Shown here: in pieces, positions 1 through 61,447 of the stretch
Layout of the letters: every line of letters begins with the position of its first letter
Numbering within the stretch: the first letter of the stretch is position 1
From: Eubacterium sp.
GTDB lineage: Bacteria; Bacillota; Clostridia; Lachnospirales; Lachnospiraceae
NCBI GenBank assembly: GCA_021769425.1
Contig: JAETSX010000052.1
Location: forward strand, 1 to 61,447
DNA length: 61,447 nucleotides
Reading direction: 5' to 3'
The notes under the pieces: generated by a model
The model's input: the letters and a program-made list of their open reading frames with translations, nothing else
Database searches by the model: none
Told to the model about the DNA's origin: nothing
Position numbers and translations under genes: made by a program

Positions 1-1023
1 GAAGTGGAAGAAAAAATCCGGTCAGGAAAATGCAGGCACGAAATCAGGGAGATTGGAGATCCTTCCAGCCGGAAATATGTCACAAAATATGTCGTAGACC
101 TTGATGTTGCGTCTCTGGTAACGGAAATACGCATCTATGCGGATAAGAATGGGAAATTCAACATTCCGGATGAATACCGAAGCGACGTAGTGTACGGAGC
201 AAATGTAAAAGCGCTTGCGACAGTCCTCTACAGCGAGGGCGTCATGTCAAACGACAGGATAGCTGCATTCTTAAATGCTGCAGGCAGTGACGAACTTGGC
301 CTTTCAGCCGGGAGCGTTTATGGATTCTGCAAAAAACTTGCAGGGAACGCTGAAAACAGTATCCAAAATTTAGAAGAGGAACTGCTGAACCAAGAAGTAG
401 CATTAACGGACGCAACCACAGTAACGGTCAATGGAGAACAAAATTATATCCGAAATTTCAGCATAGAAAAGGCTGTTGTCTATCGTGCCATGAAAAGCAA
501 GGCAATAGATGCCCTTAAAAAAATAGATTTTCTGGAAAAATTCTCAGGAATCCTGGTTCATGACCACGAAACAGCATTATATCATTTTGGAACAGACCAC
601 GGCGAATGCAATGTCCATATCATCCGTTATCTGCGTAAGAACACTGAGGAAACGGGGCATAAATGGTCAGCGGGGATGAAAGCCCTGCTCTGCGAGATGA
701 ACCGGGAGCGGAAAAAGCGCATGGATCTGGGGGAAAATTCCTTTCCAGAAGAAATCCTGTGCGACTATGAGAAAAAATACATGGATTTCATTGCATCGGG
801 ACGTAAGGAAAACAAACAGCCGGGACACAGATATGCAAAGAAGGATGAAAAAGCACTGTTGAACCGTCTGGAAAAATACATGCATAACCATCTTTTGTTC
901 CTGCATGATTTCAGTGTGCCGTTTGACGATAACATGAGTGAGCGTGACCTGAGAAAAGTAAAGAACCGCCAATCTTTACCCCATTCGGAACAAGTCCGAA
1001 TAAAAGCTGGAAAAACCGCATAG
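1..1023 (+). CDS. IS66-family transposase, 5' end outside window, abnormal C-terminus
   Basis: The frame is open to the window edge, so the N-terminus is missing. The protein resembles the IS66 DDE transposase. Counting from the GTG at position 4, candidate catalytic acids are D136 (ALTDATTV), D187 (LVHDHETALYHFG) and E313 in the IS66 signature PFDDNMSERDLR. Intact family members continue after KNRQ with a glycine-rich segment and about 40 more residues. Here the protein switches after KNRQ to an unrelated 16-residue tail and stops. The break falls by a perfect inverted repeat (ATTCGGA/TCCGAAT, 983-1001). Most likely an inactive remnant. No IS66 accessory genes (TnpA, TnpB) are visible in the window. 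The TIR gene starts 13 bases after its stop. Confidence 0.85.
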   Translation, partial: EVEEKIRSGKCRHEIREIGDPSSRKYVTKYVVDLDVASLVTEIRIYADKNGKFNIPDEYRSDVVYGANVKALATVLYSEGVMSNDRIAAFLNAAGSDELGLSAGSVYGFCKKLAGNAENSIQNLEEELLNQEVALTDATTVTVNGEQNYIRNFSIEKAVVYRAMKSKAIDALKKIDFLEKFSGILVHDHETALYHFGTDHGECNVHIIRYLRKNTEETGHKWSAGMKALLCEMNRERKKRMDLGENSFPEEILCDYEKKYMDFIASGRKENKQPGHRYAKKDEKALLNRLEKYMHNHLLFLHDFSVPFDDNMSERDLRKVKNRQSLPHSEQVRIKAGKTA

Positions 1024-1036
1024 GGAGATGAGATAA

Positions 1037-4000
1037 GTGGGAAAAAGAACGAAAAGAGAAAAATTTCACAATTATTACGGGTTTATCTGCCATAGGGAGC
1101 CGGACAAATGGTTTGCGTTAAAGTTACAGCGCAAATTGGAACGATACCGCATTCCGGAGAGTATCCGGCGGGAAAATGGAATCAGGACCAGCCATATCCG
1201 TCATATTTTTGTAGATAATCCGGATTTGTATGGGGCAGAATTGAAACAGAATATCATAGACAGCCTTAACAGTTCAGATAAATTGATTGTGATTTGTTCC
1301 CGGGAGAGCGCATCCCCGGTAAATGGGGAGAAAGAGTGGAGCAGTCCGGAGCAGATAGACTGGAGGGAGAATCCTGCCAAAACAGGATGGGTTGGATTTG
1401 AGATCCGTACTTTTATGGATAAGAATCCAACGGATAAGCCCTATAAAAATATTATTCCCGTTGTCATAGACGGAGATCCGAAAACGGGAGACTGTTTTCA
1501 CTATCTTTTAAAGGAGTACATAGACAGGAATGAAATTAGGTGGTATGACTTCAGGGAATGGGGAAAATGGAAGGTTCCCCGGAACAGGCAGGGAAAGCGG
1601 GATGCATTGACCGATCTGATCATTGAACTGCTGTCATTATCTGATGTGGAGGAATTCAGGAGAAGGGACAAAATAAGGCGTCGGCTGCAGACGGTTTCTG
1701 CCGGCGCCGGCGCTGCAGTTTTGGGGCTGTGCTCTGTCTGGGGATATGATTACTGGGTTCCCCATGAAAAGATTTATCAGGATTATGTCCTTGTAGATGA
1801 GAAACCAGTAGGCATCCATGAATTGTCAGACAATGAGAGGAAGAAAGTTTCGGATTATTACCGCATTACCACCAGGAAATCCAGCAGGACGATTCGATTA
1901 GAGCGCCTGAATTCCAGCAACACGCCGGTGGAGGAGGATGCTTTGAATCATCCATATGGGCCGATGATTGCTGTTTACAAATGCAGGGATAATGGAAAGC
2001 TGGATGTGGCGGAGTATTTGGATCGGAATGGCATTGTGCAGATGACTTATTCTTATGCCACGGATATGGAATTTGTAAATTTTCAGGAGAACCAATATGT
2101 CAGCAGGCAGGTATATCCCGTTGCCAGTATAAATTCTTACGGAATTCCCAACCGGATGAAAATAGACAGGTATGCCCTGAACATAGATGAAGAGGGAAAG
2201 CTGTTTCGCCGCATGTATATGTCCGGGGTAAATTATGCGATCAATGAAGAAGGCATTGCGGGCGAGGAGTACGCCTATGATTCTCAGGGGCGCATTACTT
2301 CTATTTACTTTCTGAACAGAAAAGAACAGAGAACCGTAAATCAAAATGGGGTTTCCGGTTTGAAGCTGACCTACGGAGAGGATGGCGATGTCAGCTGTGC
2401 GGCTTATTGCGGGTTGGAAGAGGAACTGATATATGGGCCGGATGCTTATGCTTATATGGAAATTACAGAAGAGGGGACAGAAAAGATTACAGAATATTAT
2501 GGCGTGGATGGAAATTTAGTGATTTCAGGAATGGGATACGCTGTCTGCCGGGAACGATATAATGATAAAATGCAGGTAGAACACAGGGCTTATTACGGAA
2601 CGGAACAAGAGCCTGTATTTTGTGGAGATAAATTTCACGCCGTTTCCTTTCAATATAATGAATTTGGCGATCCAACCGTGACGGAATATTTGAATGGAGA
2701 CGGGGAACGGATCTTGTGCAAAGACGGATATGCTGTCCTTAAGTTGGATTATGATCCCTGTGGGAATATTTTACAAGAAGATTATTACGGTTCAGACAAT
2801 CAGCCCCTTGTGATGGACAACCAGGCGTTTCGCATCAAGCGTAAATTTGACGCCAAAGGGTATTTGAGGGAGGAGTCTTATTATGGCGTTTCTGGGGAAG
2901 AGATTTTTTCTGGGGAAGGATATTTCTGCAAAAAAAATGAGATTGATGCAAAAGGAAGATTAGCGTCAGTGTCTTATTATGGGAAAAAGGGAGAGTCTGT
3001 GTATTGCACTGAGGGCTATCATAAAGCTGCTTTTGGATATGATGATCGGGATAACCTGTCGCTGGTTGAGGTTTATGGAACGAAGGGGCAGTTAATTCCC
3101 TTTAGCGGCTCCTGGGCCAAGCAGGAATTGTATTATAACGGCGGCGGAAATGTTGAAAGCGTTACATATTATGACCAGTTTGATAAGCTGGTGAATGTTC
3201 CAGGCAATTATGCGAGGATAGAAAATGAATACGATGACAGGGGATTGCTGGAATCCACATCCTATTATAATGCAGATGGAAAACTGTCAGCGGATTATTC
3301 CATGAATGCATCAGGCGTCCAGGTAGGAGAACGGTTTTTTGCGAAAGTGGCGTTTGCATATGACGAAGGGGGAAATCCTGAAAAAACAGAATATTATGAC
3401 GAAGAAGGAAACCTGACGTCAGACTATCCCTTTTCCACAAAACTCCAAAAATATGATGAGACAGGAAAATTAATTCAGGACAGTTATTTATTGCCGGATG
3501 GGACAGGACCGGAAAATTATTTTAATGATGTGTATTATACCTATGATGATTACGGGCGGCTTTCAGAAACAGAGTACTATGGAGCGAAAGAAGCGCCTAT
3601 GGAGACCCAGACCGTAACTGGAACAAAGGCTCAAAGAATTATACAAACCTTGGATTACCGGGGGAATGTGCTGGAGCGAACGGTTTATGATAAAGAGAAA
3701 AAACAGACAGAGCATGTGAGATGCCAGTATAATAAGGATGGATTTGAGATTTTAAGGGAGTATGTGGATGAAAAGGGACAAAAGACTTTGTGCAGGAATG
3801 GGTATGCAAAGGCGGAAATGGAATATGACAAATGGAATAATTTGATTGGGTGTGCCTATTATGACGAAAATGATAACCTGACAGTTACAAAGGAGGGATA
3901 TGCCTTTTATCGATGTGAATTTGATAAAAATGGCATGATGACAGAGCTCTCATTTTTTGGCGCGGACGATAAAGCGATTAAGATTCCAAATGGATATTCC

Positions 4001-4747
4001 TGTATTCGGGAAACTGTGGATCAAAGGAGAAATATTACAGAAGCAGTATTTCTGAATGAAACAGGGGAAGAAATCCTTACTTATCATGTGTCCTATAATG
4101 AAAATGGGCAAAAAATAATGGAATCCTGGGAGATTTCGGGAGCGCCGGATAACGTCCAGTGGATAGCCAGGAAAAATCTGTACTATGATTCTTATGGAAA
4201 CCAGTGCCGGGAAGAATATTATGACAAGGCAGGAAATCCGGTATTAGCTTATAGCGTACACGCCGGATGGGAGTCCGTATACAATGAATTAGGTCTGGAA
4301 ACAAAAAGAACTTATTTAGACACGGATTTGAAGCCGGCGTGTATTCCGGAAGGGTTTGCTTCTGCAGAATTTCAGTATGATGACTATGGAAGGGAGACAG
4401 AGAGAAAATTTTTGGATGAATATGGGATAGAATCAAATTGTAAGTTTGGATTCAGCCGTTATGAAATTACATATACGGAAAATGGTGAAATTGAGGATAC
4501 TGTGTTTTATGATGCGGCAGGGAACGTATTGACGGACGTGAACGGGGAAGTGTCATTGGTAGAGTTAAATATCAATGGGCGTACAAATCCGGACGGCGCA
4601 AGATACCATGCAGAGTTGGGGCAATGGAGCAGAGGCCCTGTAGTGGGCCAGTCCCGCAGGATTACCCGCATTGCGTTTTACGATGAGGATGGAAACTGTG
4701 ATTTAATGCTGCAGCCCTATGTTCCTATGCGGCCCTCTGGAATGTAA
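1037..4747 (+). CDS. TIR domain - transmembrane segment - large repeat region protein (1236 aa)
   Basis: Starts at GTG 1037 behind a GGGAGATGAG ribosome binding site. Residues about 10-200 look like a TIR domain: YYGFICHREPDKWFALKL at strand A/helix A, SDKLIVICSRESASP around residues 80-94, then WVGFEIRTFM, where E122 sits at the position of the NADase glutamate of SARM1-like TIR domains. One hydrophobic segment follows (about 219-241). The remaining roughly 1000 residues are degenerate repeats of about 40 residues with the pattern YD..GN...YYG..G, reminiscent of YD/RHS-type beta-hairpin repeats. There is no signal peptide, so the model is a cytosolic TIR, one membrane span and an external repeat region. 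The final ~25 residues are proline- and methionine-rich. A role in signalling or defence is inferred, not shown. Confidence 0.75.
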   Translation: MGKRTKREKFHNYYGFICHREPDKWFALKLQRKLERYRIPESIRRENGIRTSHIRHIFVDNPDLYGAELKQNIIDSLNSSDKLIVICSRESASPVNGEKEWSSPEQIDWRENPAKTGWVGFEIRTFMDKNPTDKPYKNIIPVVIDGDPKTGDCFHYLLKEYIDRNEIRWYDFREWGKWKVPRNRQGKRDALTDLIIELLSLSDVEEFRRRDKIRRRLQTVSAGAGAAVLGLCSVWGYDYWVPHEKIYQDYVLVDEKPVGIHELSDNERKKVSDYYRITTRKSSRTIRLERLNSSNTPVEEDALNHPYGPMIAVYKCRDNGKLDVAEYLDRNGIVQMTYSYATDMEFVNFQENQYVSRQVYPVASINSYGIPNRMKIDRYALNIDEEGKLFRRMYMSGVNYAINEEGIAGEEYAYDSQGRITSIYFLNRKEQRTVNQNGVSGLKLTYGEDGDVSCAAYCGLEEELIYGPDAYAYMEITEEGTEKITEYYGVDGNLVISGMGYAVCRERYNDKMQVEHRAYYGTEQEPVFCGDKFHAVSFQYNEFGDPTVTEYLNGDGERILCKDGYAVLKLDYDPCGNILQEDYYGSDNQPLVMDNQAFRIKRKFDAKGYLREESYYGVSGEEIFSGEGYFCKKNEIDAKGRLASVSYYGKKGESVYCTEGYHKAAFGYDDRDNLSLVEVYGTKGQLIPFSGSWAKQELYYNGGGNVESVTYYDQFDKLVNVPGNYARIENEYDDRGLLESTSYYNADGKLSADYSMNASGVQVGERFFAKVAFAYDEGGNPEKTEYYDEEGNLTSDYPFSTKLQKYDETGKLIQDSYLLPDGTGPENYFNDVYYTYDDYGRLSETEYYGAKEAPMETQTVTGTKAQRIIQTLDYRGNVLERTVYDKEKKQTEHVRCQYNKDGFEILREYVDEKGQKTLCRNGYAKAEMEYDKWNNLIGCAYYDENDNLTVTKEGYAFYRCEFDKNGMMTELSFFGADDKAIKIPNGYSCIRETVDQRRNITEAVFLNETGEEILTYHVSYNENGQKIMESWEISGAPDNVQWIARKNLYYDSYGNQCREEYYDKAGNPVLAYSVHAGWESVYNELGLETKRTYLDTDLKPACIPEGFASAEFQYDDYGRETERKFLDEYGIESNCKFGFSRYEITYTENGEIEDTVFYDAAGNVLTDVNGEVSLVELNINGRTNPDGARYHAELGQWSRGPVVGQSRRITRIAFYDEDGNCDLMLQPYVPMRPSGM

Positions 4748-4975
4748 GAAATTACTTTGCAGACTGGAAAGTATCCTGGGATAGGCAGATATGGTGCGAA
4801 ATAGAGGGGCTGCCGGGAAATGACTGTTTTTCGCAACATATATGGTGAGCGTTTCGGCATTATGGCAACATATTGTATGCGAATTTCATTTTCAGGCAGC
4901 AGCCTTTTATTTAGAAGCAGCTGTTATTATGCGCAAGGCGTTATGCTGTTAGATTATATTGCTCATGCACATTTT

Positions 4976-6814
4976 TCAATCTATTGCATTTAACAGCCGC
5001 CGAATCATCAGGCGGTGATTCACATTATAAAACAGACTCTCATTCAGCTCCTTATCCCAGGGATTTAATTCAGACCAAGCATCTTTTTGAATCATTTCAT
5101 AGGCGTATTCACTGGAACGTCCGCCTACTGTTCCAACTAAAGCGACCGGAAGATTTGCGCCTATTGCCAGCTTGACTTCTCTGTCCACGCCCTGTTCAGA
5201 TTTATCTTCTTTTATTTTTCCGCCAAGACAAATTAATAGTTCGCTTTTTTGGCTGCAAATCATATTCTCACGCATTTCCTGCAATCCGTCTGATAGTATA
5301 AGCGTGCATTTTTCTTCCAATTCTTCTAAATTATATTCAGGAAGATATGTTTTGTCCATGTGCATTTCAATGGAATACTTGAGATCGGATGCATATAATT
5401 TTCCAATGTCAAAGATAAGTTTTTGAAAGGTCGGATGCGCCCCGAAAACCAATGTATATCCATTTTTAATGATTTCCCTGGAGTATACCAGAACTGCTTC
5501 TAACAAAGAGTTTTTGTAAATCTCATCACAGTCTGGGAATGCGCCTGAAAGAATAATTCTCTTGTTGCGCTTTTGACGCTTCACGCCGGATACATTTTCA
5601 AGATTCATAATATAATCATCAAAATTTTCTTCTCTTACTTTTGCATCGCCCATGGATTTTTCCCGCTGCCCATGGTTGGAAAGCAGAAATAATCGGTCGC
5701 TTTTTTCGTATGTATGTTCTTGCTTTGCCTTTTGAATAAAGTTGTCTATGTCGTTTTTTTGGGGATTTCTTCCAAAACATTGAATGTAATGTCTTTTAAT
5801 TCCTTTGTCATAGATATCATTTGTTTGTTCTTTATACTCTACTTCATAGGCCAATATGGCGTTTTTATCCCCTGTTAATTTAATCTTTTTTGCATCGTCT
5901 AAATCCCTGAGATATTCAATATGGGAGAATACCTGGTTGGATGAGTTCATGATAAGCTGAAAACATGTTTCTTCAATCTCATCTGCAATTTCAATTAACC
6001 GTTCCTGACAGTCAAACTCTTCGCTTTTATAGCAGAGCATGGGACGCTCTCCTGGACGTATTTCCATATTGGAATAAGATGCGCCGTCAATTTGAACCCA
6101 CAAAATAGGAATATCATAAATTAGCGCGTAGCATAACTCTTTCATGATATAAGGTGAGTTCTGCGCTTCTTCTGTCTGCAGAAATATCAGCGCATCGCTC
6201 ATGGCAAGATTTGTATCAATATCTTTCTGGGCGTCGTCTCCCACCTCCACATGAACCACATCCCGGTAAACATTCCGTTCCCTTGTTAAATGCTTCAGTT
6301 CATCTGCAAGCTTTGCCGCTATATGTTCTCCGTCCATGCGCCTGTGGCTGATAAAATATAAAACTTCGTCGCGATAGAGAGGCGAAAGAGTTTGAGCAAT
6401 GATTTTTCTGGCAAAAATCTGTGCGATTGCCTTCATGTTGTTTTTCAGCGGGTTCCGGTTTTCGTTCCGGCAGGATACATCAAAACTCTGTTTGTCGGAC
6501 ACTGGCTCCGGAGGACGTCTGCATTCCGGATTTTTTTCCATAGCGATTGCCCATATCCTGCTTTGGACGTCCGCGTATTTTTTTAACAGCTTGAGGAAAT
6601 TCTTTTGATAAGCTCCTTCTTCGGAATTGAAAAAAATAAAAATGTCATTGGCGTCGGCAGTGTCTTCCAAAAGCTGGGCCATTTGAAAATTTGTCGAAAT
6701 ATATAATTTGTTTGTCACATAGGTATCTAAAATTTCACGGCATGACGCAAAAAAAGCATTTGCATTGTCAACTGTTTGCATTGTTAACTGTGGTTCGCAA
6801 AAAATTACTTTCAT
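4976..6814 (-). CDS. TIR-SLOG domain protein (612 aa)
   Basis: Three regions are visible. Residues 1-130 form a small alpha/beta domain of unknown type. Residues about 149-245 are a TIR domain: VLYFISHRRMDGEHIAAKLA at strand A, SDALIFLQTEEAQNSPYIMKEL with E226 at the catalytic-glutamate position, then PILWVQID. Residues about 419-590 resemble a SLOG (Rossmann-like nucleotide sensor) domain: KRIILSGAFP, NGYTLVFGAHP, SELLICLGGK, NLPVALVGTVGGRSSEYAYEM. TIR domains make or degrade NAD-derived nucleotides, and SLOG domains bind such nucleotides in Thoeris ThsA and related conflict systems. One protein would therefore hold both a nucleotide enzyme and a sensor. It is convergent with the TIR-membrane protein. 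Defence is the most likely role, by analogy. Confidence 0.72.
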   Translation of the reverse strand: MKVIFCEPQLTMQTVDNANAFFASCREILDTYVTNKLYISTNFQMAQLLEDTADANDIFIFFNSEEGAYQKNFLKLLKKYADVQSRIWAIAMEKNPECRRPPEPVSDKQSFDVSCRNENRNPLKNNMKAIAQIFARKIIAQTLSPLYRDEVLYFISHRRMDGEHIAAKLADELKHLTRERNVYRDVVHVEVGDDAQKDIDTNLAMSDALIFLQTEEAQNSPYIMKELCYALIYDIPILWVQIDGASYSNMEIRPGERPMLCYKSEEFDCQERLIEIADEIEETCFQLIMNSSNQVFSHIEYLRDLDDAKKIKLTGDKNAILAYEVEYKEQTNDIYDKGIKRHYIQCFGRNPQKNDIDNFIQKAKQEHTYEKSDRLFLLSNHGQREKSMGDAKVREENFDDYIMNLENVSGVKRQKRNKRIILSGAFPDCDEIYKNSLLEAVLVYSREIIKNGYTLVFGAHPTFQKLIFDIGKLYASDLKYSIEMHMDKTYLPEYNLEELEEKCTLILSDGLQEMRENMICSQKSELLICLGGKIKEDKSEQGVDREVKLAIGANLPVALVGTVGGRSSEYAYEMIQKDAWSELNPWDKELNESLFYNVNHRLMIRRLLNAID

Positions 6815-7292
6815 GATTCTCCTCCATAATGAATAAATAACAAATCAGAATCTATGAAAATTTGTTTGTTCTTAAGAGTACATAAAACTTTGTATTGATC
6901 TTATACTCCAAAGTATACTTATTATATATTTTATACCCCTTCTTTTTAGACTATAGCAAAAAAGGCTGTTGCAGTCAAGGCAGAGAGAGTTTTCATAAAT
7001 TTCATTTTACAATTTTTTATAAATTCCTGGCAAAATGTTGAAATATGTCACAAACGGGTATATAATAGCAGACAGATGGTTATTTTGGAGTATAATATGG
7101 GGAAAATATAATTCTTTTATTCTATTTTTAAGACAATTATCTTGTGACACACCAACTGACCGTCTGTTTTGACAGGTAAGAGAAAGTTGATTTCTGGTGT
7201 CAATTTTCCGTTATATGAGATGATATCTAATATTTTAAATTTTAGAGTTGTAATCAGAACTGCATATTAAAAGTAAAAACAAAGGGGGAAAA
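6815..7292. promoter_or_regulatory. Divergent 478-bp intergenic region between the TIR-SLOG gene and the DUF4135 operon
   Basis: AT-rich and without a supported ORF. It holds the plus-strand promoter listed separately (7039-7067) and, nearer the TIR-SLOG gene, the palindrome TATACT-CCAA-AGTATA (6902-6917), which could be an operator for the minus-strand gene. A TTTGGAGTATAA block occurs on both strands (near 6902 on minus, near 7083 on plus), which suggests a shared binding element. Its function is unproven. Confidence 0.4.
7039..7067 (+). promoter_or_regulatory. SigmaA-type promoter for the DUF4135/DUF2589/VWA operon
   Basis: TTGAAA (7039-7044), a 17-bp spacer, then a perfect TATAAT (7062-7067). 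The expected start near 7074 leaves a leader of about 220 nt before the first gene. Confidence 0.65.
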
Positions 7293-8933
7293 ATGTGCCA
7301 AGAATTTATACAAAGTGTACGCAATCTGAAATTAAGGGTAGGAGCCAGCTGTAACGGCCGAAAACTGGAAGTCTGTCTGGCTCCCTTACAGAAGTATTAC
7401 CAGAGGGCAGAGACCACATGCACAACAAGAACCGGTATTCTTTGTTTTTTAGAAAGAATACAGACTTCTCAACAGATGACAGAGATGCTCAGGATACAGG
7501 AACAGATGATAAGGGTAAGTGTGGCAAAGGGCGCGCCGGGATATCAGCAAATATACTCCTTTTTTGATGTGGTATCCATGAAACCCCAGAGCGCTGATTA
7601 TCTTTTTTATCTTGTATGCCTTCTATTTGACTTATACCAGGAAAAAACCTCCCAGCTGCTGATAAGCCTGTTAAATGTTTCACTGCCAAACTGGGGGCTG
7701 GAGCAGGACTGCCCGCTGGAAGTGAAATATGGGATTTCAGACCTGTTTGCGCGCAGGATATGGAGCCTTGCGGAAAATAGCGGGTATATGTACGCCTTTT
7801 TGCGCAATAGATTCGGAGAAGGCGGTTTCACAATGTTCCCTACCAGCGGGGATGAGCATATGGGAGGGTTCCGGCCCTATTATGTAACGGAGACCGATAG
7901 GCAGTGGGTATATAAACCGAGAGATATGCGGGTGGATTTTTATGTGTTGGAAATGATCCGTTTTTCAAATACCATATTTCCTGGGGAACTTAAGCTTCCG
8001 GCTGCCGAGATTAGGCTTTCGGAGGATCATACCGGCTGGATGCAGTTTGTGGAACATGTACAGGATATGACGGAGGACAGGGCAGTGCTATATTTCAGGA
8101 AATTAGGCGCACTTTTTTGCCTTGCGAAACTGTTGGGGATTACCGATTTGCATGAAGAAAATATTATGGCGACGGCAGAAGGGCCTGTGATTATTGATGC
8201 AGAGTGTGCATTTCTTTCATCTATCGTAGAGGCAGAAGATTTTTCCGATTTGCTTTTTGGAAAGATTATTCATGTTTTTAATGATGAAATATTCTGCGAT
8301 GCAACTTTTCGTGCAGACGGACAGATCCCGAAATTTTATGAGCAGTCTGCTTCGTTTTTGGAAGGATACCGAATTGCGGCGGAGTGTTTTATGAACCACA
8401 TGGATGCCCTGTTGGCAAAATATATGGAAATTTTGGGACAACCATTCCTTATCAGGCTTGTTCCGGTTCAGACGGCGGATTTTTATGGAGATATTTACAC
8501 GTATTATACGGACTCTTTATACAGGTTGCAAAAGCTTTCGGGGCGAAAGGAGAGCATTCTTTCCGCACTGGAACCGGTTCTGCGCAGAGCGCATCTTTTC
8601 TCCGATCCGGAACCGGGAACGTTAAAAGCGGTAGAACGGGGGGAGCTGGATCCGGAGATTTTAGAGCGTTCTCTGGCAAACGACTTTTATCACGGCCAGA
8701 TTCCGCTGCTGCGTCTGCAGTATTGCTTATCCGGCCCGTGCCGGATGATGATAGACGGGACAAGCTTCTGGGAAGTAACAGAGAATAGAAGCCGGCCGCA
8801 AATTGAAGAGATGATAAGGAATGCCATTCATTGGATGAACGAAGAGGAGACTTTAAGGAGCGTTAGAGAAAAGGCAGAAAGAAATAGGCCCAGACAGGCG
8901 GTATCTGAGACGGCAGGACAGCATGGGAAATGA
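7293..8933 (+). CDS. Stand-alone LanM-type dehydratase/kinase-like protein (DUF4135), copy 1
   Basis: The 546-residue protein matches the N-terminal domain of class II lanthipeptide synthetases but has no LanC cyclase domain. Visible kinase-like landmarks are VYKPRDMRVD (K208), TDLHEENIMA (D285, H287, N290) and VIIDAEC (D302). In LanM these lie in the lipid-kinase-like fold that phosphorylates Ser/Thr. In the later region the Arg-rich elimination motif is altered: IRLVPVQTADFY keeps R388 and T394 but has P391 where LanM normally has a second Arg. This suggests phosphorylation without elimination. First gene of a six-gene operon behind a GGGGG-type ribosome binding site. No lanthipeptide precursor is visible nearby, so lanthionine synthesis is not supported. 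Confidence 0.75.
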   Translation: MCQEFIQSVRNLKLRVGASCNGRKLEVCLAPLQKYYQRAETTCTTRTGILCFLERIQTSQQMTEMLRIQEQMIRVSVAKGAPGYQQIYSFFDVVSMKPQSADYLFYLVCLLFDLYQEKTSQLLISLLNVSLPNWGLEQDCPLEVKYGISDLFARRIWSLAENSGYMYAFLRNRFGEGGFTMFPTSGDEHMGGFRPYYVTETDRQWVYKPRDMRVDFYVLEMIRFSNTIFPGELKLPAAEIRLSEDHTGWMQFVEHVQDMTEDRAVLYFRKLGALFCLAKLLGITDLHEENIMATAEGPVIIDAECAFLSSIVEAEDFSDLLFGKIIHVFNDEIFCDATFRADGQIPKFYEQSASFLEGYRIAAECFMNHMDALLAKYMEILGQPFLIRLVPVQTADFYGDIYTYYTDSLYRLQKLSGRKESILSALEPVLRRAHLFSDPEPGTLKAVERGELDPEILERSLANDFYHGQIPLLRLQYCLSGPCRMMIDGTSFWEVTENRSRPQIEEMIRNAIHWMNEEETLRSVREKAERNRPRQAVSETAGQHGK

Positions 8934-9057
8934 CATTATAGATAAAGGGCAAAGAATATTTCGGATATTTTTGAACAGTTCCTTAGAGAACTAAATGTAA
9001 AATGCCCTGCTATTAGGAAAAAAATTATTAAAATATATCAAAAAGGAGGAAAGCAAT

Positions 9058-9699
9058 ATGCCGAATTACGGAAATGAAATTGCATCAATCAGTCTGGGAA
9101 GCATTATAGGGGGCGCGTTGAATGCGATTGTGGAGGCTCAGAGCCAGGCGGCCAATACAACGGTGGAATTCATCAAGTCCGTGGGTTTTACCACAGAGAA
9201 GGACACAGGCGTCATGCAGCCGGTTTATGTTGATTTCCAGTATGCAAAGAGACAGCATGTGAATGAAAAGAAGGAAGTAGAACAGACCGTATCCAATCTT
9301 AAGGTGCCGGTTCTTTCGATGGTGCCGATTCCCTTCATCCGTGTAGACGACGCAACCATTGATTTCAATGTGAAAATCAATTCCGTGGAAGAGACCAAAA
9401 GTTCTAAGGATACCACAGCGGGCGGAAGTACGGAGGCTAACGCAAGCTATAATGGATGGAGATTTAAAACGGGAATTAAGCTGAACGCTTCTTTTTCCAA
9501 TCAGAAAAAGAGCAGCATGTCAGATACGGTGAAGAAAGATTATTCCCTGAATGTCCATGTACATGCCGTGCAGGATGATATGCCGGCAGGAGTGGAGCGG
9601 CTGCTGGGAATTTTGGAGGATTCTATTATCCAGGTGACAGAGGAAACAAAAGAAAAAGTTGTAAACGAGAAGAAGACAGAAGGTGCGGAGGAATCATAA
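9058..9699 (+). CDS. DUF2589 domain protein (213 aa)
   Basis: Recognised as DUF2589 from the N-terminal ISLGSIIGGALNAIVEAQ helix and the core LKVPVLSMVPIPFIRVDDAT followed by a beta-rich region. There is no signal peptide, and the C-terminus is a charged EETKEKVVNEKKTEGAEES tail. It has an excellent AAGGAGG site 8 bases before the ATG. It lies between the two DUF4135 genes and is followed with a one-base gap by an unknown protein. The family has no established biochemical function. Its Ser/Thr-rich central segment (residues ~118-130) would be a plausible target for the neighbouring kinase-like proteins, but that is speculation. Confidence 0.75.
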   Translation: MPNYGNEIASISLGSIIGGALNAIVEAQSQAANTTVEFIKSVGFTTEKDTGVMQPVYVDFQYAKRQHVNEKKEVEQTVSNLKVPVLSMVPIPFIRVDDATIDFNVKINSVEETKSSKDTTAGGSTEANASYNGWRFKTGIKLNASFSNQKKSSMSDTVKKDYSLNVHVHAVQDDMPAGVERLLGILEDSIIQVTEETKEKVVNEKKTEGAEES

Positions 9700-9700
9700 A

Positions 9701-10555
9701 ATGATAACGTTAGGTGAATTTACAGGGCTATTAATGTCTGATTTTCTTCAGGCAAGAAAAATGGCGGACGCATGCGCAGCCTCTATTTCAGAGGAATATC
9801 ATGTGAATCCGCTGTTAAAGGGTATGCCGGTTCCGCGCTATATCATTTCAGAAGCAGAAATAGACGTTCCGGTTCAGATTGCAGGAGTGCAGCAGGTTGA
9901 AGTGGGAGAGGAAGAGATGAAAAAGCTTTTAATGAAAATAGAAAAAGTCCTTCCCACGCTGTTATACCGCAATATCAAAAACTGTTATTATGAAAAGCAG
10001 GAAGAGCGGGTGTTCCGGCAAAACGGCAGGATTGAGCCGGAAGCAGTGGGAGTGAAAATTACGGCTGATTCCGGAGAAACAGGAAAGGCGGTGGTGATAA
10101 AGCTGAGCGAGCTGCCGGATTTAAAGGAATCCTACAAACGGTCGGCAGCGTCCATCTGCAGCCTGATGAACCAATATATGGATACTTATATCAAAGAAAA
10201 TACGATATCTGATATGCGGCTGCTGGATTTTATAGATGCATTTACCGAAACGTTAAAAAGCGTAACAAAGCAGGAATTCAGCATATATCCAGATGAACAG
10301 ACACCTTTTATCAATAAAAATTCTCTGAAGAAGATGTGCCAGATTGTAGGAAGTACCATGTTTTTTGAATTTAAGGAGATTTTTGAGCAGCAGGAAGGGG
10401 TGCTGATTATTCCGGAAACCGGTAAGATGGAACAGAATTGCACGCCGGAACAGGTGATGCGGATGAAAATTAAAATCAGGGAGCAGGACGTTGATTTTAT
10501 TGTAAACAGAGATGATGAGACAGGAGAGACAGACAGGTTTTTAGCCTTGAGTTGA
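9701..10555 (+). CDS. Conserved protein of unknown function in the DUF2589/DUF4135 operon (284 aa)
   Basis: ATG 9701 is chosen over an upstream GTG (9683) because GGAGG lies 9 bases before it and it follows the DUF2589 stop by one base. No family is recognised with confidence. The N-terminal half has MKKLLMKIEKVLPTLLY and a segment resembling DUF2589 partners (VPRYIISEAEIDVPVQIAGV). The C-terminal part is beta-rich and acidic. No membrane span or signal peptide, so it is probably cytosolic. Position and spacing suggest it forms a complex with the DUF2589 protein. Confidence 0.6.
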   Translation: MITLGEFTGLLMSDFLQARKMADACAASISEEYHVNPLLKGMPVPRYIISEAEIDVPVQIAGVQQVEVGEEEMKKLLMKIEKVLPTLLYRNIKNCYYEKQEERVFRQNGRIEPEAVGVKITADSGETGKAVVIKLSELPDLKESYKRSAASICSLMNQYMDTYIKENTISDMRLLDFIDAFTETLKSVTKQEFSIYPDEQTPFINKNSLKKMCQIVGSTMFFEFKEIFEQQEGVLIIPETGKMEQNCTPEQVMRMKIKIREQDVDFIVNRDDETGETDRFLALS

Positions 10556-10562
10556 TAAGAGA

Positions 10563-11117
10563 ATGCTGAGTATAAAAGTAATAGAAGAATTTCATTCCCT
10601 GTTATTAGAATTGCCGTCGGTTGCGGAGTCGGTGTCTGCCGGTTCCTATTCTGCCATGGCGGCGGCAGCAGAATGGCTGACAGAAGCGGAAAAGCTTGCC
10701 GAAGAGTATCAATTGCCGATTTGCGCAGACTTTGCCCTGATAAAGGGAGAGATGCAGAATTATCTCCCGGCAAAAAGAGAATCGGGCTATGAAACCGGAA
10801 GGACGGCGCGGCTGATGAAACAGAAAAACGGGATTGAATGTCTGAGACGGGCGAAAGAGTGTATGGAACAATATTTTAACGGGACGGAAAGTTTAATTTC
10901 TGAAAGCAGTATCTTATGCAGAAAGATGGCCGCAGTGGCTGTCTCCAAAGGATATGTGGAGGATGCCGCCCAGGCAGAGGATATTGCGGGGCTTATGGAG
11001 AAGTTTCAGAAAGATGCAGAATTGATGCCGGCTCTTACCAATGTGATAGGAACAGTGGGATATGAGAATGCCCGCTGCCTTCTGCAGGAGGAGCTGCAGG
11101 CTGTTTTGCCGGATTAG
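10563..11117 (+). CDS. Unknown helical protein in the DUF2589/DUF4135 operon (184 aa)
   Basis: Starts 7 bases after the preceding stop, so it is probably translationally coupled. The protein is alanine-, glutamate- and leucine-rich and predicted to be almost entirely helical. It has no signal peptide and no motif that I recognise. It is followed by a copy of the 92-bp dispersed element before the VWA gene. Confidence 0.55.
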   Translation: MLSIKVIEEFHSLLLELPSVAESVSAGSYSAMAAAAEWLTEAEKLAEEYQLPICADFALIKGEMQNYLPAKRESGYETGRTARLMKQKNGIECLRRAKECMEQYFNGTESLISESSILCRKMAAVAVSKGYVEDAAQAEDIAGLMEKFQKDAELMPALTNVIGTVGYENARCLLQEELQAVLPD

Positions 11118-11126
11118 AGCAGCTTT

Positions 11127-11218
11127 TATACCCGTGGGCGGAATTATTTGCTGACAGATCTTTCACAGATTTTGGGAAAAAGCAAATGATTTGGCAAATA
11201 AGTATGCTCGTGAGTATA
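11127..11218 (+). repeat. 92-bp dispersed MITE-like element, copy A
   Basis: Begins TATACCCGTGGGCGG and ends GCTCGTGAGTATA. It is the same length and largely the same sequence as copies at 18916-19007 (minus) and 42108-42199. The ends form an imperfect terminal inverted repeat. It separates the 184-aa gene from the VWA gene and creates a spurious in-frame ATG at 11186 upstream of the real VWA start. Confidence 0.8.
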
Positions 11219-11257
11219 AACATGTTTCAGCGAAAAGAAGAACAGGAGAGAAAAAGG

Positions 11258-12625
11258 ATGAATTATGATAACATAGGATGTATTGCCATGCTGGATATTT
11301 CAGGTTCCATGTATGGGGATGCCATAGATATGGTGAAAGTTGATGCAAAAGCTTTTGTGGACAAGTTTTATGACGGGGATCAGATAGGAATTAATGCATT
11401 TCATTCAAAAGCCAGATGGATCTATCCCAAAGGCGATGCGCCGCATATTGTGACTGTGAATGTAGAAGAAAGCGGGGAAGTGGAATTCAGCAAGGAAAAA
11501 GAAGAGGCCAGGGAAGCTATCGAGCAGATTTCTGCCGGAGGCAGAACCAATATTTCAGCGGCCATTATCCTTGCAAATGAGATGATAAAAACATCCGATG
11601 CCGGGAAAAAGGCATTCTTTCTGTTTAGTGACGGATACCATAATGAGGGGCAGAATCCCTGTGAAGTATTGGGGGCAGAACCGCCCATTTATATCGGGGC
11701 TTTAGGAAACTGGATCAAGGAAGAATATTTTAGAGAACTGAAGAACAAGAATCCGAAAAGCAGAATCTTCACCAGGCCCAATCCTTATGATGTGGAGACA
11801 ATGTTCAATGAAATCCGCGGCGATTTGGTGGAGGGAATGCTGCTGTGCAATCAGTTCAGCCAATATCGGAAAGGCACGGATTACCTGATCAGGGAATTCA
11901 TTGTACCGGCGGATTCTTCCAGAACGCAGGTTTCTGTGGTGTGGACGAATCGGAAGTACCGCTATATCAGCAGCGGATTTGCCCAGAATTGTTTTCAGGC
12001 GCTTTTGATCGACCCCACGGGCAAGACAACGGATCTGAAACCCGGAATTGTGCAGGACGGATACTGTATTTTTAATGAGGAAAATATGATGCCCGGCAAG
12101 TGGAAATGTTTGATTCAGTATGCGGGCCTTGGGGATGATATGGGCGGCACCGTCGGCGTGGTTTCTTTGGACAGCAAGACAAAAATCAACATAAAAGCTC
12201 CCGGATTTTCAGAGAGGAACCAGCCGGTATCTTTCCGGCTGCAGGCAGAGTGCGAAAAGGAAATATTAGAGGGGCTTACGGTGAGGGCTATCATACGCAA
12301 GCCTCTTGCCAGCGCAGAACATGCGTTAAATAGATTGGAGAAACAGATAAAATCCCTGAAGCTTGCGGAGCCGAATGGCAGGAAATTAGAGGATATTGAT
12401 AAATTGAATCTGCTGTATATGTCGCAGCCGGAAAAATATCCGGAATTTGGGTATCAGCGGCAGTTTGGGGCGGCTGAATTTTCAAAAGACGGAACCTATG
12501 ATTATATCCTGGAGAAACCGGAGGTTCCCGGGGTGTATGAAGCGGAATTTACGGTAGAAGGGATCAATAAAGTGACAGGGCAGCCCTTTTCTTGTGTAAA
12601 ATCGGAGTCCGTATGGATCGGATAG
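11258..12625 (+). CDS. Cytosolic VWA (von Willebrand factor A) domain protein (455 aa)
   Basis: The start is ATG 11258 with AGGAG about 9 bases upstream. An in-frame ATG at 11186 lies inside a dispersed repeat and is rejected. The VWA domain fills the first ~200 residues with a complete MIDAS: DISGS (D13, S15, S17), GGRTN (T97) and FSDG (D125). The rest (about 210-455) is a beta-rich region with IREFIVPADSSRTQVSVVWT and a final immunoglobulin-like stretch, plus a helical insert near residues 325-350. There is no signal peptide or anchor, so it acts inside the cell, probably as a metal-dependent scaffold for the DUF2589 and DUF4135 partners. Confidence 0.8.
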   Translation: MNYDNIGCIAMLDISGSMYGDAIDMVKVDAKAFVDKFYDGDQIGINAFHSKARWIYPKGDAPHIVTVNVEESGEVEFSKEKEEAREAIEQISAGGRTNISAAIILANEMIKTSDAGKKAFFLFSDGYHNEGQNPCEVLGAEPPIYIGALGNWIKEEYFRELKNKNPKSRIFTRPNPYDVETMFNEIRGDLVEGMLLCNQFSQYRKGTDYLIREFIVPADSSRTQVSVVWTNRKYRYISSGFAQNCFQALLIDPTGKTTDLKPGIVQDGYCIFNEENMMPGKWKCLIQYAGLGDDMGGTVGVVSLDSKTKINIKAPGFSERNQPVSFRLQAECEKEILEGLTVRAIIRKPLASAEHALNRLEKQIKSLKLAEPNGRKLEDIDKLNLLYMSQPEKYPEFGYQRQFGAAEFSKDGTYDYILEKPEVPGVYEAEFTVEGINKVTGQPFSCVKSESVWIG

Positions 12626-12635
12626 GAGATGGAGG

Positions 12636-14213
12636 ATGACAGAGAAAGAGCGCAGGCAATATGATGCTGCAGTGGGAAATCTGAAAACAAGAATCGGGGA
12701 GCAGTTTCAGGGGAAAAGTGTTTCCAGCCATCTGAGAACTCTGGAGCGGTATTACTGCGGCGCATGCAACGGGGAAACCAGGGAAGGCATTATCTGCTGC
12801 CTGGAAGCGCTGCAGACAGAGCGGGATTTTGCATGTTTCTTAAGCGCCCAGGAAGCGCTTCAGAAGGTGAAAGGGAGCCTGGGAACCGGATTTTCCATTT
12901 GCAGGAAGAATCCCTATATTATCCTGTATCTTTTGCAGAGGATAGAGGAATTGCATCAGATTTTTCAGGACAAGGCATATCGGGCAGTGTCTCTGTTGCT
13001 GGGAATGGGGAGCAGATTTGAAATGGACGAGAATTATGGAGCGGATATTCAGTCCAAGTTTTATATTTTGTTTGATCAAAAGTACAGAAATTATCTGAGA
13101 AGTTATGGAATCATCCGGGAAAAGCTGTCTGCCGTGACCGGGGAAGCGCAGCTTTTGTTATATCCCACCAGCGGAGATTTGCACTGCGGAGGAAAGAATC
13201 CATATGATTTTGAATGGAAGGGGAAGCAATATGTGTATAAGCCCCGAGATATGCGGGTGGACGCCCTGCTGAATGAAGCGTTGATTCTCTTTAATGAACT
13301 GCTTCCGGAAGAATTGAAGCTTCCGGTGGCAGGGATTACCCTGCTGAACGATGAAGAGCACACCGGATATATGGAATATGTAACATATGCTGAGTCCATG
13401 AGTGAGCAGAATGCGGCGTCTTATTACAGGAAATTCGGTGCATTATTGTATTTCTGCAAGATATATGGAGTAAGCGATCTGCATTACGAGAATATCATTG
13501 CCACGGAATCCGGGCCTGTAATCATTGATGGGGAATGTTCTTTCCAAAAGAAAATTACGATGAGCAAAAGAATGAACGATATGAATCTTGATGTATTCAA
13601 GGATGCCTTTCTACTGCCTTTCCGTATAGAAAATCAGGTGTATTTTGATGTGGCAGATGAGCGAAGCGGCACAAAAAGGAAACTCAGATTCGATGACCCG
13701 CTCATTCGGGAGAATGTACTGGAGGGATTTCAGACAGCGGCTTCCTGCGGCAGGCAGGGAAAGGAAAGGCTCGGCCAGAAGTACGCTGAGATTCTGGGGA
13801 CAGAATATCTGGCCAGAATCGTTCCGATGCAGACATCGGATTTCTATTCGAAGATGGAATTTTGCTGCCGGGAATATCAGAAACGGGGCGAGATGATCTG
13901 CTATACGGCAGAAGACATCCTGGAATCGCTGCAGAGGACATTTCAGGGAGCCCGAATAGCGGCGGAACCCTTGCAGATTAAGCAAGGATTGATTGGTATT
14001 CTGGAACATGATTTTTTTCAGGGGGATATTCCGATGTTCCAGGTAAAAAATGAGAATGGAAAAGTGACAGGCCTGTATGCGGACGGCAGCCTGATGTTTT
14101 CAGTAGAAGAAAGAAGCTTCAAAATAAATGAATGGGCGGCTGTTTTAAAAAATGAAATAGAATGGTGGGCGCTAAAAGAGGCCAAAGCGAAGGTGGAAGA
14201 ACTATTTCGATGA
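12636..14213 (+). CDS. Stand-alone LanM-type dehydratase/kinase-like protein (DUF4135), copy 2
   Basis: A 525-residue paralogue of the protein at 7293-8933. It shares YVYKPRDMRVD (K202), SDLHYENIIAT (D281, H283, N286) and VIIDGEC (D298). The later motif is ARIVPMQTSDFY, again with R394 and T400 kept but P397 in place of the usual second Arg of LanM. No zinc-binding LanC cyclase domain follows. It starts 10 bases after the VWA gene behind GGAGATGGAGG and ends the operon. Two divergent copies suggest two substrates or a heteromeric enzyme. Confidence 0.75.
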   Translation: MTEKERRQYDAAVGNLKTRIGEQFQGKSVSSHLRTLERYYCGACNGETREGIICCLEALQTERDFACFLSAQEALQKVKGSLGTGFSICRKNPYIILYLLQRIEELHQIFQDKAYRAVSLLLGMGSRFEMDENYGADIQSKFYILFDQKYRNYLRSYGIIREKLSAVTGEAQLLLYPTSGDLHCGGKNPYDFEWKGKQYVYKPRDMRVDALLNEALILFNELLPEELKLPVAGITLLNDEEHTGYMEYVTYAESMSEQNAASYYRKFGALLYFCKIYGVSDLHYENIIATESGPVIIDGECSFQKKITMSKRMNDMNLDVFKDAFLLPFRIENQVYFDVADERSGTKRKLRFDDPLIRENVLEGFQTAASCGRQGKERLGQKYAEILGTEYLARIVPMQTSDFYSKMEFCCREYQKRGEMICYTAEDILESLQRTFQGARIAAEPLQIKQGLIGILEHDFFQGDIPMFQVKNENGKVTGLYADGSLMFSVEERSFKINEWAAVLKNEIEWWALKEAKAKVEELFR

Positions 14214-14295
14214 AACCATAAATATACTGCAATGTGAGGCGTGCAGATGACGGGAATGAATTTTCAAACACGCTCTAGTGCAGGTTTCGAAACTA

Positions 14296-14327
14296 TTCTC
14301 TGGCGGTTTTCTTTAACTGCCAGAGAA
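14296..14327. terminator. Hairpin between convergent operons
   Basis: TTCTCTGGCGGTT pairs with AACTGCCAGAGAA around a TTCTTT loop (13 bp, one G-U). It lies between the end of the DUF4135 operon and the end of the minus-strand membrane operon, so a bidirectional terminator is likely. It has no long T-run. Confidence 0.55.
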
Positions 14328-14377
14328 GTCTGCAATGTGCAGCGGTACAAGGCAGCAGGCTCCAGGCGTCTCTTCTC

Positions 14378-15235
14378 TCAGATGCCAGAGGAGCCGGCGG
14401 CGTAAAGCTGCTCTACACGAAACACTTCAAAATTCTCTGTCTCCCCCACCAATTCATATCCCATATTCTCAAAATATTCTCGAAGCCCTTTATCCTTATT
14501 GGGAATCACATACTGAATCTGGTGTTTTTCCATATATTTTTCTAAAACAGCAGGATCGATCTGAAGCCCGTAATACAGTACCAGCGTCAGAATCCGCCGG
14601 CTGTTTTTCTTATTCAGCGTCTGCTGAACCCAGTCCGGATCGGCGAGGTTTACCGGCCAGTCTGCCATATCTTTTCTTCGGATGGCGTTTAAGAGGGAAG
14701 GATCGTACTGCCGCAGCTCTAATAACTGCAAATCCGCAAAGAGGCAGGATTTGGGCTCTGCGGTATCGGCGTCTTTTTCAATCATATCGGCGATCTCTAT
14801 GGTTTCGTTTTTAATTTTAAAGCTGTTTTCAGCGGGAACCATATGCGTCCACTGATTTTCCCCGAAAAATGCAGCAGCAATCAGGCACAGAATTACGGCG
14901 ATGGTCTTCTTCCAGCGTTTGGACAGCACAAAAAAAAGCCATGTCATTGCAAAGGCCAGAACCAGGTTTACCGGCAGAAGCCAGTAAATCCGCCGGATTC
15001 TGGGAGCAAGTCCGATCTTGTCCGCAATTGGTATCATAAGGTATGGATTAAATATCGTAAAAAATGCAAACAGCGCCGGATATACAAAGAATGATTTCAG
15101 GTTTTGTTTCTTCCGGAGCCAGAATACGGCAAGAGCCAGTACATAGGCGAGGAAAAAGAATTCTATATTCGAGAAAGAATCATCAAAAGCTTTATTCAGG
15201 AAATCCATTCCCAGTTCATACAAATTCTGCATCAT
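14378..15235 (-). CDS. Polytopic membrane protein with C-terminal soluble domain (285 aa)
   Basis: Last gene of a three-gene minus-strand operon. About four hydrophobic segments occupy residues 20-140. The soluble C-terminal part (about 150-285) includes ILTLVLYYGLQIDPAVLEKYM and VIPNKDKGLREYFENMGY. This type of C-terminal domain is seen in membrane proteins related to glycan or glycosyltransferase-like families, but I cannot name a family. It follows the DUF6077-like gene by 20 bases. Confidence 0.6.
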   Translation of the reverse strand: MMQNLYELGMDFLNKAFDDSFSNIEFFFLAYVLALAVFWLRKKQNLKSFFVYPALFAFFTIFNPYLMIPIADKIGLAPRIRRIYWLLPVNLVLAFAMTWLFFVLSKRWKKTIAVILCLIAAAFFGENQWTHMVPAENSFKIKNETIEIADMIEKDADTAEPKSCLFADLQLLELRQYDPSLLNAIRRKDMADWPVNLADPDWVQQTLNKKNSRRILTLVLYYGLQIDPAVLEKYMEKHQIQYVIPNKDKGLREYFENMGYELVGETENFEVFRVEQLYAAGSSGI

Positions 15236-15255
15236 ATGCCTCCTATGTGTAAATC

Positions 15256-16323
15256 CTATGTGTAGAAAAAGAAGTAGTGTTTGGTCAAGAGATACGCCAA
15301 GCCGTACAGAATACAGGGAATCAGGCAGATGGCATATCGGATCCAGATGGAAAAGCTTTTTTTCGAGAACCCTAAGGGAATCAGGCAGATGCTGAGTTCA
15401 AAGGGCAGCATATAAATTGCAGACATATTCAGCCCGAAACTTGCGGAAACGACCAGGAACAGTTCTAGCCAGTGACTGCGTTCCAGGTGATTTCCGGCAA
15501 TTCTCAAAAAGAGGAGAAAGACCATTGGCAGGATGATGCAGGCCAAAATGGTTTTTCCTTCAAAAGCCCGAAAAAATAAAAATTCTGCGCTGGTAAACAG
15601 GTTGAAGCTGAACAAATTCAGCCAGAACAGGAAACAGGAAAAAGTTACGCTCTTTTTCTTGTGGTTATTGCCGAAAAGCTGCAGCCCAAGCTGATAATAA
15701 ATCAGGTTAGCCAGAATCACCATCAGGGAAGATTCCGCAATCCTGGTTTCTATTAATGGAGGAATCCCCAATAACTGGCACAGAACAGCGCTGTGGTTCT
15801 GGTATGTTTCCAACAGGTATTCTGCATTTAATTTTTTCAGCAATGCACCGGTGTACGGGTCGTACTGGCTGATGGAATCGGTGTATACGGAAGCGCTGAC
15901 GTCTCCGATATAATAAGATTGATCCCATAGGGCGTAAGTTTCTCCGTTATAGTTCACCATGATAAGCTGAATCAGGATGATTAGGGCCAGTATCAAAAGA
16001 GGCCATTTCTGTTTCGTGAAAAGGCTCTGCAGGTAAGCTCTCTGTTCCGGAAAGGATTTCCGGCGCAACAGGAAGAACAGGAGGATTACTGCCAGAACAA
16101 AAATGCACCAGAGCTTTGTCAGAAGAGACAATGGCTGGAGGGTCAGTTTCAGCGGAATGGCCACGATCTGAAACAGGAGAAAATAGCAGAAAAATCCCAA
16201 CAGAACCCGGTAAGAAACGGATCGTTCTCTGGAGGATACCATGTGGAGAAAAAAATCTCCCAGCATATAGCTGATTGTCAGATAATAAAGAATAATTCCC
16301 AAACATAACAGATAATAGTTCAT
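15256..16323 (-). CDS. Polytopic membrane protein, DUF6077-like (355 aa)
   Basis: Roughly ten hydrophobic helices. The central loop has ALWDQSYYIGDVSASVYTD and ETYQNHSAVLCQLLGIPP, a pattern I associate with DUF6077 membrane proteins of Lachnospiraceae. The start has a clear GGAGG on the minus strand and nearly abuts the preceding gene, indicating coupling. Function unknown. A glycosyltransferase-C-like or lipid-glycan role is possible. Confidence 0.55.
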   Translation of the reverse strand: MNYYLLCLGIILYYLTISYMLGDFFLHMVSSRERSVSYRVLLGFFCYFLLFQIVAIPLKLTLQPLSLLTKLWCIFVLAVILLFFLLRRKSFPEQRAYLQSLFTKQKWPLLILALIILIQLIMVNYNGETYALWDQSYYIGDVSASVYTDSISQYDPYTGALLKKLNAEYLLETYQNHSAVLCQLLGIPPLIETRIAESSLMVILANLIYYQLGLQLFGNNHKKKSVTFSCFLFWLNLFSFNLFTSAEFLFFRAFEGKTILACIILPMVFLLFLRIAGNHLERSHWLELFLVVSASFGLNMSAIYMLPFELSICLIPLGFSKKSFSIWIRYAICLIPCILYGLAYLLTKHYFFFYT

Positions 16324-16324
16324 A

Positions 16325-17467
16325 TCAATTCCTCCAAAGTGATTTCATGGCAGTATTCATCTCGTGCCAGAGACGTTCCGTGTCCAGCATACCGTAAAGG
16401 AACAGCAAAATGGGGTACATGGCTGCAATCTGCGCCCGGGAGGAAAGGGTTGCATGCACCAGTCCCCGGGCAGGGGTAAGCAGATAAAAAACAAAGGGCA
16501 GCATGCCGATAAAAATAAGGGGAACAAGGGCAAGGCAGGCATTCCGCACTCTATGTCCCGCTGCAAATAATGCAAGGTATGCCGCCGTTAAAAACAGCAG
16601 CAGAACGGCCAGTGTTTTCATTCCGAAATCTGCCCTGGATAGAAATTCTCTCAGATTGTTGTACAGGGACAGAGGGATCTGAGACAGAGAATGGACAGTG
16701 CCGAAATTATCCTCCCACAGCCTTTTGATGTATTCCGGAAAAAGATTTTTCCCTGTGGCCAGAACTGTGATCAGCCATTTTGATGCTGTCAGAAACAGAC
16801 AGCCCAACCCCCAGGAAAGAGAACAGTATGCCAGAATTTTCCGGATGCCCGTAATATTGCTGAACTTTCGGATAGAAAGAAACGCAATGGTAAGGGGAAT
16901 TCCCAGCGTAAGGATCGGGATGGTTCCGGTATCCAGAAAAACAGTAGCGCCCCCGATGGCATAAAACACCAGGTATAAACGGTGGGGATCCTCTTTCTCA
17001 TACCAGGGCGTTTTCCCAAGCAGTACCAGAATGGCTGTAAACGTGATCAGAAAGCAGCCTGCCTGAGACAGGGAGTAGGACACCGGCAGGATATCTGCCC
17101 ATAAAAAAGAAAAGAGGAACAAAAACCCAAAGGGAGGAGATAATTTTCTGCTGATTTGCATGGCAGCGCCGAAAAACAGCAGAAAAAAAGCAATCATGCA
17201 CAGATAACGGATCTGTGCTGTGCGGAACAGATATAAAAGCGGACGGAACAATACCTGAATGCCGTTCCAGCGATAGCCGCTGTCCTGGCCCAGCAGGCTG
17301 TTCCAGAGTGTGGAATATTCCGGATTGTGCGGAAGAAAAGAGTTGGAATGCTCCAGAATTCGTTCTTCCGGTATCCAGTTTGCTGCAAACAGCAGAAAAA
17401 GGAATAAAAAAGTCAGAAAAAAATGTAATTTACAAAAAGAAAAAAATTTATTTGGAACAGATTTCAT
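16325..17467 (-). CDS. Polytopic membrane protein, first gene of the minus-strand operon (380 aa)
   Basis: About ten predicted transmembrane helices, starting with a hydrophobic N-terminus (FFLTFLFLFLLFAANWIPEE). Large external loops carry NPEYSTLWNSLLGQDSGYRW, which resembles the first loop of GT-C-type membrane glycosyltransferases, but no catalytic DD/DE motif is certain. Transcribed leftward with the two genes listed before it. It may work with the envelope polysaccharide genes to the right. Confidence 0.55.
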   Translation of the reverse strand: MKSVPNKFFSFCKLHFFLTFLFLFLLFAANWIPEERILEHSNSFLPHNPEYSTLWNSLLGQDSGYRWNGIQVLFRPLLYLFRTAQIRYLCMIAFFLLFFGAAMQISRKLSPPFGFLFLFSFLWADILPVSYSLSQAGCFLITFTAILVLLGKTPWYEKEDPHRLYLVFYAIGGATVFLDTGTIPILTLGIPLTIAFLSIRKFSNITGIRKILAYCSLSWGLGCLFLTASKWLITVLATGKNLFPEYIKRLWEDNFGTVHSLSQIPLSLYNNLREFLSRADFGMKTLAVLLLFLTAAYLALFAAGHRVRNACLALVPLIFIGMLPFVFYLLTPARGLVHATLSSRAQIAAMYPILLFLYGMLDTERLWHEMNTAMKSLWRN

Positions 17468-17532
17468 AATTAATACCCCGAATCTTTTGCTTTTGTTGTA
17501 AGTGTTTCCGTATTCTATAAAAACTACTGTAA

Positions 17533-17726
17533 TGAATTATAATACTAGTGTAACCCTTATCTTACATGAGGCGCTTTCGATCATTGTAGTGAATTATAAT
17601 ACTGGTGTAACCCTTATCTTACATGAGGCGCTTTCGATCATTATAGTGAATTATAATACTGGTGTAACCCTTATCTTACATGAGGCGCTTTCGATCATTA
17701 TAGTGAATTATAATACTAGTGTAACC
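17533..17726. repeat. 57-bp tandem repeat array, about 3.4 copies
   Basis: Units begin at 17533, 17590, 17647 and 17704 (partial), period exactly 57 bp and nearly identical. Each unit contains a TATAAT and the block CATGAGGCGCTTTCGATCA. Because 57 is divisible by 3, a spurious repetitive ORF spans the array. It lies in the 438-bp gap between the minus-strand membrane operon and the first LCP gene. The only other structure seen in that gap is the promoter-containing inverted repeat at 17779-17843. Confidence 0.9.
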
Positions 17727-17778
17727 TAGTTTACCTTACATCAGGCAGGAAAGCAATAGATGAAATGGAAAATATGTG

Positions 17779-17843
17779 TAGAAAAACCCCCGGTTTTGTG
17801 GTATACTCACTAAGAATCAGTATGAAAACAACATAAAACCGGG
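17779..17843 (+). promoter_or_regulatory. Promoter enclosed by a 9-bp inverted repeat, upstream of the LCP gene
   Basis: TAGAAA (17779-17784), 17 bp, TATACT (17802-17807). The -10 lies in the loop between CCCGGTTTT (17789-17797) and AAAACCGGG (17835-17843). The repeat could be an operator or a leader hairpin. Confidence 0.45.
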
Positions 17844-17905
17844 AAAATATTAAGCGAGAAACCGGCAAATGCCAAGGAATAAGAACTGGTAAGGAGGACA
17901 GGAAC

Positions 17906-18853
17906 ATGGCGAGAAATACAGGGAACCAGGCAGAATACGGCAGGAAGAAAAAGAAGAAAACCAACCGGAAGAAGCGTCAGCAGAGGAAGATTATACTGGT
18001 AATACTGGCAGTAATCCTTGCATTAATCGGACTGGTGGCAGCCTATGTCTGGAGTAAGTACGGGAAAATGGGAAGAATTGACATCAAGGATAAGGATGTT
18101 AAAATAAATGATTTGTCTGTGGATACCCAGAAAACATTGGAGGGTTATGACAATATTGCGCTTTTTGGATTGGACAACCGTTCCACCGGCAACTTTGAAC
18201 GAGGAAACAGCGATACGATTATCGTGGTGAGCATCAATAAGAAATCAGGGGAGATCCGGATGGCTTCTGTTTATCGGGATACCTATCTGGACATCGGAGA
18301 TAACAATTTCCGCAAGGCCAATGCAGCCTATGCTAATGGCGGGCCCAAGCAGGCCATTGAGATGCTGAATAAGAACCTGGATTTGGATATTACAGATTAT
18401 GTCAGCGTGGATTTCAGCGCGCTGGTGGACGCCATTGACGCTTTGGGCGGCATTGAACTGGATATTACGGCGGAAGAGGCGGAATGGCTTAACGGTTATA
18501 TTGTGGAAACCAATGAAGTGACCGGACATAACAGCGGTCCGGTGTCCCCTTTGATGACTTTGAATGCTCTTTTGGACAAGATGCTGCCTCAGATTTCCAC
18601 CAGCTTAGGCATGACGGAGATGCTGGGACTTGCAGGAAACGTCACCAAGTACCATATGGGGGAGAACACAGGATTTCCATTTGACAAGGTAACGCCGGGC
18701 AATGTGGGAAGCGCCGGAGATGCGGTAGTTCCGGTGAATCTGGCGGAAAATGTGGCGCAGCTTCATGCATTTTTGTATGATAATGAGAATTATACGCCTT
18801 CTGAGACAGTTCAGAGTGTGAGCGCTGCGATCCAGTCGAATACGGGATATTAA
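17906..18853 (+). CDS. LytR-CpsA-Psr (LCP) family protein with internal deletion (315 aa)
   Basis: A basic N-terminus, one membrane span (about residues 28-48), then the LCP domain with IALFGLDNR, RGNSDTIIVVS, SVYRDTYLDI and LGGIELDIT. Compared with the intact paralogue at 31052-32170, about 46 residues are missing between VTG and the PQISTS segment. The missing block holds YGRIRYTIGDDFKRTERQR, the arginine cluster needed for transfer of glycopolymers from undecaprenyl phosphate to peptidoglycan. The deletion is in frame. The protein is therefore probably not a functional transferase; it might bind lipid only. It has an AAGGAGG site 9 bases before the ATG. Confidence 0.8.
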   Translation: MARNTGNQAEYGRKKKKKTNRKKRQQRKIILVILAVILALIGLVAAYVWSKYGKMGRIDIKDKDVKINDLSVDTQKTLEGYDNIALFGLDNRSTGNFERGNSDTIIVVSINKKSGEIRMASVYRDTYLDIGDNNFRKANAAYANGGPKQAIEMLNKNLDLDITDYVSVDFSALVDAIDALGGIELDITAEEAEWLNGYIVETNEVTGHNSGPVSPLMTLNALLDKMLPQISTSLGMTEMLGLAGNVTKYHMGENTGFPFDKVTPGNVGSAGDAVVPVNLAENVAQLHAFLYDNENYTPSETVQSVSAAIQSNTGY

Positions 18854-18874
18854 ATGGGAGATGAATCAAACAGA

Positions 18875-18914
18875 TTGTGCCTGTGGAATCCTTTTTTGGA
18901 TTTCACAGGCACAA
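18875..18914 (+). terminator. Strong hairpin after the LCP gene
   Basis: TTGTGCCTGTG-GAATCC pairs with GGATT-CACAGGCACAA around a T-rich loop. Few T residues follow, and a copy of the 92-bp element starts two bases later. Confidence 0.65.
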
Positions 18915-18915
18915 T

Positions 18916-19007
18916 TATACTCACGAGCATACTTATTTGCCAAACCATTTGCTTTTTCCTCAAAGCTGTGAAAGATCTGCCTTCAAATGATTTCGCTTAC
19001 GGGTATA
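18916..19007 (-). repeat. 92-bp dispersed MITE-like element, copy B
   Basis: Reverse-complement copy of the element at 11127-11218 and 42108-42199, exactly 92 bp, with ends TATACTCACGAG and CGGGTATA. It lies directly behind the terminator hairpin of the LCP gene. Confidence 0.85.
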
Positions 19008-19137
19008 TGTAAATGTAAAATTTATGTAAGTTTCTGGCAGATGGTTGTGCGGGAGAAAAAATTATGATAGGATAAAAAACGACCCGAGATGACAGGATGT
19101 ACAATAGAATTGTTGAACAGAAACGGAGTGTACAAAG

Positions 19138-22100
19138 ATGAAAGCGTCAAAAAGAATAGCGGCAGTCTTGCTGTCGGCATGCATAATGGTTACTTCTATG
19201 GGTATGCAGGCGTATGCATACCAGGGGAGCGGAGAAACAGCTGAGCCGGCCAGGACAGAAAGAGGATTGGAAGACACAGATGAAATCACGGAAGATTCAG
19301 AAACCATAAGGGAAAATACAAAAGTAATCACGGAAGATACAGAAGAATTTGCAGAACATGCAGAAAAAATGCAGGAAGATACAGAAAAATCTGCAAACCA
19401 AACAGAAAAAGTGCGGGAAGATACAGAAGAATCTGCGAAACATGAGGAAGAAGCGCAGGAAAATGCGGAAGAATCTGCGAAACATACAGAAGAAGCGCAG
19501 GAAAATGCGGAAGAGTCTGCGAAACATGCAGAAAAGGCACAGGAAAATGCAGAGGAACCAGGCATTTTAAATTTTATTATGCAGGAAAATGAATATATTC
19601 AGACGCCGGGCGTGCAGAATATAGTTGCTGCCCTGGGAGAAGAAGGCGGTACGTTGGATGGGGCTGTGCTTTGGTATCGGAACCGGACCACAGGCCGGGA
19701 ATTGACAGTCCAGGCGGCAGGAATTGCCGGCAATATGGCGCGCTTTTCCATGGAATATCAGAGTGAGGATTTGGCAGGGATTTACGAATTGACAAAGATT
19801 ACCTGGGAACAGAAGGGCAAATCATACCAGGCAGTTCTGGCGGATGCGGGCATGGAAGTGGTATACGGCGTCAATCAGACGGTGGAATCGGAGCCGGACG
19901 AACTGCTGCTGAATCAGGAGCTGTTAGAGGAAGTGGAAGCGAATGTGGTAACCATGGATGAAAACGGCAATCCTGTTTCGGAGGACAGTGTAGCGGACGT
20001 TCTGGGAAATGCAGAAGGAATCCCGGAGCTTTCCCGGAAAATTACAACCCGAGGCGCAAAAGATATGGTAATTGTACTGGATCCGGGCCATGACAGCACC
20101 CATTCCGGCGCATTCTACCATGGATACAAGGAGCAGGATCTGGTGCTTAAAATTGCCAAATCCTGTAAAACAGAACTGGAAAAATACGGCGGTATCAGCA
20201 TTTATATGACAAGAGAAACGCAAAGCTGTCCCTTTGGAGGAGGAATTGTGGATTCCGGAACCTGTAATGCCAAAAGAGTGGAATTTGCGGCGGCGAAAGG
20301 CGCGGATGTTTACGTGAGCTTTCATTTAAATGCAAGCCCCAGCAGCAGCGCCAAAGGTGTGGGGGTTTATTATCCCAACAGCAATTACCGGCCTGCCATC
20401 GGCGCGGAGGGGAAAGGCCTGGCAACTTCAATTTATCAGAAGCTGGCGGCATTGGGGCTTTCCACCTGGGCCAGCGGAATTTTAATCCGCAATTCTGAGA
20501 CAAATACCCAGTATCCCGACGGTTCCCTGGCAGATTATCTTGCAATTATAAGAAGAAGCAAGCTGGCAGGTTTTCCGGCAGTTCTGATTGAACATGCATT
20601 TTTGAGCAATTCCGGAGACGTCAGCCAGTTTTTGAATTCCGACGCTAAATTAAACAATCTGGGGGTTGCAGATGCACAAGGAATTGCAGCATATTACGGA
20701 TTGGCGCTCAAAGGCGAAGAAGATGAAAAAAGGACGCCGGAGATTGCCTCCGTCCAGTCCAGAAGCAGCACAAAGCTGAGAATTGCATGGAATGAAGTTT
20801 CGGATGCGGTGTCCTATGAGATATGCCGGAGCACGGAAGAAAATGGAACCTATGCCAAACTGGGGACTACGGCCAATACAAAATATGACGATGGGACGGT
20901 AACGGCAGGGACTCCCTATTATTACAAAGTGTGTGCAGTATTTGAGAATGGAGAAAAATCAGAACTGTCCGGCGCGCATATAGGCAAGGTTCTGGAACAG
21001 CCCAAAATTACAAAGGCAGTGTCTGTGTCCAGCGTTCAGGTGGATCTTACATGGAACCAGGTTCCGGACGCATCAAAATATGAGCTGTTCCGCAGTGAGG
21101 CAAAGGACGGAACGTATACCAAAATTGCCACTGTAAAATCAGGAAATACTGCTTACAGTGATAAAAATGTGAAAGCTCAGACTACATATTATTATAAGCT
21201 GAGAGCCAGAGGCGGAGAGAAAACGGGCTACAGCAGTTATTCCGCCGTTTATTCCGGCTGGGCGGTGAAGAAGACTAAGATTGTAAGCGTCAGCTCTAAG
21301 ACCAGAACTTCTTTGGAGATAAAATGGAAAAAAATTTCCAGGGCATACGGTTACCGCATCCAGAGGAGCGATTCCAAAAACGGCAAGTATAAAACCGTTG
21401 CCACCATTAAGAATGGGAACACCACGAAATATGTAGATAAGAAGTTAAAAACCGGAAAGAAATATTATTACAAAGTACAGACCATGAATCGGGTGAATAA
21501 AAAAACCGGCTACAGCGGGTACTGCAAGGCAGTTTCAGGCGCTACCATTACAGGAACTTCCATGGTGTATGCAAGGTCTAAAAGCAGCGCCAGTATGGAG
21601 GTAGGATGGAACCGGGATTACAAGGCCACAGGCTATCGGATTAAGCGCAGCGCTTCAAAAAACGGAACGTATCAGGTAATTGCCAATATTTCCGGAAACA
21701 AAACGGTGAAGTATACGGACAAAACCATTTCTACCGGAAAAAAATATTATTATGCGGTGGAAAGCGTGGTAAAGAAAAACGGCGTATCCAATTACAGCGG
21801 TAATTCCAAACCGGTGACTGCAAGAAATCTGAAGCGCGTCTCAGGCATTGCCATGGAAACAGGCGAGTACGGGGTGGTTTTAACCTGGCTGGATGTGATT
21901 GCAGCAACCGGTTACCAGATTATGCGCAGTGAGGAAGAAGGCGGGCCTTACCGGGAAATTGCGAAGCTGAAAACGGATGAACCCGGCTATTCTGACACTA
22001 CGGCAGTGGTGGGAAACAGGTATTATTACAAAATCAGGCCTTATCGGAGCGGAAAATATACAGGATACGGAAGCTACACAAAAGCATTGGAAAAATGGGT

Positions 22101-22389
22101 TTTGGAGACGCCTGACAATCTGACAGCGGCTTCTCAGTCCGGGCAGATCAAACTGTCCTGGGGAAAAGTGCCGAAAGCCGTGGGCTATGAGGTATTTCGG
22201 AGTACAGATGAGGAAAGCGGTTATGAGAGCATTGGAGAAGTAACCGGCAGAAGCGTATGCACCTATACAGATGACACGGCTTTGCCGGATCAGGTATATT
22301 ATTATAAGGTAGCAGCCATCGGGGACAACGGAGAAGCCACCGGCAATGGGGATGAAACAGATCCGGTGTCCGCACAGATAGAGAGCTGA
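19138..22389 (+). CDS. Secreted N-acetylmuramoyl-L-alanine amidase with fibronectin-III-like repeats (1083 aa)
   Basis: Signal peptide at residues ~1-28 (KRIAAVLLSACIMVTSMGMQAYAY). Then an acidic spacer with 14-residue repeats (ESAKHTEEAQENAE type), a bacterial beta-sandwich region, and an Amidase_3 domain at about 305-525: VIVLDPGHDSTHSGA (zinc His), YMTRE, VSFHLNAS (zinc His), VLIEHAFLSN (catalytic Glu). The rest is five to six fibronectin-III-like modules, each with a YEI.RS..NGTY.K and YYYKV signature. It would cut the amide bond between MurNAc and the stem peptide. It lies 19 bases before the glucosaminidase gene, so they form an operon of two cell-wall hydrolases with the same module style. 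Confidence 0.88.
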   Translation: MKASKRIAAVLLSACIMVTSMGMQAYAYQGSGETAEPARTERGLEDTDEITEDSETIRENTKVITEDTEEFAEHAEKMQEDTEKSANQTEKVREDTEESAKHEEEAQENAEESAKHTEEAQENAEESAKHAEKAQENAEEPGILNFIMQENEYIQTPGVQNIVAALGEEGGTLDGAVLWYRNRTTGRELTVQAAGIAGNMARFSMEYQSEDLAGIYELTKITWEQKGKSYQAVLADAGMEVVYGVNQTVESEPDELLLNQELLEEVEANVVTMDENGNPVSEDSVADVLGNAEGIPELSRKITTRGAKDMVIVLDPGHDSTHSGAFYHGYKEQDLVLKIAKSCKTELEKYGGISIYMTRETQSCPFGGGIVDSGTCNAKRVEFAAAKGADVYVSFHLNASPSSSAKGVGVYYPNSNYRPAIGAEGKGLATSIYQKLAALGLSTWASGILIRNSETNTQYPDGSLADYLAIIRRSKLAGFPAVLIEHAFLSNSGDVSQFLNSDAKLNNLGVADAQGIAAYYGLALKGEEDEKRTPEIASVQSRSSTKLRIAWNEVSDAVSYEICRSTEENGTYAKLGTTANTKYDDGTVTAGTPYYYKVCAVFENGEKSELSGAHIGKVLEQPKITKAVSVSSVQVDLTWNQVPDASKYELFRSEAKDGTYTKIATVKSGNTAYSDKNVKAQTTYYYKLRARGGEKTGYSSYSAVYSGWAVKKTKIVSVSSKTRTSLEIKWKKISRAYGYRIQRSDSKNGKYKTVATIKNGNTTKYVDKKLKTGKKYYYKVQTMNRVNKKTGYSGYCKAVSGATITGTSMVYARSKSSASMEVGWNRDYKATGYRIKRSASKNGTYQVIANISGNKTVKYTDKTISTGKKYYYAVESVVKKNGVSNYSGNSKPVTARNLKRVSGIAMETGEYGVVLTWLDVIAATGYQIMRSEEEGGPYREIAKLKTDEPGYSDTTAVVGNRYYYKIRPYRSGKYTGYGSYTKALEKWVLETPDNLTAASQSGQIKLSWGKVPKAVGYEVFRSTDEESGYESIGEVTGRSVCTYTDDTALPDQVYYYKVAAIGDNGEATGNGDETDPVSAQIES
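19345..19554 (+). repeat. 42-bp in-frame repeats (5 units) in the amidase spacer
   Basis: Five units of 14 codons, consensus ESAKHxEEAQENAE. The last three are nearly identical and the first two are degenerate. The unit preserves the frame, so copy number can change without breaking the gene. Confidence 0.85.
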
Positions 22390-22408
22390 ACAGGAAAGGA
22401 AGGATGAC

Positions 22409-25400
22409 ATGGACTTGGGAAAGAGCAGAAAATATGCAGCAGCGCTGCTGACAATTGCCATTCTTTCCGCTGATATTTGCGGGGCAGGCAGTACGGTCTA
22501 TGGGGCGCAGCTTAAAACCCAGGCGGAAACAGACGGACAGACGCTGAATGATACAGAAAAAGAACACACACAGAACCCGGGATCTTTGGCGCAGGATGAA
22601 GCGGAAATTCAGTCAGAGGAGCCGGAATCGGGGAATACATCCGAGATGCCGGAAGGAACAGACCAGGGAAGTCAGTCAGGCGCATCAGAAGGGGCAGAGC
22701 CGGGGAATCCGTCCGAGATGCCGGAAGGAACAGACCAGGGAAGTCAGTCAGGCGCATCAGAAGGGGCAGAGCCGGGGAATCCGTCCGAGATGCCGGAAGG
22801 AACAGAACGGAATCCATCGGAGATATCGGATGAATCAGAGCCGGCGGAACCCTCTGAGAGTACATCCAAAACACAGAAACAGGAAGATTCCGGGAAGATT
22901 TCTCAAAAAGAAACAGCGGAAGGAACAAAACAGGAGGAAAAACTGCAGTCAGAATTGGAGGAGCGTTCGGACACTCTGGAAGCAATGGCTGAGAATCCGG
23001 AGGAAGAAGCGAAAACTCAGGCAGAACAGGCATTTGCAAAGCTTTTAGAAGAATATGAGATGTATGGAACTCTGACAAATGATGTCACATTTCCCATCTA
23101 CCAGGAACCCTCTTTGGAATCTGCAGTGGTAAAGGAGCTTACCAGCGGCTGGCAGGTGAAACTGACAGGTGTAAGGATTCAGGATGACGGAGTGTGGTAT
23201 CAGATTGCTTTTGCCGTATATGATCAGGAATACATCGGTTATATTCCGGGGGAATATGTGATAACCCAGGATGACAGGATGACAGCGTGGGAAGAACAGT
23301 ATCTGGGCGGAGGAATGTCAGCTCGAACATTCACCAGGGGAAGCGCAAGGGGAAGCACCCAGTTATCCGCATTTCCGGCCAGTTACCAGAGCGCCATTCA
23401 GAAATTGATTCAGGCCCATCCCAACTGGACCTTTGTGCCGATGAACACAGGGCTGGAATGGGCGGAAGTCTTGGAAAATGAAATGAAAGACAGTGTCAAT
23501 CTGGTGGAAACTTATCAGCCGGACACCTGGAAATCCACCGATCCGAAAGACTACAATATGAGCACCGGAAAATGGGTGATTAAGAACGGCACTAACTGGG
23601 TGCAGGCGTCGGAAGCCGTTGTGAAGCATTATTTAGATCCTAGGAATTTCCTGACCGAAGATTCTGTATTTCAGTTTGAGCAGCTTACCTACAGCAGCTA
23701 TCATACGGAATCCGGCGTGGAAAAGATTTTAAGCGGAACCTTTATGAGCAATAAGAAGCTGGAAGACGGTTCCGGCGGCGGAATTACCTATGCACAGGCA
23801 TTTATAGAGATCGGGAAGGAACTGAAGGTAAGCCCCTATTTCCTGGCCAGCCGTGTGCGCCAGGAACAGGGAGTGAGAGGAGATTCTTCTCTGATATCCG
23901 GTACATATCCTGGCTATAAAGGGTACTACAATTATTTTAATATGGGTGCAACGGGAATCGGCGATGATGTAATCAAAAGCGGATTGACAGAGGCCAAAAA
24001 CGCCGGATGGGACACCCGCTACAAGGCATTGCAGGGCGGAGCTGAAAAAGTATCCTCTAAATACATTGCCAGAGGCCAGGATACTTTTTACCTGCAGAAA
24101 TTTGATGTGGATGCTTCCTATGACGGTCTGTACTGGCACCAGTATATGCAGAATCTTTTGGCGGCAGACAGCGAAGGGCGGTCAGTCCGCAAGGGTTATG
24201 CAGAGATGGGGGCCCTGGACAATAAGTTCGTGTTTAAGGTCCCGGTGTACAATAATATGCCCTCTTCCCCATGCCCCAAACCGGAAACAGATCTGAGCAA
24301 GCCTGTCCTGAAAGCCGAAAAAAGCGGATACGGCCTTGTAAAGCTGTCCTGGAATGAAGTTGCGGCAGCCCAGGGGTATCAGATTTACCGTGCGGAAGGA
24401 AGCGGAGCATATAAAAGGATAAAAACCATCAGCACAGCCGGAACACGCTCTTATGAGGATAAATCGGTAACGCCGGGAAAAGTGTACAATTATAAAGTCC
24501 GCGCTTACTTAAAGTTCAGCGAAGGGAACAAGTACTCCCCTTATTCTGAGATAAAAACCATTGATCTTACTATTCCGGCTACCACCTGGAGCAAGTTTAA
24601 GATTAAAAATTACAGAACCATTGAAATGTCCTGGAAGAAGAAATCCGTAGACGGTTACAAAATTTACCGAAAGACCGGAAGCGGCAAATACACCTGCATC
24701 CAAACTATTACGGGCGCCAGTTTTCAGAATACAACCGTAAAGCCTGGAAATACCTACAGTTATCGGGTACGTGGCTATGTGTCAGTGAATGGAAAACTTT
24801 ATTATTCGGCTTATACCCCGGTGAAGCAGGCAGTCCTTAAAATGGCAAAGCCTCAATTGAAAAAAGTAAAGGTTTCCGGCGGGAAAAAAGTGAAAGTAAC
24901 CTGGAAACGGGATTCCAAAGCGGATGGCTATTACATTTACCGGGCCACCTCCAAAAAGGGAAAATATAAGAAGATTAAAACCATTACCAAAAATAAGACC
25001 GTAAGCTGGTCTGACAGCAGCATTACTACCGGAAAGACGTATTACTACAAGATCCGCTCTTATGTCAAGACTTCGTCAGGAACGAAATCTTCCGGTTATT
25101 CCAATGTTTTAAATGTGAAAACCGCACTGAAGACGCCGGCGGTTACTTCCATTACCGTTACTTCCAAAGGGCGGGTGAAGCTGAAATGGAATAAGGACGG
25201 CAATGCAGCCGGTTATAAGGTTTACCGTGCGTCCTCAAAAAACGGCAAATTCAAAGAAGTGAAAAACATTACAGGAAATACAACAGTCACCTGGACGGAT
25301 AAAACTACCAAGGCAGGGAAAAGATATTATTACAAAATCAGAGCTTATTCCGTCAACCAAAGCAAAATAAAATATTCCGCATACTCAGCGAAAAAAAGCA

Positions 25401-25417
25401 TTCGGGTAGGAACATAG
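22409..25417 (+). CDS. Secreted endo-beta-N-acetylglucosaminidase with SH3 and fibronectin-III-like modules (1002 aa)
   Basis: Signal peptide at residues ~1-33 (YAAALLTIAILSADICGAGS). An acidic, Ser/Pro-rich spacer follows with 24-residue repeats. Then an SH3-like module (about 212-275, TFPIYQEPSLESAVV to YIGYIPGEY), a glucosaminidase domain (about 325-610) with FPASYQSAIQKLIQAHPNWT, VSPYFLASRVRQEQG and NYFNMGATG, and four fibronectin-III-like modules to the end. The VRQEQG glutamate is a candidate catalytic acid of LytD/GH73-type enzymes. It hydrolyses the glycan backbone of peptidoglycan and follows the amidase by 19 bases. Confidence 0.87.
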   Translation: MDLGKSRKYAAALLTIAILSADICGAGSTVYGAQLKTQAETDGQTLNDTEKEHTQNPGSLAQDEAEIQSEEPESGNTSEMPEGTDQGSQSGASEGAEPGNPSEMPEGTDQGSQSGASEGAEPGNPSEMPEGTERNPSEISDESEPAEPSESTSKTQKQEDSGKISQKETAEGTKQEEKLQSELEERSDTLEAMAENPEEEAKTQAEQAFAKLLEEYEMYGTLTNDVTFPIYQEPSLESAVVKELTSGWQVKLTGVRIQDDGVWYQIAFAVYDQEYIGYIPGEYVITQDDRMTAWEEQYLGGGMSARTFTRGSARGSTQLSAFPASYQSAIQKLIQAHPNWTFVPMNTGLEWAEVLENEMKDSVNLVETYQPDTWKSTDPKDYNMSTGKWVIKNGTNWVQASEAVVKHYLDPRNFLTEDSVFQFEQLTYSSYHTESGVEKILSGTFMSNKKLEDGSGGGITYAQAFIEIGKELKVSPYFLASRVRQEQGVRGDSSLISGTYPGYKGYYNYFNMGATGIGDDVIKSGLTEAKNAGWDTRYKALQGGAEKVSSKYIARGQDTFYLQKFDVDASYDGLYWHQYMQNLLAADSEGRSVRKGYAEMGALDNKFVFKVPVYNNMPSSPCPKPETDLSKPVLKAEKSGYGLVKLSWNEVAAAQGYQIYRAEGSGAYKRIKTISTAGTRSYEDKSVTPGKVYNYKVRAYLKFSEGNKYSPYSEIKTIDLTIPATTWSKFKIKNYRTIEMSWKKKSVDGYKIYRKTGSGKYTCIQTITGASFQNTTVKPGNTYSYRVRGYVSVNGKLYYSAYTPVKQAVLKMAKPQLKKVKVSGGKKVKVTWKRDSKADGYYIYRATSKKGKYKKIKTITKNKTVSWSDSSITTGKTYYYKIRSYVKTSSGTKSSGYSNVLNVKTALKTPAVTSITVTSKGRVKLKWNKDGNAAGYKVYRASSKNGKFKEVKNITGNTTVTWTDKTTKAGKRYYYKIRAYSVNQSKIKYSAYSAKKSIRVGT
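22631..22807 (+). repeat. 72-bp in-frame repeats in the glucosaminidase spacer
   Basis: Two nearly identical 24-codon units (GNPSEMPEGTDQGSQSGASE plus GAEP) start at 22631 and 22703. A partial third starts at 22775. Confidence 0.85.
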
Positions 25418-25493
25418 AAGAGATCGGAATGAAGATTTCGGGATATCCGAAGATTGTGGATCTGAAGGTTCTGTGAAACGTGAGGGAAGAGGA

Positions 25494-27551
25494 ATGAAGA
25501 TTACGCCTTATCGGATAAAAAAGGGAATCAAATATTTCAGGCATTATGGGGCGAAGGCATTTTTTAACCGTCTCCGGGATAAGATGGAGCCGGATCAGGT
25601 GCCTTACAGCCCCTGGTTTGAAAAGTACAGGGCAAAAGAAGAAGAGCTGGCCCGTCAAAGGAGGCAGAGCAGGAAACTGCCCTGCCAGCCTTTGATCAGC
25701 GTGGTGGTTCCCTGTTATCAGACTCCGGAAAAATATTTGCTGGAAATGATGGATTCGGTGCAAAACCAGTCTTATGAGAACTGGCAGTTGTGCTTGGTGG
25801 ACGCAACGCCGTCCCGTGAGGTGGAAACAAAAGTGGCTGAGTATTGTGAACTTCATCAGGAAAAGCGGATTTCTTACAAACATCTGGAGGAAAATCTGGG
25901 AATTGCAGAAAACACCAATGCAGGGATTCAAGAGGCCCGGGGAGAGTGGATTGGATTCTTGGATCATGATGATCTGCTGGCGCCGGAAGCTTTCTATGAG
26001 ATTGCAGCGCTGATTAATCGGGAGCCGGACGTGGAAGTGATATATTCGGATGAAGATCAGGTAGAGGAAACCAGGCAGGGTCTGAAACATAAGAAGCCCC
26101 ATTTTAAACCGGATTTCAGTCCTGATTTACTGTGTTCCAATAATTATATTACTCATTTTCTTTGTGTGAAACATACCGTGCTGCAGCAGGCGGGAGGATT
26201 TCGGAAAGAATTTGACGGGGCTCAGGACTATGATTTTATTCTGCGCTGTACAGAAGTCTCCAAAAAAACCGGCCATGTGCCCAGAGTACTCTACCATTGG
26301 CGGGTGCACAGTCATTCTACCGCAGACAATCCCTTAAGCAAAACCTATGCTTATGTGGCAGGGCAGAGGGCCCTGGAAGAGCATCTGGCAAGGATCGGAA
26401 GAAAGGGAGAAGTGTCCCAGCTTCCTCATTTTGGTTTCTACCGGGTGAAATATGCAGTGGAAGGGGAACCTTTGGTTTCCATCCTGATTCCCAATAAGGA
26501 TCAGGCGGCGGTGTTGCGGCGCTGCCTGGAATCGGTACAAAAGTCCACCTATCAGAATTATGAGATAATTATTATTGAAAATAACAGCACAGAACCGGAG
26601 ACTTTTGCATATTATAAGGAACTTTCCGGCAGCCAGTCAGACATATGTTTCTCAGAGAATCAGTCAGGCGGCAGCCAGCAGAAGGATGCAAAGAATCAGC
26701 CCTGCAGAAGTCAGCAGAAAGGTGCAAAGAATCAGCCTGACAGAAGTCAGCAGAAAGGTGCAAAGAATCAGCCTGACAGAAGTCAGCAGAAAGATGCAAA
26801 TAATCATCCTGGCAGAAGTCAGCAGAAAGATGCAAAGAATCATCCTGGCAGCATCCAGAAAGGAATCTATGGGGAAGGAAAGCTGGCGGGTGGTCAGAGG
26901 ATCCGCATCCTGGTTTGGGATAAGGAATTTAATTATTCTGCCATTAACAATTTCGGGGCGTCTTATGCAGAAGGCAGCTATTTTGTCCTTCTCAACAACG
27001 ACATAGAAATCATCACCGAAAGCTGGATAGAGGAGATGCTTGGCAACTGCCAGAGACCGGAAGTGGGCATCGTGGGAGCGCGGCTGTATTATCCGGACAA
27101 TACTGTGCAGCATGCCGGAATTGTGGTGGGAATTGACGGAATTGCGGCGAATATGTTTCCGGGGCTTCCCCGGGGCCGGGAAGGATATTACCATAAGGCA
27201 GCCATACAGCTGAATTACAGTGCAGTAACGGCGGCTTGTATGATGGTTTCCAGAGAAGTATTTGAAGAACTTCATGGATTAGAGGAAGAGCTTACGGTAG
27301 CATTTAATGATCTGGACTTCTGTCTCAGGGCAGGGAAGGCAGGCTGCCTGGTGGTATACGATCCCTTTGCGGAGGCTTATCATCACGAGTCAAAGACACG
27401 GGGCGCGGAGGACACCAAGGAAAAACTGAGGAGATTCGGGAATGAAATTGAATTTATCCGTACCCGCTGGATTGATCTTTTAAAACAGGGAGATCCTTAT
27501 TATAATCCTAATTTTTCGCTGAAAAAATGTAATTATGCATTAAAACCGTGA
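25494..27551 (+). CDS. Two-domain GT2 glycosyltransferase with repeat-containing linker (685 aa)
   Basis: ATG 25494 is preferred over GTG 25473 because of the GAGGGAAGAGG purine stretch just before it. The first GT-A domain (about 70-310) has LISVVVPCYQTPEKYL, FLDHDD and YSDEDQ. The second (about 330-660) has PLVSILIPNKD, FVLLNNDIEI, VAFNDLDFCLR and HHESKTRG. This architecture is typical of rhamnosyl- or galactosyl-transferases that build cell-wall polysaccharides on a lipid carrier. The second domain is interrupted by five 12-residue Gln/Lys-rich repeats after the IIIENNSTEP strand. The acceptor is not predictable. Confidence 0.85.
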   Translation: MKITPYRIKKGIKYFRHYGAKAFFNRLRDKMEPDQVPYSPWFEKYRAKEEELARQRRQSRKLPCQPLISVVVPCYQTPEKYLLEMMDSVQNQSYENWQLCLVDATPSREVETKVAEYCELHQEKRISYKHLEENLGIAENTNAGIQEARGEWIGFLDHDDLLAPEAFYEIAALINREPDVEVIYSDEDQVEETRQGLKHKKPHFKPDFSPDLLCSNNYITHFLCVKHTVLQQAGGFRKEFDGAQDYDFILRCTEVSKKTGHVPRVLYHWRVHSHSTADNPLSKTYAYVAGQRALEEHLARIGRKGEVSQLPHFGFYRVKYAVEGEPLVSILIPNKDQAAVLRRCLESVQKSTYQNYEIIIIENNSTEPETFAYYKELSGSQSDICFSENQSGGSQQKDAKNQPCRSQQKGAKNQPDRSQQKGAKNQPDRSQQKDANNHPGRSQQKDAKNHPGSIQKGIYGEGKLAGGQRIRILVWDKEFNYSAINNFGASYAEGSYFVLLNNDIEIITESWIEEMLGNCQRPEVGIVGARLYYPDNTVQHAGIVVGIDGIAANMFPGLPRGREGYYHKAAIQLNYSAVTAACMMVSREVFEELHGLEEELTVAFNDLDFCLRAGKAGCLVVYDPFAEAYHHESKTRGAEDTKEKLRRFGNEIEFIRTRWIDLLKQGDPYYNPNFSLKKCNYALKP
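26673..26852 (+). repeat. 36-bp in-frame repeats (5 units) inside a GT2 domain
   Basis: Five 12-codon units, consensus SQQKxAKNQPDR, hydrophilic. They sit in the loop between the IIIENNSTEP strand and the ILVWDKEFNYSAINNFG segment of the second glycosyltransferase domain. Confidence 0.9.
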
Positions 27552-27552
27552 T

Positions 27553-27583
27553 AAGGGTCAGTTCATTAGAACTTGCCCTTTTT
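27553..27583 (+). terminator. Rho-independent terminator after the GT2 gene
   Basis: AAGGGTCAGTTC and GAACTTGCCCTT pair around ATTA and are followed by a T-run. Confidence 0.75.
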
Positions 27584-27661
27584 GCCATTCAATGCTACAA
27601 TAGAGTGAATTGAAATTGGAAGCTAAGAAAATACAGAGTTGATTGTGAGAAGAGACTTATG

Positions 27662-27871
27662 ATGAAAGTATTTATCTGCCCGGAATGCGGCAGCATTACA
27701 ACAGTATCCAGAAGGAAAGGAATCAACTGCCATAAATGCGGGGGAACGGAAATGATTCCTTCAAAGCTGACCTTTGCACAATATACGGAAATGGATGAGA
27801 AGCAGAGAAAAGACTACTCAGACAGCTGGCTGTACATACGGAATAAAATGAATAATCAGGACAGCAAATAG
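27662..27871 (+). CDS. Small zinc-ribbon protein (69 aa)
   Basis: The second of two adjacent ATGs is used. Two CxxC knuckles, CPECG (near residue 6) and CHKCGG (near residue 26), form a zinc ribbon. The second half is acidic and helical. It has no signal peptide and could be a small regulator or a protein-interaction module. It lies alone between a terminator and the sugar-phosphate transferase gene. Function unknown. Confidence 0.6.
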   Translation: MKVFICPECGSITTVSRRKGINCHKCGGTEMIPSKLTFAQYTEMDEKQRKDYSDSWLYIRNKMNNQDSK

Positions 27872-27987
27872 ATGCCTGGATGCCATGCGGCAGAATTAAG
27901 GAAACCTTAAGATTGTATCCATTGTTTTCCTGTTGCAGAATTGTGTAAAATAATTCCGTATACTTTGGATAATGAGGACGAAAGATT

Positions 27988-29403
27988 ATGTATAAGAGAC
28001 AGAAAAAGAGCTGGGTAAAACATCTGGATTTCCTGATGTTGGATATCATTTGTCTGGAACTTGCCTTTTACAGTTCCTGCCTGATCCGTCTGGGAAATAT
28101 AAGAAGGCTGCCGGTTCTGCTGGATTATTACAACCGGCTGGCGGTTGTCCTGCTGCTTGTGGATATCTGCGTTGTATTCTTCTTTGAAGCATATACCGGA
28201 ATTCTGCGGAGGAACAAAGTGCAGGAGTTAAAGGCGGTTCTGATGCACTGCAGTATTGTATTTGCGGCTGTTACCGTCTATGTCTGGGCTACCAAACAGT
28301 CTGAGATATATTCCAGACAGGTTATTTTTGTGTTCTGGGGATTTGCGGTAATCATCGAATATTTTTCCAGGTGTCTTTGGAAGATCTATATCCGGCAGCG
28401 CATGATCAAGGGCAAGAAGTTTTCCCAGCTTCTGGTGGTGACAGAAGAATGCTATGCAGAGGAATGCGTGTCAGATTTTCAGCATGACCGGTACAAGGAA
28501 TTTGAAGTCATCGGCGTGGTGATAGTGGACAAGAACCGGATTGGAGACGAAATCTGCGGCGTTCCGGTTGTGGCCAGCGCTGACAGTTTTTTGGAATATG
28601 TGCGCATCAATGTGGTGGATGAAATCTTTATCAACGGAAACACCAGGGAGAGCAGTGAGGCGCTGGCAAATGAGCTGCTGGAATTAGGGCTTACCGTCCA
28701 CTTTAATCTGGTGCGGGAGTCCAGGCTGATGCCCAATAAGCTGGTGGAGCGGTGCGGCAAATACATGGTATTGACCACCAGTATGAAGATTGCTACCACC
28801 AGGCAGGTGTTTATTAAGCGGTGGATGGATATTCTGGGCAGTATTGTGGGATTGCTTTTGACGGGAATTGCATTTGTGGTGTTTGCGCCGGTGATAAAGG
28901 TTCAGTCCCCGGGGCCGATTTTCTACGAGCAGACCAGAATCGGGAGAAATGGCCGAAGGTTTAAATTCTACAAATTCCGTACCATGGTTGTGGGGGCGGA
29001 TCAGATGAAAGAGGAACTGATGGCTCAGAATGAAATGGACGGGCTGATGTTTAAGATGGAAGACGATCCCAGGATTTTCGGAATCGGAAAATTTATGCGG
29101 AAATATTCCATTGATGAGCTGCCCCAATTCTGGAATGTGCTGAAAGGGGATATGAGTCTGGTTGGGACAAGGCCCCCTACAGAAGAAGAATTTGTGCAGT
29201 ATGAGCTGCATCACAAAGCGCGGCTTGGCATCCGGCCAGGGCTTACCGGTATGTGGCAGGTCAGCGGCAGGAGCGATATTAAAAATTTTGAAGAAATTGT
29301 GGCGCTGGACACCCAGTATATTTCCAATTGGTCGCTGGGGATGGATATCCGGATATTGTTCCGAACCATAGGTGTAGTGCTGACAGGTAAAGGATCGTCA
29401 TGA
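27988..29403 (+). CDS. Undecaprenyl-phosphate sugar-1-phosphate transferase (polyprenyl glycosylphosphotransferase, 471 aa)
   Basis: Four N-terminal membrane helices (about residues 10-125), a Rossmann-like CoA-binding fold (about 140-250), then a membrane helix and the bacterial sugar transferase domain (about 270-471). The domain shows KRWMDILGS, SPGPIFYEQTRIGRNG, FKFYKFRTM, YSIDELPQFWNVLKGDMSLV, GTRPP and RPGLTGMWQVSGR. It transfers a sugar phosphate from a UDP-sugar to undecaprenyl phosphate, the first step of polysaccharide assembly. The stop overlaps the start of the next glycosyltransferase by 4 bases. Confidence 0.93.
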   Translation: MYKRQKKSWVKHLDFLMLDIICLELAFYSSCLIRLGNIRRLPVLLDYYNRLAVVLLLVDICVVFFFEAYTGILRRNKVQELKAVLMHCSIVFAAVTVYVWATKQSEIYSRQVIFVFWGFAVIIEYFSRCLWKIYIRQRMIKGKKFSQLLVVTEECYAEECVSDFQHDRYKEFEVIGVVIVDKNRIGDEICGVPVVASADSFLEYVRINVVDEIFINGNTRESSEALANELLELGLTVHFNLVRESRLMPNKLVERCGKYMVLTTSMKIATTRQVFIKRWMDILGSIVGLLLTGIAFVVFAPVIKVQSPGPIFYEQTRIGRNGRRFKFYKFRTMVVGADQMKEELMAQNEMDGLMFKMEDDPRIFGIGKFMRKYSIDELPQFWNVLKGDMSLVGTRPPTEEEFVQYELHHKARLGIRPGLTGMWQVSGRSDIKNFEEIVALDTQYISNWSLGMDIRILFRTIGVVLTGKGSS

Positions 29404-30164
29404 CAGATATTTCAATTACGATAGTAGCATATAATAACGAAGAAGACGTGAGAAATGCGGTATGTTCCATTCTGGAATGTACCGCTGTCACTATTTCCAG
29501 GAAGTTATATCTTGTAGATAACAGCAGCCAAAAAAATTCGCTGAAAGAGCTGGAAAATAAGTATCCGGAGGTCACCTATCTGAGTACCGGGAAAAATCTG
29601 GGCTTCGGCGCCGGCCATAATTACGTGCGCTCCAGGCTGGATTCCAGGTTTCATGCTATTGTCAATCCTGATATTGTTCTGACAGAAGACAGTCTGTCGG
29701 TTCTGATGGATTTTATGGAACGCATGGAATGCGGGATGGCAGTTCCCAGGATGACCGATGAAAAGGGGAACCTTCAGGCAGCCTACCGGCGGGAACTGAC
29801 GGTTTTTGATATGGGGATCCGCATGTTTATGTCCTCCCGTTTTAAGAAGCGGCAGGCATATCATACCATGCAGGATATGGACTATGGGAAACCATTTCCG
29901 GTGCCTTTTGCCCAGGGCAGCTTTCTTGTCATCCGCACCGAATTATTTCAGCAAGTCGGCGGGTTTGACGAGCGTTATTTTATGTATATGGAGGATGCGG
30001 ATCTCTGCAGGCAGGTAAATGAGCGAAGCAGCCTCTGGTATTGTCCCGACACCACGGTGATTCATAAATGGGAGCGGGGCTCTCATAAAAATAAAAGGCT
30101 GATGAAGATTCATATTGTCTCCATGATACGGTACTTTCAGAAATGGGGGTGGAAACTGTGGTAG
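29400..30164 (+). CDS. GT2 glycosyltransferase, rhamnosyltransferase-like (254 aa)
   Basis: Overlaps the previous gene by ATGA. Motifs are SITIVAYNNEEDV, YLVDNSSQKN, NLGFGAGHN, IVNPDIVLT (DxD-like), FMYMEDADLCRQV and HKWERGSHK. This matches the WbbL/RfbF-type rhamnosyltransferase group. Probable second step in building the repeat unit. Soluble or peripheral. Confidence 0.85.
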   Translation: MTDISITIVAYNNEEDVRNAVCSILECTAVTISRKLYLVDNSSQKNSLKELENKYPEVTYLSTGKNLGFGAGHNYVRSRLDSRFHAIVNPDIVLTEDSLSVLMDFMERMECGMAVPRMTDEKGNLQAAYRRELTVFDMGIRMFMSSRFKKRQAYHTMQDMDYGKPFPVPFAQGSFLVIRTELFQQVGGFDERYFMYMEDADLCRQVNERSSLWYCPDTTVIHKWERGSHKNKRLMKIHIVSMIRYFQKWGWKLW

Positions 30165-30949
30165 AAAAACTGCTGGAAGGAGCAATCCGCATTTCCGTCG
30201 CCATGGTGACTTATAACGGAGAACCTTATATCAGAGAGCAGATGGAATCAATTCTGAGCCAGTTGGGAGAACCGGATGAACTGGTGATTTCCGATGACGG
30301 TTCGAAAGACCATACCCTTGAGATTATTCGGGAATACCAGGCAGAAGACCAAAGAATCCGTTTGTTTTATGGGCCTGGCCGGGGCATTAAAAAAAATGTG
30401 GAGCATGCTCTTTTAAAGACAAGAGGAAACTATATTTTTCTGGCGGATCAGGACGATATCTGGCTGCCTGGGAAAATTAAAAAAACGCTGGAGGCATTTG
30501 AAAAGTCAAAAGCTATGGTAGTCATCCATGACGCACGGGTATTTGCAGGGGAAGATCCGAAAAATATCGTGCTGGAATCTTTTTATCAATTCCGCAGTTC
30601 CAGAGCAGGCGTCTGGAAAAATATGGTAAAAAACAGTTATATCGGATGCTGCATGGCGTTTCGACGGGAATTAATGGAGCTGATTCTTCCCATTCCGAAC
30701 CGGATTGAAATGCATGATCAGTGGATTGGAATTTTGGGAGATTATGTATCTGGAAAATCTTGTTTTCTGGCCGAACCGCTGTTACTATACCGCCGTCATG
30801 GAGATAATAATTCCAGTATGAAACATTATGGGATTGGTAAAATGTTACGAAACCGAATGGTATTTTTCGGTTGCTTTTTCGTGAGAATTGTATATTTTCG
30901 ACAGAAAAGGCAAGGGTTTTTGGGAAATTTCAAGAAAAATAACGGTTGA
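30143..30949 (+). CDS. GT2 glycosyltransferase (268 aa)
   Basis: Overlaps the preceding gene by 22 bases. The start is uncertain between ATG 30143 and in-frame GTGs at 30149 and 30158, because no clear ribosome binding site is seen. Motifs: ISVAMVTYNGEPYIREQ, LVISDDGSKD, FLADQDDIW (DxD-like), MHDQWI and YRRHGDNNS. This is the short GT2 type that adds a single sugar to lipid-linked intermediates. The C-terminus is basic and aromatic and may touch the membrane. Confidence 0.82.
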   Translation: MGVETVVEKLLEGAIRISVAMVTYNGEPYIREQMESILSQLGEPDELVISDDGSKDHTLEIIREYQAEDQRIRLFYGPGRGIKKNVEHALLKTRGNYIFLADQDDIWLPGKIKKTLEAFEKSKAMVVIHDARVFAGEDPKNIVLESFYQFRSSRAGVWKNMVKNSYIGCCMAFRRELMELILPIPNRIEMHDQWIGILGDYVSGKSCFLAEPLLLYRRHGDNNSSMKHYGIGKMLRNRMVFFGCFFVRIVYFRQKRQGFLGNFKKNNG

Positions 30950-31051
30950 TAAATGGCTTGAAATATTATAAGATAAGTCATATGTATAAAACGTGCATAA
31001 AAATGCAGAACGGATGAAGGATTGAAAAATCAAAACAGATAGGGTGAAGGT

Positions 31052-32170
31052 ATGGCGAAACAGAGCAAAACACAGGGGCATAAGCCCATGACTAAAAAGG
31101 AGAAAAAGAACAGAAGAAGAAAACGGAAAGTAATTATTGTCATTATTGAATTGCTGATCCTTCTGGGCGTTCTGGCCTGGATCTGGGTCAATGGAAAGAT
31201 GGATAAACTGAATACGGACGTTACCTTTAAAGGACAGGATGTGAGAGTGGAGCTTCCGGAGGAAACGCAGGATGTGCTGGGCGAATACACAACCATAGCG
31301 TTGTTCGGGCTGGACAACCGGGAGGAGAATTCCTATAGCAGAGGGAATTCCGATGTGATTATGGTGGCCAGAATTGACAAAGACACCAAAGAAGTACGGT
31401 TGGTGTCCGTCTACCGTGATACATTTTTAAAAATGGCAGATCTGGATAATACGGACGCATACAGCAAAGCCAATGCTGCTTATGCAATGGGGGGCCCGGA
31501 GCAGGCGGTGCGTATGCTGAATACCAATCTGGATCTGGATATCCAGGAATATGTCTCCTTTGATTTTTCGGCAGTTGCGGAAGCAGTGGATATCCTGGGA
31601 GGCGTGGAAATTGAGATTACCAGTGAAGAGGCAGGGCATCTGAATAATTATTGTGTGGAAACATCTAAAGTTACCGGCAAAGATTATACTCCGCTGCCGG
31701 GAGCTGGAACCTATAATCTCAATGGCGTACAGGCCGTTTCTTACGGCAGAATCCGCTATACCATAGGGGATGATTTCAAGCGGACCGAGCGGCAGCGTCT
31801 GGTTGTGGATAAAATGGTGGAAAAGGCGCTGGCTTCTGATGTGAGCACTATCAATGACTTGATTGACAGTGTGTTCCCTAAGGTTAAGACCAGTCTGTCC
31901 AAGTCAGAGATACTCAGTCTTGCAAAAGACGCATTTAATTATAAAATGGGAGAAAATGCAGGATTCCCCTTTGACCGGGAGAATGAAGTGGTAAGTATTT
32001 CTTATCAGAAGGGCAGCCAGGACTGCGTCATTCCGGCAGATCTGGCTTCCAATGTGAAGCAGCTTCATGATTTTCTGTATGGAACCACCAGTTATCAGGT
32101 GACAGACAGTGTTCAGAGCATCAGCGACGAGATTGTGTACCGGACAGGGGTCAGGGCTCAGAAGGATTAA
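31052..32170 (+). CDS. LytR-CpsA-Psr (LCP) family glycopolymer transferase (372 aa)
   Basis: Basic N-terminus, one membrane span (about residues 28-46), and a full LCP domain: IALFGLDNR, RGNSDVIMVARID, SVYRDTFLKM, LGGVEIEIT, LNGVQAVSYGRIRY and FKRTERQR. The arginines are the lipid-phosphate-binding and catalytic residues. It attaches glycopolymers from undecaprenyl pyrophosphate to peptidoglycan or protein. It is the intact paralogue of the protein at 17906-18853. GlmS follows after 17 bases, linking it to UDP-GlcNAc supply. Confidence 0.92.
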   Translation: MAKQSKTQGHKPMTKKEKKNRRRKRKVIIVIIELLILLGVLAWIWVNGKMDKLNTDVTFKGQDVRVELPEETQDVLGEYTTIALFGLDNREENSYSRGNSDVIMVARIDKDTKEVRLVSVYRDTFLKMADLDNTDAYSKANAAYAMGGPEQAVRMLNTNLDLDIQEYVSFDFSAVAEAVDILGGVEIEITSEEAGHLNNYCVETSKVTGKDYTPLPGAGTYNLNGVQAVSYGRIRYTIGDDFKRTERQRLVVDKMVEKALASDVSTINDLIDSVFPKVKTSLSKSEILSLAKDAFNYKMGENAGFPFDRENEVVSISYQKGSQDCVIPADLASNVKQLHDFLYGTTSYQVTDSVQSISDEIVYRTGVRAQKD

Positions 32171-32187
32171 TAGCAGGAGGATTTCAT

Positions 32188-34014
32188 ATGTGTGGAATTG
32201 TAGGATATATCGGAGAGTCACAGGCAGCGCCTATTTTGCTGGACGGCTTGTCCAAGCTGGAATACCGGGGGTATGACTCAGCAGGAATTGCTGTATATGA
32301 TGGGGAAAACATCAACGTACAGAAAGCGGCAGGAAGGCTTAAGGTATTAAACGAGCTGACCCATGACGGCGCAACTATGCCGGGAAGTTCCGGGATCGGC
32401 CATACACGGTGGGCAACCCATGGGGCGCCTTCCAATCAGAATGCCCATCCTCATTATAATCAGGCGGAAACGATTGCAGTTGTGCACAATGGAATTATTG
32501 AGAATTATCTGAAATTACGGAAACGTCTGGAAAAGAAGGGATATCAGTTCCAGTCGGATACCGATACGGAAGTAGTGGCGCATCTCTTGGATTATTATTA
32601 CAAGGGGGATCCAATTGAGGCCATTACCAAGATTATGCACAGGGTAGAGGGTTCCTATGCCCTGGGAATTATATTTAAGGAGCATCCGGAACATGTATAT
32701 GCAGTCCGAAAGGACAGCCCGTTGATTGTGGGCCATGGAAAAGACGGCAACCTGATTGCTTCTGATGTGCCGGCAGTCCTTAAATATACCAGGAATGTAT
32801 ACTTTATCCAGAATGAGGAAATTGCAGTTTTAACGAAAGAATCTATTGATTTTTATAATGTGGACGGAGAGGATATCCAGAAGGAATCCACCACCATAGA
32901 CTGGGATATCAATGCGGCGGAAAAAGGCGGCTATGAGCATTTTATGTTAAAGGAAATGTATGAACAGCCCAAGACCGTGCGGGACACCTTAAATCCCAGA
33001 ATTAAGGACGGCGCCATTGTCATTGAAGAGCTGGGCATGAGTGAGGAGGAAATCCGCGGGATCCGCAAAATCCATATTGTTGCATGCGGTTCTGCCTATC
33101 ATGTGGGCGTGACTGGAAAATATGTCTTTGAGGGCATGGCAAGAATCCCGGTGGAGGTGGATCTGGCTTCAGAGTTCCGTTACCGGAATCCCATTCTTTC
33201 TGAGGATGAGCTTGTGATTGTTATCAGTCAGTCGGGAGAGACTGCGGATTCCCTGGCTGCTTTAAGAGAAGCCAGGGGCAAGGGCGTAAAGACCCTTGGA
33301 ATTGTCAATGTGGTAGGCTCTTCCATTGCCCGGGAAGCGGATAAGGTAATGTATACCTGGGCAGGGCCGGAGATTGCCGTGGCAACCACGAAAGCATACA
33401 GCGCACAGTTGATTGCGGAATACCTTCTGGCGGTGAAATTTGCCCAGGTAAGGGGCGAGATTGACGATACGGAAGTGGCTGCATATTTAAAAGATTTGCA
33501 GAAACTGCCGGAGCAGATTGAGATGCTTTTAAGCAATAAAGAGAGGATTCAGCATTTTGCCAACCGTTATATTGCGGCAAAAGATGTATTTTTTGTGGGA
33601 AGGGGCATAGACTATGCCATTTCCCTGGAGGGCTCTCTGAAGCTAAAAGAGATTTCCTATATTCATTCCGAAGCATACGCTGCTGGAGAATTAAAACACG
33701 GGACCATTTCTTTGATTGAAGAGGGAACTCTGGTGGCAGCAGTGGTGACCCAGGAAGATTTATATAAGAAGACTATCAGCAATATTGTGGAATTGAGCAG
33801 CAGAGGAGCGTTTGTGCTGGCGGTGACCAATGCGGGAAACCATGAAATTGAGAAAGCGGCGGATTATGTGATTTACATTCCGCTGACCAATAAGTACTTT
33901 ACCAATTCTTTAGCGATTATTCCGCTGCAGCTCTTCAGTTATTATGTTTCCGTGGGTAAGGGCTGCGATGTGGATAAGCCCAGGAATTTGGCGAAATCTG
34001 TAACAGTAGAATAG
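32188..34014 (+). CDS. glmS: Glutamine-fructose-6-phosphate aminotransferase (608 aa)
   Basis: Starts MCGIVGYIGE, so the N-terminal Cys nucleophile of the class II amidotransferase is residue 2. HTRWATHG and HNGIIENY confirm the glutaminase half. The second half holds two SIS domains (SQSGETADSLAALREA; GRGIDYAISLEGSLKLKE) and the conserved end CDVDKPRNLAKSVTVE. It makes glucosamine-6-phosphate for cell-wall precursors. Only 17 bases separate it from the LCP gene, so there is no room for a glmS ribozyme directly upstream. It has a clear AGGAGG site. Confidence 0.97.
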   Translation: MCGIVGYIGESQAAPILLDGLSKLEYRGYDSAGIAVYDGENINVQKAAGRLKVLNELTHDGATMPGSSGIGHTRWATHGAPSNQNAHPHYNQAETIAVVHNGIIENYLKLRKRLEKKGYQFQSDTDTEVVAHLLDYYYKGDPIEAITKIMHRVEGSYALGIIFKEHPEHVYAVRKDSPLIVGHGKDGNLIASDVPAVLKYTRNVYFIQNEEIAVLTKESIDFYNVDGEDIQKESTTIDWDINAAEKGGYEHFMLKEMYEQPKTVRDTLNPRIKDGAIVIEELGMSEEEIRGIRKIHIVACGSAYHVGVTGKYVFEGMARIPVEVDLASEFRYRNPILSEDELVIVISQSGETADSLAALREARGKGVKTLGIVNVVGSSIAREADKVMYTWAGPEIAVATTKAYSAQLIAEYLLAVKFAQVRGEIDDTEVAAYLKDLQKLPEQIEMLLSNKERIQHFANRYIAAKDVFFVGRGIDYAISLEGSLKLKEISYIHSEAYAAGELKHGTISLIEEGTLVAAVVTQEDLYKKTISNIVELSSRGAFVLAVTNAGNHEIEKAADYVIYIPLTNKYFTNSLAIIPLQLFSYYVSVGKGCDVDKPRNLAKSVTVE

Positions 34015-34045
34015 AAATAAGCCCAGAAATCTGTAACAGTAGAAT
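33974..34045. repeat. Duplicated 3' end of glmS
   Basis: The last codons of glmS (AAATCTGTAACAGTAGAAT at 33994-34012, preceded by ATAAGCCCAG) recur just after the stop at 34027-34045, with about 10 bp missing in between. This is a remnant of a short tandem duplication at the gene end. Confidence 0.75.
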
Positions 34046-34084
34046 GGGAGTTGCTGTTCACTTATACTAAACCGCCATTAAGCT

Positions 34085-34457
34085 TAACCTATCGTGTGGC
34101 AGGCCGCATGGCCATCCTATTATGGAAGCCAAGGGCTTTCATAGTAAACCCTCATCATGCTCAGCCTTTCGTGCGACGGGCCGCATGGCCATCCTACTAT
34201 GGAAGCCAAGGGCTTTCATAGTAAACTCCCATCATGCTTTGCCTTTCGTGCGACGGGCCGCATGGCCATCCATGCTATGGAAGCCAAGGGCTTTCATAGT
34301 AAACCCTCATCATGCTCAGCCTTTCGTGCGACGGGCCGCATGGCCATCCATGCTATGGAAGCCAAGGGCTTTCATAGTAAACCCTCATCATGCTCAGCCT
34401 TTCGTGCGACGGGCCGCATGGCCATCCTACTATGGAAGCCAGGGGCTTTCATAGTAA
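34085..34457. repeat. 77-78-bp tandem repeat array, about 5 copies, in the 577-bp gap after glmS
   Basis: GCATGGCCATCC recurs at 34106, 34183, 34260, 34338 and 34416. Each unit carries the hairpin CTATGGAAGCC/GGCTTTCATAG and a GC-rich block with GTGCGACGGGCC. Repetitive ORFs in two frames across it are by-products. Between glmS and the next gene I see no other gene, only this array, the glmS tail duplicate and the promoter at 34511-34539. Confidence 0.9.
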
Positions 34458-34510
34458 CAGGAAAAATATCAGGAATTTTACAGTTGAATAGAGGGGGCAG
34501 AATTTTTGAA

Positions 34511-34539
34511 TTGACAATGTTTTTGAAAAGGAATATACT
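34511..34539 (+). promoter_or_regulatory. SigmaA-type promoter for the unknown three-gene operon
   Basis: Perfect TTGACA (34511-34516), a 17-bp spacer, TATACT (34534-34539). It lies 52 bases before the ATG of the first gene. Confidence 0.75.
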
Positions 34540-34591
34540 GAAAATAAACGACTGATAAAAAAGGGAAGGGGTATCAGGGGAAATTTACGGT

Positions 34592-35140
34592 ATGATACAA
34601 AAAGATAAATATCTAATAGGGGTATCTCAGGAGAAGACGAAGAACTTTCATAACCTGGATTGTATTTTGTGTCTGTTTTATATGGCGGCATCTCTAATAA
34701 ACGGTATTATGGGAATATCTGGTATGAAAATTTTTACGGACAGCGGCCATACGGCGGGAAGTGCGGGTACAGACGAAATAAGTACAATATTGCTGTTAGT
34801 CATAAGTTTTTTGCTGTTGTTCAGAATGAATATAGGGCTTGTGATATTAAAGAGGAAACGGACAGAGGCAGCGGAGGAAGCATTAAAGGAATGCGCAAGC
34901 CTTGTGAAAATAAATATAAAGGCTGTAGATCAGAGGATGCAGATACTGGAATTTGCGTATGTGGCTGAAGCAGCCATATTCATTATGAATCTTGTTTACA
35001 AGACCAAAATAGAAACGTCTTTGTCTGCATTGGTGTTTATTCCGGTTATTCTGACCACGTATAATGATTTAATAGAAATCTGGAAAAGCAAATACAGTGC
35101 AGAAGAAAGAATCACTTATGAGTATGAGGAAGTTCAGTAG
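34592..35140 (+). CDS. Unknown membrane protein (182 aa)
   Basis: About four hydrophobic segments: near residues 18-40, 58-80, 123-140 and 145-165. The loop between the second and third is charged and helical (KRKRTEAAEEALKECASLV) and predicted to be cytosolic. No family is recognised. First gene of a compact operon with the 94- and 191-aa proteins, driven by a near-consensus promoter. Confidence 0.6.
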   Translation: MIQKDKYLIGVSQEKTKNFHNLDCILCLFYMAASLINGIMGISGMKIFTDSGHTAGSAGTDEISTILLLVISFLLLFRMNIGLVILKRKRTEAAEEALKECASLVKINIKAVDQRMQILEFAYVAEAAIFIMNLVYKTKIETSLSALVFIPVILTTYNDLIEIWKSKYSAEERITYEYEEVQ

Positions 35141-35155
35141 AGAAGGAGGTTGATT

Positions 35156-35440
35156 ATGGGAGCATGGATGGTTAATATTTTCATTGGGGTAGTGATATTT
35201 GCGGCGTTTTTGATTAATCTGGCTGTGATGAGGCGTGACAGTCATGATCGGATATTAATTTGCCGGGAACATAATCGAAAAGTGATGCTGGGCAGAGAGC
35301 TTAAGAGTTATAGCATGTTAGATGACCTGTATGTCTCCGGTGATAGTTTGCTGATGTATAACAGCGGTACTGCAGCGGGACAGCATGATGAAAAGGCAGA
35401 GTTTATTCCCTTGGCATCAGCAGAGGAATATTATTTGTAA
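35156..35440 (+). CDS. Small unknown membrane-anchored protein (94 aa)
   Basis: ATG 35156 with AAGGAGG 6 bases upstream is preferred to an upstream TTG. One N-terminal membrane helix (MVNIFIGVVIFAAFLINLAV) is followed by a cytosolic region with MLGRELKSYSMLDDLYVSGD. No family recognised. Confidence 0.55.
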   Translation: MGAWMVNIFIGVVIFAAFLINLAVMRRDSHDRILICREHNRKVMLGRELKSYSMLDDLYVSGDSLLMYNSGTAAGQHDEKAEFIPLASAEEYYL

Positions 35441-35455
35441 GCCGGGGAGGACTCC

Positions 35456-36031
35456 ATGAACGAGGGGAAAAATAAGGAGCTAATGCTTTTTACACAGCAT
35501 TTATGGAAGACTATTGAAGACGGCATGGAAGTGATGCGTGCCCAGGACAGCCAAATTGTTATAAAACGGGATGGGAAGAAGGTATTTGAGAATTTTTTTC
35601 AGGAGATGTATCAGGAGATAAAAGAAAGATACATGGATGCGGAAACAGAAACGCTGGATCGCCATAAAGTTGCTGCAATCTTGATTATAGCCGTGATAAA
35701 AGCAGATATTTTGAAGAGCGTAAGCCAGGAAAGCAGAACGTTTGTTGGAAATTATATTTTGGCATCAGACAGCGCTTTTTCTTATATGCTTTCAGAATTG
35801 AACCGGGAATTGGAAAAGAAAGGGCAGGGGAAAATTGCAGGTTATGTTTTTCCGGAGGCTTTTGCATGCAGGACGGATTATTACCGTATTTTTTACAGAA
35901 ATCTCTATTATATAGGTCAGAATAAGGCTTGGACCTTTAACCCATTGGACTTGTCGGAAAGGCTGTTTTTGTTGGAATATCTCACATTAAAAGAGAATAA
36001 TATTGATACTGCTGTCTTAAAAGAATATTAA
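35456..36031 (+). CDS. Unknown soluble protein, last gene of the three-gene operon (191 aa)
   Basis: GGGGAGGA site before the ATG. The protein is helical and charged, with LDRHKVAAILIIAVIKAD (near residue 64) and a Tyr-rich segment YYRIFYRNLYYIGQN near the C-terminus. No signal peptide and no family that I recognise. It presumably acts on the cytosolic side of the two membrane partners. The operon ends at a clear terminator. Confidence 0.55.
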   Translation: MNEGKNKELMLFTQHLWKTIEDGMEVMRAQDSQIVIKRDGKKVFENFFQEMYQEIKERYMDAETETLDRHKVAAILIIAVIKADILKSVSQESRTFVGNYILASDSAFSYMLSELNRELEKKGQGKIAGYVFPEAFACRTDYYRIFYRNLYYIGQNKAWTFNPLDLSERLFLLEYLTLKENNIDTAVLKEY

Positions 36032-36044
36032 TAGCTGTACGTCA

Positions 36045-36077
36045 GGGCTTTCGGAAATTTTTTCAGAAAGCCCTTTT
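36045..36077 (+). terminator. Rho-independent terminator
   Basis: GGGCTTTC and GAAAGCCC stem followed by TTTT, after the unknown three-gene operon. Confidence 0.8.
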
Positions 36078-36194
36078 ACATTATCACGTTTTTTTAAAAT
36101 TGTTGTCACATTTCTGTCACAAATGTTCCGTAAACTGCTTATTAGAAACGAAGCAGGAACAGAAGCCAGTGAGTAAGCGAAAGGAGAAAATGTT

Positions 36195-37895
36195 ATGGAA
36201 AACAATTTTAATGGAAATAATAACAGCAGCAATAACAACTCAGATTCTTTATATTCATACAGTTACCTCAACCAGGAGAACCAGGAACGCAATCCGAATT
36301 ATTACGAAAGACAGGAAGAAAATCATCAGTCTTCATTTGAGGCACAGCCGGAAAACAACAAGGCTTCCCAGGCAAATGCTCAAGAGCAGGCATCCGGAAG
36401 TGAGGGAACTTATACAGCAGAGCAGGTATCCGGAAGTGAGGGGACTTATAACGCAGAGCAGACATCCGGCAACGGGAGAGCTTATAACGCAGAGCAGGCG
36501 CCAGGCAATGAGAGAACTTATATTGCAGGAGAGGCCCCAGACAGGAGTCCGGAAACCAAAAGGGATGACAGCCAGTTTTACAGCGCCGGACAATCTCAAG
36601 CATCTTACAGCAGCCAGTGGAATCCGGAAAATGGAAAGCAGAAAAAGAAAAAACAGAAATTTTCCGGAGAAAAGAAGTCTCACGGTTTTGGCGTAACATT
36701 GGGGAAGTGCGCAGCTTTGGCATTGGTATTCGGACTGGTTTCCGGTACGGTATTCTACGGAACAGGGCTTGCCTTTGAGTATACCAGCGGCTCTAAAAAT
36801 GCAAAGCTGGAGACAACAGCGGGCGGAGACGGCAAAACAGACGGCACCACCTCAGGAGGCATTCCGGGAACCGGGGTCAGCACAGCAACCACTGTGGAGG
36901 ATGTGGCTGACATTGTGGAAAATGTAATCCCCTCCATCGTATCCATTACGAATATGGGACAGCAGGAAATGGGAATGGATTTCTTCGGCCGTTCCTACAT
37001 GCAGGATACCGAGAGCGCAGGCAGCGGAATTATCATCAGCCAGACAGAACAGGAAATCTACATTGCAACCAATAATCATGTGGTTGCCAATTCCAATCAG
37101 CTGACCGTGAATTTTACTGATGACCAGTCTGTGACGGCGGAAATCAAAGGAACAGATCCGAGTACCGATTTGGCAGTAATTTCCGTGGCAATTAAGGATA
37201 TTCCGGCAGAAACAATGGAAAAAATAAAAGTGGCGACACTTGGCAATTCTGAGAATATCAGAGTGGGCCAGAGCGCAGTGGCAATTGGAAATGCACTGGG
37301 ATACGGACAGTCTGTTACCACAGGAGTAATCAGCGCCCTGGATCGGGAAGTAACCGTACAGGATGAAAATACAGGCGCATCCATTACCAATGATCTGATT
37401 CAGACCAGTGCGGCGATCAACCCCGGAAACAGCGGCGGAGCTCTGGTGAATATGAACGGAGAAGTGATTGGAATTAACTCTGTAAAATACAATGATACCA
37501 GCGTGGAGGGCATGGGATTTGCAATTCCAATCTCTGCAGCAGAACCGATTATCAATGATTTGATTACAAGGGAAGTGGTAGACGAGTCAAATTCAGCATA
37601 CCTGGGCGTATCCGGGCAGGATGTGACAGATGATCTGGCTGAAAGTTTTGGAATTCCGGAAGGATTGTATATCACAATGGTGCAGGAAAACAGCGCTGCA
37701 GAAAAAGCGGGAATTAAAAAAGGAGATGTTATCACAGAATTTGACGGAAGAAAAGTACAGTCCATGGACGGTTTGAAAGAATTGATGCAGTATTATGCAG
37801 CAGGAACCCAAGTGGAGATTACAATTCAGACCAATCAGAACGGAGAGTGGCAGGAGCAGAAAGTCACTGCGGAATTGGGAAAAAAGAATAACTGA
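36195..37895 (+). CDS. htrA: HtrA/DegP-like membrane-anchored serine protease with PDZ domain (566 aa)
   Basis: A long Asn/Gln/Ser-rich cytosolic N-terminus with four 12-residue repeats, one membrane helix (about residues 166-192), then a trypsin-like domain with the triad H295 (ATNNHVVAN), D325 (STDLAVIS) and S413 (NPGNSGGAL). A PDZ domain (about 470-555; YLGVSGQDV, AEKAGIKKGDVITEFDG) ends the protein. It acts on the outer face of the membrane in protein quality control. Direct repeats of TGTCACA lie upstream (about 36104-36121) and could bind a regulator. Confidence 0.93.
   Translation: MENNFNGNNNSSNNNSDSLYSYSYLNQENQERNPNYYERQEENHQSSFEAQPENNKASQANAQEQASGSEGTYTAEQVSGSEGTYNAEQTSGNGRAYNAEQAPGNERTYIAGEAPDRSPETKRDDSQFYSAGQSQASYSSQWNPENGKQKKKKQKFSGEKKSHGFGVTLGKCAALALVFGLVSGTVFYGTGLAFEYTSGSKNAKLETTAGGDGKTDGTTSGGIPGTGVSTATTVEDVADIVENVIPSIVSITNMGQQEMGMDFFGRSYMQDTESAGSGIIISQTEQEIYIATNNHVVANSNQLTVNFTDDQSVTAEIKGTDPSTDLAVISVAIKDIPAETMEKIKVATLGNSENIRVGQSAVAIGNALGYGQSVTTGVISALDREVTVQDENTGASITNDLIQTSAAINPGNSGGALVNMNGEVIGINSVKYNDTSVEGMGFAIPISAAEPIINDLITREVVDESNSAYLGVSGQDVTDDLAESFGIPEGLYITMVQENSAAEKAGIKKGDVITEFDGRKVQSMDGLKELMQYYAAGTQVEITIQTNQNGEWQEQKVTAELGKKNN
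36390..36533 (+). repeat. 36-bp in-frame repeats (4 units) in the HtrA N-terminus
   Basis: Four 12-codon units, consensus ASGSEGTYNAEQ, with decreasing identity toward the 3' end. They lie in the cytosolic tail, not in the protease domain. Confidence 0.8.
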
Positions 37896-37944
37896 TTTTT
37901 CTTTTAAAATAGTGGAAAGTATGGTAAAATAAACATAAGAAAAA

Positions 37945-37983
37945 CGAAAATGCCAATCTGGATAAATCCGGATTGGCGTTTCG
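37945..37983 (+). terminator. Hairpin between htrA and the carbamate kinase gene
   Basis: GCCAATCTGG and CCGGATTGGC with loop ATAAAT, flanked by A-rich and T-containing sequence. Probably the htrA terminator. A possible -10 (TAAAAT, 37925-37930) just before it means it could instead be in the leader of the next gene. Confidence 0.55.
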
Positions 37984-38074
37984 GCTTACAGAGATATTGC
38001 AGGAGAAATTGATTTTTGGCAGGGATGAGAGGAGAACTGCTGTATGGATTGTTCCAAAAAGGGAGGTTTCTTAA

Positions 38075-39007
38075 ATGAGGAAGAAAAAAATCGTGATTGC
38101 CCTGGGGCATGATGCATTAGGAACCACATTGCCGGAGCAAAAAAGTGCGACCAAAAGAACAGCGAAGGCAGTGGTGGATTTTATCAAAGAAGATTATCAG
38201 GTGGCAATTTCCCACAGCAACGGCCCCCAGGTGGGCATGATTCACACGGCAATGGCAGAATTCTGCAGGATTTATCCGGAATATACGGCAACGCCCATGT
38301 CGGTGTGTTCCGCCATGAGCCAGGGATACATTGGCTACGATTTGCAGAATGCAATCCGTACCGAACTTCTGAACCGGGGAATTTACAAACCGGTATCCAC
38401 AATTCTGACCCAGGTGTGTGTGGATCCTTATGACGATGCTTTTTATCATCCCACCAAGGAGATCGGACGTGTGATGACAGAGGAAGAGGCAGAGGCGGAA
38501 GAGAAGAAAGGCAATCATGTGGTAAAGACCCAGGCAGGATACCGCAGAATTGTTGCTGCGCCGAAGCCGGTGGATATTGTGGAGATTGACGCTATCCGTG
38601 CGCTGCTGGATGCAGATCAGATTGTGATTGCCTGCGGCGGCGGCGGAATTCCCGTGCTTGCCCAGGGGCATAAGCTGAAAGGGGCCAGTGCCGTGATTGA
38701 AAAAGATTCCGCTGCAGCAAAGCTGGCGGATATGATAGACGCAGACCGGCTGGTGATTTTAACAGGGGTGGAAAAGGTCTGCCTGAACTTTGGAACAAAG
38801 CAGCAGGAATCCCTGGATGAGATGACTATAGCCCAGGCCAAAAGCTACATGGAAGAAGGACAGTTTGAAGCGGGGACAATGCTGCCTAAGATTGAAGCTG
38901 CCATTGAGTTTATCGGCAATTCCGCAGTGCGCAGCGCATTAATTACCCGGCTGGAACCTTCCGGGGAGGAAATTAAGAAAAATACGGGAACTGTAATACG
39001 GAAATGA
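38075..39007 (+). CDS. arcC: Carbamate kinase (310 aa)
   Basis: Amino-acid-kinase fold with IVIALGHDALG at the N-terminus, SHSNGPQVGMI, ACGGGGIPV, AVIEKDSAAAKLA and LVILTGVEKVCLNFG, all standard carbamate kinase motifs at the usual length. It makes ATP and carbamate-derived products from carbamoyl phosphate. No arginine deiminase or ornithine carbamoyltransferase gene is adjacent, so it may serve other carbamoyl phosphate sources such as agmatine, allantoin or citrulline breakdown. It precedes pyruvate kinase by 94 bases. Confidence 0.94.
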   Translation: MRKKKIVIALGHDALGTTLPEQKSATKRTAKAVVDFIKEDYQVAISHSNGPQVGMIHTAMAEFCRIYPEYTATPMSVCSAMSQGYIGYDLQNAIRTELLNRGIYKPVSTILTQVCVDPYDDAFYHPTKEIGRVMTEEEAEAEEKKGNHVVKTQAGYRRIVAAPKPVDIVEIDAIRALLDADQIVIACGGGGIPVLAQGHKLKGASAVIEKDSAAAKLADMIDADRLVILTGVEKVCLNFGTKQQESLDEMTIAQAKSYMEEGQFEAGTMLPKIEAAIEFIGNSAVRSALITRLEPSGEEIKKNTGTVIRK

Positions 39008-39101
39008 CTATTGTTGTGCCCGCATGCCGGCCAGTTTTGTAGGAAGGATGTTTCGGATGCGTACAGGCTGAAAACCAGACAAATCAGGAAAGGAAACAGA
39101 A

Positions 39102-40853
39102 ATGAAAAATTTAAGAAAAACAAAGATTATCTGCACCTTAGGGCCCTCCACAGACAAAGACGGGATATTAAAACAGTTAATGTCAGAAGGAATGAATGTT
39201 GCCCGGTTTAATTTCTCCCACGGCACCCATGAAGAACAGGGAGAGAGACTGAAACAAGTTCGGAAAATGCGGGAAGAACTGGCTTTGCCGGTGGCAACTC
39301 TGCTGGATACCAAGGGACCGGAAATCCGTCTTCGGGATATCAAAGACGGCAAAACACAGCTTGAGGCCGGTCAGAAATTTACTCTGACCACAGAGGAGAT
39401 TCTGGGAGATAAGGATCGTGTTTCTATTACTTATCAGGATTTGGTGAAGGACGTAGAACCGGGGTGCCGGATTCTCATTGACGACGGACTGATTGAACTG
39501 GGGGTGGACGAGGTTACGGATACGGATATTGTCTGCCATGTGGTAAACGGCGGCATGATTTCCAATAAGAAAGGGGTCAATGTCCCCAATGTGGAATTGT
39601 CCATGCCTTATATCAGCGAAAAAGATTATGAGGATATCGTGTTCGGCATTGAAAATGATTTCGACTTCGTAGCGGCGTCTTTCGTGCGCACGGCAGATGA
39701 CGTTCTGGAGATCCGGAAGATTTTTGAAGAAAAGAACTGCAATAATATCAACATTATCTCCAAGATTGAGAATATGCAGGGCGTGGAAAATATTGACGAG
39801 ATTATCCGGGTATCCGACGGAATCATGGTGGCCAGAGGGGATATGGGTGTGGAAATTCCTCTGGAGGATGTTCCGGTGATTCAGAAAATGATTATCAAGA
39901 AAGTCATTGACGCCGGAAAACAGGTAATTACCGCTACCCAAATGTTGGATTCCATGATGAAGAATCCAAGGCCCACCCGTGCAGAGGCTACCGACGTGGC
40001 GAATGCCATCTATGACGGAACCAGCGCCATTATGCTGTCCGGAGAGACGGCGGCAGGCCTCTATCCGGTGGAAGCTTTGAAAACCATGGTGAAAATCGCA
40101 ATCCGTACGGAGCAGGATATCAATTATACCGCCCGGTTCAAATCCCGAGAGAATTTGAGCAATCCGGATATTACCAACGCCATTTCCCATGCCACCTGCA
40201 CCACGGCAAATGATTTGAAAGCAGCGGCTATTATTACCGTAACCCAGTCCGGGAAAACTGCCCGGATGATTTCCAAATATCGACCGGACTGCCCTATTAT
40301 CGGGGGAAGCATGTATCCCAAGGTATGCCGCCAATTGAACCTTTCCTGGGGCGTTACGCCTCTGCATGTGGAACTGAAAGACGATGCGGACGAATTGTTT
40401 GACCATGCCGTAGATGCTGCCCAGGCGGCAGGACTTGTGTCCATGGGGGACATTACGGTTATTACAGGCGGCGTCCCCCTGGGAGTGTCAGGAACAACCA
40501 ACATTCTGAAGGTTCACGTGGCAGGCCATATTCTGGCTACCGGAAAGGGCATCAATGACAAGATTGTTTCTGCAAATCTCTGTGTCTGCAAAAATCTCCA
40601 GGATTTGCGGAGAGATTTTAAGTCAGGAGATATTATCGTTGCCAAAGAGACAAATAATGACATGATGGAACAGATCCGGTATGCTTCCGGCCTGATTGTG
40701 GAAGAAGGCAGTTCCAATTCCCATGCTGTCATTGCAGGGTTGAGCTTGGATATTCCGGTTCTTATTGATGCAGAGTACGCAGTTTCTATTCTAAAAACAG
40801 GGGCGTATGTTACCCTGAACGCCAAAGATGGGATCGTAAGCTGCAATCAATAA
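39102..40853 (+). CDS. pyk: Pyruvate kinase with C-terminal phosphohistidine domain (583 aa)
   Basis: N-terminus KTKIICTLGPSTD, the catalytic barrel motifs LLDTKGPEIR, IISKIENMQGV, MVARGDMGVEIP and ITATQMLDSMMKNPRPTRAE, and the C-terminal regulatory fold. An extra PEP-utilising-like domain follows (about residues 500-583) with EEGSSNSHAVIAGL, where H541 aligns with the phosphohistidine of PPDK/EI. This extended form is common in Firmicutes. Converts phosphoenolpyruvate and ADP to pyruvate and ATP. Confidence 0.97.
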   Translation: MKNLRKTKIICTLGPSTDKDGILKQLMSEGMNVARFNFSHGTHEEQGERLKQVRKMREELALPVATLLDTKGPEIRLRDIKDGKTQLEAGQKFTLTTEEILGDKDRVSITYQDLVKDVEPGCRILIDDGLIELGVDEVTDTDIVCHVVNGGMISNKKGVNVPNVELSMPYISEKDYEDIVFGIENDFDFVAASFVRTADDVLEIRKIFEEKNCNNINIISKIENMQGVENIDEIIRVSDGIMVARGDMGVEIPLEDVPVIQKMIIKKVIDAGKQVITATQMLDSMMKNPRPTRAEATDVANAIYDGTSAIMLSGETAAGLYPVEALKTMVKIAIRTEQDINYTARFKSRENLSNPDITNAISHATCTTANDLKAAAIITVTQSGKTARMISKYRPDCPIIGGSMYPKVCRQLNLSWGVTPLHVELKDDADELFDHAVDAAQAAGLVSMGDITVITGGVPLGVSGTTNILKVHVAGHILATGKGINDKIVSANLCVCKNLQDLRRDFKSGDIIVAKETNNDMMEQIRYASGLIVEEGSSNSHAVIAGLSLDIPVLIDAEYAVSILKTGAYVTLNAKDGIVSCNQ

Positions 40854-40962
40854 TTTTTCCGTCAGGAAATCTCATTGAATCATAGGATAACGAAAGATTT
40901 GCGTTTGTGTATGGAAATGCAGATGGCTTAGTATGGCGCAAAGTCTTACAGGGAGAATAAGG

Positions 40963-42102
40963 ATGAGAAAATATAGAATATGGCTGGCGGTTCTGCTGTC
41001 AGCAGTTCTGGCATTTGGCGGCTGCGGAGGCTTTGGAGGCAGCGGAGAAAATGAACAGCAGTTTCAAGAACAGGCCAAAGGAGACACATCTGATAAAAAG
41101 GAGACGCCGGAAGATAACGGGAATTCCGGGGAACAGGAAATTTCCGGAGCTGGAGAAACGCAGGAAGGAAACAATAGTTCTGAGGCACAGGAATCTTTAG
41201 AAAAGCAGGATAGTTCCGGGGAACAGGAAGCGCCGGCTCCGCCTGCATTAAATGAGGAAACTGTGGTGCGTTCCAGAGAGGAAGTGGTGACGACTTCTTC
41301 CGTAAATATCCGAACTGCGCCCTCCACAGACAGTGAAGTGTATCAGACTGCCGCCAGGAGGACAGAATTGATCCGGACTGCAGATGACGGAACCTGGAGC
41401 GCTGTGGAAATTGACGGAAAGGAATACTATGCTGCTTCAGAATATCTGAGATTGAAATCAGAAATGGCAGACAACGGATATCTGGTGGTGATTGACGCCG
41501 GGCATCAGGGGAAGGGCAACAGCGAGCAGGAGCCCATCGGCCCCGGGGCTTCAGAGACGAAGCCAAAGGTAGCCAGCGGAACCTCCGGCTGCGTCAGCGG
41601 TTTGAACGAATATGAACTTACCCTGATGGTGTCTTTGAAGCTGCAGGCGGAGTTGGAGGCCAGGGGCTATCAGGTAATGATGGTCCGCACCAGCCATGAT
41701 GTGAATATCAGCAACAGTGAGCGGGCGGCAGTTGCCAACAATGCAGGGGCGGACGCGTTTATCCGGGTTCATGCCAACGGTTCTGATGACAGCAGCGAGA
41801 ACGGTATTCTTACCATCTGCCCAACTTCTGCCAATCCTTATATGGGCAGCCTATACACTCAGTGCCGCAGCCTGTCTGAATGCGTGCTGGACGGTGCGGT
41901 GAACGCCACCGGAGCCAATAAAAAATATATCTGGGAAACCGATACTATGAGCGGCATCAACTGGTGCACCGTTCCGGTTACCATTGTAGAAATGGGATTT
42001 ATGACCAATCCCGACGAAGACAGCCGAATGGCGGACGACGGGTATCAGAGTCAGCTTGCAGCAGGGATTGCAGACGGTGTGGACGCCTACTTTGGGAATT
42101 AG
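40963..42102 (+). CDS. Lipoprotein N-acetylmuramoyl-L-alanine amidase with SH3 domain (379 aa)
   Basis: ATG 40963 is preferred over 40933 because it directly precedes a lipoprotein signal, IWLAVLLSAVLAFGGC, with the lipobox cysteine. An acidic Ser/Gln/Glu linker follows, then an SH3b module (VVTTSSVNIRTAPSTDSEVY) and the Amidase_3 catalytic domain: [49 protein letters not shown] and [15 protein letters not shown]. It is a surface-anchored peptidoglycan amidase. Its catalytic domain is nearly identical to that of the next gene, so the two arose by duplication. Confidence 0.92.
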   Translation: MRKYRIWLAVLLSAVLAFGGCGGFGGSGENEQQFQEQAKGDTSDKKETPEDNGNSGEQEISGAGETQEGNNSSEAQESLEKQDSSGEQEAPAPPALNEETVVRSREEVVTTSSVNIRTAPSTDSEVYQTAARRTELIRTADDGTWSAVEIDGKEYYAASEYLRLKSEMADNGYLVVIDAGHQGKGNSEQEPIGPGASETKPKVASGTSGCVSGLNEYELTLMVSLKLQAELEARGYQVMMVRTSHDVNISNSERAAVANNAGADAFIRVHANGSDDSSENGILTICPTSANPYMGSLYTQCRSLSECVLDGAVNATGANKKYIWETDTMSGINWCTVPVTIVEMGFMTNPDEDSRMADDGYQSQLAAGIADGVDAYFGN

Positions 42103-42107
42103 GAACT

Positions 42108-42199
42108 TATACCCGTGAGCGAAATCATTTGCCAGAAGATTGTTCATAGCTTTGAGGAAAAAGCAAATGATTTGGCAAATAAGTATACTCGTGAGTATA
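42108..42199 (+). repeat. 92-bp dispersed MITE-like element, copy C
   Basis: Starts 6 bases after the amidase stop, ends ACTCGTGAGTATA. Exactly 92 bp. Inside it AAATCATTTGC and GCAAATGATTT are perfect reverse complements, so it can also fold as an internal hairpin. It separates the two amidase paralogues. Confidence 0.85.
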
Positions 42200-42296
42200 A
42201 CAGCAAAATTTTACGCAAAATGAGGAGATTCCTGCGGCGGAGAAGGTTCCGTCCGTTGATGCGGGCATGCCCGTATTGTTTAAAGGAGAGAATTTC

Positions 42297-43607
42297 ATGA
42301 AAAAATATAAGAAAACAGTGCAAAGATGGTTCTTTTTGCTGACGGCGGTTTTGCTGGCAGTCGGCTGCGGTGCGGAAAGCATGGCGGTACATGGGGCGCA
42401 GGAACCCAAAGGGCCCAGCATGACGGAATACGGAGCGCAGGAACCCAAAGAGCCCAGCACGACGGAATACGGGGCGCAGAAACCCACACGGATTAAGCTG
42501 AATTACAGCAAATATACGCTGGCTGTGGGGGATAAGCGTACCATAAAGGTGATATCGGTACAGCCTGAAGGCGCATCCAAAGACGTAATCTGGCGTTCCT
42601 CCAATTCAAACATTGCCAGGGTAAAGAAAACGGCTTACGGCGGAAAAGTCATTGCCAAAAAAAGCGGGACAGCGACAGTTACAGCCAGGTCGAAAAGCAA
42701 TCCCAAAATAAAAGCCTCCTGCAAGATAAAAGTCTGCAAAGCAACAGAAAAAATAGAATTAAAATCAAAAAAATCATATACCCTGAAAATGGGGGAAACG
42801 AAACGGCTCAGTGTAAAAACAAAGCCTAAGAATCAGCCTGTGATCTGGAGAACTTCTGATCAAAAGGTTGCATCCGTTGACAGCAAAGGCAAAGTAACGG
42901 CCCTGTCACGGGGAAAGGCCACTGTCACAGCCACATCCGGCGGGAAAACGGTGAAAGTGTCTGTGAAAGTAGAGGGAAACGGACGTCTGGTGGTGATTGA
43001 CGCAGGCCATCAGGCCAGAGGAAACAGTGAACTGGAGCCCATTGGTCCCGGAGCCTCTGAAAGGAAGCCTAAAGTTTCCAGCGGAACCAGCGGATGTGTC
43101 ACAGGGCTGAACGAATATGAGCTGAATCTGATGGTTTCCTTGAAATTGCAGACGGTTTTGCAGCAGCGGGGATATGATGTAAAGATGATACGTACCAGCC
43201 ATGACGTGAATATCAGCAACAGTGAACGGGCGGCCATTGCCAATCAGGCGGGAGCGGACGCTTTTGTCAGAATTCACGCCAACGGTTCCTCCAACAGCAA
43301 TGAGAACGGCATTCTTACCATCTGCCCCACTCCGGGAAATCCATACATGGGCCATCTGTACGGCCAGTGCCGGAGGCTTTCCGAATGCGTATTGGACGGG
43401 GCTGTCAATGCCACCGGAGCCAATAAGAAATATATCTGGGAGACTGATACTATGAGCGGAATTAATTGGTGCACCGTTCCGGTTACCATTGTGGAGATGG
43501 GATTTATGACGAATCCTGATGAAGATCGCAGGATGGCGGACGATGGGTATCAGAATCAGCTTGCAGCAGGGATTGCAGATGGGATAGATGCTTATTTCAG
43601 GAATTGA
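42297..43607 (+). CDS. Lipoprotein N-acetylmuramoyl-L-alanine amidase with Big-type domains (436 aa)
   Basis: ATG 42297 has AAGGAG upstream and begins a lipoprotein signal ([13 protein letters not shown], lipobox Cys24); the upstream in-frame start at 42267 is rejected. After a 13-residue repeat spacer come two BIG2-like domains ([38 protein letters not shown], each with the A-TVTA strand). The C-terminal Amidase_3 domain matches that of the preceding gene: [31 protein letters not shown] and [12 protein letters not shown]. Both are probably surface amidases, differing in wall-binding module. Confidence 0.9.
42393..42485 (+). repeat. 39-bp in-frame repeats in the second amidase spacer
   Basis: Two 13-codon units (GAQEPKxPSxTEY) and a partial third immediately after the lipobox region. 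Confidence 0.75.
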
Positions 43608-43641
43608 GGAAAATCGTGTCTGCAGCAAGTAGGAGAACACA

Positions 43642-45000
43642 ATGAAAAATCGTTTTATTATAGAAGAGTTTGGAAAAATCAGGCAGGCAGAGATAGAGAC
43701 TGCCCCATTAACTTTATTCGTAGGAGATAATAACAGCGGCAAGAGTTATCTGTTGTCTTTGTTATGGGCAATTTATACTGCGGATGAAAAGTCTGTCCTT
43801 TTTTCGGGATTGCCAGAATTGAAATGCAGTTCATATAGTGAAATCTCTGAGAAGATCAGCCATTTGATGCAGAATTCTATGGAAAGCCAGGGGCAGGAGA
43901 TAAAGATCTCTTCCGTTAAATTTCTACAGGTTTTAAATACAATGTTAGAAAAAAATAAAGATAGATTTGTGGCAGAAATTTTTAATTCAAAACAGGTGCC
44001 GATTCGAAAGCTTTCTGTAGAAATGCAGGAGGAGTTTGATCTGTTTATAGAATGCAGGAGGAAAGAAACACGAATTGAAATTAATATTTCTTACAGCGCT
44101 GAGAGAAGTGGTATTTTTTTTCCAGAGGAAATGTTGGAAAAAAATACAGAATTTATGATAAACATAATTTGCAGGGATATTTTATTAAGATTTCTGAAAG
44201 GAAAAAAAGTGCCTTACAGAAATTCTAATGTGGTTTATTTTCCAGCGGCAAGAACGGGCTTTATGTTGGCAAAAAATGTAATCAATAAAGTTGGGCGTCA
44301 GATGACGTATGATGTAACTGATGTCTATGATACGGAAAGAGAAGCAATGGAACCATTTACGAAACCCATTATCCGATTTCTGGATGCAATGGAAGATTTA
44401 TCCTTAGATCACAAAACAAAGTATGAGGAAATTGTATCATGGATCGAACAGGAGATGGCATATGGAAGCATTCAGTATGGAAGTGAAGCAAATGGAAATG
44501 AGATTCGCTATGTGCCAAAAGGGAGTGAAATAAGCCTGCCCTTGCGTGCAAGTTCTGCGGTGGTAACAGAATTAGCGCCGTTATTGCTTTTGCTGAAATA
44601 CAAACGGAGGCTGGGCGCCATTTGTTATGAAGAGCCGGAAATGTGTCTTCATCCTCAATTGCAGCAGGAGATGGGGAGGCTGTTGATACGTCTTGTGAAC
44701 AGCGGAATTTTTATGATTGCAACTACTCACAGTGATATTATTGTTCAGCATATCAATAACATGTGCAGGTTAAGTGGGAGGAATGCTCCCGAAACGTTGC
44801 TGGAAAGTCTTGGGTTGGTTCCGGAAGATCTGATCAATGCCAGGAAAGTGTCTGTTTACCAGTTTACAGACAAAGGGGCTTTTTCGATAGTGGAACAGGT
44901 TGTTCCAGTGAGCGGAGAATTTAAAGTAGAGACATTTACAAGTGCATTGATGAAAATATTAGAACAGACAACAGAAGTTCAGGATTTTGAGGGGGAATAA
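43642..45000 (+). CDS. AAA/ABC-type ATPase of the OLD-like group (452 aa)
   Basis: Walker A FVGDNNSGKS near residue 33, then a long coiled central region, then signature and Walker B parts: LLLLLKYKRRLGAICYEEPEMCLHP (glutamate pair) and the H-loop MIATTHSDIIVQHI. This fits stand-alone ABC-class ATPases that pair with nucleases in restriction or anti-phage systems. It has no TOPRIM domain itself. The next gene starts 2 bases after the stop. Function beyond ATP hydrolysis is inferred. Confidence 0.75.
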   Translation: MKNRFIIEEFGKIRQAEIETAPLTLFVGDNNSGKSYLLSLLWAIYTADEKSVLFSGLPELKCSSYSEISEKISHLMQNSMESQGQEIKISSVKFLQVLNTMLEKNKDRFVAEIFNSKQVPIRKLSVEMQEEFDLFIECRRKETRIEINISYSAERSGIFFPEEMLEKNTEFMINIICRDILLRFLKGKKVPYRNSNVVYFPAARTGFMLAKNVINKVGRQMTYDVTDVYDTEREAMEPFTKPIIRFLDAMEDLSLDHKTKYEEIVSWIEQEMAYGSIQYGSEANGNEIRYVPKGSEISLPLRASSAVVTELAPLLLLLKYKRRLGAICYEEPEMCLHPQLQQEMGRLLIRLVNSGIFMIATTHSDIIVQHINNMCRLSGRNAPETLLESLGLVPEDLINARKVSVYQFTDKGAFSIVEQVVPVSGEFKVETFTSALMKILEQTTEVQDFEGE

Positions 45001-45001
45001 A

Positions 45002-45334
45002 ATGATTCCGCTGCAGATAGAAGAAAAACTGCGAATGTTTCAGAAAGAAAAGTACGCGGTTTTAAGAGAGAAGGAGAAAAAAGAACTGGAGGAAAAGAGC
45101 AGAGAAGGGAAAGTAAAACTAATATTTACTGCTTTGGGCGATGCAGTAATTCTGCCCTCTCCAGAACGTAATGTACTTCCTTATTTGGATGGAAAACAGA
45201 AAGGGGCCACATCTTGTGCAGATATTTTTATATACAGACAAATAAAGGACAAGGAAATGTGGGACTTGCATATGATTGAGTTTAAGAAAACCAGCGGAAA
45301 GCCCTTCAATGATTGCTCTGCGTGCCAGCAATAA
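45002..45334 (+). pseudogene. Truncated nuclease-like partner of the ATPase
   Basis: Starts 2 bases after the ATPase stop behind GAGGGGG. The sequence ends CADIFIYRQIKDKEMWDLHM then IEFKKTSGK, giving D...ExK spacing typical of PD-(D/E)XK nucleases. It then stops early after NDCSACQQ. Another frame stays open from 45276 to 45467, so a frameshift or deletion probably cut the gene. The ExK lies near residue 92, and normal partners are longer. The nuclease assignment rests only on this motif. Confidence 0.5.
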
Positions 45335-45467
45335 CAGTAAAGCGGTAAAAGAAATCAGGCAATGGAACAATGGGAAATGTGAATTGGCGTTAGATGGGTG
45401 CAACCGGGTATTCACTCATCAGAAAATTCAGTTGAAGCAGGATGGGACAGGATGTTTTTCTATTTAA
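45276..45467 (+). pseudogene. Out-of-frame 3' remnant of the ATPase partner
   Basis: Overlapping open frame with no ribosome binding site. It has a basic segment (SNNSKAVKEIRQWNNGKC) and two Cys. Probably the continuation of the truncated gene after a frameshift, but homology to it is not certain. Confidence 0.35.
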
Positions 45468-45605
45468 GTGCGCTTAAAGCTGTCTCCGCAAGGTATTTTC
45501 TCAGACAGAGCTGTTCTTCAAATCAGAAGAATCTGCAACTTTGAAATATAATATTTCGCCATATGCATTTGTGCAGAAATGGCTGTCACGAAAAGGAGGG
45601 TTTTT

Positions 45606-47654
45606 ATGGCTGCAAAGTACACACATTTATTTTCTCCGGTAAAGATTGGGACTGTGGAAGTTCCTAACCGAATTGCAATGATGCCTATGGGAGTATTTTC
45701 TCCCAGGCTGATGAATGTAAAGACAGGAGCCTACACCAAGGATGGGGCTGACTACTATATTGAACGGGCAAAAGGGGGAACCGGGCTGATCATCACCGGA
45801 CTGGTTCCCATTATTCCGATGCCTGCCATGAATCCGGTCAATTATCCGGAGGAATATGTTAGGGAAATGCGGTATCTGATGGATGGGGTCCACAAACATG
45901 GCTCGAAAATCTTTGTCCAGCTAACAGCCATGACCGGGCGCGCGGCTCATCTGGATAATGAAAATGATTGGAAACAGCTTCCGGCTCCTGCGCCGATTCA
46001 GAATGTATGGGATCCTTCCATTAAAAACCGGGGGATCACCAAAGAAGAAATCAGACAGTATATAGAAAACTTTGCAACGGCGGCATATCTGGTAAAATTA
46101 GCGGGCGGGGACGGCGTGGAAATTCATGCAGTTCACGAGGGGTACCTGCTGGATCAGTTTGCCATCGGTTTTTATAACAAACGTGACGACGAGTACGGCG
46201 GTTCCTTGGAAAACCGTCTGCGGTTTGCAAAGGAAATTGTGGAAGCCATCAAAGAAAAATGCGGAAAAGGTTTTCCGGTATCCGTGCGTTACAGCGTCCG
46301 CAGCTATGTGAAGGATTTCAACCGCGGAGCCCTTCCGGGAGAAAAATTTAAGGAAATGGGACGTGATTTGGAAGAGGGGATAGCGGCAGCGAAGCTTTTG
46401 GAGGAATATGGATATGATATGTTAAACTGTGATAACGGCAGCTATGATTCCTGGTTCTGGCCTCATCCGCCGGTGTATATGCCCAAGGCCTGCAATTTGA
46501 CTGATGTAGCGGAAGTGAAAAGGGCAGTGCATATTCCGGTGATCTGCGCAGGACGCTTCGATAATCCGGAGCTTGCAGATAGGGCCATTGAATCCGGGAA
46601 GACAGATTTGATGGGAATGGGCAGGCCCCTCCTTGCAGATCCGGAACTTGGGAAGAAATTCCGGGAAGGCAGGCTTGAAGATGTCCGCCCCTGCATCGCC
46701 TGCCATCAGGGATGTTTGAGCCGCATTTTTCAGGGAAAAGATATCAGCTGTGCGGTGAATCCAGCCTGCGGGCGGGAGAAAAGCTATGCCATCACCCATG
46801 CTGACACAAAGAAAAAAGTCCTTGTCATTGGCGGCGGCCTGGGCGGTATGGAGGCAGCCCGCGTCTGCGCCCTCAGAGGCCATCAGGTGGATTTATATGA
46901 AAAAACAGATCAATTAGGGGGTGTATTTGTTGCGGCGGCAGCCCCGGATTTCAAAGGGGAGGACAGACAGCTTTTGGAGTGGTACAAAAAACAAATGAAA
47001 GATTTGTCCGTAAACGTGTATCTGAATACGGAAGCGGAGGAATCCGCCATCCAGGGCTATGATGAAATTTTTGTTGCCACCGGAGCCAGAGAGCGAAGAC
47101 TGGATACGCCGGGATTCGATTCCACCAATGTGACTTATGCAGTGGACGCCCTTCTGTGCACAGAAGTGGAAGGAGAACAGATACTGATTGTGGGCGGCGG
47201 CCTGACCGGATGCGAGATTGCCTATATGTTGGCAAAATCCGGTAAAAAGGTCACCATTGTGGAAAAAACGGAGACGATTTTAAATGCCTTCGGCCTGTCT
47301 GCTGCGAATTATAATATGCTGATGGAGCTTCTTGATTATTATCATGTCAGGGTAATAAAAAACGCAGCAGTGGAAAAATATGAAAACAATGTGGCAACGG
47401 TCATTGAGACAGAAAAGAACTATCCCAATATTGCAAACCGGGCAAAGCGCATGTTTGCCCTTGGACCCCAGGGAATGGAGGTAAAACACGAAATTCCCGC
47501 AGACCATATTGTTGTTTCTGTCGGCTATCTTCCGGAGCAGTCTCTGTATGAAAAAATAAAGGGCGAACATGTGCACCTGATTGGCGACGCAAAACAGCCC
47601 TCCAATATTATGGATGCAATTTGGGCAGCGTATGAAGCGGTGCTGAGGCTGTAA
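45606..47654 (+). CDS. NADH:flavin oxidoreductase / enoate-reductase-type flavoenzyme with 4Fe-4S cluster (682 aa)
   Basis: ATG 45606 with AAGGAGG is chosen over an upstream start at 45579. The first ~350 residues are an old-yellow-enzyme barrel (LFSPVKIGTVEVPNRIAMMP, GGDGVEIHAVHEGYLLDQF, ENRLRFAKEIVEAI). A CxxCxxxC-x11-C set follows (C363, C366, C370, C382) for a 4Fe-4S cluster. The C-terminal half has two dinucleotide folds (VLVIGGGLGGMEAA and ILIVGGGLTGCEIA) for FAD and NAD(P)H. This architecture is shared with 2,4-dienoyl-CoA reductase, BaiCD/BaiH and enoate reductases of gut clostridia. It reduces an activated C=C bond; the substrate cannot be told. A TATAAT lies at 45548-45553. Confidence 0.93.
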   Translation: MAAKYTHLFSPVKIGTVEVPNRIAMMPMGVFSPRLMNVKTGAYTKDGADYYIERAKGGTGLIITGLVPIIPMPAMNPVNYPEEYVREMRYLMDGVHKHGSKIFVQLTAMTGRAAHLDNENDWKQLPAPAPIQNVWDPSIKNRGITKEEIRQYIENFATAAYLVKLAGGDGVEIHAVHEGYLLDQFAIGFYNKRDDEYGGSLENRLRFAKEIVEAIKEKCGKGFPVSVRYSVRSYVKDFNRGALPGEKFKEMGRDLEEGIAAAKLLEEYGYDMLNCDNGSYDSWFWPHPPVYMPKACNLTDVAEVKRAVHIPVICAGRFDNPELADRAIESGKTDLMGMGRPLLADPELGKKFREGRLEDVRPCIACHQGCLSRIFQGKDISCAVNPACGREKSYAITHADTKKKVLVIGGGLGGMEAARVCALRGHQVDLYEKTDQLGGVFVAAAAPDFKGEDRQLLEWYKKQMKDLSVNVYLNTEAEESAIQGYDEIFVATGARERRLDTPGFDSTNVTYAVDALLCTEVEGEQILIVGGGLTGCEIAYMLAKSGKKVTIVEKTETILNAFGLSAANYNMLMELLDYYHVRVIKNAAVEKYENNVATVIETEKNYPNIANRAKRMFALGPQGMEVKHEIPADHIVVSVGYLPEQSLYEKIKGEHVHLIGDAKQPSNIMDAIWAAYEAVLRL

Positions 47655-48195
47655 GCGCTTCATGACGCAGCAGCCATTCCTTAATATCCAGCCCTCCTGC
47701 ATATCCCACAAGAGAACCGTTGCTCCCAATGACCCGGTGGCAGGGAATCACAATCATAATGGGATTGCGGTTATTGGCCATGCCCACTGCCCGGCAGCCC
47801 CGGGGGTTTTGAATTCGGAGGGCGATTTCTTTGTAACTGCGTGTTTCACCGTAAGGGATGGTGCATAACGCCTCCCAGACTTTTTTCTGAAACGGAGTGC
47901 CGGCAGGCTGCAGAGGTAGGTCGAAGGTTTGTCGCACGCCCTGGAAATATTCCTCCAATTGGGATTTTGCCAGGGCGATCAGCGGCGTGTTCTTTTGTTC
48001 CGCTGAATCTATGGGCGACGTTTCTTGCTGTCTTACCGTGCGGATGCAGCAGGAGGCTGCGCCTGCATTGGGGGCAATGGGGCAGTCAGCCGCCCCCAGT
48101 TTCTTTTCCGATAATTCCAAGCGTGTAATTTTTTCATTTTCTTCTGTCAGAAGCAGAATTCCCAAAGGGGAAGAATAATAATCAAAGTATTTCAT
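47608..48195 (-). CDS. ogt: Methylated-DNA-[protein]-cysteine S-methyltransferase (195 aa)
   Basis: Signature IVIPCHRVIG with acceptor C152, and GTPFQKKVWEAL, IPYGETRSYKEIA and GYAGGLDIKEWLLRHE are all standard. It removes O6-alkyl groups from guanine in a single-use reaction. The N-terminal ribonuclease-like domain carries an extra Ala/Cys-rich insert (residues ~35-52). Its 3' end overlaps the convergent flavoenzyme gene by 47 bases. It is divergent from the AlkD-like gene, so the two form an alkylation-repair pair. Confidence 0.95.
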   Translation of the reverse strand: MKYFDYYSSPLGILLLTEENEKITRLELSEKKLGAADCPIAPNAGAASCCIRTVRQQETSPIDSAEQKNTPLIALAKSQLEEYFQGVRQTFDLPLQPAGTPFQKKVWEALCTIPYGETRSYKEIALRIQNPRGCRAVGMANNRNPIMIVIPCHRVIGSNGSLVGYAGGLDIKEWLLRHEALTASAPLHTLPKLHP

Positions 48196-48344
48196 GGCGG
48201 CTTCCTTTCTTTATTTTACAGAAGGTTTTTCGTACAGCCAAAACCCATATGTCATAATTTGCGGAATATTTCTGAGTGCTGTCTTTTTTTCTCATATTAA
48301 TCAGTATATAATAATGTTCAGGAAAATAAAAGGAGAACATAGCT

Positions 48345-49058
48345 ATGAAAGGGACTTTTTCAGGAAACCCGGAGGAGTGCAACGCCCAAATCAGGACACA
48401 GTTAGAACAGCTTGCAGAGCCAAAGTTCCGGGAGTTTACCGCAAAGCTGCTTCCCGGGACAGAAAATATCCTGGGCGTGCGGCTGCCCCTGCTGCGGAAC
48501 ATGGCAAGGAAGCTTGCAAAGGGGGAGTGGAGAACATATCTTTCTAATGCCGCCGATGACAGTTATGAAGAAATTATGCTGCAGGGTATGACTTTGGGAT
48601 ATGCCAGGGGAGATCTGCAGGAAAAGAGGGAGTTTCTGGAGCATTTTATCCCCAAAATAGATAACTGGTCGGTTTGCGACAGCGTATGCTCCACCATAAA
48701 GCTGGCCCAAAGCCAGCCGGAGGAAATGTGGGAGTTTCTGCAGCCGTATTTGGATAGTTCTGAGGAATTTCATATCCGCTTTGCCCTGGTGCAGCTCTTG
48801 GATTACTATGTAAATGAAGCGTATCTTGCAAGGGTTCTAAAAGCGGCGCAGCAGGTAAAGCAGGAGGATTACTATGTCAATATGGCTCAGGCATGGCTGA
48901 TTTCCATCTGTTACCGGGAATTCCCAGAGAAGACGCTGCCGGTATTGGAAAAGAATTCTTTGAAGGATTTTACCCACAATAAAGCAATTCAAAAGATTAC
49001 GGAATCCCTGAAAGTGCCGAAAGAGGAAAAGGAACGGGTGAAAAGGCTGCGGCGATGA
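48345..49058 (+). CDS. AlkD-like DNA alkylation repair protein (237 aa)
   Basis: HEAT-like helical repeats throughout. Family landmarks are GVRLPLLRNMARKLAKG, EEIMLQGMTLGYA, IDNWSVCDSVCSTIK and YYVNMAQAWLISICY followed by THNKAIQKITES. DNA glycosylases of this fold remove bulky or charged N3- and N7-alkyl purines. A TATAAT lies at 48307-48312, 33 bases before the ATG. It pairs with ogt, which handles O6 lesions. Confidence 0.9.
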   Translation: MKGTFSGNPEECNAQIRTQLEQLAEPKFREFTAKLLPGTENILGVRLPLLRNMARKLAKGEWRTYLSNAADDSYEEIMLQGMTLGYARGDLQEKREFLEHFIPKIDNWSVCDSVCSTIKLAQSQPEEMWEFLQPYLDSSEEFHIRFALVQLLDYYVNEAYLARVLKAAQQVKQEDYYVNMAQAWLISICYREFPEKTLPVLEKNSLKDFTHNKAIQKITESLKVPKEEKERVKRLRR

Positions 49059-49191
49059 TGGTGGATTTTCGATGGGAACCAAGTATTTATTTTATTTCAC
49101 AATTTATTTCCGATGATGTGATACACTACCAGGAAACAAAACCCAGAAACAGCGCTTTGGGGAGAAAACGATAAGGTTTGGAGGGAGTAAA

Positions 49192-49932
49192 ATGGTAATA
49201 GGAATTTGTGATGATAGTGAATCAGATATTTTAAGAATAGAGCAATTCTGCGAAATATATATGGATGAGAATGGCATCCACAGCCAATACAAACGGTTTT
49301 CAGCCGGTGAGGAAGTGATTCAATATTGTGAAGATCCGGAGAATCCAATCATTCATTTGCTGTTTTTAGATGTGGAACTGCCGGGGATCAATGGCATTGA
49401 TCTGAAAGAAAGAATTATGAAAAATAATTTAATCTACCGCATTGCATTTATAACAAATTACAAAGAAAATGTGTATCGCGCATTTTCCCTGAAAACAATT
49501 GGATTTATTGATAAACCCTTTGCGCAGGAAGATATCTCTAAAATGATAAATCTCATGCAGGAAGAATTGAAAGAAAATATTGTGATTGAGTATACAGGAT
49601 ATCATGGGGAAAAAATCAATGTTCCGATAGAAAATATTCTGTATTTTGAAGCAGATGAGAGCTATACAAAAATAGTTGCCTATGGACAAAATGGCAGCGC
49701 CTGCCAATTGATATCCCGGAAGCTGGGGCAAATTGAGAAAGAGATGAAGGAGTATGGATTTATCAGGGTACATAAATCATATCTGGCGAATGCAGCGAAT
49801 ATGGTTGAGGCGGGAGAAAAAATTCATTTCAGGGACAGCGGGTTAACGATTCCAGTTGGGAGAAAATATAGAGAACAGGCGAGAAAATGCTGCTTATTAT
49901 TCGGAAAGGAACAAATGAGGAAACGCTTATGA
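49192..49932 (+). CDS. AgrA-like LytTR response regulator (246 aa)
   Basis: The receiver domain has GICDDSESD, phospho-acceptor D60 (LLFLDVELPGING) and conserved Lys in FIDKPFAQEDI. The LytTR DNA-binding domain occupies about residues 135-235 (IENILYFEADESYTKIVAYG, FIRVHKSYLAN, LTIPVGRKY). LytTR proteins bind pairs of direct repeats about 21 bp apart, and such a pair lies upstream of the RiPP cluster (51315-51348). The stop overlaps the kinase start by ATGA. GGAGGGAG ribosome binding site. Confidence 0.93.
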   Translation: MVIGICDDSESDILRIEQFCEIYMDENGIHSQYKRFSAGEEVIQYCEDPENPIIHLLFLDVELPGINGIDLKERIMKNNLIYRIAFITNYKENVYRAFSLKTIGFIDKPFAQEDISKMINLMQEELKENIVIEYTGYHGEKINVPIENILYFEADESYTKIVAYGQNGSACQLISRKLGQIEKEMKEYGFIRVHKSYLANAANMVEAGEKIHFRDSGLTIPVGRKYREQARKCCLLFGKEQMRKRL

Positions 49933-50022
49933 TTGGAGAAATCTTGCGCTTATCTGCTATTTGGAAAGGAACAAATGAGGAAACGCTTATGATAGGGGAA
50001 ATCTTGCGCTTATTGGTATATC
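49903..50022. repeat. 60-bp tandem duplication at the regulator/kinase junction
   Basis: The segment from GGAAAGGAACAAATGAGG through the kinase start codon region occurs twice, at 49903-49962 and 49963-50022. Period 60 keeps frame, so the kinase gains about 20 N-terminal residues, with MIGEILRL appearing twice. Confidence 0.9.
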
Positions 50023-51290
50023 TATTTCTGGAAATTATGAATTGCTTTCTGGCTTACGTTTTGTTTTTTGGCGCAAAAGTCACAAGTTCCAGGAAAAAAA
50101 TTATATTTTGTATAGGCAGTTTACTGATGCTCCATTGCTTTATTTTAATTGCATGGGATATGGAGGCTGCCAGCGCAACCCCCATGTTTACGATGATTCT
50201 GATTCCGATGTTTCTGTTTGAGATTTTTGACATCCGTTATCTGTATATTTATCCTTTTGTTGCACTGGCGTCTTCCATTTTAGGAATCAACGCGTCCTAT
50301 TTTCTGGGAATTGCTCTGGAACTGCCGGTTTCTGAGATTATTCACGGAAATTGGTATACAGTGATATGCCAGAGTGTGCCGACGATTGTGATGCTGATGT
50401 TATATCTTTTGATTAAATTGAGAAAGTGCAGGCCTTTTCAAATTAATCTGGACTTAAAGCAGTATATTGTTCTTTACGCAGCCGCAATTGGATTGTTTTT
50501 CATGGTGGCGCCTATGCAGAGCATAGCAGAAGGCGATTTTGATGAGTGGAATATCAATGCTGTTGGAGCTGCTTCCTCTATTGGCTGTACAGTGCTTGTT
50601 TTTGTTACGATATGGCAGGGAGTTTCGGTCAAAAAAGAAACTGAACAGAAAGAAAAGAGCGTCATGTTTGAGAAATATCTGAGCATCCAAAGGGAATACT
50701 ATGAAAGTTTACTGTATCAGGAAGAAAGAATGAGGAGATTTTATCATGATATGAACGCGCATATTACAGCATTGCAAGCCTATGTGTCAAACCAAGAAAT
50801 AGAAAATCTGCAGATATATTTAAGCAGAATGAGATCAGAGTCAGCTATTGATTATGTACATAAATTTACTGGAAATAAAATTGTGGACGCGCTTATTACA
50901 AAGCTGAAAGAAGATGCGGAGCGAAAAGATATTTTATTCGAGGTTCAGGGATATTTACAGGAAGAATCGGCCGAAAAATCATATGATTTATGCACTATAA
51001 TTTCAAATCTTTTGAAGAATGCAATAGAAGCCTGCGAGGAAATAGATGATAAGGGGCAAAGAAAAATTTCTTTAAAAGCCAATATGTATGAGAAAAGAAT
51101 TTGTATTATTGTAAAAAACAGTGTAAAAGAAAGAGTGAAATTTAAGGAAAAATTTCCTGTAAGAACAAGGGACGCCGGCATTTATCATGGCTTGGGATAT
51201 GGAAATTTAGAAGTGACGGTTCAGAAGTATGACGGCATAATAGAATGCCGCGCGGATGAAAAAGAATTTGAGGCGGAAATTGTAATATAA
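49929..51290 (+). CDS. AgrC-like sensor histidine kinase, GHKL type (453 aa)
   Basis: Start at ATG 49929, overlapping the regulator stop (ATGA). Six or so membrane helices (about residues 25-240) form the sensor, followed by a dimerisation segment with the phospho-acceptor His in FYHDMNAHITALQ (about H273). An HATPase_c_5 domain follows, with SNLLKNAIEACEE (N box) and GLGYGNLEVTVQKYDG (G box). The first 20 residues result from a 60-bp duplication; the ancestral start is probably the second MIGEILRL. No AgrB/AgrD pair is visible, so its peptide ligand is unknown. The 15-residue ORF just downstream is a candidate. Confidence 0.9.
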   Translation: MIGEILRLSAIWKGTNEETLMIGEILRLLVYLFLEIMNCFLAYVLFFGAKVTSSRKKIIFCIGSLLMLHCFILIAWDMEAASATPMFTMILIPMFLFEIFDIRYLYIYPFVALASSILGINASYFLGIALELPVSEIIHGNWYTVICQSVPTIVMLMLYLLIKLRKCRPFQINLDLKQYIVLYAAAIGLFFMVAPMQSIAEGDFDEWNINAVGAASSIGCTVLVFVTIWQGVSVKKETEQKEKSVMFEKYLSIQREYYESLLYQEERMRRFYHDMNAHITALQAYVSNQEIENLQIYLSRMRSESAIDYVHKFTGNKIVDALITKLKEDAERKDILFEVQGYLQEESAEKSYDLCTIISNLLKNAIEACEEIDDKGQRKISLKANMYEKRICIIVKNSVKERVKFKEKFPVRTRDAGIYHGLGYGNLEVTVQKYDGIIECRADEKEFEAEIVI

Positions 51291-51314
51291 AATGTATGCA
51301 GAAAAAAGCGATTT

Positions 51315-51348
51315 GTGTCGTTCATGGGTGGAAAAGTGTCGTTCATGG
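51315..51348 (+). promoter_or_regulatory. LytTR-type direct repeat, two 13-bp boxes, 21-bp period
   Basis: GTGTCGTTCATGG occurs at 51315-51327 and 51336-51348, identical, spaced by two helical turns. This matches the arrangement bound by AgrA/LytTR regulators. The promoter's -10 lies 26 bases after the second box. It is the only copy in the window, so the regulator encoded just upstream probably controls this cluster. Confidence 0.75.
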
Positions 51349-51374
51349 AACATGAGTTGCTTTTTTTGTGTAAA

Positions 51375-51380
51375 TATAAT
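51375..51380 (+). promoter_or_regulatory. -10 box of the RiPP-cluster promoter
   Basis: Perfect TATAAT downstream of the LytTR boxes and a T-run, without a recognisable -35. Confidence 0.6.
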
Positions 51381-51412
51381 ATCGTTTGAGTCAGGAAGTG
51401 AGGTGATTAAAA

Positions 51413-51460
51413 ATGATATATATTCTGGATTGGGATTGGATTTTGAAATTATTCAAGTAA
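51413..51460 (+). CDS. 15-residue hydrophobic peptide ORF (MIYILDWDWILKLFK)
   Basis: ATG 51413 has GTGAGGTGA about 8 bases upstream, an excellent ribosome binding site, and the ORF ends at TAA 51458-51460. The peptide is amphipathic, with WDW at residues 7-9 and Lys at 12 and 15. It is the first ORF after the regulated promoter and precedes the ABC exporter gene. It resembles short hydrophobic signalling peptides of Firmicutes in size only. It could be a pheromone, a leaderless antimicrobial, or a translated leader for control of the exporter. Confidence 0.5.
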   Translation: MIYILDWDWILKLFK

Positions 51461-51548
51461 AGTTACATTAAACGGTACTCTTTTTAAAAGACATTTGAAT
51501 GTAAAAATAAATGCGATAATGAAAATAAAAGCGAATCAGGAGAAAAAC

Positions 51549-53162
51549 GTGTCGTTATTGAGATATATTTTTGAGTATGTTAGAAAGAATAAGAAAGTGT
51601 TTACGATTATAATTATTGCTAACTTTTTAACATATTCATTGTCACTTATGTTGCCATACCTCAATGGTTATTTCTTTGATATGTTAATATTTGCTCCAAC
51701 TGAACAGAATATAGTCCGATTTGGTATAATTATAATTGTGCTTGGTACGGTTTCAACAGTATTAACTTATTTATTTAGTGTCTATAAGGCAGAAATAAAA
51801 TCAAAACTTATGTTTGAAATGTTTAATGATATAGTTTATTTTATACAACGCTCTGATTATATGCAGATCAGTAAATTTAACCCTACATATCTTCATGAAA
51901 GAGTACATACAGACATAAGCATTATATGGACATTTTTTTTTGAAAAGATAATAAGCGCCATATTCCAAATGATTACAATAGTTTTTGTTATTTTTGTGAT
52001 AGGTAAAATCAGTGTTCCATTACTTGTTTTAACAATAGTACTTATACCGGTTTATGTGTTGAGCTATATGCGAATGAAAAAGCCGCTTTATGAAAAAGGA
52101 TTGCGATTTAAAAATACACAATCCAAATTTTATAAGGTTATGAATGAACAATTTGAATTTATAAAAATTATAAAGCTATGGGAACATTATGATGTGAATG
52201 AGAGGAAGAGAATAAATAATTACAAAAAGTATTTAAAAGATTTCATGAAATATAATAAGTTGTCCTCGTTTTATAATAGCTTAGAAGGAAGCATATCACT
52301 TCTTTTTAAAGTCATTGCTTTAGTGGTAGCTGGATTTCAAATTTTGTATGAGAATTTAACACTAGGAACATATACTGTTGTATCTGTGTATTTTGGAATG
52401 TTAATTCAGAGTTTAAAATTTTTCTTTGTTTTCGGACAAGCTTATCAAGATGCGGATAATTCGTATAAGCGTTTACGTGAATTGCTTAATTTGCAAATGG
52501 AGAGATGTGGAGAAGTTCAAATTGTGGAAAAAATAGAAAATCTTGAAGTTAATCATATGAATTTTTCATATGGCAGCAGGTTGGTAATTGATGATTTAAA
52601 TGTTCAATTAAAGAAAGGTATTAATTTAATACTTGGGATGAATGGAAGGGGTAAATCAACATTATTGCATATTATCTGTGGTTTGCTCCTTGGAACAGAG
52701 AATAGTAATGTAAAAGTTAATTCATACAATTTAAGAGATATAGATATTAAGAGTTTTAGAAAAGACAAAATTGCTATATATATTCAAAATCAGAGAAGCA
52801 TGGATGAAACAGTGGAGCAAATGCTGTCAGACTATTTAGAAAGTGATTTGTCAAAGCTTTCAGAAATGATTTATAATGCCGGATTAGAAAAATTGTACCT
52901 AAGCAATCAGTTTCAAATACATAATTTTTTGAAGTGTAATATTTGTAGCCTATCTGGAGGCGAAGCACAGAGAATTCATTTGTTGCCAGTTTTTTTGAAA
53001 AATGCAGATTTGTTAATTCTGGATGAGCCTACATCAGATTTAGATTTTGGTACAAAAAAGGAGGTTGTTAAAATTTTGCAGAATAAGAACGACAGAATTG
53101 TTCTTATAGCCACTCATGAAGAACATTTATATGAAAAAGACGCAAATATAATTAATTTATAA
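51549..53162 (+). CDS. ABC exporter, fused membrane and ATPase domains (537 aa)
   Basis: GTG 51549 is favoured because AGGAG lies 6 bases upstream. Longer versions from TTG 51495 or ATG 51519 lack a ribosome binding site. Six membrane helices occupy residues ~15-290. The ATPase domain has Walker A LGMNGRGKSTLL, signature SLSGGEAQRIH, Walker B DLLILDEPTSDLD and H-loop THEEH. There is no C39 peptidase domain, so it exports a peptide that is already cut, or one without a GG leader. It is the probable exporter of the cluster product. Confidence 0.85.
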   Translation: MSLLRYIFEYVRKNKKVFTIIIIANFLTYSLSLMLPYLNGYFFDMLIFAPTEQNIVRFGIIIIVLGTVSTVLTYLFSVYKAEIKSKLMFEMFNDIVYFIQRSDYMQISKFNPTYLHERVHTDISIIWTFFFEKIISAIFQMITIVFVIFVIGKISVPLLVLTIVLIPVYVLSYMRMKKPLYEKGLRFKNTQSKFYKVMNEQFEFIKIIKLWEHYDVNERKRINNYKKYLKDFMKYNKLSSFYNSLEGSISLLFKVIALVVAGFQILYENLTLGTYTVVSVYFGMLIQSLKFFFVFGQAYQDADNSYKRLRELLNLQMERCGEVQIVEKIENLEVNHMNFSYGSRLVIDDLNVQLKKGINLILGMNGRGKSTLLHIICGLLLGTENSNVKVNSYNLRDIDIKSFRKDKIAIYIQNQRSMDETVEQMLSDYLESDLSKLSEMIYNAGLEKLYLSNQFQIHNFLKCNICSLSGGEAQRIHLLPVFLKNADLLILDEPTSDLDFGTKKEVVKILQNKNDRIVLIATHEEHLYEKDANIINL

Positions 53163-53228
53163 TTATGGGTTAACTATAAAGCTTTAGAGTTGGTTCCATA
53201 ATTGTGTTATAAATAAGGAGGCGGAATA

Positions 53229-54116
53229 ATGTTTATTGAAAATTTAGGAATGCTTGACAAAAAAATGTTATTGGATAGTGTTCCGAAGTTTGATGATGAG
53301 CAGTTGTACTATTTTAGACGGGAGGAGGGTAATTATCTTTCATTTGCAGTTAAAAATGGCAAAACTCAAGAATTAATGATGAACTGTTCAGCATGGGAGA
53401 TACTACAACTGTGTAATGGAGAAAAAAGTATATTAGAAATTGGCGAAGAATACAAGGAGCGCTATGCTTACATAGATAACAAGGCGAATTACTTGAAAGA
53501 CATCATCACCACATTATGTGTGTTTGATAAAATTTGGTTAATATCTTGGGGAAATGGAGGGTCACCATTTATGTTAAGTGCAGAGATTGGGTTAGGAGAT
53601 GGATACACATTAACATGGGCAAAAGAGAGCGACATTAGAGATATTGTTGCGACATATGAAAAGTATGTGGGGAACGAAGGATATTCTTTACATAATTGCC
53701 CTAATAATAAATTTAAAGGATTAAGTGAATATCAGAAGGAAACATCCCTGAGAAGTAAACTATTTTTCTATAAAGAAGATTTTTTTATTTTAAGAAATAC
53801 AGAGAAAGAAATTGTAGGAATTAGTTCCGTAAGTAATAACTATCCAGATACAGATATAGCTGAAATCACAACTTTAATTGTACCAGATGATATGCTTGAA
53901 GCGGTTCTTTTAGGATTAGAGAAAATATTAAAGGAAAATTTTTTATTTGATTTGAGTAAATTGAGACTTAAGGTAATTAAGGGAAATGAAAAGAATACGA
54001 ATCACGATACTTATGAAAAATGTGGATTTAAACAGACAGCGCTCTTAAAGGATGAGTACGGTAAAGACAATGATTTGGTATTTTATGATTACTTTTTTGA
54101 AGGAGTAGAAGGATGA
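53229..54116 (+). CDS. PqqD-like RiPP recognition domain fused to GNAT-like domain (295 aa)
   Basis: Residues ~20-110 look like a PqqD/RRE fold: LSFAVKNGKTQELMMN, then SAWEILQLCNGEKSILEIGE, the usual WxIL..C.G..S..EI pattern. Residues ~125-290 resemble a GNAT acyltransferase: TLTWAKESDIRDIVATYEKY, EIVGISSVSNNYP, EITTLIVPDDMLEAVLLG and YEKCGFKQTALL. RRE domains bind RiPP leader peptides, so the fusion may acylate the peptide or only use the GNAT fold as scaffold. Strong AGGAGG site. It overlaps the radical SAM gene by ATGA. Confidence 0.72.
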   Translation: MFIENLGMLDKKMLLDSVPKFDDEQLYYFRREEGNYLSFAVKNGKTQELMMNCSAWEILQLCNGEKSILEIGEEYKERYAYIDNKANYLKDIITTLCVFDKIWLISWGNGGSPFMLSAEIGLGDGYTLTWAKESDIRDIVATYEKYVGNEGYSLHNCPNNKFKGLSEYQKETSLRSKLFFYKEDFFILRNTEKEIVGISSVSNNYPDTDIAEITTLIVPDDMLEAVLLGLEKILKENFLFDLSKLRLKVIKGNEKNTNHDTYEKCGFKQTALLKDEYGKDNDLVFYDYFFEGVEG

Positions 54117-55153
54117 ATAAAGGAACAAGATATACAGTCGGTCCATATCAGCTATCGTTAGACATTACCAATAAATGCAATTTAAGATGTCTGCATTGCT
54201 ATAATGCAAGTGGTGAAAATAATGTAATGAATGAAGAATTAACAGATAATGAAGTAAAAGATTTTATTATCTCCTTAATACCTATGAAATTATTAAATTT
54301 GTGCTTTTGCGGTGGAGAGACATTGTTAAGAAAAGAGCTTATATATGACTGTGCGAGAATGCTTTCAAATAGTGGAATACGTACTGCACTTGTTTCAAAC
54401 GGTATACTGGCATCAGAAGGTGTAATACATAATTTATACTTCGCAGGAATTAAAAGTATCCAATTTAGTATTGATGGGTGTTGTGCAAAAACGCATGATA
54501 GATTAAGAAATCAACAAGGTGTTTATGAAAAGGTAACAAAGGCTTTAGATATTGTAAGAAAATACGATATGGAGATTTCTGTTTCGTTTGCTCCTACATC
54601 GTTTAATGTTGGAGAATTAGAAGATTTGCATACCTATCTTGAATCATTGTCATATAAAAATAAGATGGAGTTGAGACTACAGCCGCTTATGCCTCTTGGA
54701 AGAGGAAATAAGAATATGGAAGAAATTTGCCCGACGGAGGAACAATATCGTAGGTTAGTAAATACCGTGAATAAAATCAATCGTAGTGTTCCAAAGGTTA
54801 AGGTTGTGTGGGGAGATCCAATCGATCATTTAATACGTTTTCCATATTTAGAAGATTTACCTATGTATTATACAAGTGTTAGGTCAAATGGCGATATTGT
54901 GATTAGTCCATATCTTCCACTGGTGATTGGAAATATTAGAAAACATACATTTAAGCAATATTGGATTGGCGGGTTGCAGTCTATATGGAAGAAAAAAATT
55001 CCACGATATATGGCTTCTTTTGTCAAGTGCATTGACGATATGGGTACATTAAACGAGAAGTTTCCAGAAACATTTATGAATGATATATATATTGATATGT
55101 TAGAAGAAGATTTGGATGACATGAATGTATTATATGATAAAATGGCGAAATAA
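54113..55153 (+). CDS. Radical SAM peptide-modifying enzyme, SPASM cysteines not seen (346 aa)
   Basis: The radical SAM cluster motif is CNLRCLHC (C22, C26, C29). GGETLLRKE and the barrel follow in standard order (SNGIL, FSIDGCCAKTHDRLR). The C-terminal part has SNGDIVISPYLPLVIGNIRKHTF, where SPASM enzymes carry auxiliary-cluster cysteines. Here that position reads SPYLP with no Cys, so auxiliary clusters are probably lost or rearranged. It starts 4 bases inside the PqqD-GNAT gene, so the pair likely forms a complex that acts on the precursor encoded 210 bases later. Confidence 0.85.
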   Translation: MNKGTRYTVGPYQLSLDITNKCNLRCLHCYNASGENNVMNEELTDNEVKDFIISLIPMKLLNLCFCGGETLLRKELIYDCARMLSNSGIRTALVSNGILASEGVIHNLYFAGIKSIQFSIDGCCAKTHDRLRNQQGVYEKVTKALDIVRKYDMEISVSFAPTSFNVGELEDLHTYLESLSYKNKMELRLQPLMPLGRGNKNMEEICPTEEQYRRLVNTVNKINRSVPKVKVVWGDPIDHLIRFPYLEDLPMYYTSVRSNGDIVISPYLPLVIGNIRKHTFKQYWIGGLQSIWKKKIPRYMASFVKCIDDMGTLNEKFPETFMNDIYIDMLEEDLDDMNVLYDKMAK

Positions 55154-55363
55154 AATTTATAATACCTCAGAAAAAGATTTCAGGTTAGAAGAACACGCAT
55201 CTAAAAGGCTCCATTACCTCAGGCTAACTACGATGAGCAACTATGCGGCAATCAGTTAACATCCAATCCTTAGACAGAAAGCTAAGTAGGAGAAAGAACA
55301 GATTTTAGGGTTTATAGGTATCCCTTAAATAACCTAAATACATTGTGTAAAGGAGGAAAAAAT
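55154..55363 (+). promoter_or_regulatory. Candidate structured leader RNA before the precursor gene
   Basis: 210 bases without a gene. Possible base-pairing: CTCC...GGAG enclosing most of the region (about 55209-55293), CTCA with TGAG, and the perfect hairpin CTTAG-ACAGAAAG-CTAAG. ACCTCAG occurs twice. No known riboswitch class was recognised, and in particular no cobalamin or SAM riboswitch signature. A TATAAT sits at its start (55159-55164), so it may have its own promoter. Confidence 0.35.
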
Positions 55364-55531
55364 ATGGCAGATATGAATAATATGCAATATGAGCCGCCAG
55401 AAATTCTTGGACTCGACGGAGAAGATCAAATCGCTACATATGGTACAGAGTGGATATGGGAAACATATTATGTAACTTATGTAAATGGCGCAGTTGCGGG
55501 AGATACGGTAGTTGTATGCTTCAACATCTAG
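55364..55531 (+). CDS. RiPP precursor-like peptide (55 aa)
   Basis: ATG 55364 has AGGAGG 8 bases upstream; the upstream in-frame start at 55343 is rejected. The peptide has a leader-like part with the QYEPPEILGL motif (residues 8-17), common near the recognition region of radical SAM RiPPs. It continues with ATYGTEWIWETYYVTYVNG and a Val/Thr-rich end with a single Cys at position 52. WIW, the aromatic cluster and the beta-branched tail would suit radical cross-linking, epimerisation or C-methylation. It stands between the modifying enzymes and the immunity genes. No similar second precursor was found. Confidence 0.72.
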   Translation: MADMNNMQYEPPEILGLDGEDQIATYGTEWIWETYYVTYVNGAVAGDTVVVCFNI

Positions 55532-55563
55532 TGGATATACTCTGTATATTACGAATGCATGAT

Positions 55564-55607
55564 TGTGAAAGATTCCTGCTTGCATTTTTATGTGGGAATC
55601 TTTCACA
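55564..55607 (+). terminator. Hairpin after the precursor gene (terminator or attenuator)
   Basis: TGTGAAAGATTCC and GGAATCTTTCACA pair perfectly over 13 bp with an 18-base loop. No T-run follows, so partial read-through into the immunity genes is likely, giving more precursor than downstream mRNA. The loop has a T-rich stretch. Confidence 0.6.
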
Positions 55608-55705
55608 TAGAAGCAATTATATTATAATTAAGAACAAATTAGAAAGCGAAGTTGTTTTATATATTGCGAATGTTTACATGAAGTAAGACAAATTGGAGGT
55701 TTATG

Positions 55706-56455
55706 ATGAGTGAGGCAGAATGTATATTACATTTGTCTGATATTGAAAAAAGCTATGAAGGAAATAGGGTTTTAAAAGGGGTTACGCTATCTTTGCAATG
55801 TGGGAAAATTTATGGGTTAATAGGTCAGAATGGAGCAGGAAAGACAACTCTGATGAGAATAATTGTGGGGCTAATATTTCCTGATAGTGGAAGTATTCAA
55901 TTGTATGGTAAACATGAAAAGAATGGTTTTGTAAGGAAACATGTAGGATGTTTGATTGAAAGTCCTGCATTATATGCGAATTTAACAGTGTTGGAAAATT
56001 TGAATATTGTACGAAAACTAAAGCATATTGAACTTACAGAATCAATAAAAGATATTTTGGATATGCTTGAAATGGATGATATTTCAAAAAAGGTGAAAAA
56101 TTGTTCGATGGGAATGAAACAAAAAGTTGGAATTGCTTTGGCATTGATGGGAGAACCGCGACTGTTGGTGTTAGACGAACCGTTAAATGGTTTAGATCCT
56201 ATTATGGTTATGCGATTGCGCAAGTATTTACAAAAGATAGTGAAAGAGAGAAATATAACAGTTTTAATATCCAGTCATATTTTAAGTGAAATAGATAAAA
56301 TTGCTTCTGATTATATATTGATGGATAGTGGTAAAATTAAGAAAATAATTACAAAAAAAGATATTGAAATAGATAGTAAAGATAAAAGTATAGAAGAGAT
56401 ATATCAGGGGTGGTTGGAAAGGGGAGGAGACAATGAAATGCTTAATTTGCATTGA
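55706..56455 (+). CDS. ABC transporter ATP-binding protein, LanF/BcrA-like (249 aa)
   Basis: ATG 55706 lies 6 bases after GGAGG; ATG 55703 is too close. Walker A GQNGAGKTTLMRI, signature CSMGMKQKVGIALALMG, Walker B LLVLDEPLNGLDP and ISSHILSEID. This is the two-subunit type that gives self-immunity to lantibiotics and bacitracin (LanFEG/BcrAB). Overlaps the permease gene by 23 bases. Confidence 0.88.
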   Translation: MSEAECILHLSDIEKSYEGNRVLKGVTLSLQCGKIYGLIGQNGAGKTTLMRIIVGLIFPDSGSIQLYGKHEKNGFVRKHVGCLIESPALYANLTVLENLNIVRKLKHIELTESIKDILDMLEMDDISKKVKNCSMGMKQKVGIALALMGEPRLLVLDEPLNGLDPIMVMRLRKYLQKIVKERNITVLISSHILSEIDKIASDYILMDSGKIKKIITKKDIEIDSKDKSIEEIYQGWLERGGDNEMLNLH

Positions 56456-57182
56456 AATATATAAGACAATAAAGCAAAGGCATTTTCTTTTTCTTGTGAG
56501 TAGTGCAATAGTTTTAGGTATGGTAACGATTGGATTGAATCAGGCGCTTGTTAGCGCCCACCCTCAGATAGTGAATACAGGAAGCAATATATTTGTAAGT
56601 TCATTGAGCAATATTAGTGTCAGCATTATTTTGTGCGCTATTTTCATACACTTTCATATTGGAAATGAATTTGCAAATCGGACCATAACAACGATGATTG
56701 AAAGTGGATTTTCAAGAATAGAAGTATATTTATCGAAAGTGATAACATGTGGAATTTATTGTGCAGGATTAATGTTAGTATATCCAATTGTTTCCAGTGT
56801 TGGTACAACGTGCTTAAATGGCTGGGGAGAGGATGCTTTAATTACTGACATTTGGGGAAAAGTTTTTATTTTTCTGATATTAAATGCTTCCATATTGACA
56901 TTTTGCATTATAGTTGAATTTTTAGTGAAATCTAATACAATATCACTTATATTTAATATGCTTATAGTTGGCGTTGGAACTGAGATCCTTCTTGGAATCT
57001 CAACAGAATTTCAAGTTTTGGAAAAAATATTGAATATTACGCCAATAGGCAAAATAAACCTTATAAGCAGCACAATGCTGAAAATAACTGATTATATGAC
57101 TGTGTTAGTGATATCGGTTATTTGGAGTGGTGTAATTTTGATGATAGGATACTATAGGTTTAGAAAATTAGATATTAAATAG
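56433..57182 (+). CDS. ABC-2 type permease, immunity transporter partner (249 aa)
   Basis: Six hydrophobic segments. The first is ASSAIVLGMV-like and the loop NEFANRTITTMIESGFSR has the charged helix typical of LanE/LanG-type permeases. GGGAGGAG ribosome binding site inside the ATPase gene. It works with the adjacent ATPase, probably to expel the mature peptide from the membrane of the producer. Confidence 0.82.
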   Translation: MKCLICIEIYKTIKQRHFLFLVSSAIVLGMVTIGLNQALVSAHPQIVNTGSNIFVSSLSNISVSIILCAIFIHFHIGNEFANRTITTMIESGFSRIEVYLSKVITCGIYCAGLMLVYPIVSSVGTTCLNGWGEDALITDIWGKVFIFLILNASILTFCIIVEFLVKSNTISLIFNMLIVGVGTEILLGISTEFQVLEKILNITPIGKINLISSTMLKITDYMTVLVISVIWSGVILMIGYYRFRKLDIK

Positions 57183-57197
57183 TAGAGGGATGATTAA

Positions 57198-57608
57198 ATG
57201 AAAAAAGAGTGGAATAAATATGATCTTGCAAGTGTAATTCTCACTGGTGTGAATGTAGTATTAGGAATTGTTATGTATTTTATATTAGATAATGAAATTG
57301 CAATTCAGTGGCAGGGGACAGTTCCGACTTCTATCGTAAGTAAAAATTATATTTTTTTATTTCCATTGATTGCAGTCCTTTTTTTTGTTAGTGGAAAAAG
57401 TATTTTACGGTATGTAAGTTATAAATGGTTTAAAGATGTTAAGCAGATATTGATTGACTATTTAAATATGTTCGTGCAAATAATATTTATTACATGCCAA
57501 TTATATATAACATTATATGCTTTTGGTTTGCGAATTACAGTTGAAGGTATATTTATTATTGAAATCGTTATAGGAAGCGTATTTGGGATGAAATTGAGGA
57601 AAAAATAG
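57198..57608 (+). CDS. DUF1648/SdpI-like membrane protein, probable immunity protein (136 aa)
   Basis: Four membrane helices. The first loop, LDNEIAIQWQGTVPTSIVSK, has the IAIxW and SK pattern of DUF1648, found in SdpI-type immunity proteins, which protect Bacillus against SdpC and sense it. It stands right after the immunity transporter and before the cobalamin-binding enzymes. The DUF1648 match rests on this loop only. Confidence 0.6.
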   Translation: MKKEWNKYDLASVILTGVNVVLGIVMYFILDNEIAIQWQGTVPTSIVSKNYIFLFPLIAVLFFVSGKSILRYVSYKWFKDVKQILIDYLNMFVQIIFITCQLYITLYAFGLRITVEGIFIIEIVIGSVFGMKLRKK

Positions 57609-57624
57609 ATAAGGGGCGCTAATA

Positions 57625-59031
57625 ATGAAAATTATTTTAATAGCATTACCGCAAAAAGTGGATAGTGTAACATTTGAGGCTGTGGAAATTGCACCGTTAG
57701 CATTATATTTATTGGCAGCAGTACTAAAGAAAGAAAATCATCAAGTTAATATTATTGATCCATGTGAATTCCTGCAATTCCAAAAGAATGAAAATATAGA
57801 CGAGATGTGCGCTGCGTATGTAATGAAACGAATTAGAGAATATGAAGCAGAGGCAGTTGCTTTCTCTGTGAATTCATTTAATTGGTCAAATAGTAAAATT
57901 GTTGTTGATATGGCGGGACAAGAGTTTCCAAACATATATATAGCTTTAGGAGGATTGCATGCCACTATATTTGCTGAACATGTGTTGGAAGTATCAAAAG
58001 CACATGTTGTTATGCGTGGTGAAGGAGAAAAGGTTATTGTGAATTTGTGTAATACCCTGGAAAATGGAAAAGAATTATGTAAGGTAAAGGGAATTACATA
58101 CAAAATGAATGGATGCATTTTTTCGAATGAGGATGAGGAACCATTAACAATTGAGGAAATGAAAACTACCCCATTGCCAAGTTATGAAATGCTTCCAGAA
58201 AATAATCCATATACGCAAATGCCAGTAGAGTCTTCAAGAGGTTGTTACTATAGTTGTGCTTTTTGTTCGATTCCCCATAGGCATATTTGGAGAGGATTGG
58301 ATGAAAATACTGTAATTGAACGTACTAAGCATGCAATGAAGTTCCAGAATAATATTATAAGAGATTCACATGTTTTATATGTGGATGATTGCTTCACTGC
58401 AAGCGGAGATAGAGCAATAAATATTTTTTCGAGACTTGGGCAATTATACGGGAACAGTCATAAATTTTTCATCGAAGCAAGAATTACAGATATCATTAGA
58501 AGAAATATATTACAGAATATTCCATCTGAAATGATTTCTTCTATGCAGATAGGTGTTGAATGTGGCTACAATGAAGGGTTAAAAAGAATACATAAAGGGC
58601 TTACGGTGGAACAATTATATGAGGGATTGAGAATTATAAAAGAATATAAATTTGAGCATCATTGCTTTTTATCTTTTATTATAGGCTTCCCTTGGGAAAC
58701 TATGGATATGATCAATCAGACATTGGATACAATAGAAAAAATTAGTTCAGAATACCATATAGTATGTAATTTGAATTGGCTGCTATTTTTACCATCAGAT
58801 TTATGGAAAGAGAGAAAAGAGTATCATATAGATTTGGAGGAGGATGTATTTGATCAAGTTTTATGGTATGGGAATAGTAAGTTTTTTTTTCAATCACATC
58901 CTATGATTTGTTGGGAAGATATTTTGCAAGTTGAAGAACGGATAAGGATAATGCAATTGAAGGGTCCGGTTGGATACCGGCGAAGTATAGGATTAGAGGA
59001 TGGTTATAAGGAACCATCTTCTGCATATTAA
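57625..59031 (+). CDS. Cobalamin-binding-type radical SAM enzyme, copy 1 (468 aa)
   Basis: Residues 1-170 form the B12-binding-like Rossmann domain: MKIILIALPQK, VAFSVNSFNWS, IALGGLHATIFAEHVLE, VVMRGEGE. No DxHxxG is present, as is usual in radical SAM members. The cluster motif is SRGCYYSCAFCS (C207, C211, C214). The barrel continues with VLYVDDCFTASG, FFIEARITDII and MQIGVECGYNEGLKRIHKG. Such class B enzymes C-methylate or otherwise functionalise unactivated carbons of RiPPs such as polytheonamide and bottromycin. It should act on the precursor encoded 2 kb upstream. Confidence 0.85.
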   Translation: MKIILIALPQKVDSVTFEAVEIAPLALYLLAAVLKKENHQVNIIDPCEFLQFQKNENIDEMCAAYVMKRIREYEAEAVAFSVNSFNWSNSKIVVDMAGQEFPNIYIALGGLHATIFAEHVLEVSKAHVVMRGEGEKVIVNLCNTLENGKELCKVKGITYKMNGCIFSNEDEEPLTIEEMKTTPLPSYEMLPENNPYTQMPVESSRGCYYSCAFCSIPHRHIWRGLDENTVIERTKHAMKFQNNIIRDSHVLYVDDCFTASGDRAINIFSRLGQLYGNSHKFFIEARITDIIRRNILQNIPSEMISSMQIGVECGYNEGLKRIHKGLTVEQLYEGLRIIKEYKFEHHCFLSFIIGFPWETMDMINQTLDTIEKISSEYHIVCNLNWLLFLPSDLWKERKEYHIDLEEDVFDQVLWYGNSKFFFQSHPMICWEDILQVEERIRIMQLKGPVGYRRSIGLEDGYKEPSSAY

Positions 59032-59045
59032 ATAAACTGGGTTTG

Positions 59046-60794
59046 ATGATGGAAAAATATATTATGAATACAGATATTGTTTTGGTTGATAGTTTAAGTT
59101 ATAGCAATATAGGGATTAAGCCACAGATTGGATTACTTTCTCTCAGACAAGTGCTGGAGAGAGAGTATAAAGTAGAATTGGTCAATTTTGATTTTCTGTG
59201 GGCAAATGCTATACTGGCATTATCAGAAGATTTAGAGGAGAATTTATGTAATTGTGCAGATTATATTATGAAGTTTCAAGCGAAAGTGATAGGATTTTAT
59301 ACGATTTGTGACTCATACCCAATATCAGTTCTTCTTGCAAAGCGTATCAAAGAAAGGAATGAAAATGTCATTATACTATTTGGAGGCCCCCAAGCTTCAC
59401 TAACTGCTGTAGATAGCTTGGAAAGTTTCTTTTTTGTAGATTACATTTGTATTGGAGAGGGAGAACGAGTGATAAATCCCCTTTTAAAGGCAATAATAAA
59501 AGGAAAGGTTCATGAGGTAAAAAAGATACCTAATCTTGCGTATCGAGATAGAGGTGAGATAAAATGCAATCCATTGTTGCCGATGATAACAAGTCAGGAA
59601 CTTTCAGGATATACAGTGACAAATTATCAGCCATTTGAAAAATTTTTTAAAGATTCTATGAGTATTGAAGTCGGAAGGGGATGTCCATTTAGTTGTACAT
59701 TTTGTTCTACTTCCTTATTTTGGGGGCATTGCTTTCGGATGAAATCAATAGATGAGCTGATTTTTGAAATGAAGTATTTTCATGAAAAATTTCATGTTTC
59801 GGAGTTTAAATTTGAACACGATATGTTCACTCAAAATAGAGATTATATTATGTCTTTTTGCAACCGGATAATAGAAGAAAAATTGCCATATACATGGACA
59901 TGCTCTTCGCGAGTTGATGTTTTGGATGATGAGATTATTACTTTATTGAGCAAAGCTAAATGTACAAAGATGTATATAGGAATCGAATCGGGTTCTCCTT
60001 TTATACAACGTGTGATACATAAAAATTTAGATATGGAAAAAGTAAAACAAAATATTGTGCTTTTGCATCAAAGCGGGATAGAGGTTACAGCCTCTTTCAT
60101 TTATGGATTTCCAGAAGAAAAAGTAGAACATTTAAAAGAGACACTTGAGATGATATCGTATTTTTATTTGCATGGAATATTTAATATTCAATTACATATG
60201 TTTATTCCATTGCCAAAAACAGACGAGTTGTTAAAGGTAGAGGAACAATTAGTATTTGATAAAAATAAAATTGATTTAGGGATTTATCATTCTGGTATTG
60301 CGGAGAAAGAAACGCAGGAACTGATTTCGTCATTTCCTAAGGTATTTTCGCAGTTCTATACTTTCCCGTCAGAGGTAAGAGACAGCAATGTTTCTTTAAG
60401 TTTGTTTATAATGTATATTTCTAATTCGTACAAAATATTCCAATGTTGTATAAAATATTTTATACGAATATATGGATTGTATGAACTGTATCGAAAGTGG
60501 TATCAGGATTTTGAACAGCTAAGGTTGGAAACTACCTTAAATCAAGAATCAAAGAAATTTGAGGATAAATATCTACAGCTGAATACTTTTATGTATCAGT
60601 GTATTTCAAATGAAATAAAGGGTTTGGCTGATCAGGAAATTAAAAATTACTTTGATGCGGAAGTTCAGTTATATAAATTTTCACTTAGTAAAAAATTAGT
60701 AGAAGCATTTGAATTTAAGTTTGATTATTTTGAGGCGATAAATCATAATATATACATAGAAAAAGAATTTTTTTTCATTATGAGAAAAAATTAG
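59046..60794 (+). CDS. Cobalamin-binding-type radical SAM enzyme, copy 2 (582 aa)
   Basis: The start is one of several near 59043-59061, all with weak ribosome binding sites; ATG 59046 is used. Residues ~1-200 are the B12-binding-like domain (IGFYTICDSYPISV, ILFGGPQASLTAV, ICIGEGERV). The cluster motif is GRGCPFSCTFCS (C213, C217, C220). The barrel shows FEHDMFTQNRDYIM, WTCSSRVDVLDDE and IGIESGSPFIQRVIHKN. The last ~150 residues are an extra helical region not seen in copy 1. Last gene of the cluster. Confidence 0.85.
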   Translation: MMEKYIMNTDIVLVDSLSYSNIGIKPQIGLLSLRQVLEREYKVELVNFDFLWANAILALSEDLEENLCNCADYIMKFQAKVIGFYTICDSYPISVLLAKRIKERNENVIILFGGPQASLTAVDSLESFFFVDYICIGEGERVINPLLKAIIKGKVHEVKKIPNLAYRDRGEIKCNPLLPMITSQELSGYTVTNYQPFEKFFKDSMSIEVGRGCPFSCTFCSTSLFWGHCFRMKSIDELIFEMKYFHEKFHVSEFKFEHDMFTQNRDYIMSFCNRIIEEKLPYTWTCSSRVDVLDDEIITLLSKAKCTKMYIGIESGSPFIQRVIHKNLDMEKVKQNIVLLHQSGIEVTASFIYGFPEEKVEHLKETLEMISYFYLHGIFNIQLHMFIPLPKTDELLKVEEQLVFDKNKIDLGIYHSGIAEKETQELISSFPKVFSQFYTFPSEVRDSNVSLSLFIMYISNSYKIFQCCIKYFIRIYGLYELYRKWYQDFEQLRLETTLNQESKKFEDKYLQLNTFMYQCISNEIKGLADQEIKNYFDAEVQLYKFSLSKKLVEAFEFKFDYFEAINHNIYIEKEFFFIMRKN

Positions 60795-60826
60795 AGATGC
60801 TTTATATGTGACAATAGAACGCTATT

Positions 60827-61333
60827 TTAAGTTAAGACTGGCGCAGTCGTAAAATCTGAGATACAGGTGCATAGTAGCTCCATCCGGCTGAGCCTGCGGA
60901 TGTTGGATTCAATCATCATGGAATCCATGCGTCTGACTTTACCGCTGATCCCCATCAGCTTGGCAATGGAAGCACTTAAATTTTTTACGCAGTCGTGGTA
61001 AAGATCCTTGTTATGGAGTGTCCCATAGTCATAACATCTCCTGCGGAAACGGATTAAGGTCTTATCGCTTAAAGGCTGTTCTTCAAAGCTTGTCGTATGC
61101 AGGGCGTACTGGAGCCGGAAATCCAGCATAAGGTTCTCGACCATCTCATCATCGGAATAATCAAAAAGCTCTTTGATGATGAGCGCACCGACGATCACGT
61201 TGACCGGGGTATTCGGCCTGGAGGCCATATCGCTGTATAAAACAGAAAATCGCTTTTCATCAATGGCAGGGAATATTTCATCGGCAAAGACTTTTGCCCA
61301 GGATTTTTCCAATGCTTTCTGTTCCCTGGCGGT
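60827..61333 (-). pseudogene. IS1182-family transposase fragment
   Basis: Contains the IS1182 N-terminal half: ALEKSWAKVFADEIFPAIDE, RPNTPVNVIVGALIIKELFD, LHTTSFEEQPLSDKTL and RRMDSMMIESN. It is cut before the catalytic DDE core. The N-terminus is also lost: homology ends at about 61333, where an end of the 92-bp element begins. The open frame that continues to 61405 is therefore artificial. It marks the right border of the AT-rich island. Confidence 0.85.
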
Positions 61334-61359
61334 TATACTCACGAGCAATAAAATTTGCC
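61334..61359 (-). repeat. End of the 92-bp dispersed element, copy D (26 bp only)
   Basis: TATACTCACGAGCA and ATTTGCC match the right end of copies A-C at 21 of 26 positions. The rest of the element is absent. It joins the IS1182 fragment directly. Confidence 0.55.
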
Positions 61360-61374
61360 AAAATAGATGAATTA

Positions 61375-61417
61375 CTCCCGAAAGATATGCTATAATTAAG
61401 AACATATCTTTTGGGAG
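61375..61417 (+). promoter_or_regulatory. Inverted repeat with promoter -10 and ribosome binding site
   Basis: CTCCCGAAAGATATG (61375-61389) and CATATCTTTTGGGAG (61403-61417) match at 14 of 15 positions. The 13-base loop holds TATAAT (61391-61396), and the second arm contains the GGGAG ribosome binding site of the next ORF. Possible operator. Confidence 0.5.
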
Positions 61418-61426
61418 GGAAAAGCC

Positions 61427-61447
61427 ATGGAAAATATTAATAAGTCT
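61427..61447 (+). CDS. Start of an ORF that runs off the window
   Basis: ATG with TTGGGAGGG about 9 bases upstream. Only seven codons (MENINKS) are visible, so no identity is possible. Confidence 0.4.

Follow-up and report, generated by a model that had tools for sequence, protein, structure and literature searches.

Organization of the locus

The window, the whole stretch of 61,447 nucleotides of Eubacterium sp. DNA that was analyzed, contains at positions 51315 to 60794 the genes for an ABC exporter, a PqqD-GNAT fusion, three radical SAM enzymes (two of the B12 type), a precursor peptide, an ABC pair, and a DUF1648-like protein. All members of this gene set listed in a first-pass annotation were found in their assigned places, co-directional on the forward strand, as are all features described below. 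A LytTR response regulator (49192 to 49932; Pfam LytTR, 51.9 bits; Response_reg, 45.6 bits) is the candidate regulator. It is followed by a GHKL histidine kinase (49887 to 51290; Pfam HATPase_c_5, 72.1 bits), whose start is uncertain and whose open reading frame (ORF) as listed overlaps that of the regulator.

Two perfect 13-bp repeats, GTGTCGTTCATGG, start at 51315 and 51336, 21 bp apart, and form a candidate LytTR operator (51315 to 51348). They are the only perfect repeat of at least 11 bp with a 21-bp period in the window. Such a period is a hallmark of LytTR regulation, and LytTR control of the cluster is plausible. The earlier proposal of control by an adjacent Agr-like pair gains an operator candidate, but the two members of the pair are a response regulator of the LytTR type and a kinase of the GHKL type, and inspection by eye of the ORFs listed for 47 to 61 kb revealed no agrB- or agrD-like gene.

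The exporter (51495 to 53162, start uncertain) combines membrane and ATPase domains (ABC_membrane and ABC_tran among other Pfam matches). Pfam finds no C39 domain in it, in agreement with the predicted export without a C39 protease; C39-type export was rejected on this ground. Downstream of the precursor gene lies a stable hairpin (55564 to 55607; −29.4 kcal/mol for 55525 to 55640, z score of −3.6), which may act as a partial terminator or mRNA stabilizer. No Rfam RNA matches 49000 to 61447 at an E value of ≤0.5.

The presence of an immunity-type ABC pair is borne out. The best NCBIfam match of the ATPase (55703 to 56455) is TIGR03740, lantibiotic protection, with 200.2 bits, below the cut-off of 309.75, and the ABC-2 permease (56433 to 57182) matches PF12730 with 27.4 bits, above the cut-off of 27. 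The DUF1648-like membrane protein (57198 to 57608), possibly an SdpI-like immunity protein, is located where it had been noted, but its match of 27.2 bits falls slightly below the cut-off of 28.7. DUF1648 or SdpI proteins occur in 7 of the 12 uncut loci of the gene-set family (the window and 11 related loci). Four are above the cut-off, namely, SdpI-family proteins in L005, L019, and L021 and DUF1648 in L047, and those of the window, L002, and L034 are DUF1648 matches below it. No such gene was seen by eye in L011, L012, L020, L030, and L031.

The precursor peptide

The precursor gene (55364 to 55531) comprises exactly 55 codons from the ATG at 55364, is preceded by AAAGGAGG, and encodes a YEPP leader and the core TYGTEWIWETYYVTYVNGAVAGDTVVVCFNI. 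The peptide matches no NCBIfam or Pfam model. Its reality as a precursor, claimed from the first pass, is upheld by conservation in L002, the locus of Blautia massiliensis GD8, with the core under purifying selection: the 32 core codons compared, stop included, comprise 13 identical, 14 synonymous, and 5 nonsynonymous codons (dN of 0.097; pS of 0.77, with synonymous sites saturated). The core is near-invariant across 16 precursor proteins, the window's own included, and Trp30, Trp32, Tyr35, Tyr36, and Tyr39 are invariant in 17 aligned type-A peptides. The WIW motif highlighted earlier is present in the window but is not fixed, with relatives showing WIW, WVW, or WAW.

In all uncut loci but one, 11 of 12 in total, the radical SAM gene has an ORF with an N-terminal YxxP motif at a distance of no more than about 3 kb (the window, L002, L005, L011 with four copies, L012, L019, L021, L030, L031, L034, and L047), the exception being L020. 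A 13th locus, L036, is left out of the counts, as its contig stops just behind the radical SAM gene. The first 11 loci contain 98 small nonoverlapped ORFs at distances of up to 5 kb, of which 15 carry YxxP within the first 15 residues; 13 of these are precursor ORFs, and 2 are background. A stricter count requiring a Shine-Dalgarno pattern leaves 48 ORFs with 8 YxxP matches in 8 of the 11 loci, missing the YxxP ORFs of L011 and L019. L047 (Collinsella aerofaciens), added after the first 11 loci, also has such an ORF; its precursor starts at an ATG at 8036 (MYETPEVEKM...), and the annotated start leaves out the leader.

The family cores vary in composition. Cys is absent from 9 of 13 cores (one in the window's core, zero in that of L002), and 2 of the 13, both among the four L011 copies, wholly lack aromatic residues. 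Asn pairs of the NX5N type number zero in the window, four in L031, and two in L021.

The PqqD-GNAT fusion and the radical SAM enzymes

The protein encoded at 53229 to 54116 joins a PqqD-like domain to a GNAT fold, which structural comparison places in its C-terminal half. Its PqqD match is below the threshold in the window (16.8 versus 23.4 bits) and in L002 (16.7 bits) but above the Pfam cut-off in 7 of the 12 family members scanned (L005, L011, L019, L021, L030, L031, and L047); L012 (22.1 bits), L020 (23.2), and L034 (22.7) are slightly below. All 12 uncut loci have a PqqD-type gene in the neighborhood of the radical SAM gene. The acetyl-CoA motif is missing at its position in all 23 PqqD-GNAT fusions and in all 4 stand-alone GNAT-like proteins. 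Judged by its sequence, the GNAT part looks catalytically dead, and a working acetyltransferase was rejected.

PF04055 (Radical_SAM) scores above the cut-off in all three radical SAM enzymes. The one encoded at 54113 to 55153 carries CxxxCxxC and CxCGGE motifs. It was aligned with others to a total of 51 proteins, made up of 45 out of the best 120 of 469 proteins (E value of ≤1e−60) and 6 from the window and loci. In the CxCGGE motif, Cys64 is conserved in 50 and Cys66 in 49 of the 51 proteins. No conserved C-terminal Cys of a SPASM or twitch cluster appears in this alignment: the best Cys column after residue 185 reaches 16 of 51, and 26 of 51 proteins have at most one Cys within the last 130 residues. 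Cys80, closer to the N terminus, is shared by 32 of 51. Against NCBIfam, neither this enzyme nor the PqqD-GNAT fusion reaches the cut-off of any model.

The presence of two cobalamin-type radical SAM enzymes is confirmed by the B12-binding domain PF02310, above the cut-off of 32.1 bits in both (51.5 and 33.0 bits), and TIGR03975 matches them with 58.4 and 112.1 bits, below its cut-off of 281.85. B12 enzyme 1 (57625 to 59031) shares 62% identity with its L002 counterpart, has no match at an E value of ≤1e−30 in a search of five genomes at greater distance, and finds only generic plasmid matches, all below 60% identity (52 records). B12 enzyme 2 (59043 to 60794) is nearest to the NCBIfam model ApyD (287 bits; cut-off of 750), the match spanning positions 4 to 466 of 645. 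It has no match in GD8, where the gene order is otherwise that of the window, and only partial matches of 26 to 27% in one of the five distant genomes (G361) and elsewhere in its own genome. The class-wide core of the family is the PqqD-GNAT fusion, the radical SAM gene, and the precursor, usually with the exporter; the B12 enzymes are add-ons.

Distribution of the gene set

The gene-set family is sparse, with members in several groups of bacteria. A single-sequence query with the PqqD-GNAT fusion gave no match in genome contigs, and an alignment query returned Blautia massiliensis GD8 as the only match. The fusion occurs in 1 of 299 genomes of the taxonomic family (its own) and 2 of 64 of the genus of GD8; viral contigs gave no match for it. 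In overlapping draws with E value cut-offs of 1e−70 to 1e−85, the radical SAM enzyme was found, its own genome included, in 2 of 99 relatives' genomes and, with at most five or six candidates per genome scored, in at least 3 of 397 genomes of the taxonomic family, 2 of 391 of the class, 3 of 398 of the phylum, and 3 of 313 of the order. Blautia and Collinsella are gut genera.

Against viral contigs, the radical SAM alignment yields 11 loci, of which only L036 is close (36% identity). In this locus, phage genes and recombinase-like genes precede the radical SAM gene, and inspection by eye showed no PqqD-like gene in that region. The radical SAM enzyme has no match among phages at an E value of ≤1e−30 and one plasmid record. 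The window cluster was probably acquired horizontally.

Comparison with known systems

That no named RiPP class fits holds for every class tested. Polytheonamide-type proteusins (PoyD and PoyC) resemble the family in the Val/Ala/Gly-rich cores of most relatives and in the pairing of radical SAM with B12 radical SAM enzymes, but they have a nitrile-hydratase-like leader in place of the short YxxP leader and discrete PqqD-GNAT fusion; NCBIfam and Pfam detect no nitrile-hydratase- or Nif11-like leader in the window's precursor, and its core lacks the NX5N pattern of this class. In seven genomes, the window's own included, the PoyD model TIGR04517 gives five weak matches in four genomes (best, 13.9 bits; cut-off of 325), none at these clusters or in the window's own genome, and 8 of 14 control genomes also have matches below the cut-off. 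PoyD family membership was rejected. Sactipeptides and ranthipeptides do not fit, with the mostly Cys-free cores and nonconserved SPASM/twitch Cys of the family.

Epipeptides (YydF with YydG/EpeE) would share a radical SAM enzyme acting on an aliphatic peptide and possibly a Cys hydrogen donor; EpeE, however, has more than one [4Fe-4S] cluster according to its PDB title, unlike an enzyme family without conserved C-terminal Cys, and the window's precursor lacks an NCBIfam match. Lasso peptides and linear polyphosphorylated peptides share the YxxP leader motif, described as the ligand of the RRE in both (PMC13381572, PMC12710340), whereas radical SAM chemistry is predicted here; no lasso cyclase or B2 leader protease is matched by Pfam among the cluster proteins. 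The aminopyruvatide cluster is similar in that B12 enzyme 2 is nearest to its ApyD, described as a Tyr β-methylase (PMC10635010), but its MNIO and P450 are absent from the window's cluster proteins. The SDP toxin system (SdpC/SdpI) resembles the family in the SdpI or DUF1648 protein (in the window, a DUF1648 match slightly below the cut-off) and the hydrophobic peptide of relatives, two of whose precursors show a weak SdpC-like match (E values of 0.18 and 2.7); the window's precursor has no SdpC match, and radical SAM maturation sets its cluster apart.

Proposed pathway and alternatives

Across the gene-set family, the peptide with the YxxP leader goes together with a PqqD-GNAT-fold protein and a radical SAM enzyme of a single family. 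The locus is very likely a RiPP cluster of the gene-set family. The product is probably a membrane-active bacteriocin, and the scheme as a whole, a horizontally acquired RiPP cluster for a membrane-active bacteriocin-like peptide, is favored to a similar degree. The LytTR regulator would open the promoter at the 51315 repeats. The PqqD domain would grip the YxxP leader, with the GNAT-fold half as a scaffold presenting the core rather than as an acetyltransferase. The radical SAM enzyme would then modify aliphatic positions, most simply by Cα hydrogen abstraction, with hydrogen returned from Cys64 or Cys66 to give D-residues; in known epimerases, the hydrogen donor is described as a protein Cys (PMC8326336). 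Epimerization of the core can be assigned only tentatively. In the window's subtype, one or two B12 enzymes would C-methylate the Trp/Tyr/Val-rich core. The exporter would release the peptide, a peptidase would cut the leader, and the ABC pair and DUF1648-like protein would protect the producer. Of the carbon-centered modifications first suggested, C-methylation is kept as a possibility for this subtype, with the B12 enzymes counted as add-ons.

The common radical SAM enzyme might instead introduce another aliphatic change, such as cyclopropylglycine formation from Val, desaturation, or hydroxylation. This is unlikely: the cores show no TVGG repeat by eye, the fold match is generic, and the conserved auxiliary-cluster Cys of SPASM enzymes is absent. 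Cyclophane-type cross-linking of the aromatic side chains in EWIWETYY, with methylation of the product by the B12 enzymes, would suit the invariant Trp and Tyr positions and a fold near SuiB and SkfB, but the same enzyme family also stands beside the aromatic-free cores, most cores offer no Cys, and the enzyme's C-terminal Cys is not conserved. Because of these cores without Cys or aromatics, thioether or cyclophane chemistry is unlikely to be class-wide; cross-links as the common reaction, anticipated earlier as a loss of 2 mass units, were rejected, and within the window's subtype they are a rather unlikely rival.

A signal or cofactor-like peptide in place of a bacteriocin is about equally doubtful. 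The near-invariant type-A core would be unusual for an arms-race toxin and the LytTR/GHKL pair adjoins the cluster, but the immunity-type ABC pair and the recurrent DUF1648 or SdpI-type proteins speak for the bacteriocin. A fuller form of the epimerization reading, a RiPP class of several Bacillota families and Collinsella, is somewhat unlikely in its entirety. In it, a scaffold of PqqD and dead GNAT and a radical SAM epimerase unlike both PoyD and EpeE, with the two Cys of CxC as hydrogen donors, would build D/L membrane channels from Val/Ala-rich peptides. SdpI-type immunity would counter these channels, and in the window two B12 enzymes would C-methylate them further.

Significance

Within the open-license PMC literature searched, subscription literature being outside this scope, the accessible text holds no description or family name for the gene set. 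PMC10373908, the one paper in this search to contain the terms PqqD, GNAT, radical SAM, and RiPP, mentions them in separate passages and not as one set, and Section 4 of PMC9062424 contains nothing resembling it. The former, a 2023 review, names two types of radical SAM peptide epimerase, PoyD and YydG (PMC10373908). If the proposal is correct, the enzyme described here would be a third type. The minimal set of precursor, PqqD-GNAT fusion, and one radical SAM enzyme would lend itself to reconstitution in E. coli, and the chemistry could readily be followed by mass on the naturally occurring cores that lack Cys or aromatics. GNAT folds that lost acetyl-CoA binding would gain a role, and SdpI/DUF1648 immunity would be tied to radical SAM peptides.

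Cluster Architecture and Precursor Peptide

The cluster at 51315 to 60794 is real and belongs to a family of radical SAM peptide loci that was found neither in NCBIfam nor in the open literature searched. The architecture is well supported, and every gene listed in the first-pass annotation is borne out by open reading frames (ORFs) and domain searches. Its designation as an undescribed RiPP cluster stands with regard to this absence from NCBIfam and the literature searched, while the chemistry is what we infer.

The precursor gene comprises 55 codons from the ATG at 55364 and is preceded by AAAGGAGG. A search of 5.8 billion proteins yields 16 precursor proteins, including the window's own. 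Together with the precursor of L002, the locus of Blautia massiliensis GD8, these share a nearly invariant core, TYGTEW[IVA]WETYYVTYVNGAVA[GA]DTV, in contrast to their variable leaders. Of 32 core codons (including the stop) compared between the window and GD8, 13 are identical, 14 differ synonymously, and 5 differ nonsynonymously, with a dN of 0.097 and saturated synonymous sites. Conservation in homologues and this low dN confirm the proposed 55-residue ORF as a real precursor. Nine of the 16 entries (P0021 to P0026 and P0028 to P0030) contain an upstream out-of-frame start (MIECFIIREYFDKTNIYE) joined to the precursor frame at differing points, due to either misassembly or genuine frameshifting near the leader. 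A stable hairpin at 55564 to 55607 lies 3' of the precursor gene, a placement that would be expected if the precursor is needed in excess over the downstream genes.

The PqqD-GNAT fusion has 13 relatives besides the window's own. Longest-contig sizes of 40663, 9418, 10211, 8357, 3210, and 69885 recur between the lists of PqqD-GNAT, precursor, and radical SAM proteins, which suggests, short of proof, that these proteins are encoded on shared contigs. L002 shows the gene order of the window: exporter, PqqD-GNAT fusion, radical SAM enzyme, precursor, ABC ATPase, permease, DUF1648-like gene, and B12 radical SAM enzyme 1 (four of these eight checked by domain scan or search). B12 enzyme 1 shows 62% identity between the two loci and has no match at an E value of ≤1e-30 across five more distant genomes. 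At this threshold, GD8 yields nothing for B12 enzyme 2, and the sole such matches outside the window among the genomes searched are partial, with 26 to 27% identity (two in the distant genome G361 and one elsewhere in its own genome). B12 enzyme 2 therefore appears to have joined the cluster late, as a tailoring enzyme.

The Wider Radical SAM Family

All NCBIfam models remain below their cutoffs for the radical SAM enzyme (best 25 matches in each search), and a test for PoyD membership fails. Distant loci were reached via alignment of this enzyme. Surroundings were examined at 13 loci, of which 12 are counted (the window, L002, L005, L011, L012, L019, L020, L021, L030, L031, L034, and L047); L036 was left out because its contig stops just after the radical SAM gene. 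Each of the 12 loci has a PqqD-type gene no more than ∼2 kb away from the radical SAM gene; of these 12 PqqD-type genes, all scanned, 7 score above the Pfam cutoff and 5, including that of the window, below it. A short ORF with an N-terminal YxxP motif lies within ∼3 kb in 11 of the 12 loci and was not found near the radical SAM gene of L020. Inspection of L020 by eye (G157:C67:30000-46000) places the radical SAM and PqqD relatives in a cluster of acyl-carrier- and adenylate-forming-like genes, with a LytTR-type regulator nearby; the pair may serve another purpose here.

Among 98 small non-overlapped ORFs of the first 11 loci, 15 contain YxxP (13 precursor ORFs and 2 background), and a stricter count requiring a Shine-Dalgarno pattern retains YxxP ORFs in 8 of 11 loci; these counts are not independent of the motif, by which the precursors were partly recognized. 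The fairest check of the link is therefore the Collinsella aerofaciens locus L047, found later via a plasmid collection. Here, the annotated 51-residue ORF has no leader: the published annotation starts the precursor 27 bases after an ATG that gives the YxxP leader MYETPEVEKM... (full ORF, L047:8036-8218).

A second locus in the window's own genome, L012 (contig 213, C213:18000-34000), carries two radical SAM genes (6551 and 7602), a separate GNAT-like gene (8690), a PqqD gene (9209), a precursor (10127 to 10309), and an Rce1-like protease (5677). L011 contains four precursors in tandem. The cores of L030 and L031 are longer, one with Asn at every sixth residue; L030/L031 also show two Cys residues in the precursor core and, by eye, an extra 463-residue radical SAM-like gene. 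L030 encodes a YhfC-type membrane protease, which could cleave the leader.

Chemistry of the Shared Enzyme

Cys is absent from 9 of 13 family cores and aromatic residues from 2 of 13; the residues common to the cores are Val, Ala, Ile, Leu, and Gly. By elimination from these sequences, the shared enzyme would then have to target aliphatic carbons or the backbone. Such residues are the substrates of known radical SAM epimerases, which require Cys as the hydrogen donor (PMC8326336); by elimination, epimerization is the favored reaction. The formation of cyclopropylglycine from Val (PMC9062424) is a possible alternative.

Genomic Setting and Regulation

The coding genes of the cluster have a G+C content of 27 to 34%, apart from the short precursor gene (41%), compared to 47% in the region from 40 to 49 kb and 37% in the adjoining LytTR/GHKL pair. 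Directly behind the cluster, a transposase-like ORF (60827 to 61405, minus strand, opposite to the cluster; identified by eye) lies at the contig end. The low G+C content and this ORF fit a recent acquisition. The window is the entire contig of 61,447 bases, so that further genes may follow downstream of the contig end, where the contig probably breaks at a repeated insertion sequence.

Two copies of a 13-bp repeat (51315 and 51336) sit in the gap that separates the LytTR/GHKL genes from the exporter. No other perfect repeat of 11 bp or more in the 61-kb window has a 21-bp period. No repeat of this period was found in the L002 stretch 8100 to 8400; control through these repeats would thus at best be confined to the window locus. 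A possible ORF of 15 residues (MIYILDWDWILKLFK) at 51413 to 51460 follows GAGGTG, between the repeats and the exporter.

Putative Immunity Genes and Function

SdpI-family proteins exceed the Pfam cutoff in L005, L019, and L021. DUF1648 exceeds it in L047, lies just under it in the window and L002, and is weak in L034; neither was noticed in the stretches examined of L011, L012, L020, L030, and L031. The SdpC toxin model is weakly matched by the precursors of two relatives (E values of 0.18 and 2.7), which may be due to composition. Together with the lantibiotic-protection-like ABC pair, the SdpI/DUF1648 proteins and the weak SdpC matches point to a membrane-active bacteriocin as the product.
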